Shown here: positions 1 through 64,000 of the stretch, in pieces | Layout: each line of letters begins with the position of its first letter | Position numbering within the stretch: the stretch's first letter is position 1 | Assembly (NCBI RefSeq): GCF_026151205.1 | Contig: NC_087073.1 | Span: 12,977,837-13,041,836, forward strand | Direction of reading: 5' to 3' | Source: Bolinopsis microptera | Taxonomy: Eukaryota > Ctenophora > Tentaculata > Lobata > Bolinopsidae | DNA: 64,000 nt | Position numbers and translations under genes: made by a program | Notes under the pieces: generated by a model | Database searches by the model: none | Told to the model about the DNA's origin: nothing | The model's input: the letters and a program-made list of their open reading frames with translations, nothing else

Positions 1-3000
1 CTCGCTTTTAGCTACGGAGAAAGATTGAATTTGAAACATTGCAAACTTATATTATCATATGTATGTATTTTATACGTTATAATTGCTGTACTGTGTTTGA
101 AAAGTATATAATTAATTAAACATCGCGTGACTGGAATTATGTTGTACACATCAAAGAGGGATTATTTAAATCTTTTGCATCTTAGTAACAGTTGACCTTA
201 TTGGGAATAAATGCTCTCTGAAAGCTTGATTCGTTTCCATCAAGCTACCGAACAAGTTCCAAGACTTCTAATTAGCCTTGATCCTTTAACTTCAGAGAAT
301 CGCTTTTTCTGGATGGCTGAGAAAGCAACGCAGAAATGGTTTCTGCTTAGGCCTACAGTAAAATCTGACCAACATGTTGTAAATTCGACTGAATGGTCTT
401 TAAGAAAGTTGTCCATTGTCTAAAATAAATTGAGCTTTGATGTAATGCCCAAAATGGAGGTCATCTGAAATCTTCTGCGGAACACAGTAAAATTTGCTTT
501 TCTGTGGAATGAGAATCGAGACTATTCAGAGAAATTGTTCCCAATAAAGGTAGATTAAATTTGTTTGGAACACTGCTTCCAATTTAAAATCTGATTTAAG
601 GCTAAGTTATTTTCTTTGGAACACCGCTTTCAATTAAGGTATATCATATTGTCTGGAACATAGCTTCCAATGAAGGTTAATTCAATTTTGTTGAACTTAA
701 AGTCCCCTCTAGTTCATATTTTGATATTAATTTAATGTTTTGTGATCTTAACTAATGGTCTACCCAAGGGATTAATTAAAAATTTTGTCTCAATTTAAAT
801 GGTTTCTATGTTTGAAATTTACACCATTTTTTGAGGTCCTCCTTTGCTGCCAGTTTGATTATAAATTGGCCGTGAAGGAAACCGGGCCACAGGTATAAAT
901 CATACAAGATTTATTATTAGATATACTACAATACTTTTAAAATAGTATAGAATATAAATGTTTAAAAACCTATCATTTCCAGAGTTTTTACTAGTACTTT
1001 TCATTGCACGCGTATATTAAATACAATATGAAATATATAATATAACGGATCAAGCACCACCAACTATGAAGTGGGCCTGTTGTTGATCTATATGTTTTAG
1101 TAAGAGCTGCATTTTTGGGAAGAAAAACGTTCAAAGGATAAGAATTGTAGTTGAAAGCTGAACTGTGTATTGTATAATGAGCGTGTAATAGTATGTTAGA
1201 ATACTGAATATGATAATGAGATTTGTGTTTTGCTATAGTAGGAAATGTGCCTCTCCTGCAATAATTGCAAATGTGTTGCCTACTAATTGAGTGTCACTAT
1301 CAGATTACGCTACACTCTTGTTTTTAATTTTGTTCCTGCAATTTAGCGATTAGCTAATTAGTTCCTTACTCAATTTTTACTCTGGACTAATGTGTTTGTC
1401 ATTGGTAATGATCCTTAAAAATATTTTAAGGCAGTAGGTATACAGTGGTATATCCCTACTAGTGCCGCTCCTTCCTTTGTAAAGGTTTCTCTACGAAAGA
1501 AAAATAATTTCGACCAAGGTCTGCTGCTAAAACTTTGCTCTATTTTATCGCTCCCTACTTTTTAGATACCAAATTCGCACCGGTCGGCTTAAAGTGGGTT
1601 CATTAAGATTGTGACATAACAGATTAATGAGAAAGAAGGTAACCACGTACTTATCAGTACTCGGTTGAAGAGGGAGGGATCACCTTTCCTTTTTCCTGGA
1701 AAATGTGTTCCTGACCTCTAGATAAGAGGTCGGACTTCTTAGATACTACCGTGTAATTGAGAGGAACGTAATGGGAGCCGGAGGGGGCCGAGGTTTCTAT
1801 TTTCTGTTTTTCCGCAAAATTTTCCAACTACATAAATGCGAAAAACTTCAACGGATTTGCAACCGTGAGCTTTTAATGCAATTTATTATGAACTATAAGA
1901 TAGATTAGGAGAAGTTTAATTTAATTACACATCAGTTTCCAGTTAACGCGAAACCTCTAAAACCTCTTTCCAGCAGCAGACCTTAAGGCAAATTCGATAT
2001 TTGATCCGCCTCTTCCACCTTAACTAAAATGATTTATAAAAAATGCAGTTTTCTATTCTAAACAACGTGCTGCCTTTGAATTAGTCACTGAACAGTGTAC
2101 AAAATATTTTTCTAAAGACGAAAAAATGTTGTGTTTATTGTGACAGACAGATCTCCGCGCTGTCAACTCTAGTGTATGGTATTGGAAACTCTAATGATTT
2201 TAGAAACACTTTTAGAAACTCTGTAATTTATAAATTAGATCCCGAGCTTGTGTTTCCTCCGGTAGTTCATCAATGAGTTTCTGGTAAAAACACTGAGTTG
2301 AAAATGCCATGTTTTGTGTACTGTATGAAAAATTGTTCGAAATTCGTTAAAAATATCTCTTGTTTTCCTGATCTATACTACTCAATATCTACAAACACTT
2401 GTCATGAAGGCGGTGTCATGTGTTTCGCAAAATGGAATTTCTCCGAAAAAGTAAGTTTAAACTCAGCCAATTTCTCGGAATTTCTAATTTGCATTTCCGT
2501 GGACAGTCAAAGTGATAAGAAATGTCAGATATTAGTGTTACCCATAATTAGAATTTATTATCTAATTTAAAACTTGACCCTGTATATCTAATGACCCCCT
2601 TGTACTACACATCTTTTTTACATCTCATACACACATATACATTGTAAATTGAGGTTTTTTCCTCCTCCTTCTTGCAACAAATTCCCCGCATTTTCTACCT
2701 ACCTTCTTATCAGTGCTCAGTCCTCATGAACCTCAAATCACGCACTTTAAAGATATTGAACCTGAATTAAGAAGCACATTCAAATGGTGACATATACAGT
2801 GAACTAGTGAGTCAGTAAGACTCTCTGTATACAGAAAGTGAACCTGAAGTGAGCTGTACACACAGATAACGTATTAATCAGCCTGACATGAGAAGTACAC
2901 TTGTAATATCGAGTTTAGCAGTGTAAAACATTTCCACCGGCCCCTCTTCGTGACGGACGGTGTGTTTATGTGTGCTTGCCATGCTTGCCTTGACACAACA

Positions 3001-6000
3001 TCTGATAGTCTGTTCTAGCATGCTGTATCAGGACTGTGCTGTGGCCGAGGAGGTCACGTGCGAGGTAGCATGTGGCCGGGGAGTCACGTGCAAGGTAGCA
3101 TGGCAACACGGTGTATTTCTGTCGCGTGATTCTAGTCACTTGCTCTTTACAAAGCAGTGCTCAGATATAATTTACCTGATATAGTCGAGACAGAGTGTAA
3201 ACGGGTCACCACCCTCCCTGAGAGTTTAGCCGATACAGAATAAACCATTAATTCTATTTCCTATTACAACTATAATATACAGTAAAACCCCAATTTATAG
3301 CGGAGTTTGGGAAAAGGTATTATTTTACCTATTATTTCGTAAATCGAGGTTTACGATAAATCGGGGTTTGATGCGCAATATCTCAGGAATGCTAGGTCCG
3401 ATTTTGATGCTTTTTTTTTCTAGTCGTTCGTCTCCAGCAGCTCTGTCGCGTATGATACAAAAACTGAAAAAAAAGAGTTTTGCCGCAGCAAAACGGGGCA
3501 CGGTAAATAGGGGTAACTGTATATAATATGTAAGAGTATGTGTGTGGATATGCAAGATATATATAAAACTGCAATTGATCTCCATTTTCTCCTCCATTAT
3601 TAACTCTTCTATTATTCTCTCCTCTTAATTAGAATTTCTGCGAAAGAGCCTGGGAAGAGATAATAGAAATTGAGGTTACCCTCCCCCCTCAATAAACGTT
3701 AGCACTGTAAAAGTCACTTACATCCTACAGTGTAATGTTCTATACACTTACACATGGACAACACAGCTCCAATCTCAATACTCAAAACGGTGCTGTATTG
3801 TCAAAACGACAGATATTATTATTATTAGACTGACTCTATTTACTTAATATCCAATCTAGAAACTTCCGTTCCGGTGTTTATGTTAAGTGTTCTGATTGAT
3901 TGATTATGTGTATGGACATTCTCCGTTTTGTCCACAATTAATACACGTGTACTGAATGATATTTTTGTGCGTATTGTGCGGTGAACTCTTATATAAACTA
4001 TTAGAGGATGTATGAGGTCTGTATGTGTGCCTATTTTTAGAGGTCTCGAAAGAACACTTTGCACGCTCCATTTGCATCAGTTCCATTGTTTGTGCTGGAC
4101 ATCATAGAAACCGACCCAATCCTGTTGTTCTTTGAGAACAACTATAATACCCATTGATTTCCTAGCAAATCTATGTACTATCCAGCTGCAGCCGTTAATA
4201 CGTACATCCACATTATGAGTATTTCAATGTGTTGCGTCATAGACGGACCTCATACGGTTTTACTTTCGATAAGGCAGCGAGTCCTCAATGTTCTATAAAT
4301 AGTTTTGAGTCTGAGCAAGCTGCATCTTTCAAGATTAACTAATAATCAAAAGGACTAAGCCCGACTCACCCCAGTGACCCCTTTTAATGCCTCTGATAAG
4401 TCGAGCGTAAAACACGAACAGACAAATTTCTTGGTCAATATGATACAGATCCACAAAAATCATCGGTAAATATTCAGCGTTAAATTTACTCGAAGATTTT
4501 GTAAGAATTAGTCAAATAATATAAAGGTTATGAAGCTAAAACACGCAGTCCTAAAAGGAAGTGTCCCTCCTTAAACTTGAATAGCTGGAAAATATGCAGG
4601 TCAAAGTCCACTGGGATTAAACCAGGATGCAACCTTTTAAACATGGGGAATTTAAAAACGGGACGTGAGAAATTCTTAGATCAAGACCAGGCCGTCGTCT
4701 TCTGACATACGTTATTCTGCAACGTGAGGAACATTTATGAGAGTGCCCAAGACACGTTACATTCACATATAAAATGGTGAAAAATAATTCTGGTTAATTA
4801 GCTTGCTATGGAAGTGTATCTCTTATGGGCTGCGGTCTTAATTGCTTAATTAGAACAGTACAGCTATATTATTTAGATATTAATTAGTATTCCTGAGTTT
4901 TAAGTCCACTTAATGTCCGATCGCCATGCCGCCCTCTTAAATGTTAATTAATACTTGAATTTTGGCCTGGCACCGGAGCTATGAATCTCACTTGCACTTG
5001 TCATGTCCATATATAAACATTGCGCTCGGGGCAGCCACTTGTAACTTAAACGATATATCGGTAGTGCTACCTGCTACCAGGTGATGCTGTGCCTAATTGC
5101 ATCGACCTCAATTCTGATATGATTGTGACTGAGCACTCCGCACAGTTTTAGTACAAAATACAAGAGTCTCAAGCAAGCTCAAACTCGATTCTTTCGGGTA
5201 TAATTAATTCATTCGTGTAAGTCAACCTAACGTGACGCGCGGTCGCATTCATCGTGGTAATAATCTAGTGCGCGTTACGTGCGCAGCACGTACGCCCACT
5301 TTCGTGGCTCGCTTGCTACTATAAATTGCTACATAGAAAGTCTGTCACTCTTACTCGCTTTTGGCTTTGCCTTGACCAGTCAATGGGTGTAAGCTTAATT
5401 ATTAATAACTGATAAGAATGTCACATCAATCATTATGTAGAAGGATATTATATATATGAATTTTGCGGAAATGTTCATCTGAAATCAAACACGGATAAGT
5501 TTACCCACGTGAACTTGGTCCAGTAAGTAGTAACCTAATCTAATAGTAAGCAAGCGTTAGGGGTTGCGCATCGATTATTTGTTTTATATTAGTGGTAAAA
5601 TGTGGCCAGTATTGCACATAATATCACTAAAGTAACATATTAGCATATATGCGGGAAATTACTTTAACTAAACTTTGAAATGGCTGATCATATCTTCGAA
5701 TAAACCAATCATTGTTGCGGTTTTGACAAACAGAGGCAAATTTTGTGACCGAAACGGAGATGAAATTTAATAAAAACAGCTAATATAAAATAATTTATCA
5801 AAATTTTGCTCGACTGACCTGTCCTAATACGTTGATTTATGGTTATTTTTCTGCAAGAAACTCAAAAACTGGTTAAATTGTAAAATTTCATTCAAACTGC
5901 TGGAGTTATTAATGTAATCCTAACAGCTGGTTGAAATTGTATGCGTTGTTTTGTCAGATAGTGACCAATTCGTATCTAAAAGTAGCTACATTCACAGTAT

Positions 6001-7358
6001 AAGCTTATATATAAGATTTTGTGGCGGCCCTATTGAGAATATCACAGATATGATTCCCTTGCGTTACAATGCAAGATATCCCGGTAATAAATAATAAGCC
6101 TTTTGGGAGAATTTTGAGATAAAATTGATACCTCGGACGTTACCCCATTAGTAACACTATATCATAGTATGTAGTATAACTATTAGTATAACTATATAGT
6201 AAATCAACAGTTGTCTAGACTCTAGGGCTGAACTGAAGCTGGGAGCTGGGTCTCATTGCGTGCGGAGTCCGAGAATCTACAGCAGTAATGTATCACTTAC
6301 TAAAATAATCAAGGAGTGTTTTAAGCTTTGATTTGTAGAGTTGGGAATTTAATCACACGTGGAGGAGATCATCTGCACACCCTGCACTAGTTTGAAGTCA
6401 GTTTGACTCACCTGAGAAGTTCATGAAATGCCTTTTTTTGGGGCTTCGTTCAGTTCGTAAAGACTGGGGGTTGTTGGAATGCGATGCCAATTTATTGGGA
6501 TACGCGACAACGATTTAACATTTATTAATATGTGTGATTGGTGGTTTCTGGAATTCAGCTAGCGGACTGTTTGATAGCCGTCACGTGTAGAGCTGCCATT
6601 ACATACCTCACTACCGGTTTCCCGCCCATTCTTCAAATTTTGACTGAAGTTTTAAGGTTTCATTGGTCAATAGTATTGATATACTATCGGTATCACAGGA
6701 AATGTATATGGCCTATTCTTGGAAGATAATTGGAAGGTTTCATTGGTATTGGCCCTTTTGGATGTCTCTACGGTATTTTCAGATATATTTATATCAGTTC
6801 ATCCTCTAGATTGTCGTCATCTGTCCCTGCGTTCATATTTTTAAAAATAAAAGTCCAAATTAATCATATTTTCTCATTGATCCTATGGCCATGTAGGCAT
6901 CTCTATTTTTCTTACGAAACTCTGAACTAAACAGGAAATTGCGTGTAATTTATCTCCCTAATTAGAAATCAAATTTAAAGGTCTTTATCTTTAAAGGTCT
7001 TTATCGGTCTTTATCGGTGTCTTCACTCGAGCAGCTGTATTCTATTATTCTGGCACCATTTTCCAAGTATTTCACTTCAAATATCGTTCCTGAAGAACCA
7101 CGTAATAAATCTAATAAAGGTTTACGTTCTAACTTTCAAAAAACCAAAGATACTAAACAAGATAATATAGAACAAGCTGTGCTGTGTGTATGTGTCGTGT
7201 TAAGACTGTTTCCTGTGTAAATGTATGTTTAAAGTACCTGTGTTTGACCAAGGTTGGCATGTGTGTGGCGTGTGTCCCACTGCTGCACGTGCTACTGCGC
7301 GAGTCCCACTCCCGCACGTGCTGTTAAATCAGATCACATCACCCCGAGTGTGTTACAG
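1..7358. other. Gene-free AT-rich stretch, probably intronic
   Basis: I see no exon with convincing splice sites here. The short open frames (for example 211-423, 2298-2570, 9074-9361 further on) have no recognisable domain and no splice context. Two imperfect copies of a GTCACGTGC-AGGTAGCATG segment lie at about 3054-3100. If the zinc-finger exons downstream are alternative 3' ends of one gene, this is the intron after its last shared exon. Confidence 0.4.
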
Positions 7359-7666
7359 ATTGGAGTGGGTGGTCGCCAGGGAACGGCACATGTACCAGTG
7401 GCAACGGTCTCCCAACATCTGGCGAGGAGAAGTTCTACCAGTGTCCCTACTGCCCTAAGATCTACACCACTACCCAGTCCCTACATCGCCACAAGCACTC
7501 CCACACTGGTACCAACATGAAGGCGTGTCCTCTTTGCGGCAAGACTTCTTACCGGGTTGACAACCTCAAGTCTCACATAAGGAACTGTTACAAGAAACGT
7601 CTCCGATTGGAGAACATGCCCGAGTTTACGGGAGAGAACGCGTGTACCCTGACTGAAAGTACTTAG
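7359..7666 (+). CDS. Alternative 3'-terminal zinc-finger exon A
   Basis: The exon starts after the acceptor TGTTACAG at phase 1 (two bases complete a split codon) and runs open to TAG at 7664-7666, 102 codons including the stop. A Gly/Ser/Pro-rich lead is followed by finger 1, C-x2-C-x12-H-x3-H (starts CPYCPKIY), and finger 2, C-x2-C-x12-H-x3-C (starts CPLCGKTSYR), then a polar tail of about 25 residues. Paired fingers of this kind in a terminal exon usually give DNA-binding specificity to one isoform of a multi-isoform transcription factor. The exon shares phase and design with the exons at 12480, 14133 and 15885. The common N-terminal part (often a BTB domain in such genes) is not in the window. 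A polyadenylation-like AATAAA lies at 8193-8198. Isoform usage is inferred. Confidence 0.85.
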
Positions 7667-10600
7667 AACAAACTAAAGATCATGTGTTCACGTGACAGTG
7701 AGATGTAACCATGGTGACACGTGGTCGTGCGCGCGCGTTACTTTTGTCACGTGACACGCAACGGCGGACTCTGTCGTGAAAACGTGGGCGTGGATATGTA
7801 TTATTAATTAAAACAGACGGTTAAGGAGTGCTTTTATGTTGCGGATCTTAACATCTAATATTCATTCTTAAGATCTTTAAATCTCTAATCTCTTCATCAA
7901 ACTGTTTTTTGTAGGTTGTAATACTCCTGACTATTAAACAGGAAGTGTGCAACAAGGTGCTTTTCTAGCTGCTTTGTTACGTTCGAGAATTAATGATATG
8001 ATATGAAAGTGAAAGTTGAAACTAGTATTGGTTGAAAGCAATATTACCTAACAAACAAGGAAATATATAGAACAAGTCTTGTGTGTGTATATATAAGCTA
8101 ACGAGAAACTGAATTGCTGAATAGATATAATGTTTTTATTTATATTAGTTATGTTGAACAGTTTAATTTATTCAGTATTTGAGGGCCCCTTAAATAAAGC
8201 GAAGGGCGGGGTTTATGAGTTGACCCATCAAACATTTTGTAACTAGAGCTCATTTTATTTAGTTGCTAGCATTATAATAGTGCTCTTGCTCCATTGCAAG
8301 CTGCAAGATCCAATCAAACTTAAAGGATTTCCGTCTTATTCCAGATCGGAAGATTTGCAGTTTGTTCTGGAGGGAGCATCATTACCCATTTGTTACATAA
8401 TAATACGTATATATTCTTAAATTGGAGTACAAACCAACAACTAACAAAGGTCTTATGCTATTTACTGATAAGTGATTGTGTGTATTATTGTTTTAATTCT
8501 AAAAGTACCAAATCTTTCTTGTCGTAGTCGTTCTGAATGATTATATTATTATTTCTGTTTGTCTGTTTTAAAGCACTGTGTCTGCGTCTGTTATCTGTTT
8601 TTATTTGATTCTCGATATATGACCTATTTGGTTACCATGGTAACCTAGTCGGTCATGTTAGAGACACATTATAAGGTCGCCTGCTGCTTAACATTATATA
8701 GATCCTTACTTTGGGTATCGTAGAGTATTTTGGGACATCGTGGATTGTATTACTTGTACAATTAAATAATCTGGTGGACGATCGTTTCTTATGGGTTAAA
8801 ATGTGAAGCAGCACGCAACTGTAAATTATATTTCTTAACTCCGTATTTAAATTCTGTAAAGCAGAGAGCTGTTCTGCGGTTAACTTTTTAAGTTTAACTT
8901 TTTAGTAGTTCTGATCTTTTGCCCCACGGGAAGATGATTTAGTTTAATAATTCTTGGTTAAATCGAGGTTAGTTCTTTAAAACTTTAAACGCGAGGCCTT
9001 TATCGGCAGCAATTATATTATCATATAATTTGCCATGAGAACTCATTTTAGCATGTTTATTTATATTTGATCTGTGATCAAAAGGTTGAAGGGTTATAAA
9101 ATACATCGCTACAGGGTGATATATCATATACATCGCAGGGTGATTCCAAACAGAACGCCCCCTAGCGAGTGTGTTTTCAGTTTAATCAAGCGTATTTTGT
9201 CCCCTGTCGTGGCAAGTTTTTTATTAGACATGGTAGAATGTGAAGGCTCGTTTGTGGCCATGGATTTTGGGACGTATCTCTGTCACGTGTTTGCCACGTG
9301 GTTGTCACGTATTTATAATATGCTCTTCCAAGAGGAGCTGGTTTTAGATATACTTATTTGAAAATTGTCTTTTGTCTCTTACTCTCTTTTTTTGTGATGT
9401 AGTTGCGCTTGTTAGCGAGTACGGACTTTTTCAAAACCATATTTTCTAATTTGTAAACAGTGTGTGTATTTAAACGCATCTGCCGGTGCTTGATAACTTT
9501 GTAAGTTATTGCCGAGGAATTTTTTGATCAGTTTCCTGGGTTGAATTGGTTTCTCGATAGTATTGATAATGTTGGTTTCTATGCAACGTGTAGTCCGGTT
9601 TGGAATCTTAGATTTCTTATGTTTAAAAGTTTATGTGATCTTTCTGTGCCTGTGTTTAATCTTTTAATACTTGAGGGCGATGTCGCTGTAAACATGGTTA
9701 AACGTGTCCCCAAAAGATGATCTAGGTCAGGGCTGGGTGCTGTAATATAGAGATCTCTCCAGCACATTGAGCTACAATCTCAACAGCCATGGCTAAGCTC
9801 ATTGCACGGATAACTACCTAACTTCTGGCTGATTTAATAAAAATCGCGAGACTGAATGCCAAACTTTCTTGTAGAATCGTAACTGTGATCTTTTTGATCG
9901 AAGTTGGTTGCTGGAATGTTTGTCAGCGATGGTCGCAGTCAAATTTTAGCTTTTTGTTAGATATTTGTTATATAATATTACCGAATTATTATTACGAACC
10001 ATAAATGCTTGGTGTAAGTAAAGTGAGAATGCTCTTGTTGAAGATAGAGACAAACGAAATTTATTAGTAGACTGATGATAACACATCACAGTGGGATGAT
10101 CGCTTGTTGTTATGGCAACTAACACGTATTATGGCGAGATGGTTGGATTGTAACTTTAGTAGTAATACCTTTGGGGTGCACTTTAAATATAACTTATATA
10201 CACTTTAAATATAACTTAAATAACTCCCCTACAATACATTAACGTGCTACAACGTGTTGACGAAAAACTTTACCCCTTAAAATAAGGTCCTTTATATAGG
10301 GGCTATATTGGGGCCTATATAGGGGCCTATAATATTGGGGCCTATAATATCCTTATCATTATTCGCCTCTGATTAACAGATTAAGACGATTTGTCATAGC
10401 CTGAGTCCTTCTCTCAGGGCCCATGAAACTACAATTTCAAACTATTTTAAACCTCCATTTCTTCAACACGTTGACTGTATTGATATAACAAAGCATCTTT
10501 TAATTGATATGATATAAACTTTGATAATTACCAATCGAACTCCTGATAGTGCTTATTAATATACAGACGTATTTGATTGAAAGTATTTGAGCTTTTGTTC

Positions 10601-12479
10601 CTACCATATAAACTAAGATTATCTCAAATTATGAATAATTAGCCTAGTACGGGTTTATGAGTAAAGATAATTATTGATAATATATTGTTACCTGCATGCT
10701 TGGCTATATGAAGACAAATAGTAATCGAGATAAGCACTCCCTGCCTCACTCCCTGAGGGTGGCTGCCATGTATTCGGCAAATTTGAGGGTTGGTAATAAT
10801 ATGACCCTGATGTTGTGTTCACGTAGTAAAACTACGTCAAATTACTCATTAAATTACTAATTAAGGGAGGGAGTGGTCAAGGAAATGCTTTAATCGATTT
10901 TATTTGCTTATCTAACCCCGAAAGAGAAAGAGAAGAAAGTTAAGATGACAAGATATAAAGCTTATTTCTTTATTCGTTGGGACAATGGTTCTTGTCATGA
11001 AGTTTGTGGTCACTGAACAGTGAACAGGTTTAGCAAACGTTCCAGTACAGATTATGTATTATTATTAAAGAGAAATGTTTCAAAATTTAACAACTGTACA
11101 TTTAAAAGATTTGATATACCTCACCACCCCCAGCCAGATAATTCATCAATATATTCCGATCTGTAAAGGGAATGTTCTAGAATATGTTCATTTTGCAAGC
11201 ATCGAACATTTACATTGTATGACCATGATGAAAGTTCCGATATGCAAGTTCAGGTTGTACTTCATATTCATAATATTGATCTGGTTATTTTGGGGCTGCT
11301 GAGGTATAACCTGGAGATATGTTATTCAGTGATCAAACCTTACGACGGTATAGACTACAACAAGGTGTCTGCATTAAGCTTCCAAAACCTGTATTTCCCG
11401 CTTACCAGTATACAGATGTACCAGTATAGTTATACAGATGTTCGCCGACTGTAAAATGACCCTGAAATGGCCATGAGATGGGCATTGTGTTCTGAACTTC
11501 GTCACTGTCCGTTACTGTCTGTTTCTTGAGAATATATGCTAAGTAACAGGGGCTGTTACTTTGGTACTGGATAAATAGCTGTAGACATCGGTAGCTGTAC
11601 ATGAAGAGGTATTTTACATGTCCTCTAAACGCACTTAACAAACAAAATCATCCAATTAAAGTTGGAATAATAAGTATTGATAAAAGAGTGTACTGTAGTG
11701 ATATAAAGCGTCAAATCCGGTTGAAAAGACTACGTCCACAGTCCGTGTAACAGTCCGGTGAACTATTCGTATACCATCCAAAATTTCCAGTTGCGTGACC
11801 CATCTACATACTGTACCAGAATGGTGTTTCTTGAGCAGGTTTTGGGCTAAAATGCGACATAATTGAAATAACTTCACGTATTTACAAATTTAAAAGAGCC
11901 CAAGTTATTATGTACCGTGATACTGCATGAATTAGTCATTTCAAACTATAAAATCTGATCTTGGCGTTTTATTTGTCTCCTGAAAATTTATCAAAACCAA
12001 AAAGTTAGCTAAATCAATTATGATAGATAACTAGTAAATGGGAAACAAAATGATAAAAGAAATGATAAAAATTCACCTTTAAAAAAATCTTACAACAATT
12101 TTAAAGAAGTATTTTTGTTTTTACTCTGACTTTGCATGTGTCTGCCTATTTCTTCTTAGCCTTTGAACTTTTGTGTGTGTTAACTTTAAAGTGGGATCCC
12201 CATCTATACTGAGATTCGTAACCTTCTGGTGTGTGGGAATGAAGAATCTTGTTGTCAAAGAAGTCCTATCTGGCGGCCCTGGGGAGATGCAGGGTCTCAT
12301 CTCCATTTCTCTGATCGCATGTGTCCGGGCTGTAACTCTCGTTAGCAGGGGGCATGAATACTCGTGGAAATGCCCGCAGGTTGGACGGCATGTGAGCATG
12401 ATCCTAGTTGCATGGGGCATGGTCCTGTGAGAGACTGGTTCGCTAGACGGTAGAGAACAACACCCCACTCCTCTTTCAG
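7667..12479. other. Non-coding interval between zinc-finger exons A and B
   Basis: No exon is supported. CACGTG sites follow exon A (about 7690, 7721, 7749) and another group lies at 9283-9310. A short run of repeated GGGGCCTATA(T/A)-type words is at about 10296-10350. Open frames at 9074-9361, 11075-11641 and 12121-12504 lack splice context or domains; the last is partly antisense to exon B. Confidence 0.4.
8193..8198 (+). terminator. Polyadenylation signal candidate for exon A
   Basis: AATAAA lies about 530 nt after the exon A stop, inside the word CTTAAATAAAGCGA. A near-identical word follows exon D at about 16348, which supports a shared 3'-end context. Confidence 0.45.
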
Positions 12480-12847
12480 CTGGCCGAGCAGGTCCCTCCT
12501 CCATTAAAGCGTTCCAGTGCGAGGAATGTCCCCGTTCCTACAGCAGCAAATACGCGCTGGTCCGTCACGCCCGCCAGCACACCAACTCCCACCTCCGCGC
12601 GTGTCCGTTCTGTGGCCGGACCAGCACCAGAGCCGACATCATCCGGGTTCACATGACCAACTGTGTGAAAAAGTATATCAGGAGTATAGAGGAGACAGCA
12701 CTCCAGATGCAAGGAGCTGAGAGTCTGGCAGTGGGCCAGGATCCCGACAGCTATCTCCTAGCTATCACCCGTCTGGCGGCCGAGAAGGAGGCCTCCAAAG
12801 AGTCCGGTCCTGCCCCCACCACTCAGGCCGGCTCTGGTGATATGTAA
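12480..12847 (+). CDS. Alternative 3'-terminal zinc-finger exon B
   Basis: The acceptor CTCCTCTTTCAG is strong. The exon enters at phase 1 and stays open to TAA at 12845-12847 (122 codons including stop). Finger 1 is C-x2-C-x12-H-x3-H (starts CEECPRSYSS). Finger 2 is C-x2-C-x12-H-x3-C (starts CPFCGRTSTR), the same CCHC form as in exon A. It has the longest tail of the set, about 65 residues, Ala/Glu/Ser-rich and probably disordered apart from a short helical stretch. It is locally GC-richer than its surroundings, as expected for coding sequence. Same strand, entry phase and two-finger design as A, C and D suggest mutually exclusive use. No clear AATAAA is seen in the next few hundred bases. 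Confidence 0.88.
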
Positions 12848-14132
12848 TAGTCACCATGGTGATACTGATATGTAATAGTCACCCAGACAACCCCCTTTTT
12901 GTTAGGTTAGCAACGTTACATAGATTGTGACATCGGGAAACAATTGTTAAATTCGAACTTTAGAGTTTAGGTTAAAACTGTATTTCAATTAATTCAACTC
13001 AATTTATCTTGTAAATGAACTAAGAATACGATACTTGCGAAAATTTTTAAGATTTTTATGGTTTTAATATTGTTTTAACAAACTCAGTCAATGACTGATA
13101 TGGCTGTATATATTTGCGAGATCTAGAAAATTGGCCAGGGTTTTTTTTCATTTTTGGGGAGCTTCGTGGCAAGAACGGCATGTGGCTTGATATTCATATC
13201 TAGACCCATGAAAAGTCCATTAAAATCCATTAAAATCTAATAGCCTTTAATCTTTATTACTTAACTAAAACTAAATTGGTTTCGTTCTTGTCGCGAGGAG
13301 AAGTTATTTCAGGCAGAAACCTCATTCCTAGTTACCTAATATTTCTAGGCTGCCTGGTTGCCTTATATTTCCTGGCCGATAAGAAGCTTTAGTTAAAATT
13401 CTAAAATTTTATTTACTATTTCGTATGGCGCTAGACTTAAGATTTATGGTTACTATAATTAGGATTTGCTGTAAATTACTTTGTAAATATTCTCGTTTAT
13501 GAATTTGAATTATATCTGTTCGAAAACCTTATGATTTAGGTGTTTTAAGGATTTTTAAAACGAATAAGGATTTAGAACTGTTGATAAACTTTTATTCTTG
13601 ATATTCTGTTTCTTAAAAATCAATACCACTTAAAGTAAATGAACGGTATTGAAATTTTGAATGCGACCTATGAAAATTGATTTTAATAGTTCAATTTCAT
13701 TCATCAAAACTAAATGTTGTGAGAGTTTGAAGAGTGGGATATTATAGAGTGGGATATTACTCTCAGGTTTGGATTTGCTGAAAGACTGTGGTTGGTATTC
13801 GTATGTGAACGGGCTGTTCGGTTAATATTCGCTGACTTTTAACCAGACTTAAGTATAAGTACAATTTTGCAAGATAAACATTTCTTTACTCGATGTATAA
13901 ACTTCTGACTAATCGCTGGGCTTTAAGAAGGTTTAACTAACATGATTCATCGCAAATCACAAAAGTATTAGATATGATCATTCCAGACCCTCATTTCTTC
14001 ATTGACATTGGTGTTCCGTGTCATTTCACCTTTACCCCCAAAATACCCCTCATTTCACCCTAATCCCCCTAATTGTACCCCACATTTCCCCTTGCCCCTA
14101 ACATCCTGAGTTCTGACTTGTGGGTCTTGCAG
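12848..14132. other. Non-coding interval between exons B and C
   Basis: AT-rich with no supported exon. The last ~100 bases before exon C form a pyrimidine-rich run (CCCC/TTTC words, about 14030-14100) that may serve its acceptor. Confidence 0.45.
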
Positions 14133-14365
14133 GTAATCCTCCTGCCAGGCTACCGGAGCCAGAGCCGGACGGTATGAACTACCGGTGTCCCCACTGCCCT
14201 AAAACCTTCCTGAAAAGGACGTGGTATCGTCACGTGGCTACACATGACCCCACCAAGACCCTGAGATGCCCGCTGTGTGCCAAGTACACCACCACTAGGA
14301 CTGACAAGATGAAAACACATTTGAATAGATGCTCGAGGGAGCTGGGCGTGAGGTTGCCAACTTAA
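14133..14365 (+). CDS. Alternative 3'-terminal zinc-finger exon C
   Basis: It follows the acceptor GGGTCTTGCAG, enters at phase 1 and ends at the stop at 14363-14365 (77 codons including stop). A short Pro/Glu-rich lead precedes finger 1, C-x2-C-x11-H-x3-H (starts CPHCPKTFLK), one residue shorter in the loop than the canonical x12. Finger 2 is C-x2-C-x12-H-x3-C (starts CPLCAKYTTT), the CCHC form shared with A and B. The tail is about 13 residues, the shortest except for D. Clear kinship in the finger framework (CP-C-K, then CPLC-K-x-x-x-x-R-x-D) points to exon duplication followed by divergence. An AATAAA lies at 14806-14811. Confidence 0.87.
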
Positions 14366-15884
14366 GAGTTAGACTTAAGGGGCCGTTCACAGATGTGATC
14401 AGTTTTCAGCCATTTTGAGACCCCTTCCAAAATCAGTGCAACTATTTTCAAACGTCCCCATACCCCTTAATGTAATAGGTTAACGGCCCCTTAAGATAAA
14501 TTTCCTGTGTTCGACGCGTTTTGTGTGTCCAATTTTCGTTCGTTTCACTCACGCTTGGCAAAGGAACAAATAATGTGTGTCTCAATCTCATGTGTCCTTA
14601 TTTAGCTTGCATCACTCACATTTATAAACATTAAAAACACCAATCTAACATTTATAAACATCTGCCTAGCATTTATAAACACCAATCTAATATTCATTTA
14701 AACATCAATCTAACATTTATTTATAAACTCAAATGGAGAAATCATAAACATCTATCTGAAATGTCTAACAAGTGATTCTGATAAGGGTTTATAATGTTTT
14801 GTTAAAATAAAAAATGTTTTTTAAAATAAAAAAACTAAAAGGACAATCATTTATAAATTCACTGCTTTACACTGACCACCCTCACAATCACCTGTATTAG
14901 AGAATAGTGTGATGTCGGAAGGAACCTTGCAAGGCTGTGTAATCTCGATATTATCTTAATAACTAGTTCGCTGAGTCTTATTTGCTATGGTTTTAATCTT
15001 TTTAATCGACCCCTTTTCTTTATTTTTAATTTTTGATACCACTGGAATATAAAATCTTAAAAACAATGACCGGATTGCCGATATGATTTTGTAAATTTGC
15101 ATGGTTTTTAATATGGCCTGGGTTGTTTTCGTTCGTTAGCCTATAAATATATTTCTATTAATTAAAGAAGGTTGAAAAACTAATGAGTGTAGGACGTTAT
15201 CTGATAACGTGATGGTGAACCACTGTCGAAGGGTTGGGCATGTGTCGTATCATGTCCCGTGGATTGTTCTGGACTGGCATGTATTTTTTGTATCAATATA
15301 AATATAATTGGAAAGCGTACCGGTTACAGGTACAGAGTACCTGTTACAGGTACAGAGTCTTGAAATCTTGTACGAGGGATGAAAAGTTATCTTCTTTGAT
15401 GTATTCTTAATTTTATATTTTACGATTCGACAATAAAACTCTTGAACCGCTAATTTTACGAGTATTCTTTATCTAAAATTTTCCTAAAATTATACGAAAA
15501 CGTAATTTCAATCATAATTTTCCGCACAATATTAATTAATTAATTAATTAGTTAATTCCAATACCATTCAGCAGAAGCAGTAGTTTCCCCACAAAGCACC
15601 CGCACAAAAGTTAACCACACAAAGTTAACACTTGATTCCCAGCTCCCTCACCGTCACATGCTGTGCCTCTCTCAGCAATGATTCGAAGCACCCGATCCTA
15701 ATATTAGCACCTCTCCTCGCCCCGATATCAGAGCCCCTCCTCCTCTGGACACGTGATCCTGGAGACACGTGATCCTCCTCTGGACACGTGATCCGATCCT
15801 GGGCAGGTGATCTGCCTCCCGCACTCACTGCCTCCCAGCCAACAGCAGCAGCTCTACAGACTCCGTGTACCAAACTCTTTCCAG
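14366..15884. other. Non-coding interval between exons C and D
   Basis: AT-rich with no supported exon. Several ACATTTATAAACA-type words recur at about 14620-14730, and a (TTAA)n run is at about 15531-15551. Just upstream of exon D three GACACGTGATCC words lie close together (about 15749-15794), a local cluster of the CACGTG motif. Confidence 0.45.
14806..14811 (+). terminator. Polyadenylation signal candidate for exon C
   Basis: AATAAA about 440 nt after the exon C stop, in an A-rich context. Candidate only. Confidence 0.35.
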
Positions 15885-16096
15885 GTGTACGAACTTTGAG
15901 CAGGACCAAGATCCAGTCTCCCTCTTCCCGGATCATCTGCCACATCTGCGGGAAGAGCTTCTCTGTTACTTGCAGTCTCAACAGACATCTCCGCATACAC
16001 ATCGGGTTTAAAGTTTCCTGTCCTGTCTGTAATGCACCCTTCTCCAGGAAGGATAACCTCATGAGTCATTTCCGCAAAGCTCATCAGCTCAAATAG
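15885..16096 (+). CDS. Alternative 3'-terminal zinc-finger exon D
   Basis: The acceptor ACTCTTTCCAG leads into phase 1; the frame is open to TAG at 16094-16096 (70 codons including stop). Finger 1 is C-x2-C-x12-H-x3-H (starts CHICGKSFSV). Finger 2 is C-x2-C-x12-H-x4-H (starts CPVCNAPFSR), a fully canonical C2H2, unlike the CCHC second fingers of A-C. The frame ends four residues after the last His. It is the last member I can find and the most divergent. AATAAA at 16351-16356 is a likely polyadenylation signal. Confidence 0.85.
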
Positions 16097-16350
16097 ACAA
16101 TTAGGTATATTATTATTATAACATTTGAGCCCTACAAATTGGAGCCTATTTAAGCCTCTCAATTGACTGCGATCGAACAAAAAGAAGAGATTTTAATAAG
16201 GGCTCTCAGCTTAAAAATACGAGCTGATCCAAGGGAGTCAGTCGATACAAGTCTGATTCCTCATTCATTAACAGACAATATTTATTTATTTATTTATTAT
16301 CATTACATTGAGGACAATAGAGTAGATCCTTTCATCTTGCTAGAGACTTA

Positions 16351-16356
16351 AATAAA
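16351..16356 (+). terminator. Polyadenylation signal candidate for exon D
   Basis: AATAAA about 255 nt after the stop, within ACTTAAATAAAGCGA, nearly the same word as after exon A at about 8190. Confidence 0.5.
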
Positions 16357-17159
16357 GCGAGCACTTCACCAACAAGCTCATGAACTCTTGATTGGCGATC
16401 CTGATGCGCTACATTTTATCACCATTTTGATTTAAATACTTATTTGTAAACTTGTTTCCGACGAACGGACAATACAAGTAGCCACTCATCACTTTGGACC
16501 AATTTAACATATTTCATCATCAACTTGATTAAATGGGTAAAAGGATTAGGGACAATTTGGCTCATCTCCTTGATCAATGATGCCTTACTGCTGCAGGTCA
16601 AACTTAATATCACTTGTTACACACTCGGTACGGTTCTATTGGCACCAATCACCAGCCCACTTGTTGGCACCATACCATAGCTGTTCAGAGGGTGTTACTA
16701 GATTTCCATTTTGCAGCACCACAGTGAAGCCATACACTCGGGCCACTACTCAGTACTTCAGTAGCAGTACCACCAATTCGCCCCAGGATGGAGGACCTGC
16801 CACACTTACCAACCATGTTTAAGAGTCGTTCTGAGCCACCGTGCAGCTAACTACCTCGCACCAATATACCAGGACAAAGGGATGGTCTAATTGACGGTGG
16901 CATTTTCTCCTCCACCTTAATAAATGTTAGGAGCTTGGTGGCAGTTTGCGAGTGAGCTGGCCATGCATTCCATGCAACTGTTAGGCGCCATTCACAACTG
17001 CGGCTATCATGGTGTATCTGAGATGTACTATCACAGAATGAATTATCGCGGCACAAATGGAGGTAAAAAAGGAACCCATGGTGGCTTCTTTGAATGGTAA
17101 CAACTATCTTGCATCTGTCCTGACCAATATGTGTTTTCCTCAATTGATTGAAATGTTGT

Positions 17160-17750
17160 TGAAAAGTCGGTTAAAAAAACGTAATAATATTTGGTCAATA
17201 CAACTCAAAGCTATGGATTCTCCTCAAACTCCACAATGCGTGTATTGTGTAGGTTTCCTTGAGAAAGGATCCACAACTTTTAGTTTTACAGACCAAATAT
17301 GGTATTGCATTGTTCAATCGTCTTTTCGACCAACCTATAATCGACTGATGAAGACACACATATATACACTAAAGTTCAGATGACATGGGCATTGTCACCA
17401 CTCTCAACTTTAGTGCTTCCATACCTTCTGGCCCTGCCGACCGGTTGATATTTAAGTCATTGCTAGAGCATGTCATCCTGTGTGGCTGCTCCCACTTCAA
17501 CGTACGTGTAACTTCATTGGTCGGTTAAAAGGTTGGTTGAAAAATAATTTTCGGCAATCACATATTTGGTCAATTCAAGCATTGGATTCTCCTTTTGGTC
17601 TGTTAAAAAAGAAAGTTTACTTTTTAAGCAATTATTACATCTATAGGATCCAAAACTTGTATTGAGCAAATATGGTCTTTCTGATTCGTATTTTGAACCG
17701 AATCTTCAGTTACCTTTCAATCGACGAAGACACACATGTCTTACTCTGAT
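17160..17750. repeat. Diverged direct duplication
   Basis: Two segments, about 17165-17360 and 17520-17745, share the same ordered words: GTCGGTTAAAA, ATATTTGGTCAAT, ATTGGATTCTCCT (ATGGATTCTCCT in copy 1), AGGATCCA-AAC-TT, AAATATGGT, and CGA-GAAGACACACAT at the end. This suggests two old copies of one dispersed element. I do not recognise a family. Confidence 0.5.
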
Positions 17751-18483
17751 TTACGCCTTATTCGTAGAGCAGATTGCACAAGTGTGGTTGGTGATTGGCA
17801 ATGAACTGTATGTTTGCTGATCCTTTAACCCCCAAATAAATTTATCTTTTCCTCAACGTGCTGATCGCTGTAATTTTTTACGATCGATTGTGCATTAATT
17901 TAAAACACCATGTAATTTCAGAGAGAATTCTTGGATCGTTAAATCTTGTCGATCAGCAATCAGCCCATGAAAAGGACTTTAAGTTAAGAGGCCATCATTC
18001 TTGTAATCATTTTAACAAGACCAGCTTGAGTCGACACAAACTAACAGACAAACAAAGCTCCATACACCTTGCTGGATAGTAATTCCTGGTCTGTTCTACT
18101 TCTAATAATGAGGTTCACTAAAGAGTAAAAGGAAGATATATGCTTATTTATTGTTTAATTTGCTGTATTCAGTATTGCCACAGACATGCCAACCAACTAC
18201 TAGCCTTATACTAGAAGACATCTGAATTATTGCCAAATTCCAGTGGCAGTACTTGTCGATCCAATTCCAATGACCAATTTGCACAACAAAGACGATCGGC
18301 GACTAGACTTTTCCAGTCACTCCAGTAAATAGACTCGGTAGAGCATGTGAGTGATGCAAGTAGGGCCTGCGTTAAGTGTTATTGGCCATAACGTGTGAAG
18401 ACATCAACCACAGGTTCCTCATCATTCCTCCATCACAGCAGCGAGTTTAAATTTTGAGGAGTAAAAATATTTTTGAATTAGTG

Positions 18484-18812
18484 ATTTGACCAAAACCCAT
18501 AATCATGGGTAGAGTGAACCGCTGCCAGTGTCTCTCTTTTCCAAACAAAAGAAAATGATATTAATTTGAGGAACCGTCCGCAAATGCAAATTGATACCGA
18601 GAATGAAATCGGTCGCTCGCTTTTCCCATTCAATAAGCTTTATTACAATACGTAAGCCGTGAATGAATGGGAAAAGCGAGCGACCGATTTCATTCTCGGT
18701 ATCAATTTGCATTTGCGGACGGTTCCTCAAATTAATATCATTTTCTTTTGTTTGGAAAAGAGAGACACTGGCAGCGGTTCACTCTACCCATGATTATGGG
18801 TTTTGGTCAAAT
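18484..18812. repeat. Long perfect inverted repeat (149-bp arms, 31-nt loop)
   Basis: Left arm 18484-18632 and right arm 18664-18812 are reverse complements over every position I compared, from ATTTGACCAAAA at the outer end to CTTTTCCCATTCA at the loop, with spacer 18633-18663. It has no coding capacity and no obvious target-site duplication. It could be a recent fold-back or MITE-type element, a hairpin RNA precursor, or an assembly or replication fold-back artefact. Confidence 0.9.
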
Positions 18813-21729
18813 ATCATCTCTTTTTGACTATAATGTCAGGATAATTTACACAGTCGAAACTTAATAAGGAGGTAATTTCAACGATTTCGAAATTTTACCT
18901 TTGAAAACGTTTCCTTGTGTTTAGGTAGGCATATCTGTCAATAACAGACTGAATATAGCACTTTTTACTCATTCAAGTTGGCATTAAATTCATGTATAAT
19001 GCCATTTTAATATCGTGGGAAAGCAGAATATATTCGAAATCACGAATGAGCAAAATTCTCACCTTTCGCACGTGCAAACTTTGAGCGGACGTTGCGTGCG
19101 CATAAAATATTGAATCACCATAAATTTTTGCATAGTGTTATTTAATATATAGTTTGATAAGCATGAAAAGTTTCAGAAGATTTCAAAAAGAACTTGGATC
19201 ACAACGGGACTCCAAAGTTGGTAAAAATCGTGAAAATAACAATTTTTAGTGATTTTAGCTATTTTAAATGAATTTGGGCGTGTCCCCACGTGTGCAACTT
19301 TTCGATTTTCAACTTTAAAACTAGCCTATAACACAATTTAGACCTTTAGGAAGCAAAATTGAGCTCCACAACCCAAGGGATGGCCCAACACCAGAGAATA
19401 CTAATTCACAACTTTTGTGTTTTTATAAAATTATTCTTCAAAAAAGCACAAACTTCAATAGCGAATATCTTTATGAAGGAGCAAGGTAGGAAAACTTTCC
19501 GGTAGATTTTCAGAATGCTTGAACAATTATCTAAGGTGAAAATGTCCTCAGATTTTGAATAAAATTACTCCTTAATGCTTTAAAATCGATTTTAAAAGTT
19601 GTTATTTTGTCAAAAATCAAGTTTTAAAAACACTTAAATTGATGACGTCATCAAGTGATGATGATGACGATAAATTATTTTTCGATATAATGTAAACTAA
19701 AGTATAAACAATTATCTTTAAAACCTGTGGTTCGAAATGACTGTATCTTTTATACTTTTGAATCTACGGACACTTAAATGTAGGCTACAATTTACTGCAA
19801 AAGCGTCTATACATATATATATAGCTTCACGACAATCTGTTGTAAAACAGGGGTTCCAGAAAACCCACTTCCCGATACTCCTGCAACATGAAATTTTTTT
19901 TACAGTCGATTTGGACAAGGTCTAGACGCTCTGCAAAGTTTCAGATCTCTAACTCGATTTTAACATGGTTTTTAAGGCACCTGAATATGGCGATTTTGGG
20001 TTTTTTACCTAATTTCGTATAACATGCTGGCGCGTATTTTGCGCAAATTTCTTAAAAACCTCCACATAACTATTTCTTATTCCTGTCATCTTTAACATTG
20101 AATTAGAATGTTTTGAACTTAAATATACCTGCTGAACTACTTTCGATGAGTCTTAATGCCTGGAAAACAATAAAGGGGATATAATAGTATAGGGGGTACA
20201 TAGTGTTGTGAATATAAGGGCAACGGTTATGCTTGCCAGCATTGTGATAATGATATGAGTCTGACGGATGAATAATATGATATTGAGTATGATTATGATG
20301 ATATTCGTTACCGTTTATTATTAGTTAAACTGCGTGATTGCAGATTTGTAGCATTAATGATTGAGATAAGAATAATCATGGCAGATATAATTATAGCTGA
20401 ACACTATTATTATTATTATTAAAGTTTCGCCACACTCCTTCCATTCAATATTGGTTATGTTTTTGTTAATGCGTCAGAGTTTTTGTCTTTTCCTTTCTTT
20501 CACTTTCAGTATATTAACGAACTAATTTAAGCTTTTCACCCATACCATTCCATGATTTAAAAAGGGAAAGATGTGATTTTCCACAAAAAATGACGCCGCA
20601 ACTCTGGACTTTGCCAAATCCAAATTGGGATTCGGCTTCCTAGATATTTTTGAATTTGACCGATGGCTGATTATGTGATCGAAAATAACATTGACGTTTT
20701 ACTTTTGATTTCATCGTAAATAAATGTTGCAATCATTTTTACACGTACTTCTACTTCTAGCTACCATTTATAGCTGACATGATAGGTATTTGATTTTATT
20801 TATTGTATCATTGTATCTTGTTTATTTTTACAAATATTTTGCTTAAATGTGCATTATTCTCCAAATAATCACTGACATGACAGTAATACTAACACCGCAA
20901 TGCCAAAACCGTTATAATGGTGGTACTGATAAATGATTATTTGATTCCGTAACTAAAACCGCAAGCCTTAACAATTTTACTTCGATGCCTTCCCAATAAA
21001 TGAACTATAAAGTTTCACCGCGATCCTCGATTTTAAAGCTAGTTTCTGAGCCGATTTTAAGTAACTACGCTGTATACATATATACGCTAGGCCAGCAGTT
21101 ATAAATCACAAAATTTTCTGTGTTTTAAAAAAATATGAGCCAAAACAAATTTTAACTTGTTTAGTTATTTTTGGTTATAAATATAATTGGCTGTTTTTGG
21201 TTTTGCAGAACTGAGAACGCACAGAGCAAAATGATTTTTTAAAACCTGCTTTTGTGTTTTATACTCAACTTCATAGCAGATTGAGCGTCAATGGATTTTA
21301 AGGGATTTTTAGGATGACGATAAATCACTCTACACTCGACTGTCACGTGACTCTCAACCCGTTATCTAGCTGGTCCTGAACGACTATTCGAAACCCTAAT
21401 CGGAACCCTCTAATCTGATCCTAACCCTAACCCAATCCTTAGCAAAAACATATGCTGAAACCCTAACGAGAAATTAGACTAACTTCCTTATAGCGTTATA
21501 CCAATACGGTCATAATCATATCACGTGATCGAGACAGTTTTTCGGCAATATCTCGTCAGGGGAGCATTTTAACTCTAGGCCTATATAATGTCATGGGGGT
21601 GATTCGGAATCAGCGTCTGTGGTCTGAAAATACATCGATTGAAGTTGGTTTCAACTGTCAGAGGCCCATTTTGATTTAGAACAATCTCGAAAATCGACTG
21701 TAGAGTGATTTAGCACGCTCGGTATTTTT
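18813..21729. other. Gene-free stretch
   Basis: No exon is supported. The opposed open frames at 19718-19925 overlap each other and show no domain. A TGACGTCA palindrome (CRE-like) lies at about 19643, a short ATT run at about 20405-20420, and two telomere-like CCCTAA units at about 21421-21433. Confidence 0.4.
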
Positions 21730-23995
21730 ACTTTAGTACACAGTACCTCAATTTAGGTTATTGTCTACTAGTAGTAGTACTGTGCATTGTTGATTCACGA
21801 TGTCAATCCTTCGCAGCTCGGTGAGGCACAGTGGTGCATCTCGCCGATCTACCGAAGAAGCATTATTTGATGCGCGCGCGACCCAGTAGTGCATCGCGCT
21901 ACAATGTGCATTGTTAATTATTAATGGAATTGGACTGACCCGGCGCACGGTACGCTATATCAATATGTTGTAGGTTTATAACCTACCAGGACGCGCGCCG
22001 AGTTGGACTCGTCGACGGTCCTGTTCCAATATATGAAACAGATATTTTACGAGTATCACCCGTAAATCAATATGCTTCGTAGTAGCACTTTGACTCGATT
22101 CAAAATATGTCGAGAAGAAAGCGGTGGGGCAGAAATCCATTTAATGTGTCAAATTTCCGTTCAGAAGATAGTTGTCCATTGTTTATGGATTATGTTATTT
22201 GTCGGCCATAGTTTCACCTAACCATGTGCTTTCGCGCCGCTGCGGGCGCGCTTGTTTCACAAGTCAATCCGTGAGGCGGGCGCGCGCTACTGCAAGCGCA
22301 AGAGCTCTGGATAGAGCAATTGGCCATAGTCAATGGATTAGCCCGGCGCGCGCTTGATTCACGATGTCAATCCTTCGCATCTCGCCGATCTGCATACGTG
22401 TGTGGTTGCGAGAAGCATTATTTGATGCGCACGCGACCCAGTAGTGCATCCCGCTACAAGGCGCGCGCTACTAGACGTTGTAACACTTGCCTCGGGCTAA
22501 CATTAATTTGAAAAAAAAATCAGCGCGATACGAAAAAATTAGACGAATAACATCCGTTTTCCCAGGAAACCTTATTGGCTGGGGCCTAACTCATAACTTC
22601 GAAAATAAAAAAGCTAGAGATTTTCGGTATTTTGCGAAATGTTCGCCTTATTTGTTATTGCTTATAAAAGTAAAGTTACCTCCCCGGCCCCAAAAGGAAA
22701 ATGATCACCTCTGGCAAGCCCACTAGGCAGTAATTAATAAAGTTTCCTGGGCGAGAGAGCCGAGATTTCATAGTTCACATGCAGCGCTGCATGTGAACTA
22801 TGAAATATTCATGGCAGCTGCAGATGAAAAAAGCACAAAGAGGAGGTATATTCACATAGCCATGTGTATTATACGCGTACTGCGTGACGCGCTTGTTTCG
22901 GCGGTCGCGCGCTACTGCAAGAGAGGGTATATAGTAGGAAATTGAGAAGGGGGGAAGTTTTGGGGGAGGGGGGATATTTCAATATAAGGCTTATTTTGAC
23001 GGGAAAAGTATGAAGTTTAAAAAATCCAGGGATCCTCTTTTGTGTTGACAAAATTCTTTACTTTCTTCCGGTTTTTTTGCAAAATGTTCGCCTTGTAAAA
23101 GTAACGTTGAACGTTACCTCCTTGACCCTTGTTAATAACCTGGCCCGGCGCGCGCTACTTCGTAGCACTTGCCATCGGGCTAAATAACATTTCGAGAAGA
23201 AAGCGGCGCGCGCTACTTCGAAGAAATTTAGACGAGTAACAACCGTCAAGTTACCTCCCCGGCCCCAGAATGCAGAAGGAAAATTAAATGCTCTATCCAG
23301 AGCCCTCTCGTTTGCAGTAGCGCGCGACCGCCGAAGGTATATTCTCAATTCTACTTGTGAAAAAAGCGCGTCACGCAGTACCAAGTACGCGTATACACAT
23401 CACACATGGCTATGCGAAGAAAATTAGGGGTATTGTAAATTTTGAGTTATCCCGAAAAGTATGATTTTGGGCCAAATAAAAGGTCGCAGCTTTATGACTT
23501 TGCAAATTAATGTGGTTGTCATTGCATGACTACATGGCTGAATTCAAATTGTAAAACGCCTGCGAGCAGCGAGCTTTATGCTTTACGTCACGCGCGACGA
23601 TTGTAGCGCGATGCACTATTGGGCGGCCGCGCCGCGCATATTCTCGCAACCACCTTCCGTTGATCGGCGAGATTCACCACTGGGCCTCGCCGAGCTAGTA
23701 GGAAGGATTGACATCGTGAATCAATGATCAAGCGCGACGACAAACTTACCTGGGCATGGGGACCTCAGGCTATTGTATTTATGTTCATAATCACAACAGA
23801 GATTAGGCGGAATGACAGGCTGAGCGCCGCCCAGTAACGACAAACGTGCTATTGAAACATTATCACCTCTGGCAAGCCCGCCAGGCAGTAATGTTTCCTG
23901 GGCGAGTGAGCTGAGATTTCAGAGTTAATTTTTGGGGGAGGGGGGATTTTTCGATATAAGGATTATTTTGACGGGAAAAGTTTGAGTATGAAGTT
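21730..23995. repeat. GC-rich inverted/direct repeat complex
   Basis: An island of CpG-rich words (GCGCGCTACT, GGTCGCGCG) in otherwise AT-rich DNA, built from repeated blocks. Block 1, starting TTGATTCACGATGTCAATCC, occurs at about 21789-21907 and 22354-22461 and inverted at about 23600-23724. Block 2 occurs at 22853-22927 and inverted at about 23303-23416 (ACATAGCCATGTGT, ACGCGTACTGCGTGACGCGCTT). Block 3, TCACCTCTGGCAAGCCC to CCTGGGCGAG, is direct at about 22705-22755 and 23863-23915. Block 4, GGGGGGAT-TTTC-ATATAAGG, is direct at about 22965-23015 and 23940-23990. The pattern fits nested non-autonomous DNA elements; no transposase frame is seen. Confidence 0.65.
22765..22806. repeat. Perfect 42-bp palindrome
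   Basis: ATTTCATAGTTCACATGCAGC is followed immediately by its exact reverse complement with no spacer. It lies within the inverted-repeat complex and may be a fused pair of element termini. Confidence 0.9.
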
Positions 23996-23999
23996 TTAG

Positions 24000-26820
24000 T
24001 TAGTCAAGTTCAATTCAAATTACTAATTGGTTGCAGGTAAAAAACTGTAAAATTTCGGTCTTGTGACAATATGATTTTGCAATTATATTCGGGATTTTGA
24101 CTCCCAGTACCTCAATTTGGTTTCATACCATCATCAATTAACTGACTAATTGGTTTCTGGGCAAAAAGTTCATCCAATCTGTCAAATTTGTGTTCAGAAA
24201 CTTTCATAATCGATATTGGGACAGAATTTTGAAAATACAACTTTTGGTTTTGTTAAATTTTCTGCTGTGGGCTTCCTCCGACCGAAATCAAACTTCCAGC
24301 ACCTCGATCGTGTTATTTGCCATCTATAGTTGACTTACTAATTGGTTGCGGGTGAAATAATCAGTAAAAACTGTAAATTTTCGGTCCTGGAAATTTCATC
24401 CTCAAAAACAGAAAATGGGACAGAGATTGGGACAAAGATTGGGACAGTATGATTTTGCAATTATATTCGGGATTTTGACTCCCAGTACCTCAATTTGGTT
24501 TCATACCATCATCAATTAACTGACTAATTGGTTTCTGGGCAAAAAAATCATCCAATCTGTCAAATCTGTGTTCAGAAAATTTCATATTCGAAAATGGGAC
24601 AGTATTTTGAAAATACAACTTTTGGTTTTGTTAAGTTTTCTGCTGTGGGCTTCCTCCGACCGAAATCAAACTTCCAGCACCTCGATCGTGTTATTTGCCA
24701 TCTATAGTTGACTTACTAATTGGTTGTGGGTGAAATAATCAGTAAAAACTGTAAATTTTCGGTCCTGGAAATTTCATCCTCAAAAACAGAAAATGGGACA
24801 GAGATTGGGACAATATGATTTTGCAATTATATTCGGGATTTTGACTCCCAGTACCTCAATTTGGTTTCATACCATCATCAATTAACTGACTAATTGGTTT
24901 CTGGGCAAAAATGTTCATCCAATCTGTCAAATTTGTGTTCAGAAAATTTCATATTCGAAAATGGGACAGAATTTTGAAAATACAACTTTTGGTTTTGTTA
25001 AGTTTTCTGCTGTGGGCTTCCTCCGACCGAAATCAAACTTCCAGCACCTCGATCGTGTTATTTGCCATCTATAGTTGACTTACTAATTGGTTGCGGGTGA
25101 AATAATCAGTAAAAACTGTAAATTTTCGGTCCTGGAAATTTCATCCTCAAAAACAGAAAATGGGACAGAGATTGGGACAGAGATTGAGACAATATGATTT
25201 TGCAATTATATTCGGGATTTTGACTCCCAGTACCTCAATTTGGTTTCATACCATCATCAATTAACTGACTAATTGGTTTCTGGGCATAAAGTTCATCCAA
25301 TCTGTCAAATCTGTGTTCAGAAAATTTCATATTCAAAAATGGGACAGAATTTTGAAAGTACAACTTTTGGTTTTGTTAAACTTTCTGCTGTGGGCTTCCT
25401 CCGACCGAAATCAAACTTCCAGCACCTCGATCGTTTTATTTGCCATCTAAAGTTGACTTACTAATTGGTTGCGGGTAAAAAAATCAATCAAAACTGTAAA
25501 ATTTCGGTCCTGGAAATTTCATTTTCAAAAACTGAAAATGGGATAGAGATTGGGACAGTATGATTTTGCAATTATATTCGGGATTTTGACTCCCAGTACC
25601 TAAATTTGGTTTCATACCATCATCAATTAACTGACTAATTGGTTTCTGGGCATAAAGTTCATCCAATCTGTCAAATCTGTGTTCAAAAAATTTCATATTT
25701 AAAAATGGGACAGAATTTTGAAAGTACAACTTTTGGTTTTGTTAAGCTTTCTGCTGTGGGCTTCCTCCGACAGAAATCAAACTTCCAGCACCTCGATCGT
25801 TTTATTTGCCATCTAAAGTTGACTTACTAATTGGTTGCGGGTGAAAAAATCAACCAAAACTGTAAAATGTCGGTCCTGGAAATTTCATCTTCAAAAACTG
25901 AAAATGGGACAGAGATTGGGACAATATGATTTTGCAATTTTATTCGGGATTTTGACTCCCAGTACCTCAATTTGGTTTCATACCATCATCAATTAACTGA
26001 CTAATTGGTTTCTGGGCAAAAAGTTCATCCAATCTGTCAAATTTGTGTTCAGAAAATTTCATATTCGAAAATGGGACAGTATTTTGAAAATACAACTTTT
26101 GGTTTTGTTAAGTTTTCTGCTGTGGGCTTCCTTCGACCGAAATCAAACTTTCAGCACCTCAATAGTGTTATTTGCCATCTATAGTTGACTTACTAATTGG
26201 TTGCAGGTGAAATAATCAATAAAAACTGTAAAATTTCGGTCCTGGAAATTTCATCTTTAAAAACTGAAAATGGGACAGAGATTGGGACAATATGATTTTG
26301 CAATTTTATTCGGGATTTTGACTCCCAGTACCTCAATTTGGTTTCATACCATCATCAATTAACTGACTAATTGGTTTCTGGGCAAAAAGTTCATCCAATC
26401 TGTCAAATTTGTGTTCAGAAACTTTCATATTCGAAAATGGGACAGTATTTTGAAAATACAACTTTTGGTTTTGTTAAGTTTTCTGCTGTGGGCTTCCTCC
26501 GACCGAAATCAAACTTCCAGCACCTCAATAGTGTTATTTGCCATCTATAGTTGACTTACTAATTGGTTGCAGGTGAAATAATCAATAAAAACTGTAAAAT
26601 TTCGGTCCTGGAAATTTCATCTTTAAAAACTGAAAATGGGACAGAGATTGGGACAATATGATTTTGCAATTTTATTAGGGATTTTGACTCCCATTACCTC
26701 AATTTGGTTTCATACCATCATCAATTAACTGACTAATTGGTTTCTGGGCAAAAAGTTCATCCAATCTGTCAAATTGTGTTCAGAAAATTTCATATTTGAA
26801 AATGGGACAGAATTTTTAAG
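24000..26820. repeat. Satellite array, 366-bp unit, about 7.5 copies
   Basis: The marker GGGATTTTGACTCCCA recurs at 24091, 24469, 24835, 25214, 25580, 25946, 26312 and, as a variant, 26678, giving spacings of 378, 366, 379, 366, 366, 366 and 366. The two longer units carry an extra GGGACA(A/G)AGATT-type segment of about 12-13 bp. Each unit appears to be a diverged dimer: the halves share ACTAATTGGTT, a CTGTAAAATTT/CTGTCAAATTT word and a AAATTTCAT(C/A)TTC word in the same order. Short open frames inside (for example 25273-25464 and 25639-25830) are the same repeat frame and not convincing genes. Confidence 0.95.
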
Positions 26821-28213
26821 GAAAATCCTAGACATACAACAGATTGAAGGAGTGCAGTGTTCTTTCACCTCAATGATTTGGGTTGTTTAACATTGTGAAG
26901 TATTGGTAGCGGCTCAAAGCATTCCTTCATTCTTAAATCGTTCCCAGATAACCCATCAGGCATCAGCGAGCAACTACAGCTGCCCAAATGAAAATTCTTT
27001 GCTGGATTGGAGTATGAACAAGGAAGCAGCAATGCTACAAGGGCGGTCGAACTATTCGATGACCCAGTAGATGACTATATTACACTTCCTGGAATCATGG
27101 ATATATATGAGACTGGAAGCGCGTTTTTACGGCTGTGCCTGTACAAGTTCATTGACAGCTAAATTTGTCTGATATACCAATTTTCCATCACGTTATGAGG
27201 TGGACCTTTTGGTTTTTGGTCCAAACACTAACATAATTTGTCTACACAATAAAATAAGATAAATTTTTTGATAATTCAAAATAAACAGATCTACTCTAAG
27301 AGTAGCAAATCTTGATTAACAACGAATTCAGCATTAATGAACAGCAAAACTTGAATTTATGTTCTGGTATTTGATGAGTGTGTAAAACAGGATGGTTGCG
27401 TTGACCTTAAATGAATTTGAAGGTCAGAAACCACCAGTCAAGGTCAAAACCGCTCAGGCTTAATTTTAATTAATTATAAAGTCTGCTATAAGGAGCAAAA
27501 TCCCAGATTATGCTCACGAGTTTCTAAAACTATCAAGTTAATAAAAGTAACTAGTACCATTATTGTTGAAAACATATAATAAAAACAGAATGTCAGCTCA
27601 AAAAAGCGGAATTTGGAATAACGTTTAGCTCAATTATCAATTACCATCTATTAACAAAGATATTGTATAGCTACCATCAAGAAACGTTTCAGATGTTCAA
27701 TCGCTCATGCAACTGATGGTTTGATATAATTTGGACTGTAAGTTGTATCATAACAACCACAATAATCTTGAGCTTAACAATGACATCCTAATTGAGAGTC
27801 TTTCAAACAGAGCAAATTTTAAATTCAAGGTCAGAAAACTGATTATAGTGCAAACAAATTGCCTGAGTAATTAATTAAACCAAATGTAATGAATAGCAAA
27901 TTCTTTAAATCGTTAGATAGTAGTCAAAAGTTAGCACTAGATTCAAACATTTACATTATGATCCTATAACTATAAGTCGAAACAGATGTTAATCAACAAT
28001 TATAAACCAAAGTCATGAGCTGTTTGGACATATTGATATAATGCTCTTCGTTTTACATTCAGAAAGAATTTTTACAAAGATGAACTAATTAAGTTAACAT
28101 TAAAACATAGAACGCTTTTACTTTCTTATCTTCTTCTCGACCCGCCTCAATATCTCCAGGACTCTCAGAGTCACTTCAACATCCCTACTACAGGGAACAG
28201 TTCAAACAGCAGC
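26821..28213. other. Gene-free stretch downstream of the homeobox gene
   Basis: No exon is supported. It is non-repetitive and AT-rich and contains the 3' flank of the minus-strand homeobox gene. I found no convincing AATAAA on the minus strand close to the stop at 28214. Confidence 0.35.
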
Positions 28214-28414
28214 TCAAATAGTAGCTCCAACCATTTGGTTCATGCTCATGACGTTCTGAGAGATAGCAGAAGTCAGGGTAGCTGACATGACAGACGAGGG
28301 AGGTGAGCTCATGAGACCGGGAGCTGGGGGTGAGGAGAGGAGGGAGGGGAGAGTGGGACTCACTCTGGGTCTGGAGCCAACCTTTATTGGGGAACTGGTC
28401 GCTGTGTAGTGGCC
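28214..28414 (-). CDS. Homeobox gene, last coding exon
   Basis: The acceptor TTTGCACAG (minus strand) leads at phase 0 into 66 codons plus TGA (28214-28216). The chosen frame is rich in Ser, Pro and Met, a typical disordered tail of a transcription factor. The competing open frame over the same bases (28188-28424) is His/Cys-rich and out of phase with the homeobox exon, so I reject it. Confidence 0.82.
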   Translation of the reverse strand, partial: GHYTATSSPIKVGSRPRVSPTLPSLLSSPPAPGLMSSPPSSVMSATLTSAISQNVMSMNQMVGATI

Positions 28415-31400
28415 CTGTGTGCAAATATGGGAGTTAGTTTCAGGAGCTTAAAATAGCGGAGTCAATTATGTAATGAATCATTTAAAGTGAGAATTTTCCA
28501 AGAATTAAAATGACGATCGTTGGGTTGGCAAATATTCAATCTTCAACCAACTCACAAATTGTATGGGGGAGTGGGGAGGAGAGCGTTTGAAAGAAGGAGA
28601 AGTCTTGAAGCTCTTCACGTTATCAGAGGTGTACGCGTGAATGTTCTCAATGGAGGAGCTGTTGCTGTTAGCTCCGTTGTTCTCCATAGGTTGTCCTCGT
28701 CTCCGGCTGATGGCTCGTTTGTTTTGGAACCAGTAGACCACAGTGTGGAGACTCAGAGACAACTTCTTGCACAGTTCCAGTCGGGATTCTCTGTCCAGGT
28801 ACTGGGATTTGCCGTATGCTTCCTCGAGGCCCTGAAGTTGCTTCTCTGTAAACACTGTCCTCCTCCTCCTCTTGAACGGAGGTGTCATCTCGTAATCTGA
28901 AAATATCCGTGTTACAGAACTTCTTGCACGGTCCTCACTATTTTCAAGAAGAAACGAGGTCAATTCAATTTCTCATTGGTTAAAATAAGTGCTTAAGTGC
29001 TCGTTTACATTGAACAAGGTGCAACTAACCGTTCATCAGCTCAGATCTATTATACAGACAATTCTTCGTTCCCATTAGGTGTTCGTTCACTGAAATTCAG
29101 ACTGTTATTTAAAAATACCCACTTAACAAGTTAAGCTCTAATAGCCTTGGGTCCAAACTTTGGGACAATCTGTACTAATGGTTCCGCACTAATCTGTACT
29201 TTAAGGTTACGTTTTACTATTTAGAGATCATGTCTGCAGATAAACGGAGATTATCTATATCAACTGTTGTCCTCCGGCGGAGCTGGGGTGCTGGACAAGG
29301 CACACTAATGGACCACGTGACCATCTCTACAGATCTGTTAATGTACTAGTGGACTAGCGATACTACTATCAACCCCTACTATTTAGAATAAATTAACAAT
29401 ACCATAACTATAACCATTAGAGGTACTAAAGTAATAATAAAGGGTAGTGGGTGGCGGCGGGGACGGTTTGACGTAAATGAACTGGTTTATTAAATTAGTT
29501 ATCGGAATTTTAGTGGGGATTGTTGGGACAGTGGTCCGCTAATGGCATAGCCGGCTACCCTTAAATAAATACTTAACTAGGACAATAAATGTGTTCACTG
29601 TATATCATCGAAACCATTAACCCAGCTTCTTTCGTCACGACCAGTAATGTTTTATTATTCTCATCACGTGATCTAATGCAACCAATCAGGAGACAGTATT
29701 TCATTCATCTGACCAATCAGAGTAGAGTATTTTATAACTAAGGGAGAGATGACAGAGCTCTGTACAAACAAGTATTGAAGGACTAATCTTTGCATACCAA
29801 GCGTTTAATGAGTATGTTTATATTCGCTAAGAGCCTGGGACTTTTGGATGGTTATTGCTTGCTACCAATCGTCCAGCCACCTGTCAACGGACCAGAACCG
29901 CAAATACACATATCATAGACCAGGATATCATGTGATACTCATGCAGCTACAATTATAATAGGTGTTAAATATGTTGAGAGTTTAATTATTTGCCAGGGAA
30001 ATTAGGAACGGAGAGATGCATGGTGGATTATTATTTAGATTATTTAGATACTACAACACCTGATACAATCACTAGGAGAATAAAACAGAGGCCTAGTATG
30101 TTCTCTGAATATCTTTGCTATAGCAGCAAAAATAATAGACCAGCCCCTCCCACGAAGTGTAGCTGGTTTGTTGACAATAATGCAAGGGCCGGGTCGTTCA
30201 CATATTACGTAACCACTGAGGGGAGGGAAGGCCGGGTTTCTAAATGATTACGCCAGGGGAGGTTTACAAATTGTACAACCTAGTGACTCAAAGTACGCAT
30301 AAGTACGTTTCAGAGTCCGTATAATCGTTTATAAACACTAAAAGGATAACAACTAGATCTGGGGTCAGGGGATATGTGGAGGAGGCGGGAAGGAAGGGAG
30401 GGGATATGTGGAGGAGGCGGGAAGGAAGGGAGGGGATATGTGGAGGAGGCGGGAAGAAAGGGAGGGGATATGTGGAGGAGGCGGGAAGGAAGGGAGGGGA
30501 TATGTGGAGGAGCCGTGAAGGTACTCACGGTTGTTGGAGTTAGAGTCAGGCTTGTTGTTCATGTGTTCATCTATCACACTGTCCACCAAACTCTCAATGT
30601 CAACTTCTCTGTTGACTGAGGAATCTGTCAAACCTCGCTTGCCCTGAATTTAGATTAAATCATTAACGGCTGTCCGATTTTCTAAGTACACAATGATATT
30701 CTGTTAAGGGATTGGCAAATTAGATACTTGTATTAATTGATTAATAATACCATAACTAACGTTGGAATGTCTCAGCATAGTCGGGATGTTAACTGGGGGA
30801 CTTGATCCACTTCTTATATAGTTCATTCCGTTCAGAAAACCTGAAATAAAATAAGTATTTAAAAAATACTATACCTCATGTGTGATTTCACTACGTTCTA
30901 CCCAATAGTCTACCTAAAAGTCTACTATAGTCTACCTAATAGTCTAATGCTACCAAATAGCCGAAAGGGGTTCGAAGTTCCCCTCAGCCTCCCACCCCTG
31001 TCATCCTATGCCGTTTATTTTAGCCCACATTAGTTTGGCAGGGATAGCACTTAAGATACTCGTTTCTATTAATTATGAAACTGTCTTAGGAAGTAAGAAG
31101 TTGACAGAAGACAGAAGACACCTCATACATATTACATACCTCCAACGTGAGGGAAAGTAGCAGAGGGTGAGGAGGTTGCTAGCAGAGGAGACGGAAGAGT
31201 GGTGGGAGTCAACATTCCACTGTTCCTCAAGCCATTAGAGTTCAAAGAACTCGAGTTCAAAGCACTGGTGTTGAGACTGGTGCTGACAAGTCCACCAGTA
31301 CACAGTCCACCGGAGGTGAGCAGAGTTGGGGTTGGTTTCAGGACGCTGTTAGAGCTCACAATATTGTGTCCTCGACCTGCCTGCTTGTTCGCCAGTTGCT

Positions 31401-34400
31401 GAATATTGATGAGGGTTAGATGTTGCAAATATTTGAAAATATTCTTTGTGTAACGTAATAAGGACATACAGAAAAGGCATCATAATCATTCTCCCACGGT
31501 TATCGTCGCGAAAGATGAAAATATATCATCTTCTTTTATCAGAAGATTAACGAATTAGGAACAAGAACACTGAACACCACTCTTTAATGACTAAACTAAT
31601 CATCAGACTGCACCGACGCCGCCTTATTATTCACCTGATTGATATGGTTGAGAAGTGAAGCGTTGGTAGCCGAGTTGAGACTCTGACGATTGATCATGTC
31701 AAGCAATAAGGCGTACGACGTGAGTGGTAGAGAGTTCATGAGTCCCGGCTGGAACAGGGACATCAGAGAATCGTTACCTTCACCTAGAACAATATCAGTT
31801 GGTTAATTTATTAATGTAACTAAGAACTGTAATGAAGGGAAGCATACAGACTGGTCTATTTGTTGAAACAAAATTTGTAATAAAATTTGAGATTGATTGA
31901 TTGTAAACCGAGACGATGCCCGGCTGGTTCTAATGACCAATTTTAATCTTAACAAATATATAATAAATATAGTTATAATCCCTCACGAGGGCACTGTACT
32001 CTTAATAGGAAAATGCCACATTGTGTAGATCAGCACTTAACGACGGAATTTAAACCTCATCTGACAAATATTGCGAAAACTTAAAGTTTTGTATGCTCCA
32101 ACGGCCAGAAAGAATAACTCGACAAATAAAATTGTTTATCACAATGGGACGAGTCCCCATCCCCTTACAAACATTATCGTCCCTAATATAACAGCAAGAC
32201 ATTTATTGAAAAAATACACTCTAGTAAAAGCCATCACTCTCTCACTGATTTTTCTTCAGTATGAATTGTCCCTTCTTTGATACAGTGGTGGTTGTTTGGC
32301 TCAGCGTTCTTCTTCTTTTGCAACTTTTGAACAAGAAGTCTAACTCTATGCTTAACTCGATCCTCCAATGAGCGGCCTAGACTAATGAAGACTGAGCTAA
32401 ACTTCGCTGATTGTCGCAGCTTTCGAGATTGACTGAGTATATGATAGGCTGTACTGGAACTGGAACTGGACAGACTAATCGGCCAGTCAAGGTTACTCTG
32501 TCACAGAGTAACCTTGACTGGCCGATTAGTCTTATCCTTCAACTTGCCAGCTCTACTGAGCTCCATTGCTGGTTTCAGTCCAATCTCCTCAAATATGTCT
32601 CCGACAGTTCTGTTCAAGTGTTTACTGGAATCTTCAGGCAAACCGAAAATCATGATATTTTTGCTCCGGTCTTCTGCTTGCACCACAGACTTGACGACTT
32701 CTTTGATCCTTCAAAGTCTCGGGGGTAACTGAACTTTCAGGTTGACAAACCATGATTTTTTCCTGAACTGCATCGCTGTACGATTTAAACTGACTTTCAA
32801 CCGTGTCTTTAACGACGGTCCTGCAACTGTTTCTGCAACTGTTTCTCTTTGCAGTTAATTATTGATTCCTGAGCGCTGATAACCAATTTCTGATTCTCAA
32901 TCAACTGATTCTTGGTTGAGCTTAGACCGATTTTCATCTGCTTTAACTTGTCATTTTGAGAGCGAACCAAATGAAACGATTCTGCCAGAAACGCTGCAAA
33001 CTTTTCTTTCTCCTTTAATGACCTTTGAAGCAAAAAATTCTTGAACAGTACAGACGTCATGTCAACTGGTGCTTCACAACCGAACTGATTCATAGATTTT
33101 GCCATCCGAGCCTCAATTTTAAACATAATACTGTCAATCTCCGTGTCGTCCACAGCTGCTATGATGTAAGGCTAAGCTACAAGGTGAGAGGCACAATATC
33201 TCGCCGTTAAACAAGGCGAGATAAGAAAGCAGATAAGAGAGCGAATTAAACAAACGTATGCTATTACTGTAGGGCTGAACTAATGAGGAGTGGAATTTTG
33301 TCAATTCATTACGTATAACTAGATATAAGAAACTATCGGACTATGATGTATGGGGACTTGGTTTGTAATATATGTAATATTAACAGGAACTATTTTATTT
33401 TCAGTAAATGAATCATTTCGAAATCGTTTTCCTAGTTATTGACAAGTAGTTAACAAGCCAAGATGATCAAAGAGATTCTATCTAAAAGATTAAATACTTA
33501 TATTGCAGATTGTAACATCTTAAAATAAACTATTGCACACACAACTGGCACCAACAACGGAACCAACGCGAAAGCGCCATAGTTAAATAGTAAACGAAAA
33601 CGGGAGAATAACAAGACTTTGACACACACGAAGTCGAAACTCGAAGAAGGCCTGGGGGCAGTTATTAAGTTGTACTTGTTACTTCAAATCGTATTTTTAA
33701 ACAGAAGGGACTGATGTTATTAAACTTTAACTAACCTAGTCCACGAAGTAGTTCACCGTTGGGTTGATCCTTGTTGATGACATTCTCGTGTAAAGACTGA
33801 GACTGGAGAGCTTTTATCTGGGTCTGGAGAATGGACTCAGGAGAGGGCAGTACAGCGCTGCACCTGGTAGGGCTCTGAGGAAATGTTGACGGGTCATGAT
33901 AACGCTGCCTTCTCGGTGTAACCGGTCTGAATGCTCTGTCAGTCCTGATATTGTCGATCTGTCGTGGTGAGTCTTGGTGCCAGGTAACATTGTTAGGATC
34001 TCTGGTAGTAAGGCGAGACCGTGGTGTGACAGGTCTGAAAGATCTGTCTCCATGTTTAGAAGGAAGTTCCCTCCACAAGTGGGATCTGTAAAACCTGTTT
34101 GTGTCCAGAAGATGTGATCTGATTGGGTCACTATCAGATGGTTTCACTGAACTGTTCCTTTCTTTTTCTCTCGCTTTTCTGGTACCAAACACTGACTCAC
34201 TGGACTTGCTATAAATTCCTTTTTGAACTGTATGCGGTCCTATTTTTGCATCAGCTTTATGTAATCCTCCATTTCTACTGATCTGGGTTCCCATGTTCAC
34301 ACTTGGTTGGGTCCTATGATCCTCACTTTTCTTAATCCCTCTTTTCTCACTCTCACTCGCAACAGTATTGTCAGTTTCTATACTCTCAATTGTTTTAGTC

Positions 34401-35897
34401 CCTCTACTGCTAGTCAGTTGTCTCTCTCTGTTCTCAACATAGTTACTCTCTCTACCTTCCCGCTGCCTCTTAACAGGTCGAGAAAACGCACCATTTGGTG
34501 TAGCACTAAGGTCTTGTCGTGTCAGTTCATTGGGACCCATGGGATGGGAGTTTGAGGTTTGTATGTCATTTCGTGTGTCCAAATGTGATGACTGCGATGA
34601 TCTTATGACAGGTTTCTGTGAAAAATGATTAACTTGTCAGATGTTGTACGAGGCAGCTCTGCTAATTGCAAACTTTGACAATTCATAATTTAAACGTAAC
34701 TTGTCTGTTGGGCACGAGAGAGGTTAAATGTTTCATTTGTTTGTCATGAACAGTAATTCCATGTCAAGTCGGTTTGTTACAATTTCCAATGATCAAATCT
34801 ACAACCGTAAGTTCACAGATTGATTAACAATACTGTCAGACCAGACAGGTCTCTTAAAAGAGGTGCTGTCTAAAAGCACTACAGACCCCCGGGTAATGAA
34901 GCTAAAGTTATGAATGAAGACAGTTACCTGGCGGAGCTGCTGAAGAGCCTTTGCTGCCATGAAAGCAGCCTGGTCAGCCTGCGAAGAAGGAGGTGACGTA
35001 CTGCCAGCTCTCTGCTTTATTGGAGACGGTCTGATAATGTGGGGTGTTATCAGTGGGGTCCTGGCTGAGGTCATGGGAACGGGTGCGTCCTCATACTGGC
35101 ACCCTGCATCTCTAGTCAGGGGAGTCACTTGCGCTCCTCTACAAACCTGGGGTCATGTTAGGGTTACTAAGATGCTAGGTTAGTCCAGGTATTTCTCTGT
35201 AAAACACTGTGCCTATTTGGTGGCTGGGTTTGAACAATAAATACTCGCATTCCAGGTTGTCTCAAACAGAGCGGATGCATGGAGACCCTGTTTAATACGA
35301 AAATCCGGGGGTGTAAGTTGTCTGTTGCTTCATTTAACACTTGTTCAGCAATCAACGGACATGGTTAAAGAGACACGGTTAATCTGACCACTGTTGTAAC
35401 CTTATTGTCTTACCTAATCTGTGTTTAAACAGTGGATTGAAATCATGATGGTATTAAAGTATCGATATGATAATTTCAACTGGGATAATCGATTATTCGT
35501 CTGACTATCGATTGAACGTTGGTCAAGATCAATGGAACACATTGGTACAGATAACTGATAAAGCTATGATTGATATTTCTCTCCAGGGCGAATAGTAAAG
35601 AAATAATCTCTACTGCACTGTTGAAGCAAACTTCTCGATCAGACTGAAGATAATTTTGCATTGTACCACACAAGAAACAAAAACAGACTAAAGAACAGAC
35701 GCACAAAACAAAAGCCCAAGAAAATAACACACAGAAAAAATACGCACAAAAGTGGCACACGTAAAATAGTCCCCGACTTACAGTATCGGAAGCAGCCTGT
35801 ATTCCACACTCCGAGGTAACAGTTGAGTCCATCATGTCTGCGTTGTGGAACTCTGTAGTCTGTGCGGGTACTGAGCTCTCCATCATCATGTGCATCC
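28214..35897 (-). CDS. Homeobox transcription factor gene (span of all exons)
   Basis: Minus-strand gene assembled from exons 35897-35782, (35418-35414), 35138-34928, 34615-33736, 31783-31635, 31398-31140, 30840-30761, 30643-30529, 28896-28556 and 28414-28214. Every junction from 35138 downstream is phase-consistent, giving about 784 aa if the first exon and the 5-nt microexon are right. The protein is a long Ser/Thr/Asn/Pro-rich, probably disordered N-terminal region, one homeodomain near residues 612-670, and a Ser/Pro/Met-rich C-terminus. It would act in the nucleus as a sequence-specific DNA-binding regulator. The homeodomain keeps Arg5, Phe8, Leu16, Tyr20, Trp48, Phe49, Gln50, Asn51 and Arg53; Gln50 with Ala54 and the RAxSRR end recall PRD-like factors, but it is too divergent to assign. 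I see no paired, POU or LIM domain. Targets are unknown. Confidence 0.85.
28556..28896 (-). CDS. Homeobox gene, homeodomain exon
   Basis: The exon runs from the acceptor ATATTTTCAG (ends at 28897) to the donor TTT|GTGAGT at 28555, 341 nt, entering at phase 1 and leaving at phase 0. It encodes the whole homeodomain: an Arg-rich arm (KRRRRTVF), helix 1 with LEEAY, and the recognition helix with the WFQNKRA motif. Asn51, the invariant base-contacting residue, is present; position 52-53 is Lys-Arg. About 45 residues of Ser/Asn/Pro-rich sequence follow. The homeodomain is not interrupted by an intron. The open frame on the opposite strand (28520-28900) is a shadow. Confidence 0.95.
29665..29740. 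promoter_or_regulatory. CACGTG + two CCAAT boxes + TATA-like site
   Basis: TCACGTGA (CACGTG at 29665-29670), ACCAATCAG at 29681-29689 and 29712-29720, and TTTTATAA near 29730 occur in one line on the plus strand. The same combination recurs elsewhere in the window, including directly upstream of the small gene at 53522. Function is inferred from motifs only. Confidence 0.4.
30366..30515. repeat. 32-bp G-rich minisatellite, about 4.7 copies
   Basis: Unit GGGGATATGTGGAGGAGGCG plus GGAAGGAAGG-type bases repeats every 32 bp (GATATG at 30371, 30403 and so on). It sits in the intron 13-160 nt downstream of the donor of homeobox exon 30529-30643, so in the transcript it is a C/T-rich tract next to a 5' splice site. 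The open frames across it (30310-30631, 30374-30619) come from the repeat. Confidence 0.9.
30529..30643 (-). CDS. Homeobox gene exon upstream of the homeodomain
   Basis: The acceptor AAATTCAG and the donor AACAACC|GTGAGT bound 115 nt, phase 0 in and phase 1 out; the split codon completes as His with the next exon. It encodes an acidic segment (EVDIESLVDSVIDEH) that may form a short amphipathic helix, followed by an Asn/Ser linker running into the homeodomain. Confidence 0.85.
30761..30840 (-). CDS. Homeobox gene internal exon (80 nt)
   Basis: The acceptor TTTATTTCAG and the donor CCAAC|GTTAGT bound 80 nt, phase 1 in and phase 0 out, in agreement with both neighbours. It encodes about 26 residues beginning FLNGMNYIRS; no domain recognised. 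Confidence 0.82.
31140..31398 (-). CDS. Homeobox gene internal exon, Ser/Thr/Leu/Asn-rich
   Basis: The acceptor CAATATTCAG and the donor TTGGAG|GTATGT bound 259 nt, phase 0 in and phase 1 out. It is low-complexity, with repeated (T/N)(S)(A/S)LNS(S/N) units, consistent with a disordered transregulatory region. No folded domain. Confidence 0.85.
31635..31783 (-). CDS. Homeobox gene internal exon, Leu-rich segment
   Basis: The acceptor TTGTTCTAG and the donor AATCAG|GTGAAT bound 149 nt, phase 1 in and phase 0 out. It encodes a hydrophobic stretch (SLMSLFQPGLM, YALLLDMI) followed by HINQQLANKQ across the junction. It might be a protein-interaction helix; no named domain. Confidence 0.85.
32230..33160 (-). 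pseudogene. LINE (non-LTR retrotransposon) ORF1 remnant
   Basis: Lies inside the 31784-33735 intron of the homeobox gene, same strand. The N-terminal part (33153-32809) is a Lys/Glu/Gln-rich coiled-coil-like region. It then continues in other frames: a segment to about 32705, then the recognisable RRM-like piece KNIMIFGLPE followed by a GLKP and a RPVKVTL word (32686-32501). After an inserted palindrome comes a Leu/Arg/Lys-rich C-terminal piece (about 32430-32280) of the kind found after the RRM in LINE-encoded ORF1 proteins. At least two frameshifts and the palindrome break it. I see no endonuclease or reverse transcriptase, so it is a truncated, dead fragment. Confidence 0.65.
32472..32532. 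repeat. 61-bp near-perfect palindrome inside the LINE remnant
   Basis: Left arm 32472-32501 (AGACTAATCGGCCAGTCAAG...) and right arm 32503-32532 are exact reverse complements around one base (32502). The right arm is ORF1 sequence, so the left arm is an inverted copy of it, a local fold-back duplication. Confidence 0.9.
33736..34615 (-). CDS. Homeobox gene, large internal exon
   Basis: The acceptor TTTTTCACAG and the donor ACTAG|GTTAGT bound 880 nt, phase 0 in and phase 1 out, about 293 residues. Basic and Ser/Thr/Arg-rich, with many Ser-Pro/Thr-Pro sites and no folded domain. One short motif is duplicated 40 residues apart: DRSFRPVTPR and DRAFRPVTPR. Without splicing, the frame ends in TAG one base past the donor, which makes it look like a complete 283-aa ORF; the donor and the matching phase of exon 31635-31783 argue for splicing. 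Confidence 0.85.
34928..35138 (-). CDS. Homeobox gene exon, Thr/Pro/Gln/Ala-rich
   Basis: It ends at the donor CGCCAG|GTAACT, phase 0, joining correctly to exon 34615-33736. The upstream acceptor is probably GGTTTGTAG at 35139-35140, entering at phase 2. It encodes a Thr/Pro-rich region and then QADQAAFMAAKALQQLRQ, a probable amphipathic helix. The entry phase does not match the only good upstream coding exon (35782-35897, phase 0) unless a small exon lies between them. Confidence 0.75.
35414..35418 (-). CDS. Candidate 5-nt microexon (ATTAG)
   Basis: On the minus strand AACACAG|ATTAG|GTAAGA gives an acceptor and a strong donor around five bases. Its length (2 mod 3) is what is needed to join the phase-0 exon 35782-35897 to the phase-2 exon 34928-35138 without a stop. 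Inferred from phase arithmetic only. An alternative is a later acceptor (CCAG|TATGAG) inside exon 34928-35138. Confidence 0.3.
35782..35897 (-). CDS. Homeobox gene, probable first coding exon
   Basis: It lies between the acceptor GTCTTGTAG and the donor GATACT|GTAAGT. The frame has ATG at 35895, two bases into the exon, followed by further Met codons (MHMMM) and a Ser/Thr/Glu-rich stretch of 38 residues. An upstream non-coding exon is implied by the acceptor. The position of the ATG and the phase conflict downstream make the exact start uncertain. Confidence 0.65.
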
Positions 35898-36971
35898 CTA
35901 CAAGACAAGTGTGTTAAGCGAGAGTGGGAGTGAAAGTGAATGTCGTGGTAGAAATCGTGGTTGAGTTTAGTAGTTATGTACGTTTGTTAGTTAAGTTGTT
36001 TAGTTTAGTAGTTGCGTGGGTTAAGTGTCTTAGCTGATCGACTTAGTTAAGTAACTTAGTTAAATAGCAGAAACGGAATCGCCATAAAATCACCGTCACA
36101 GTAACCAAACTACCGAAGTGACTAAAAAACTTTCGCGGAAATTCGCCGTAATTTGATAACATGCTTTTGGGACAAAAAGTTAGTAACGTCACGCTATGGT
36201 TTAACTGTTCAAGTACGAATTTAACAATCTTTGAGGGATATTAGGTTAGGTTGTAAACAGCAAGTTACCTAGATATCCAATTTAATGTCACACTCAACAA
36301 AGCCACTTATAGATGTAATCATCATCATATCAATGGAACTTTATTGAGCAGTTGCAAAGGAAAAAGATCATAAGCTTATATATTTATCAATCTTGTGAAA
36401 ATCTAACTTTTACCCATGCAGTTGAGCATGGTTCATTTTCATTTAAACGATCCAACACCTCTCTCGACAAGCGATTTAACTAACCTTAACAACATTGATC
36501 GATTTAGGGATTCAAATGTCAATCAGGACTTAACGGGCCCATAGCAAATTCTAGGAAAGCTTAAAATTAAAACCTTGACCAATAATACAGGCCAATAACA
36601 ACCCTCATTCACCTTGATCTTGGATCAAAGACACGTGCGACAAGACACAATCAGTGAGCACGTCAGAAAATATAATTCGAACACGAATCTTGTTTTATCA
36701 ACAATAATGATCATGTCAACTGCTTGATGGGAAGATCAGCTCAGTGTGATTTAAACGAGGCGGTTAACCTGCAAACAGGGCGGTGTGAGAGGGAGCGTGA
36801 GAAACGAGACATGCATGCCCCGGGATTTCTAATTAATGACAAGGGCTTTACAAAGTAAACAACTTAAGGGGCCGCCATAGCTCGCGGATAAACACCAAAC
36901 ACAAGCAATTACCTTAATAACATCAGCCCTCCAATCATAGAGGATATGTCGGATCGCGTGATTAGCAGCAA

Positions 36972-36999
36972 CCAATGAGGAGCAAGCAGGAGTCACGTG
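36972..36999. promoter_or_regulatory. CCAAT + TCACGTGA module
   Basis: CCAAT at 36972-36976 and CACGTG at 36994-36999, about 1.1 kb upstream of the probable first coding exon of the minus-strand homeobox gene. A candidate promoter-proximal element. Confidence 0.4.
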
Positions 37000-37703
37000 A
37001 TCAGGGAACCCTATAAGGTGAGTTAACAATTCCAGTAGACGAGAGCGAAGTGGTTATGTTACCGAGATGATGATCGTTCTACTGGAATACCCTGGCGGGT
37101 GTGTCCCCAAAACTCCAATCACCTCTTAACTTAAGTATGACAATAAGGTCCCAACTTGAAAATATTTCTCTGCTCCATTTAATCACTAAACTGATCATCA
37201 AAGCTTGCAACCTTAATCTAAACAATGAGGGCAATTTCATGGCCATCCGTACATCACTGCGATCAAATTCACACCAACGCCCACTCCCCATTTCACTCCT
37301 CACATCCCAGTTCTCCTGTCCCAACCCAAAGAGCTCCGGGTAACAAATTAATCTTGTACGAGAACTGAATACCCGGCCCCTCCAGCCAGTTGAGCGAGAA
37401 CGTTATGATTACCGACGCCCGCTTGATGGGCTGTTTTTTGCAATCAGGGATTTTTAACGCCCGAGGTTAAAAAGTCACACGTAAGCTCCAGGTTTGAATC
37501 AGATGGGCTAGAGATTGAATTAAAGCAAGGATTCAGCAAATTCCACCACTGATTTCGAGGACAACGACGACAGAGGAGGGTGAAAATTTCATCCTATTAG
37601 CCTTTTTGCGACCTAGGACATTCGGTGGAAACCTCCTTGTTAATATTAGACGAACAAGGAGTCGTCACGTGCGTGCCCCGGACCAACAAATCACAAGTGG
37701 GCA

Positions 37704-37745
37704 AATTGCACGTGCAACTAGACAAATTGCACGTGCAACTAGACA
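37704..37745. repeat. Two tandem 21-bp CACGTG-containing units
   Basis: CAAATTGCACGTGCAACTAGA occurs twice head to tail, so two CACGTG sites lie exactly 21 bp apart, on the same face of the helix. Confidence 0.8.
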
Positions 37746-40700
37746 TCAGGCAAATCCGTGATTACTTTATCAGCTGAACATTATCGGGATTTTCTAAATT
37801 GGATTGCGCAGCAGAGCTCTTGGTAAATAAAACACCCTCAGTGGCCCCCGCGCCGGGTAAATAAAACAGCCTAATACGATAGTTGCTGTATTTGTAACTT
37901 ATTAATCTTGGGCGGCAATGAGGCACTTTGAAAAGCAGGTGGGTATAAACACAAGGTGGAGAAAGCAGTCAGATGATGGTCAGTACGAGATCAGGAGAAC
38001 AAGCAACTTTCTGTAAGCTCCCTCACTCTGAGGAGGGGCCTAGTAACAGTGGGAATAAAGGGGGCACGTAACAAAGGAGCACTTTATTCCATTAGCAGGG
38101 CAGTTGTTAGGCACCTTTAGCTGCCCTCACCTTCAATGAGCCCTAGAGCGGCAACCGAGATTCTTGGGCCATTAACAACGTGTCAGGCAGCCGACACTTG
38201 ACAACTCCACCACTGACACGAATCAATTAGCTGCTCCATTGTACTAACTGGCATGTGAGGGGGTAACGCGCTCACGCGTCCCCATGACAACGAGGAACGG
38301 ACACGTGACAAGCTCGCTGAGAACAGTAGCAGTTCCTTTTATATAGTCGAGTTAGAGTTTATCAGTGCAGCAGCATGTGTGCTGTGCAGTGTGCGTGTTG
38401 CTAGACTAGCAAACCGTTTAAATTTAATGAGGATTATTTTTAGAAACAAACTTATCAAGTAACTGATTCACAATAAAAGTAGAGGCAATCGAACTTGCCA
38501 CAGGGTTTACTGTCAAAGACAAAGTGGTCGAATAATCATTAATCAAACAAAATACTAAATGGTAATTTAAACAAAAATCGCTTCCTCACCAACCTTTCAA
38601 GTTTGAATTGTCAGATATTTATTAACAAGATCACGAATCATTTAACGAAACACCACAAATAAATCTAATACCTAGCTATCGTCATTATATCTCCAATTTC
38701 CCTCAATTTAGGAACAAACACCTGGAGAGGGGTTAGAAGAAGTGGCTGGGGTATTAGCGGTTTGTAGGGGTCGTGCTGGTATCTCAATTATCAGGGGCAA
38801 CCCCGCCACAAATTAGGACAAGCCACAACGCACGTGCTGATGTTGCCGTTATTACTTTCACATTTTAACCAGCCTCACTTTCATTTGTTTTGTACTAGCT
38901 GGGTGAATCAGCCGGTAAATTAACCACAGAGCCCTCATTGTGTGTGTTATAGAATATAGATAGCACTACTATAGTACTACTACTATCAACGCGGCACGAG
39001 TAAATTGGACGGTTAAAATAGAGCACATTGTAGAGGTCCTAGCTGCTATGGTTGTGATCATCTTGATCAGCAATTATATACTGTATAGGTTACGAATAGA
39101 GGTTACGACTATTCAAGTACTCATGGGTGGACAACTCGTTTAGCCATTTTTGGAAAGACAAGTACGCCACCAAGCACCAGGGTCACCTTTAAAATGCCCA
39201 AAAATACAGTAAATCAAATTTAAGGGGAAGAATTGAGATTCTAAGAAGGTCAATAGTTTTGAGAGGCTAAAACGATAAACGCCTTAGCATCCGCAGAAAG
39301 TAACCGCGTACAGAGTTTAAAAGTGAGTTTTATGGTCGCATTATAAGCGTTTACCGTCGGAGGGGTTAACGAATGAACTACACAACAACGTTTGATTTCA
39401 TTTACACGGGTAGCGCAAAAGGTTTATAACACGACGAAAATTTGTATACGTTTTATAACCGATAAATATCATTGCAAGCAGTCGCAATTCCCTGCTTTAG
39501 TTACAAGTAAAATGCAACAACCTTTTAGTTTTGAGTTAGAATGGTAAACGACCTACCAATCACAAAGTCTGAAACTTTTGCCTCTGACGACAGAAGATGA
39601 CATAAGATTTGATTTGATCTATCATGGGTAAAGCAGGGAATCTTATTAACTCGCAGCAAAATCCGAGCGCCACGAAACGCAGTTCTGGCAAACACGACCG
39701 TTCAGTTTTTATCTTGGTAAAACTGCAGAGTGCAGATTGGCATAATGAGCATTATTCATCCGTTTATCACTGTTATAAAGTTAGAATAGTGGTGAGGCAA
39801 GATTCGGTCCATATGTTATTATATTAACAAGTTTATTTCTCGATTAAACTATTAAAGTACATGATGTATCATGTCGTTAAGTCCTGGACTAGGAAGAAGT
39901 CTCCTGATGATATGAGATGCACCACTAGGGGGCGGGGTAATTTTTTTTCCTTTTTGGTCTTTGAGTTATAAATCACAGAGAATAATTTGTAGTTTAGGCT
40001 AACTTTTCATATAAAATTAGTCTCATTCAAAAATATTGAAATTTTATCAATTTATGGGCCAAACTGGATGAAAATTCATGTACGAGTTCAGAATTTGAGC
40101 TAGACTAATTTTGGGTAAATTAAACTTATTTTTACCATTAAATAATAATAACCTGTGAATAACAAAGGAAGAAGAAACATCGGAACAGTAGAAATATATT
40201 ACAAGCAAAGCTGAATCATAACCAATTGTAGGGAAGACAAATTCGGTGCTGCAGTCAGAGCCTCGGTTGTTGCGTTAAATGCCGGTACAGTTTACGTTAT
40301 AGTTAACAAGCCAACCTACAGGATAACTCATTAAACCCCTAATAAGGTTAACAGCCATTTAACCATCCCCCAGCTTATAGGGAGTTTAGAGGCAGCAGAG
40401 CTCGACCAGGAGACCACTAAACACTCCGGGGGAGAGAGAGAGAGAGAGAGACAGAATGGAGGGGGGGGAGAGAGAGAGAGAGAGGCCGGATCTTAGGGTG
40501 AATATTAAATAAGCTTGTTAGGAAAGCCATGGCCGGGAATGATCGCTTAGAGTCATAGTAGTAATAGTATGATATTGATTAATATGATGTGGTTCTGGTT
40601 TGAAGCTGTATGGGGTAACCAGCAAACCATTAACTCACAGAATCGGATCGAGATGCTTCCCGGCCTAATTGAGGCTGGTACTAAGCGAGGTACTGGAAGA

Positions 40701-41928
40701 TTCCCGGAATTGAGAGTAAACTAAAAGGTAACACTTAGAGTACTCTAAATGGGTGTGTTATCCACATCTCTGTGATTAGATTCAATATTTAAATTTTATT
40801 TAGTTTCAATATGCAGTTATAATAATCAGCTGTGAGTGTGACGATATAACAGGGCCAGATTGTGCTGAACCTGGCCTTTGTGATTTTCTATTGGATGATC
40901 GCCATTGAGGTCAGTGACCATTTCCACTGGTAAGGTTGGTTAACTGAGAAGGCACACAAGCATAGATAGAAAAAATTGCCCATGATGAACTATTCCAAGA
41001 AAATGAAAATTATCGTTTCTCGAGAAGTTTTATACGGAAAATGCGATTAAAACTACCAAATGATGAAAATAAAACGCTCAGATTTAGTTAACAAAGTTAA
41101 ACAGTTGTTAACAAACTAGGATGTGATAAACATTTGTTGGATCTTGTAGCAGCGTAATCGCAGTTAAATAAATGACAAGAAGTTTTAAAGATCAGAAGGA
41201 ACTGTTATGAAATTTCTTTGTGACTTGTCAATTTCATAAGAATAACGCAAAGAATTCAAATGATTTATCAACAATATGTTTTATAAGGGTGATATCTGTC
41301 ACACGAAGAGTAATTATTGAAATTAAATGATATTTTCAGAAAATATCAGCTACCTGTACTGACACAAAGTCGGCATTTAAAGTCTCCTCACGATAGGTGC
41401 GGTTATTATCAGCCGAATTTTCGTTATTCAAGGAAAACACTCAGTATGCGTTATTTTTAGTTGCGATAATTCTAGTTAACATTGCGTCATTTTACACACA
41501 AATAACGCGAGGGACGGCACAGCGCACTCTAAGTCAGATTCTGTGGGCCATGTTTCAGCTCCACACGTCACGATCTGTACGTTTATGAGAAATACTTAGT
41601 GGGAATAATGGAGAAAACAGGGAGAGTTGCATTGTGGTGAAGACAATAATACTGAGAGGTACCAGAGTAGGAACCAATAATAACGCTCTCTACAGTGAAG
41701 ACAAGATGATTGGTGTTAGAGAGATTGAGAAGAACAATGAGACTCATCAGCCGCCAAGCTGAAGAAATCTAATAATGGGTAGTATAAAAGAATGGTTCAT
41801 TGCAATAAAAACCAGGGTCAACAATAGCATACGAGAGTTCAATCCAGGTTGAGGAGGGATAATCGCTTAGATCAAACCGTTACTCAGCGAGAATATCAGG
41901 CGACTAACAAGCGAGCACCTCCAACACC

Positions 41929-42002
41929 CACGTGCTGCGACATAAAATCTCTGGGATCAGTCTCGGCCAATCAGCGGCGAGTACGGAAACAAGGCGACCA
42001 AT
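41929..42002. promoter_or_regulatory. CACGTG + two CCAAT boxes
   Basis: CACGTG at 41929-41934 with GGCCAATCAGCG (CCAAT 41967-41971) and GACCAATCAGAG (CCAAT 41998-42002). Motif match only; no adjacent gene is seen. Confidence 0.35.
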
Positions 42003-44311
42003 CAGAGCACAGTTCAGGGTCACATGAGACGAGTTGAACAATTGTTTCTGGGATAGATAATCCGTAGCACAATGAGGCATGCTTTATAATAAGAGTGAGT
42101 ATTATAACAAAGCAGGTAAAACAGAGCGGGCTTCTTCCCACCGGCCTGTGTTATCGACGCAGATCGTTCAAAAAATAGGACAATAGCTCTCACAACTCCC
42201 TAACTTCTCTTATTATAACTACTCCTATGTAGTTTCAGCATAATGTTTCTTTCAATTATATCCGGACAATAGCCGGCTGATATACCAAAACTTTTCTGAA
42301 AGGCAGGATTGAATCTACTTGATAGGTGCTTAGGATTAAAATGTCATGGGTCAAATTGAACATATTTGCGCCGATGTGGTATCCACCCACTGTCCATTGA
42401 AATTTCCAACACAAAAATGTTAGCAATTTTATCGACTAACACGGCGAACAGGCACTCATGGTTATTATTATTAAACTGTTATTGTGATGATACAAAATTT
42501 CACGACACAACCCACGTACGTTTAGCAATTTTCAAAGAAATTTTTGCAAACATGATGTAATCAAAATCTGTAGAAAAGATAAAATAAATTATTAACTCTT
42601 TATGGCAAGATTGTATTTGTATTGTTTGTATGGGACAGCCGAATCATGTATAGTTTTATACTTCATATTTTTCGTCCTCCCTGTTTTATTGCTCGATAAA
42701 ACTATTTCTGTCAAAATGGTCTGAAATTTTAAATAATATTCCATAAAAAAGTAAAGCTTTAAGACATTCGAAAAATATTCATGACCTAAAGTTTCACAAT
42801 AGTGATCTTGATCATTTTAAATCGCTCGACCTGGTTCAGACGCGCATCTTATTTGTTTGTGTGCATATATTTGTGTGCATCAAAGTTTTTGCACCTATTT
42901 TTTTTCAGAAATAGGGGCGCTTTTAATCCCGAATAACTTAACTCTTGTAATACAACAGCACTATAGATCGTTGAAACTCGTTGAAACTGTTCTAAATAAA
43001 TTGAAAAATAGTCGATGCATTATAAACCATAGATACCCAATATTTTGTGCTGAATTAAAAGATCAGTCCTCGCAAATAATGTTGTAAGAACGTACTAATA
43101 ATATCGTTGGATCACCCTTGCTGCTTGCGACCCTTAACAATCATTAATAATACAAGTGTTATAGCTCTCTGCTCTAACTCAAGCGATCTACGTAAGTTGA
43201 AACTTGCATAACGATTGTATCGTTAACAGCGGATACAACAGCTCATTCACTTTCCTAGAAACTCAGTTACTGTGTATTAATAGTATTACCGAGGAATTAC
43301 AAAGTAAGTTTTTATTGAATTTTATTACATTCTGTTAGGCCCTCAGATAGTGAACTTTGGAATAGTTACTGCTGAATCGGTAAGCCGTTTGCATCTAATG
43401 CTTTCTCATATAGCATTGAAGTTGAACCCTGAGTAAGTATTGCTACTCGGCCATCGGGGCTATAATGGCGAAACAATGGAAAGAAAATACAAATGTAAAA
43501 AGTATCTGGAACGATTTAATAGTGAGGTCGGGAAGTACCAAAAAATATGAATAATTCGTTATCTGCTCGTTTAAAATTGAGGAAACTTATTTGAAAACTT
43601 CCACAAATCCTGGAATACAAATGCACGAAATAAAGAAAGTACGGATAACCAATCTGTGGTCCACAGTAAACGATCTCAAAATATCACCAAATAATACATT
43701 ATAGAAACATGTACAAATATAATTAGCTCAGATCAAGCGGGTCTAGAAATAGAATAACGAGAGCTTGTTAAATTAACAGAGTCACGACATGAGCAGAGCG
43801 ACCAGGAGAGAGAGCGGACTGTGGTAAAAGTAACATGGCAGTAATATCAACTAATAAACAATAAAATATCAACTTAACGCCAACTAAAACAACACTTCAA
43901 CAGCTGATAACAACTATGAGCGAGGTACAAGTTCTGCTAGACCCAAGAAGTACTAGCGGTAACACGTTAGTCAGGACCGATCCACAATACGGGTGGACGA
44001 AGGTCGGTTACAGATCTGGGGAATAACAAGCAAGGTGTGGGAGGTATCGATATGTGTTCAAATAGCTTTGGTTAGCTGATGAACCAGAGAGAGATGCGGC
44101 TAAAGATATAATTTGATTTGCGATGGGTAAGAGTGGGGAGCTAACGAGATTAGTTAGCGGGCCTCTACCTCTCCAAGCAGGACTAGCCCGGGGCGGGGTG
44201 AGCTGAAACTTGTTGCCACTAAACAAATAGCACTGATCTGGCACAAAGTTACAGTGTGTCACAAATATATCGCATAACAGCTTTATTCGGAACGTAGAGG
44301 ACTGCCCGGCG

Positions 44312-44780
44312 TGATTGGCCGGGGGGAGGGCGTGGGGTCACGTGACCCTGGATCAAGCCCCGGAGTGGAGCAGGGGGAACTGGGGGTGATCCATCTGAAG
44401 TACTCCGTCTCACTTACAAGCGATCTTCTACACGGGACATGATCAAATGAGCAGTAATTATCAATTACCCCCATTCCCGCGGAGGAGCACTATAAAAGAA
44501 ACGATCCCCACCTCTACAAGTATCACATCGTCAAGCACAAAACATCCCACCAGCCATTACCTAACACACCACGTGACTCTCCAACACGTAGCGTTCCTCC
44601 CCGCTCATTGGCCCGACCAAAGTGGCAAGCTCTCCCATTGGTGGAGGAGTTATGTTGGAGTAGAGGGAGCTTGTCATGCACCCTAACTCGAGTAACAAGG
44701 ACCGCCTTGTTAGGTGCTTGTACGACTAAATTGACACGTGTAGCTCGCGCATGATCACGTGCGATATAGCTGGTCACGTG
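44312..44780. promoter_or_regulatory. Dense CACGTG/ATTGG cluster
   Basis: CACGTG at 44339, 44570, 44735, 44756 and 44775, and ATTGG (reverse CCAAT) at about 44314, 44607 and 44637, all within 470 bases and GC-richer than the surroundings. This is the densest group in the window. The opposed open frames here (44283-44474, 44447-44686, 44523-44777) show no domain. Confidence 0.45.
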
Positions 44781-45181
44781 GGTGGGGTCAGCCAGCAGCT
44801 AATAGGCGTTCTTTAGACGGGTCTGATTGCGGTGGAACGTCCTACCAATTACTTGCTTGATTCGAGCATTAGCAGATTGGTAAACTGCTCCACCAACTCC
44901 TACGCCAGCTGGCTTTTTTGAAAGTAATAATTTGATTGAAATTAAGAAATTAGGGAAGGATGGAAGATAAAGGAGCGTTACGATCAATTAATGTGCCACT
45001 TTGACAGTGTGATAGCCTGGCCGGTCTATCATTCTAACAACAAGCAGTATAGGAGGAGGGACCCTGGTCATTATCTCTAAGCTGTAATCTAACAACAAGC
45101 AGGAGGGAGTTAGAGGTCTGATCATGATCTCAACAACAACAACAACAACAACTAGCAGAAACAACCGCTCACAATAATAAA

Positions 45182-45260
45182 GTGACTGTTGGGGGTGGTG
45201 ACTGTTAGGGGTGGTGACTGTTGGGGGTGGTGACTGTTGGGGGTGGTGACTGTTACAGGT
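45182..45260. repeat. 16-bp tandem repeat, 5 copies
   Basis: GTGACTGTTGGGGGTG repeated head to tail, with TAGG and ACAG variants in two copies. Confidence 0.9.
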
Positions 45261-47081
45261 GGAGATGGTTCTACCAGTGAACTGGTACTAACTGTAATGA
45301 AGGATTGCTAGGTAGAGAGAGTAGAGTAAAGCAAACAACAGAGTTGTGTTATTGTAACAGTTCTGCACGGAGGAGTTAACAACTCACAGTTGTCTATGTA
45401 GCTCCTGTCTGTCCGCCGCGGTGTGTTGTTAAGATAACACTGAGCTATCTGTTTGTTTACTCCTACACGCTCTCCAGTGCCCACGTGCGCGCGGCACCTC
45501 ATCCCTGATTGGCCCGGGGGAACAGGGCTGCATCGTGGTACTGTATATTGTGTTAAACGGTGGTTATGTATACAGTTAGCATTGACTGTGACTACAATAA
45601 CAAAGGTTCATCATGATTCGGTGCTTTGGTTTTGTCCTTTCTAATTGGTGTCTGGTGATGAGGGAGGAAATGCTGAGAAGGTTGGGTAATAATGACCATA
45701 AAACGGAGGAGTCAGGGTGTGCTTTGGATATCTGTCAGTGGTTATTGACCAATTAATAATTATACGGCAGATTTATCATCGCAATAAACATTCGATACGA
45801 AATGTTTGAGGGGATGATGTAATCTACATCCTAATAGTAATGGTGGAAGAGTCCTAAACAATAAGAAAGTTCCAGATTTTTTCATTGCTCCATAAAAATT
45901 TACAATCAAATTTAACATTAACAGAGAAATTATCGCCATTAAGACATCCGCAGTGCATCATGAACTATAAATAACGACTGTTGCACACAAAAAGCAATGC
46001 CGTCACTCAGCGAAATATCTGCTTATCGTTCAAAGTTCCCAAGCGGCCTACCGGGGTGATGTCTACACTATACATACATCACCCAGACACTGTGGTACCC
46101 CCAGGATGGCGCCGTCTTGAAGCTTCTTTGTTCTTAAGAGGGCAGTATCTAATAAAGCTCCCAAACGAATGAATACTATGCCCTGTTCCTTTCTTCAGAG
46201 GGGCTTCAATACACGTGAAATATTTAACGGACGTGGCCTCAGATTAGGAAAAGTGAGCGCCCAAAAAGTCAAAATTCTTGGTCTTTCACCAACTTATTAG
46301 CAAAACCACCCGTTAAAAATGTATTCTTAGTTGTTATTAAAGAAATGTTTCTATACAAACTATGATTACTATATGATATAATTAAAGTAATATTTTCTGA
46401 ATAGATTTGTTTTTTTGAGATGATTTAGTTGTTTGTTGCTGGATATTTTCATCCCACCCTTTAGAACCGCTCTGACATGGTTAGTACCTGACACCTGTGT
46501 CAGTTGCTAACCATATGGGCGGTATACAAGCACATTATTTCATTTCCAGTTACCCAATCACCTAGCAAAATGTTTATAATTTAGTATTTATATTTGCAAT
46601 AAAACGATTTTTGCTAAATTTGTACAGGTCGGTTTCGATATTAAAACGATATAATCTCATATTTGGAGCGCCAAAACGATTATACTTAGCATCGATAAAA
46701 TGTGGGAAAACAGAACCAATAGCGCTTAGTCAAACTCATTTATCGTTGAGACTGATGAAGAGAGGCACTGGACGATATAAAGTTGTTCGAGGGATTAAGC
46801 ACGCATAAACTTCTTTGGAAAATGAAGTTACGTTATCAGAGTATGAGGGGAAGAGTTTGTTATACGGGGAACAGCAGGTTGTTTGTTTAGACGGTACACA
46901 ACAATTGAGCAGTTAAGCAGTGCTTGCAACCCCGGTTGTTTGGAGCGAGTTTAATAAGATAACTTGTACTGGACCAATAGCAGGCCCCTATATCCTTAAA
47001 CCTAACTCGATTAGATGTCCAGTCAGTGTACCCGGAGAATCCCTCACCTTGTCACCAAGGTAACTAACCCCTGTCTCCCGG

Positions 47082-47116
47082 CCAATGCACGTGGAACACA
47101 CGGTCATATCACCAAT
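47082..47116. promoter_or_regulatory. CCAAT + CACGTG + CCAAT
   Basis: CCAAT at 47082, CACGTG at 47088 (one base after it) and ACCAATCAG with CCAAT at 47112. Motif match only. Confidence 0.35.
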
Positions 47117-50100
47117 CAGAGGGAAAGTTTACTGATCATGTGACCAACATCACTGCTAACACCGCGCAAACGGAAAAACTCTGCTGTCGGTTGTTATAAT
47201 TGAATTTTTAATACCCCCTTTTTGCTGAAGACTGTATGCGTATGCTGGATAATGTTTGCTTATTGAATAACAACAAAAAGACCAGACAGCTCTAAACTCA
47301 ATCAGCACATACATATAACGGGCAAGGTGGTAAGTTGAAGATGATGCTGCTAATCTAAAAAGTAAAATCAAGTATCGACCACTATAAATATAACACCAAA
47401 AAATGAGTGTAAGTTAAATCCTTATAGCCGGACTTCTACTTCTAGCCTACCCACAATTTAAATGGTTAGTCTGTAGCTTCATGATAATGAGAAAAAGGAT
47501 GATGATTTATGCGTGCCCACACCATGAGACTCAATTGCAACACTCAACAGCAACTCAAACTCTGAACAATGAGGCGGTGAGCCTCCGAGATGAGTTGCCG
47601 CGCGCACGTGGGCACTGGAGAGCCTCCGAGAAGCAGAGTCCGAGTGATGATGGATGAGAAATGGGGAGAAGAATGGCTTGCTTTGCACGAGTTACTGGTC
47701 ACGTGTCAGCCTCTCTCGAGATGAGAAGATAGTAAATAGAAGAAAAAAGCTCTCCCTTAACGCGTGTTTCAAAAAAGCAAGGAGAACTCGGAGCAGAACA
47801 ATAAAACTAGATTATTATTAATAAGGAGGGGTTAAAAGATGCACCTTAGAAAGGTTCCATAGAGGGCATAATGAGTAGCATTGTGGAGCAGCAACATGTT
47901 AGAATCGCGCCCAAACAATGCGATTTAACTCATGAGAGCTTGTTTTGTCTTCCCGGCTTCCACGGCACGATAAGAAGACTCAGTTTGAGCTTATCAGAGC
48001 GCTATTTCTAGCACCTCGACTCTCAACCAGTCATAGCTCGAACTGACATTATATAAGCTGCCTGTAGGGGAGCCGCTCACAGACACCTTATCTCGCTGAG
48101 ATACCAGATGGAGATTGGTCTTGCACCACTTAATCTGACAAACAGGCACTGTATTTTGTAGGAATTGGTAAAACAAGTACATTCCCCAATTTAATGTCAC
48201 GTGAGACTATTTCATGACACATGGGACTATTTCATGACACGTGTGGTGTATGGAAAATACTTCCAAGCTCACGATATAATTTAATATTCTTCTCACAGAG
48301 TTACTTAGAAACTGAAACTAGAGTGAAGAAGAATCAGAAGGGGTGTTTGAATCCTCCTTTCATGTGCAAACAAACAATTACAGCAATACAAAAGACCCAG
48401 AGATAGCAAGAATCAGCGATTATTAAGCAATTTCCATGGCTGAGTTCAGCGAATATTAAATAGGTGCTAAATCAGCCAACAATTTTATATTTCTACCCTC
48501 AAATCCTCATTTTAGTCTACACCCATGTCACGTGACATAACGAATTGTTATTGAGATAACATGAGATGAGAGCTGTGTTCTTAAATTCTAATTCTTGACC
48601 CCATTCATTACAAAAAAGGCATGATCACATTTTATCGTTTTAGCTGCGCAAGGAGACCGCAAAACTTTTATTTAGCCCCCATACATTTTCATGAATCCCA
48701 AGATATGATATAACGGTCCTTGAGGGCTCTCAAACACGTTTATCATCTGACGGACATTAATATCTGACGGACAAACATAGTTGTGATATGTGAGCCGTGA
48801 GGGAATAACCCTTCTGTATCAAATTCATCAATATCTATGGATACGCTTCTGAATTTAACAGTTTTGTCAATGATATGACCTAATATCCCTTTTTCTATTG
48901 TTATAGAACTGACAAAAAAGGCCTGTACAAGATCCCTGAATATTATTATGAATACATTAAAATGAAAGGAAATGAAAGTTAAAGAAAGTGTGCCTTCGAA
49001 ATATTTTTCATGTACATAAGCAATGAATTGACCGGTAGTTGACATACCATTGCACTGTGTACAAACCTTACAATCTTCACCGATCTGAATATTTGTTATA
49101 TTAATAATCATATTATATTTGTTTTCACTGTCAGTTTTATGCCTTCATTCCCCGAATACGTGAAATTGGTGCTCTGAACGTTACGTGCCTTTGTTTTGAT
49201 ATTTAGTAAATGAACAATCAGCGGTTACCTAAATTGAATAGGTAGATCTCGCATTCTACCTATTTCCCTCTCTCATGCTTAGGGCAAAAGAGTACTGTCA
49301 ACCACTAAATCATAAATACAACAACAAAAGACTATCGAAGATGAAATATCAGCAAAAGTCACCTCAGAAACCGTCTAAAATGCAATATTCCGAAAAAACA
49401 AGAGTGTTATGATATAATGGGAACAGTCTCTGTAGACAAACCAGTTACCAGACAGCTAACACGAGGCATAACACGTGACACACCAGATGCTATAACAACG
49501 TGTGGTCACGTGAACAGTTGTTATGACAACGTGACCGCTGAGCCGCGGTAGACAACAAGTGAAGACAGTGTTAGGTCTCCAGCTAATCTCAATAGCATAA
49601 CACAGTCCAATGTTACGATGCCTAATGTAGAAGCTAGTTCTGAGTACCTAGCTAGCCTCAGTTCTGCTTTTAGCCAGATTATACAGTTATCTAACGATAT
49701 AGCTCACATTGGATTTAGGTAACTTACAGGAAGAGTTAGATGTCATCTGTCACCCGAAGACGATTTGCAGCAAATGGTTTATCAACACAAAAGCAGTAGA
49801 ATACCTTCAACGTTTCTTGTAGCAAACAATTTGAGTATGTCAACATGAACTCAAATCACTTAGATATTACAAGGTATTCCGTTACTTCACCCTCGTGACC
49901 CTCCTTGATTACAATTTAACCAATGATACAGCTAAATGAAACTATGCACGGCACGCGGAATTCAAAATCAACAAACCATGGACAAAACTTAAGACCGGAT
50001 TAATTTTGAAATACGAAAAAGTTCTGCCTTCAAGTTTGTTGAACAAGAATTATTCCATTAATTCGAAAGAAAGCAGTCAGTCTGGTTGCTTGAAGACATT

Positions 50101-50257
50101 ACAACCAAACAAATATAATGCCGCACAATGCCTTGTCAACATTGACAAACCCTTTAAACCATCTCATTAAACCATTTAATTCCAATCGTTATGTCAAAGC
50201 TTCGAAATCGTTAAACACACTATATTAGCATTCATTGAAATCATATTATAAATAATC

Positions 50258-50640
50258 ATATCAAATAGAGAGATGTTACAAGTACTTTATATCAAATAGA
50301 GAGATGTTACAAGTACTTTATATCAAATAGAGAGATGTTACAAGTACTTTACATCAAATAGAGAGATGTTACAAGTACTTTATATCAAATAGAGAGATGT
50401 TACAAGTACTTTATATCAAATAGAGAGATGTTACAAGTACTTTATATCGAATAGAGAGATGTTACAAGTACTTTATATCAAATAGAGAGATGTTACAAGT
50501 ACTTTATATCAAATAGAGAGATGTTACAAGTACTTTATATCAACTAGAGAGATGTCACAAGTACTTTATATCAAATAGAGAGATGTAACAAGTACTTCAT
50601 ATCTTTATATCAAATAGAGAGATGTTACAAGTACTTTATA
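50258..50640. repeat. 31-bp tandem repeat, about 12 copies
   Basis: Unit ATCAAATAGAGAGATGTTAC plus AAGTACTTTAT repeats every 31 bp (for example at 50291 and 50322) with very few substitutions; the penultimate copy is disturbed at about 50597. There are no spacers, so it is a minisatellite and not a CRISPR-like array. Confidence 0.95.
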
Positions 50641-51800
50641 AGTTTATATCACAATGTCATTAAAAGAGTCACAAAGCGGCTCCCGGAGTGCACCATTTAG
50701 CGGAGAGAAATATTAAAGTGACAACGAGGACCTCAGGGCAATTTACTGCCAATCAAAAGGTGAGCTTCCAATCCTTATGTCAAAGCTTTAAAATCGTTAA
50801 ACACATTGTATAAGCATTCGTTGAGATGTCGAATAGTTAAAAGGCAATTTACTGCCGATCAAACGGTGAGCAAGTATGAAGTAGTAACAACATTACCTTT
50901 AACTATTAAATTAATTGTTAACCTTAGTTTAATGGTGGGTCGACGGTGATATTTCAATCGTTCTGACGATGATCGTACTTCGAATGCAGAACGTATAATA
51001 CAGCATAACATAAAATTATAACTAAGGCCAAGGTGCAGAAAGCATTTCATTTCCGTCCCCTAGATTAAACAGAGAGCTACTTATTTCGTTTTATTTACTG
51101 CATAACCAACAAGGTGTGTCAGTACAAGTGGTCATAGTAACCATGGTAACCGAAGTTTAAAATTAGACGTGAAAACTACAGTGTGAGTGAGCAATTCACC
51201 CTGTAGATCGGCAATGATAGCGAATTTAAGGTGAAGAATTCTTCAAGTTTGCTCTTTAAATTGACCATTGTGAGGCAACAGTAAAACTGTACTGCTGTGG
51301 ATCATGAAAATTCATCACACCTTTCGATCATGTACAGTGTACACATTGAGTTGAAACTGTAATTTAAAAAGTTGTTAATGGTAAAAAGGCTGGCTTTGAG
51401 CCTTTTTACAAATACAATTTAATTAACACAATTTCAGAATATATGAGTATGACGTAAAAATTACGATACGTGCTTTATCTATTGACCTTCATTAGGACGT
51501 TGACGTCACAGAGTCCATTCAGAGAAACAATCAGAAATTTTCTTGAAAGAATTTTTAGAGCGATTATTTTTACAGTACTATCGGATAACCTAGCTGGCGG
51601 GCTAGCTGCAGGAAGGTTTTACGCGCGCTAACAAGACTTATTAAGATAACATCAGAAAGTTACGACGATGCATAGAACACCCTTACCATGAGAAGACAAA
51701 AGTACTTGAAAGACTGAAGAATACAGTCCACAATCTCCACCTTGCTAACCTAGCCCACTCCACCTCGCAAGATTGGCTAAAATCAGGCGGAAGAGCATAT

Positions 51801-52002
51801 CACGTGACATGGCAATTAAACTCGAAATATAGTGCTTAACTACCTCACGCCTTTAAGTATAACGACTCTATTCTACGGGCTGTGATTGGCAGACGACAGG
51901 GAGGTCCTGTTCTGTGATTGGACAAGAGGTTGGAGCTGGTGTGTGATTGGAGGAAATGTAAAGTACTAACCGCGGAGAATGAAGTAGGTGGGTTGTCACG
52001 TG
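51801..52002. promoter_or_regulatory. CACGTG / triple ATTGG / CACGTG module
   Basis: CACGTG at 51801-51806 and 51997-52002 flank three TGTGATTGG words (ATTGG at 51885, 51917 and 51946). The near-regular 29-32 bp spacing of the ATTGG boxes is notable. Motif match only. Confidence 0.4.
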
Positions 52003-52037
52003 GGCTCTGTTTTCGTAACCACAGTCCTCTTTACCAC
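51971..52037 (-). CDS. Possible internal exon (67 nt), unassigned
   Basis: Minus strand: acceptor CGTACAATTTCAG, then 67 nt open in one frame (GKEDCGYENRAHVTTHLLHSP), then donor CCGCG|GTTAGT, phase 1 in and phase 2 out. Both splice sites look good but no partner exon is identified, and one CACGTG and the motif module overlap it. It may be coincidental. Confidence 0.2.
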
Positions 52038-52374
52038 CTGAAATTGTACGAGTTATTGTAACTATGAGAGTTATCGTTGTCATGACAATGCGGTTCACAC
52101 CAACGTATAATCCACAAATCAGGACTAAACGATTAAATTATTGGTCCGGCGATTACTTTTAATTGAACGATTAAGAACACGGATTACCCTCTGATAAGTG
52201 GTATAAAAGGACAAGGAGTGATTTTAGAAGTAGTTGCTTACTAAACTAAAGCCACAATTCGAAGAGACCGTCCGGAAAATTGTCGGAATATTAGCTTCGA
52301 ACCAATTATTCAGGGATCGGTAAAATAAGAGGTATTGTGGCCGGTGACGTGAGTACCTGAACTCTCTAAACAAT

Positions 52375-52638
52375 TTACTTATTTACTTTAGGTAGGATTA
52401 CAAGTACAACCAGCAACTTCAGTTCTATATTGGAAGTTAAAGTTAAAAAGAAAACATTATCATTATAAATATATAAGGTGTAGTGAATGATGAGTTCAAT
52501 CACAATAAGCCCAATCTTCGTCCATACTGATAACACCTTAAAAGGTTCCTTATCCTGGGTCCATGGTATACTAGGTTTGAAAAACATAGTGGTTTTAATT
52601 AAAGTTAAACAAGCTGCTATTAAAGCTGCTGATAACAT
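52375..52638 (-). CDS. Possible small membrane protein ORF
   Basis: An 87-codon frame with an in-frame stop just upstream of its ATG. It has hydrophobic stretches near residues 1-15, 41-56 and 70-81, so it could be a small multi-pass membrane protein. There is no recognised family, no splice evidence, and AT-rich DNA can give hydrophobic frames by chance. Confidence 0.25.
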   Translation of the reverse strand: MLSAALIAACLTLIKTTMFFKPSIPWTQDKEPFKVLSVWTKIGLIVIELIIHYTLYIYNDNVFFLTLTSNIELKLLVVLVILPKVNK

Positions 52639-53100
52639 GTTCTACATTTAAATATCCTGGGTGAGAGCTAGTCTTTATAGTAGTAAGTAGTAGTCCATCA
52701 TATTATAGAACTATAGAAACTGGACTATGTGCAGTTTCGCGGAAGTTTATAGATACTGAGAAACCATCCTTTGAAAGTTTGAAACTATGTTGAAACTTAA
52801 GTACCGTGCCAGCTTAGTACCATGCCAATTAGTATTACAATAACTACTAAAAGACGTGTGGTGGAACGAACGTCCCTTTTATTTATTTGCTTTGTCATTG
52901 AAAAACCGTTAAATGATGCGTGCTAAATGGTCTCGTGACTAAGTGACTTCTATATATAGCTTTACCACGTGACTATTGTAGCACATACCATGTAGATTGT
53001 AGGTGCTATTCAACTGTCGTCACAGTTAGGTACAATAATGTGTATGTGTCACAAACGACAGCTCTGAACATTTATCCAAACTCCCGGTCTCATCTGTAAA

Positions 53101-53522
53101 TTACACTTCTTTAAATCCAACTTCTCTCTTCAATGATCTTTTAAGTGAACTAAACAGTAAACCCATAACTGCGTTTTTAGTAATCGCAAAGATAAACTCC
53201 TTGTGTGAACAACGTACTCGGCGACTATCTATCTGGTAGTTTCCATCGTTCAGTGCCTACCTTAGTGTATACTTATAGTCATAGTAGAGCAGCCTGAGGT
53301 AACCAACAAATGTAGTAAACTTGGAAGTGTAAAGTGCTGCAATAATTTCCTGATCCTGATCACACATGCCTGTCTTGTGTATACAAGTACACTTACCTGC
53401 CCCATTATATTATAAAACTCACCACATATTTCCTCAGCTGCTTTTCTTTCCGTATATAATCGCTTGATAGCCATGTTGTCTTTTCTCTTCCTTTTCTCAA
53501 TGCTGAGTTCAGGTTTGTCCAT
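53101..53522 (-). CDS. Three-exon gene for a 74-aa basic protein, function unknown
   Basis: The minus-strand exons are 53522-53423 (ATG; donor ATATGTG|GTGAGT, phase 1), 53336-53261 (acceptor TTATTGCAG, donor CTAAG|GTAGGC, phase 2) and 53149-53101 (acceptor TACTGTTTAG, ends TAA). Coding length is 225 nt and all phases agree. The protein is Lys/Arg-rich with a KRKRK cluster at residues 10-14 (possible nuclear signal), a likely helix over residues 17-33, and an aromatic stretch with YLRLLYYDYKY at 46-56, then a second basic segment. No signal peptide or membrane segment. I do not recognise a family. The unspliced 86-codon frame in the same place would instead use the donor at 53397, but that gives no phase-compatible next exon. 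A CACGTG at 53587 and ATTGG at 53670 lie just upstream. Confidence 0.6.
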
Positions 53523-53586
53523 AATCTTCCTTCCTAGTATTTATGATTTAGTGTTGGTAAATCTTAGCGTTCGATGAGATAAGATG

Positions 53587-53674
53587 CACGTGGGTACCAT
53601 GGTTACACTTACTATGGTTATTGGTTACTACTGGTGAGAGGCGTTCATTTGTTTTGGTACTGAGATTTGATTGG
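53587..53674 (-). promoter_or_regulatory. Candidate promoter of the 74-aa gene
   Basis: CACGTG at 53587-53592 lies 65 bp upstream of the ATG, and CCAAT (read on the minus strand, 53670-53674) about 150 bp upstream. This is the best case in the window of the CACGTG/CCAAT pair next to a gene start. Confidence 0.5.
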
Positions 53675-53855
53675 TCTAGCCGCTGATAGCTGTCCCAACA
53701 AAATTACGTGACTCTATATCTATCAGTGGTGGAGTTTATTTACTTGTTACTTGTTGAGGTAAAATCATGAATGCATCGGTTCGTCGTCTAGACACAATTT
53801 TACTGTTGGAGGACTTCGCCGCTTCGACGCGCTGCGCAAACTATCATTCTGACGA

Positions 53856-53889
53856 GATCGTTGCTCTGTTAATTTTCAGAGCAACGATC
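53856..53889. repeat. Short perfect hairpin (13-bp stem, 8-nt loop)
   Basis: GATCGTTGCTCTG, loop TTAATTTT, then CAGAGCAACGATC. It is followed by GGGAAGGGTTGACATCG-CAATCAA, which resembles block 1 of the repeat complex at 21.8-23.7 kb, so it is probably a remnant of the same element family. Confidence 0.75.
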
Positions 53890-55491
53890 GGGAAGGGTTG
53901 ACATCGTCAATCAAATTTTACCGGTAACATCCCTCAGCCATTGTATCAGCTTTTATCACAACTCTGAACGTATTGAAGGTCCAATATAACTGCTTGATAT
54001 AAACCAGTATAACCTTGATATAAACCAGTTTTAACCTAGAATTGAGATTGATAAAGGAGATATTAATACTTAATAGTCTGCTTCGTAAGAAAAAGCAATA
54101 TAGTTATATTATACAATACGTCGAAGTCGCCGATCTACGCGATGTTCATAACTAGGGGTAGTTACAATTAAATATTAACATTGATGAAGAAAAATAAACT
54201 TGTTCGAAGTTCTCGCACACACTTGGTCATGCTCATTGCAGTCTGCTTCCTTAGAAAGAGCAACTCAGTTATTCGGATATCAGACGTCGCTGACTCAGAA
54301 GATTAAAATTGACCTCAGCCAGGAGTAGCTGATAAAGAATCATGTAGGTATGCGTAATAACTAATATGTAATTTGTGATTGCGTCCGTAGGGAAAATTCG
54401 ACATATTAATATCCAATATGTCCAAAACAGTGTTTAAATCACGGAAATTATAACAGCAGAAAATGTCAGAAAATTCTACATTCTAGAAAAATGTGATCTT
54501 ATCGACACATTAAAATCCTGGATGCTGACATAAACAAATGGACGAAGTATACATGATTTGATTTGATACCTAACCAAAAAAAATAGCAAATATACATATG
54601 TACAGCAAATCGAACAAACATATAAAAATGGACTGAAATGCATATAGCCATGTAGAAGGACAAAAAAGTTTTATTGCCGCCAAAAGTCTCAACAATGTCA
54701 CTCCCAGTTTTCATCTGGGAATAAAATAATGGATTGTGAGAAGTATGAAAATGATTTTGAAAAGTATGTAAACACACGATTGTCTCTAAAATACAGATAA
54801 CTTACCCGTACCGGAAACTCATATAGTAGTAGTACTCGTTCGTACTGATAAGTGTTTTAGAGACATGAATTAGTTCATGGTCAATGCGGTATCTTTTTAT
54901 CACGGCTACAGACCTTCCCGTACCGGATGTAGTGGTCGACGTGAGTGTGTTCAGCCCTTTCCTTCTTCAGATCAGTGACCCGATGCTTTCTCGTTGCACG
55001 CTCTTCGCTGGATCTATCTGAACAGATCCATGTGGATCTCAACTAGCCTCAGCTCCGTCCGAATATATGACGAATTCTGCAGCTCGGGAAAGTAATCTTC
55101 ACTTGTCGGATAGCCGTACCTGGCCGCTTCCAGCTTCTTGTCGCTTCGAAATGAGGTTTCTCCCCAATCTCCCCCAAAACAGCGGATACCAAAGGTTATT
55201 AAAGCGGTTCTTCTTCTTCAGTTCTGCCATTTGGCCCTATTTTACAAACAATTCCATCTACAATTTATTGACCGATCCAAATCGCGATCATAACGGACTT
55301 CATCTGATGGTCGTTCCACTTCCATTGCACATAATATGGGCTATGGCCCCTATACTAATAGACGTAAATAACTTTCACTTTCACTGTACATAATACATTC
55401 CCTATAATGGAATAAATAAGTTTCACTTTCACTATCTACAGTAATTTAAATTAAACTGTACATAACATGACCCTCTATCTACATTCTACAG
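53890..55491. other. Gene-free stretch upstream of the sushi gene exons
   Basis: No exon is firmly supported. From about 55060 to 55440 the DNA ends in two copies of an A-rich/TTTCACTTTCACT motif with AATAAATAA, which resembles the 3' end of a retroelement, but no coding part can be identified. Missing 5' exons of the sushi gene may lie here or beyond. Confidence 0.35.
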
Positions 55492-55566
55492 GAGTAAAAA
55501 CAGAGTGTACTCCTGCTGTAGACGGACTCTTGGTTCAAGCAGCAAAAGTTATTCGGGATTCCACCG
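55492..55566 (+). CDS. Sushi gene exon, first half of a CCP module
   Basis: The acceptor ACATTCTACAG and the donor CCACCG|GTTAGT bound 75 nt, phase 1 in and phase 1 out. It encodes a CCP start (ECTPAVDGLL) and joins in phase to exon 60351-60489 as Gly-Ser-Gln. It could in principle join to any copy of the array acceptor. Confidence 0.7.
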
Positions 55567-58500
55567 GTTAGTGACCAGTTTAAAACTGGTTTACCGTCAT
55601 CATAACAATCGTAATTTTCGTAGTATTCTCACTCTGTCCTGTAAACCTACTACAAACCACCCTAGGTTCCCAAATGAGATCAGTAACCTGGGAAACAGGA
55701 ACAGTTCTCACTTTGTCCTGTAAACCTACTACAAACCACCCTAGGTTCACAAATGAGATCAGTAACCTGGGAAACAGGAACAGTTCTCACTTTGTCCTGT
55801 AAACCTACTACAAACCTCCCTAGGTTCACAAATGAGATCAGTAACCTGGGAAACAGGAACAGTTCTCACTTTGTCCTGTAAACCTACTACAAACCACCCT
55901 AGGTTCACAAATGAGATCAGTAACCTGGGAAACAGGAACAGTTCTCACTTTGTCCTGTAAACCTACTACAAACCTCCCTATGTTCACAAATGAGATCAGT
56001 AACCTGGGAAACAGGAACAGTTCTCACTTTGTCCTGTAAACCTACTACAAACCACCCTAGGTTCACAAATGAGATCAGTAACCTGGGAAACAGGAACAGT
56101 TCTCACTTTGTCCTGTAAACCTACTACAAACCACCCTAGGTTCACAAATGAGATCAGTAACCTGGGAAACAGGAACAGTTCTCACTTTGTCCTGTAAACC
56201 TACTACAAACCTCCCTAGGTTCACAAATGAGATCAGTAACCTGGGAAACAGGAACAGTTCTCACTTTGTCCTGTAAACCTACTACAAACCACCCTAGGTT
56301 CACAAATGAGATCAGTAACCTGGGAAACAGGAACAGTTCTCACTTTGTCCTGTAAACCTACTACAAACCTCCCTAGGTTCCCAAATGAGATCAGTAACCT
56401 GGGAAACAGGAACAGTTCTCACTTTGTCCTGTAAACCTACTACAAACCTCCCTAGGTTCCCAAATGAGATCAGTAACCTGGGAAACAGGAACAGTTCTCA
56501 CTCTGTCCTGTAAACCTACTACAAACCACCCTAGGTTCACAAATGAGATCAGTAACCTGGGAAACAGGAACAGTTCTCACTTTGTCCTGTAAACCTACTA
56601 CAAACCTCCCTAGGTTCACAAATGAGATCAGTAACCTGGGAAACAGGAACAGTTCTCACTTTGTCCTGTAAACCTACTACAAACCACCCTAGGTTCACAA
56701 ATGAGATCAGTAACCTGGGAAACAGGAACAGTTCTCACTCTGTCCTGTAAACCTACTACAAACCTCCCTAGGTTCACAAATGAGATCAGTAACCTGGGAA
56801 ACAGGAACAGTTCTCACTTTGTCCTGTAAACCTACTACAAACCTCCCTAGGTTCACAAATGAGATCAGTAACCTGGGAAACAGGAACAGTTCTCACTTTG
56901 TCCTGTAAACCTACTACAAACCACCCTAGGTTCACAAATGAGATCAGTAACCTGGGAAACAGGAACAGTTCTCACTTTGTCCTGTAAACCTACTACAAAC
57001 CTCCCTAGGTTCACAAATGAGATCAGTAACCTGGGAAACAGGAACAGTTCTCACTTTGTCCTGTAAACCTACTACAAACCTCCCTAGGTTCACAAATGAG
57101 ATCAGTAACCTGGGAAACAGGAACAGTTCTCACTTTGTCCTGTAAACCTACTACAAACCTCCCTAGGTTCACAAATGAGATCAGTAACCTGGGAAACAGG
57201 AACAGTTCTCACTTTGTCCTGTAAACCTACTACAAACCTCCCTAGGTTCACAAATGAGATCAGTAACCTGGGAAACAGGAACAGTTCTCACTTTGTCCTG
57301 TAAACCTACTACAAACCACCCTAGGTTCACAAATGAGATCAGTAACCTGGGAAACAGGAACAGTTCTCACTTTGTCCTGTAAACCTACTACAAACCACCC
57401 TAGGTTCACAAATGAGATCAGTAACCTGGGAAACAGGAACAGTTCTCACTTTGTCCTGTAAACCTACTACAAACCACCCTAGGTTCACAAATGAGATCAG
57501 TAACCTGGGAAACAGGAACAGTTCTCACTTTGTCCTGTAAACCTACTACAAACCACCCTAGGTTCACAAATGAGATCAGTAACCTGGGAAACAGGAACAG
57601 TTCTCACTTTGTCCTGTAAACCTACTACAAACCACCCTAGGTTCACAAATGAGATCAGTAACCTGGGAAACAGGAACAGTTCTCACTCTGTCCTGTAAAC
57701 CTACTACAAACCACCCTAGGTTCACAAATGAGATCAGTAACCTGGGAAACAGGAACAGTTCTCACTTTGTCCTGTAAACCTACTACAAACCACCCTAGGT
57801 TCACAAATGAGATCAGTAACCTGGGAAACAGGAACAGTTCTCACTTTGTCCTGTAAACCTACTACAAACCACCCTAGGTTCACAAATGAGATCAGTAACC
57901 TGGGAAACAGGAACAGTTCTCACTTTGTCCTGTAAACCTACTACAAACCACCCTAGGTTCCCAAATGAGATCAGTAACCTGGGAAACAGGAACAGTTCTC
58001 ACTTTGTCCTGTAAACCTACTACAAACCACCCTAGGTTCCCAAATGAGATCAGTAACCTGGGAAACAGGAACAGTTCTCACTTTGTCCTGTAAACCTACT
58101 ACAAACCACCCTAGGTTCCCAAATGAGATCAGTAACCTGGGAAACAGGAACAGTTCTCACTTTGTCCTGTAAACCTACTACAAACCACCCTAGGTTCCCA
58201 AATGAGATCAGTAACCTGAGAAACAGGAACAGTTCTCACTCTGTCCTGTAAACCTACTACAAACCACCCTAGGTTCACAAATGAGATCAGTAACCTGGGA
58301 AACAGGAACAGTTCTCACTTTAGCACTTTGTCCTGTAAACCTACTACAAACCACCCTAGGTTCACAAATGAGATCAGTAACCTGGGAAACAGGAACAGTT
58401 CTCACTCTGTCCTGTAAACCTACTACAAACCACCCTAGGTTCACAAATGAGATCAGTAACCTGGGAAACAGGAACAGTTCTCACTTTGTCCTGTAAACCT

Positions 58501-61500
58501 ACTACAAACCACCCTAGGTTCACAAATGAGATCAGTAACCTGGGAAACAGGAACAGTTCTCACTTTGTCCTGTAAACCTACTACAAACCTCCCTAGGTTC
58601 CCAAATGAGATCAGTAACCTGGGAAACAGGAACAGTTCTCACTTTGTCCTGTAAACCTACTACAAACCACCCTAGGTTCCCAAATGAGATCAGTAACCTG
58701 GGAAACAGGAACAGTTCTCACTTTGTCCTGTAAACCTACTACAAACCACCCTAGGTTCACAAATGAGATCAGTAACCTGGGAAACAGGAACAGTTCTCAC
58801 TCTGTCCTGTAAACCTACTACAAACCACCCTAGGTTCACAAATGAGATCAGTAACCTGGGAAACAGGAACAGTTCTCACTCTGTCCTGTAAACCTACTAC
58901 AAACCACCCTAGGTTCACAAATGAGATCAGTAACCTGGGAAACAGGAACAGTTCTCACTTTAGCACTTTGTCCTGTAAACCTACTACAAACCACCCTAGG
59001 TTCACAAATGAGATCAGTAACCTGGGAAACAGGAACAGTTCTCACTTTGTCCTGTAAACCTACTACAAACCACCCTAGGTTCCCAAATGAGATCAGTAAC
59101 CTGGGAAACAGGAACAGTTCTCACTTTGTCCTGTAAACCTACTACAAACCACCCTAGGTTCCCAAATGAGATCAGTAACCTGGGAAACAGGAACAGTTCT
59201 CACTTTGTCCTGTAAACCTACTACAAACCACCCTAGGTTCACAAATGAGATCAGTAACCTGGGAAACAGGAACAGTTCTCACTTTGTCCTGTAAACCTAC
59301 TACAAACCTCCCTAGGTTCCCAAATGAGATCAGTAACCTGGGAAACAGGAACAGTTCTCACTTTGTCCTGTAAACCTACTACAAACCACCCTAGGTTCCC
59401 AAATGAGATCAGTAACCTGGGAAACAGGAACAGTTCTCACTTTGTCCTGTAAACCTACTACAAACCACCCTAGGTTCACAAATGAGATCAGTAACCTGGG
59501 AAACAGGAACAGTTCTCACTCTGTCCTGTAAACCTACTACAAACCACCCTAGGTTCACAAATGAGATCAGTAACCTGGGAAACAGGAACAGTTCTCACTC
59601 TGTCCTGTAAACCTACTACAAACCACCCTAGGTTCACAAATGAGATCAGTAACCTGGGAAACAGGAACAGTTCTCACTTTAGCACTTTGTCCTGTAAACC
59701 TACTACAAACCACCCTAGGTTCACAAATGAGATCAGTAACCTGGGAAACAGGAACAGTTCTCACTTTGTCCTGTAAACCTACTACAAACCACCCTAGGTT
59801 CCCAAATGAGATCAGTAACCTGGGAAACAGGAACAGTTCTCACTTTGTCCTGTAAACCTACTACAAACCACCCTAGGTTCCCAAATGAGATCAGTAACCT
59901 GGGAAACAGGAACAGTTCTCACTTTGTCCTGTAAACCTACTACAAACCACCCTAGGTTCACAAATGAGATCAGTAACCTGGGAAACAGGAACAGTTCTCA
60001 CTTTGTCCTGTAAACCTACTACAAACCACCCTAGGTTCCCAAATGAGATCAGTAACCTGGGAAACAGGAACAGTTCTCACTTTGTCCTGTAAACCTACTA
60101 CAAACCACCCTAGGTTCACAAATGAGATCAGCAACCTGGGAAACAGGAACATTTCTCACTTTGTCCTGTAAACCTACTATAAACCTCCCTAGGTTCCCAA
60201 ATGAGATCAGTAACCTGGGAAACAGGAACAGTTCTCACTTTGTCCTGTAAACCTACTACAAACCTCCCTAGGTTCACAAATGAGATCAGTAACCTGGGAA
60301 ACAGGAACAGTTCTCACTCTGTCCTGTAAACCTACTACAAACCACCCTAGGTTCACAAATGAGATCAGTAACCTGGGAAACAGGAACAGTTCTCACTTTG
60401 TCCTGTAAACCTACTATAGACCAGAAGCACCGGACTTGGACCAATAACATCAGAGCTCTAAACTCAGTGGACCAGACCCGAATAGATTAGTGAGTATTGA
60501 GTAAGTGTGAACTAGGACTGTAAGTGTGATGGAGCTAGGAATTTATCAAACTTGTAGTTTATTTGATGGCCCTTTTTAGGGATGATTAAGCAAGACCCAG
60601 AAATTCAAGATTTGCAAATCTTTACTTTTAGCATAGTTTTAAAAAGGTGATACAGCGAGGAATCAAGATTTCTGTAAGCAGTGCTTTCTAATTAAATTGA
60701 ATAGAGTTTTACAATTTATAGTGTGGACAAGTTTGGAGAACAGAAACAGCAGATCGTGGTGAAGTGTGCCGGAAACGATTTTGTACCTGACATTTTTAAC
60801 GGACAAGATTCTTGGTGTGAAGGTTAGTTCAGTTATCAAATGTTGGAGTAGTTCGCTGTTTATTAGTCTCGTGATTGAAATAGCCAACCGGATATCAACC
60901 AGCTATTACTATTAGTTGGTTTAGTTTTTATTCTATCCTCTAGATGTGAGATGGAGGGGGATTGTTGGTTGTGATGTCCCCCAACATGACTAGTATCACA
61001 CTGGGGAGTGGGGGCTAAATTAATGCTACAAGTATAAATATCACACATAATGCTGGATGAATAGGTCTAGAAATGTTTCAAATTCATTCCACTGTGACCT
61101 TTAGCACTCAAAGAACGGTATGCGCATAGTAGCTCCATCAAACAACGGAATCCCTAAACGCACAATCAGCAGTGTTATCACTAATCACTGTTCAATAGGA
61201 TGACATGCTCCAAACTGCACATTTATGTTACCCTCATTTCTTGAAAATTCCGTAACTTCTAGCTCACGGACATTCCGTAATAATTACAACTATAAGTCCA
61301 CAGTCCGCAACTGCAAGTTTACTCTAAAACGGATTAAGTTGAAGGTCTGGGAATGGACAAGGTATTCCGTATTGTAAAATAACTGAAGGACGCACCGTGC
61401 TAAGTAACACTAGAGCTAATTTCACAGTTATCTAACATTTGTCCCCTTCAGTTGGCTGCGCCCCGATACCCGAGGATTATACTAACTTCTGGGCCCCAAA

Positions 61501-62449
61501 CTACACTCAACGTTCTATGGGTCTAGCCTCTAAGGGGGTTCCTATTGCAGCTGACGCTGACTTGGTAATATTATTACATACTTTGCTCTTGCAGTTGTAA
61601 GAACTTACACAATCATAACTTATCACCATGATATTAGCAAATCTTTACAATCGGAATCTATGTTTAAAAACTAGCTGTACAAAACCATCTTGCTGCATAA
61701 TCCAGTGCTCAGTCAGGGGTGTGTGCTGATCAGTCGAAAGCTTGAAAACGTGAATGGTTTTAATCTCCATATTAGTATTAATTTAGGAGCCATAATTTTA
61801 TATTTTCTCAAACATGATACACGCCTACTCGCCTAGAAACTTATACTATGGTTGCATCTCCAGTACCACTGTGCTATGTGCTCAGCTGACTCACATCGCT
61901 AAATTACAGGAGATAAGTGTAGAATGTAAGGACGGATACTCCCAGAAGATTGGGGATGTTGGAGAGAAAAACGTGTTCTGTACTGAGTTCGGGTGGTCGC
62001 CGATCCTTCTACAACTTATTAACTGTGCTAGTGAGTTTAACTGCAGAGTATTTTAACTGCAGAGTATCCAGAACCTTCCAAATTGTCATACATCCGTCAT
62101 CCACCCGACTACCATAAACTCACTCACAATCTGACTATTTATAGACTTTAACTCTTTCTGCCATATTAGTACAGTCGATATTTCAGCCGGCTGCCGGGAT
62201 TTAACAGAAGAAATTAAAAACGGGGTTGCAATATATACCCCCGGCACTGTGACCTTCTCAATAGGTGAACGAGTCAGCTTCAGGTGTGATCCCAACTTTA
62301 AGTTAGACGGGAAAGAGGTATTGACTTGTGACTCAGGGCAACGGTGGACGGGAGACGTGCCGGGGTGTGTTCCAGATGGAACTGTCAAGTCTCAGGGCTA
62401 CAGACTGATTTCCAGTTTGTGGCTTGGTTTCCTGCTTTATTTACATTAA
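55492..62449 (+). CDS. Sushi/CCP-domain surface protein gene (3' part; span of exons)
   Basis: The exons are 55492-55566, 60351-60489, 60722-60822, 61452-61564, 61910-62030 and 62145-62449, all GT-AG and phase-consistent. They encode at least three CCP (sushi) modules of the four-cysteine type with the characteristic Gly/Tyr/Trp positions, then a short linker and a C-terminal hydrophobic stretch (about WLGFLLYLH) with no cytoplasmic tail, as in GPI-anchor signals. Such modules act outside the cell in protein-protein contacts, for example in complement regulators and adhesion proteins. The signal peptide and any earlier modules lie upstream and are not identified. The intron 55567-60350 is almost entirely a 79-bp tandem array derived from the second exon listed. 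Confidence 0.8.
55619..60415 (+). repeat. 60-copy 79-bp array of exon-start plus 3' splice site
   Basis: The acceptor word CCCTAGGTTC (T of TAG at 55663, 55742 ... 60348) occurs in a register of 59 intervals that sum exactly to 59 x 79 plus three 8-bp insertions. Each unit is 65 nt matching the start of exon 60351-60489 (from GTTCACAAATGAGATCAG to CCTGTAAACCTACTA) plus about 14 nt ending CCTAG. Variants are few: CAC/CTC before CCTAG, TTCAC/TTCCC, CTCTG/TTTG. The three 8-bp insertions (ACTTTAGCACTTTG) lie at about 58318, 58957 and 59677. A unit of 79 is not a multiple of 3, and read-through from any copy meets a stop within the next copy, so it is not a protein repeat. Confidence 0.97.
60351..60489 (+). 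CDS. Sushi gene exon, source of the 79-bp array
   Basis: The last acceptor of the array (ACCACCCTAG) opens this exon; it continues past the repeat at CTACTATAGACC to the donor GATTA|GTGAGT, 139 nt, phase 1 in and phase 2 out. It encodes the middle of a CCP module (SVTWETGTVLTLSCKP), as expected for the strand leading to the second Cys, and then a polar stretch. Its first ~65 nt are the sequence multiplied upstream. Confidence 0.8.
60722..60822 (+). CDS. Sushi gene exon, end of first CCP module
   Basis: The acceptor CAATTTATAG and the donor TGTGAAG|GTTAGT bound 101 nt, phase 2 in and phase 1 out. It encodes QQIVVKCAGNDF ... SWCE, containing the third Cys and the Trp-x-Cys end of a CCP module. 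Confidence 0.8.
61452..61564 (+). CDS. Sushi gene exon, start of second CCP module
   Basis: The acceptor CCCCTTCAG and the donor GACTTG|GTAATA bound 113 nt, phase 1 in and phase 0 out. It encodes GCAPIPEDYTNFW and the loop region, with a potential N-glycosylation site (NYT). Confidence 0.8.
61910..62030 (+). CDS. Sushi gene exon, end of second CCP module
   Basis: The acceptor GCTAAATTACAG and the donor GTGCTA|GTGAGT bound 121 nt, phase 0 in and phase 1 out. It encodes ISVECKDGYSQKIGD, a Phe-Cys and a Trp before the final Cys, the usual CCP pattern. The longer open frame from 61814 includes intron sequence. Confidence 0.8.
62145..62449 (+). CDS. Sushi gene last exon: CCP module and GPI-like tail
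   Basis: The acceptor CTATTTATAG enters at phase 1; the split codon completes as Asn. The frame is open to TAA at 62447-62449. It encodes an extra Cys-containing lead (NSFCHISTVD), then a full CCP module from GCRDL through GERVSFRCDPNFKLDG to RWTGDVPGC, then a short spacer and a hydrophobic C-terminus (SSLWLGFLLYLH) that looks like a GPI-anchor signal. A short single-pass anchor without tail is the alternative. Confidence 0.88.
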
Positions 62450-64000
62450 ACTTTAATGAAGGGCTTGTAAGACATCATTTCCAATGTATGTTTTGCCATA
62501 TTATTAAGAGTTGATTATATTAGAGACAGATACTGATAGCATCCCTCTCTACGTAAACTGGACTGCTTAACGAGAAAATCTGATTTGACAACTTTATAGA
62601 CAACTATGTTGTAACCATGACAAATATGAACGAACAAGATTATTTGTGAATCGCCATCTGATTCTGGTTAACGAGTCAATATGTCAGTATTATATATTAT
62701 GCATAATTTCGCCTATTACATGTATGTTTAATATTGAGATAAACATAATTTAAATCATTACGCAGCCTCATATTTACAATCTAATATATACCGAATCTGC
62801 TGTATCAGAAACAGGAGAACACTTTGTTCCGTTAACACATGGATTTATTTGAATGTATCAACTGTACGATTTTAATTAAACCGGTTGCCAGAACAATACA
62901 CTATTTATTATATTTGAAATAAGAATTATCTTCTTTATTATTAAATGTCCGTTCATTACTGATCACTTATCAAACTTGACTCCATTGAAGTAGTAAAGTC
63001 ACGCTCAGCGGTCGATCATTCACCGTGTCTAATTAGCCTTTTCATTCAAGTGATTGTTGTATGTAGACATACGTTATAACGTTTAATAGGTCTGCTAGCA
63101 GTTTAACAGTCGGACAAGTGATACTACATAGTTCTGATGAAGCCGCAGTTACAAACAGATCTATCAATGTGCACTATTCCTTCTCATTATGACTTGCTTC
63201 CAGGAGATCTAATATTAACGTGAGACTCAAGTTTCAGGAGGCTGCAAAACAATGGCCCATCTTTATGTCATGTTAAATACATACATTTAGAAGTGATAGC
63301 AAATATTTCGTGCAATTTATTGCTCGTGGCCCATTTCTTATCAATATGATAGGAATACTAAAATTTTGTAAGCTTTAACCTCCCCATACAAGCCTTCATT
63401 GATCTGAATATGTGATGTTAGAAACTCTCATTCAATCATTGAATGGCACAATCAACGGAGCGGTCCACATATGGCGTGATGATTCCTATTATGAGATATT
63501 ACTACACAAAATTAATATTCATATCTATTACTTAACTTCGCAATACATTTACAAGTGGTCGCTCACATGTTGCGTAATCCACTTTTTGGCAATCCTCCGT
63601 AATCAAGACCCCTTATGACAACAATATTAACGTGGGCAATATATATTGACGTGGGCAACTAAAATACACAGTATTAATTATTATAATCATAACGAAATAA
63701 AATTCTCAACCCCTGTTTAGACGTCAGAAAATGTATGATTTTTCTTCACATTTTTCGTTCACATAATCAGCCGAGAGGGGTTTTCCGAATGCTTACGGTT
63801 GACTACGGGGGAGGGGGGGGGGGGGGGGGGGTTTGTTCGTTGATTACGTAATAAAAATGTCCTTTTTTACCCTCTAGAATTATAACAATTTGACAATATT
63901 TTAATTCAAATTTCACTCTGATAGTGATAAAATTTAGAAATTGATCGGATATTCGACTATAGTAAGTAGTTTGAAAGGTGCTTGGCCGGATATCATAACA
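62450..64000. other. Gene-free 3' flank
   Basis: No exon is supported; the frame at 63412-63618 shows no domain. A run of 19 G is at 63813-63831. AATAAA at about 63696 is too far from the stop to assign with confidence. Confidence 0.4.
63813..63831 (+). repeat. Poly-G tract (19 G)
   Basis: A single G run preceded by GGGGGA. A tract like this can form a G-quadruplex and its length is prone to sequencing error. Confidence 0.9.

Follow-up and report, generated by a model that had tools for sequence, protein, structure and literature searches.

How a spliceosome settles on the proper acceptor when the intron in front of an exon consists almost entirely of copies of that exon's own beginning is the question raised by a gene of the ctenophore Bolinopsis microptera, LOC134826805, which NCBI lists as uncharacterized. 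We analysed it within a window of 64,000 nt (contig NC_087073.1, positions 12,977,837 to 13,041,836). A six-exon model (Table 1) translates into the protein of this gene, P0001, at 278 out of 278 residues. The Mnemiopsis protein P0002 has 76% identity to P0001 over 274 aligned positions and also contains the exon that follows the array, and the stretch from exon b to exon c is single copy in the assembly. Two changes to the model were tried and rejected: exon b could be spurious, in that an alternative donor of exon a joins exon c in frame, but P0001 and P0002 both contain exon b; and a small extra exon guessed near 60945, between exons c and d, was refuted by the exact model of P0001.

The gene probably begins with a signal-peptide exon upstream of the six. 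A relaxed search (for hydrophobic stretches that begin at an ATG and run to a phase-1 donor) detected this exon, which a stricter search had missed, and when joined to position 55492 it reads MLSFLFLFSMLSSGVKTEC, resembling MLIFWFLCSVLQSSGVKSEC of P0002. The NCBI model starts instead at the ATG at 55467, within the intron adjoining this putative exon. P0001 passes the cut-off of the Sushi family (PF00084) with 50.2 bits in one stretch, residues 198-252, and the region of the array exon taken alone has no PF00084 match. The preliminary description of this DNA had the last acceptor giving a full CCP protein: the protein agrees residue for residue, but among its domains only the third (and last) passes Pfam Sushi. 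The first, cysteine-rich domain, which holds the array exon and is unscored by Pfam, may be of the CCP type. The hydrophobic tail resembles a GPI-anchor signal, suggesting that the protein is probably GPI-anchored; the product is a probable surface protein.

Table 1. Features of the array-bearing gene (positions are those of the window)
Feature	Position	Strand	Basis or remark
Candidate first coding exon	53473..53512	+	putative signal peptide MLSFLFLFSMLSS and first base of Gly; absent from NCBI model
Model exons reproducing P0001	55467-55566, 60351-60489, 60722-60822, 61452-61564, 61910-62030, 62187-62449	+	exact translation match
Exon a	55492..55566	+	donor CCG/GTTAGT
Array intron, 4,784 nt, phase 1, at residue 34	55567..60350	+	exact protein match of exon model
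Sole non-repeat part of array intron, 59 nt	55567..55625	+	
Copy with lost acceptor AG (first exon-like base)	55982	+	acceptor-phased alignment of copies
Exon b, 139 nt	60351..60489	+	begins with the last array copy (66 nt, 60351-60416); donor TTA/GTGAGT
Exon c	60722..60822	+	exon model
Exon d	61452..61564	+	exon model
Exon e	61910..62030	+	exon model
Exon f	62187..62449	+	Sushi domain PF00084, 45.4 bits (exon translation); hydrophobic tail

Other features of the window were recorded along the way. TRF reports a 366-bp tandem array (7.5 copies, 24061-26816) and, upstream of the gene, a 31-bp tandem array (12.1 copies, 50258-50640). By eye, a homeodomain-like open frame lies at 28508-28972 on the minus strand, and open frames with C2H2 zinc-finger-like spacing lie at 7328-7663, 12431-12844, 14117-14362 and 15773-16093 on the plus strand. 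Rfam and tRNA scans of the 64-kb window gave no matches.

The array itself was found by TRF at 55626..60423 (plus strand), with a period of 79, 60.4 copies and 97% matches. It occupies 4,725 nt of the 4,784-nt intron, bearing out the claim that the intron is almost wholly a 79-bp array. Each unit joins 13 nt of the intron end (CAAACCACCCTAG) to the opening 66 nt of the exon that follows, an anatomy that had been described correctly, with the exon part put at about 65 nt. Phasing at the acceptor gives 60 copies, the final one being the start of the coding exon; from anchor to anchor, 57 out of 60 units measure 79 bp and three measure 87 bp, and 12 unit types can be told apart. AG/GT is kept at 59 out of 60 acceptors, so the transcript does contain some 60 near-identical 3' splice sites in one phase, as proposed. 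Among the exon parts of the 59 upstream copies, 30 match the coding 66 nt exactly, 26 have one to three base differences and three have an 8-bp insertion. A branch-point-like CCTACTAC upstream of each acceptor derives from the exon part of the preceding copy, and the acceptor region of the working exon therefore lies inside the array.

The order of the unit types tells something of how the array grew. A 10-unit pattern at unit 37 recurs at unit 46 (none of 500 shuffles reaches 10, the longest in shuffles being 7); a 9-unit block has thus been duplicated, and the array has grown partly by multi-unit duplication. Because the array contains such a block, it is plausible that its length varies between individuals. 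The duplicated block lies in the interior, the rare types J and K are found near the 3' end, and the last full copy is of the majority type. Two exon variants common to many copies (17 and 10 copies) are synonymous, and three singletons are nonsynonymous (V7A, W9stop and V14F; the three insertion copies are excluded from this count, and 195 changes are possible, 50 of them synonymous), a synonymous bias that is suggestive only. A hairpin over the acceptor was also considered and dropped (fold z = -1.41; folds of equal or greater stability in 15 out of 200 shuffles).

The array is confined to this place. A 40-nt core of the unit, allowing up to three mismatches, has 60 matches in the assembly of 264,652,675 bases, all within the array and none elsewhere (the reversed control gave none). 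For a dispersed satellite or transposon, this search of the whole assembly thus found no copies outside the array, and the array pattern had no match in viral contigs.

Arrays of this kind are called mirages, a name reportedly introduced in a paper in NAR in 2002. In two reports on lancelets, mirages are minisatellites made of tandem copies of intron-exon boundaries, are found in the genes Adh3, TnC, PGBD5 and those of the globins BflGb6 and BflGb9, and are reported as not disturbing splicing (PMC3087553, PMC3902484). According to the first of these, the BflGb6 mirage has six and three units in two haplotypes, RT-PCR suggested regular splicing, and a model in which boundary arrays create new intron positions was proposed for lancelet globins (PMC3087553). 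The Bolinopsis array belongs to this known kind: its unit spans a splice boundary (the identity of the exon being given by the exact protein match), and nearly all of its copies carry AG/GT. The BflGb6 mirage, too, has units made of the 3' end of one intron and the 5' part of the exon after it, and the lancelet mirages likewise keep AG/GT in many copies and exist in acceptor-side and donor-side forms. The array is larger than the lancelet globin case (about 60 copies of a 79-bp unit, versus six and three units of 150-160 bp in BflGb6), and it differs from the lancelet mirages in its ctenophore host and in its recurrence at several exons of one genome. We found no report of boundary arrays in ctenophores in the literature searched, whose coverage lay mostly outside subscription journals.

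Two further cases are comparable in part. The human interferon-induced gene 6-16 (IFI6/G1P3) reportedly has a minisatellite with multiple splice donors in its transcript (NAR 1995); that repeat also multiplies the splice sites of a transcript, but on the donor side and in human. In the potato RdRp gene, an intron is said to have been gained by tandem genomic duplication (the AGGT model). This model likewise involves tandem duplication of AG/GT-holding sequence adjoining an intron; in Bolinopsis, however, the donor lies outside the unit, and the non-repeat head of the intron is no more similar to the unit than chance allows (437 out of 500 shuffles score as well), so a simple AGGT duplication, with donor and acceptor in two copies of one segment, does not describe this intron. 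Exon a and the remainder of exon b resemble the unit no better than shuffles do (189 and 310 of 500, respectively).

We consider it likely, with a probability of about three in four, that the array is a giant mirage: a minisatellite that started at a 3' intron boundary of a single-copy, sushi-containing ctenophore gene, grew by repeat expansion and is tolerated, with splicing directed to the last acceptor. The minisatellite would have expanded from the 3' boundary, with the last copy remaining the coding exon, and the spliceosome would pick the last acceptor because only there does a good donor follow 139 nt downstream, the earlier copies having none. The array would be tolerated rather than used, and its length would be expected to vary. 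In this reading it would also be one example of a process, common in this genome, by which splice boundaries are duplicated and introns can be created or moved. Use of the last acceptor is suggested by the predicted protein and by the conservation of the exon in Mnemiopsis.

The strengths of the competing donors are in line with this choice. Scored with weights that were not trained on ctenophores, the five native donors reach 2.46, 1.49, 4.53, -0.18 and 3.11, the donor-like CCT/GTAAAC of the units (the pseudo-donor) scores -1.95, below all five, and CCG/GTTCAC, the donor regenerated when exon a is joined to an AG/GT copy, scores -6.08, the lowest among those compared. Given these low scores of the alternative donors, a choice of the last acceptor through its own downstream donor is the simplest account.

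It is unlikely, if less so than the readings that follow, that the array serves as a length-dependent splicing switch in which early acceptors give truncated or decayed products. The raw material for such a switch is present: all but one acceptor have AG/GT, a mere 99 nt separate the donor from the nearest acceptor (55567 to 55665), and with each of the 59 upstream copies a reading frame coming from exon a would end within 74 codons. When exon a is joined to the copies, the stop comes after 45 codons in 53 out of 60 (as had been predicted for the earlier acceptors), after 74 in five and after eight in one (58194); the last copy, if read through, gives 46 codons with a stop that overlaps the donor of exon b, and the frame continues solely via that donor. 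But the conservation of AG/GT may merely reflect young copies, the lancelet mirages are reported to leave splicing undisturbed (PMC3087553, PMC3902484), and a like anatomy at several unrelated exons, on donor and acceptor sides (see below), argues for a mutational process over a tuned device.

It is far less probable that the copies act as a protein-diversifying cassette, contributing 54-nt in-frame mini-exons that lengthen the first domain. The distance from acceptor to CCT/GTAAAC is indeed 54 nt, a multiple of three, in 57 out of 60 copies (62 nt in the other three), so the in-frame pseudo-exon of the preliminary description exists in the sequence. The motif, however, is also dictated by codons for Ser-Cys-Lys-Pro that are conserved in the real exon, neither P0001 nor P0002 has such inserts, and the peptide encoded by the array has no relative in the protein search (none in the database has three 5-residue words in common with it); the low score of the pseudo-donor makes this reading weak. 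We give as little credence to recursive splicing, with AG/GT junctions as ratchet points that walk the splice to the last copy: exon a joined to any AG/GT copy does leave a GT again, but a recursive site or zero-length exon with a strong regenerated donor is absent by the weights used (-6.08 versus -0.18 to 4.53 for native donors). An assembly artefact is the least probable explanation, for although long homogeneous arrays can be mis-sized and the copy number may be off, the twelve unit types stand in a structured order with a duplicated block and the junctions with unique sequence are clean.

The introns of relatives bear on where the array intron came from. In the window gene, introns are at residues 34 (the array intron), 80, 113-114, 151 and 191-192. 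Two paralogues, L027 (55% identical to the window gene product over residues 58-113) and L029, both have an intron at residue 51 and have the one at 113-114 in common with the window gene; they lack introns at 34 and 80, and their next intron is at 158 and 160. Three further relatives are single-exon frames. As the residue-34 intron is absent from all of these, the array intron is peculiar to the window gene among the resolved relatives, which is what a creation or relocation of introns by boundary arrays would predict; the intron at residue 34 may thus have been gained or relocated.

Similar arrays are found elsewhere in the genome. In the paralogue L027, exon d carries 18 acceptors in tandem with a spacing of about 39 bp, and the coding one is the last of them; this paralogue also has a two-copy donor duplication. 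We inspected 20 sushi loci from the top of the domain list (150 of 815 candidates having been scored), and boundary-spanning arrays, recognised by eye and non-blind (arrays without a placeable exon being left unclassed), are present in four of them: five acceptor copies, two donor copies and three donor copies with a fourth exon copy lacking GT in L040; six acceptor copies (AG in five) and a diverged donor-like array of five in L048; two donor copies in L035; and, a weak case, four acceptor copies with 7 nt of exon in L036. The three arrays of L040 all fall within roughly 3.5 kb (1-3481) of a single sushi gene region. Among trypsin loci (47 matches), one of four inspected, L052, has two acceptor arrays, with at least 15 copies at 1-683 (running past the end of the stretch) and seven copies at 1670-2002.

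An automatic copy test on 42 sushi exons, in contrast, did not show a preference of arrays for exon edges. With 80-nt flanks, any nearby copy was found for eight out of 42 exons and a copy of at least 9 nt of the domain for one, compared with 45 out of 176 random segments. With extended frames the test flagged four of the 42 exons, two of which are boundary arrays (L040 and L048) and two intronic repeats on inspection (L030 and L033); it missed the arrays of L035 and L036 and the first two of L040, whose exons are outside the 42 hits. Large arrays of 42-bp and 29-bp repeats lie beside sushi exons in L030 (1-1742 and 4569-6501). In a genome this rich in minisatellites, chance alone is enough to explain why some of them overlap exon edges.

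It is a tentative and rather doubtful proposal that splice boundaries are commonly and continually amplified in this genome, leaving tens of decoy sites at the exon edges of many genes and driving intron relocation, and that the residue-34 intron was made or moved by its array while the paralogues keep the one at residue 51.

Boundary-spanning minisatellites are thus not restricted to lancelets but occur in a ctenophore, whose lineage is often regarded as the earliest branch of the animals. Sixty acceptors in one intron strain a simple 'first AG' rule and provide a natural experiment on the way in which the spliceosome passes over decoys. Should what was seen in sushi and trypsin genes recur across the whole genome, Bolinopsis would be a living model in which to observe how introns are moved or created.
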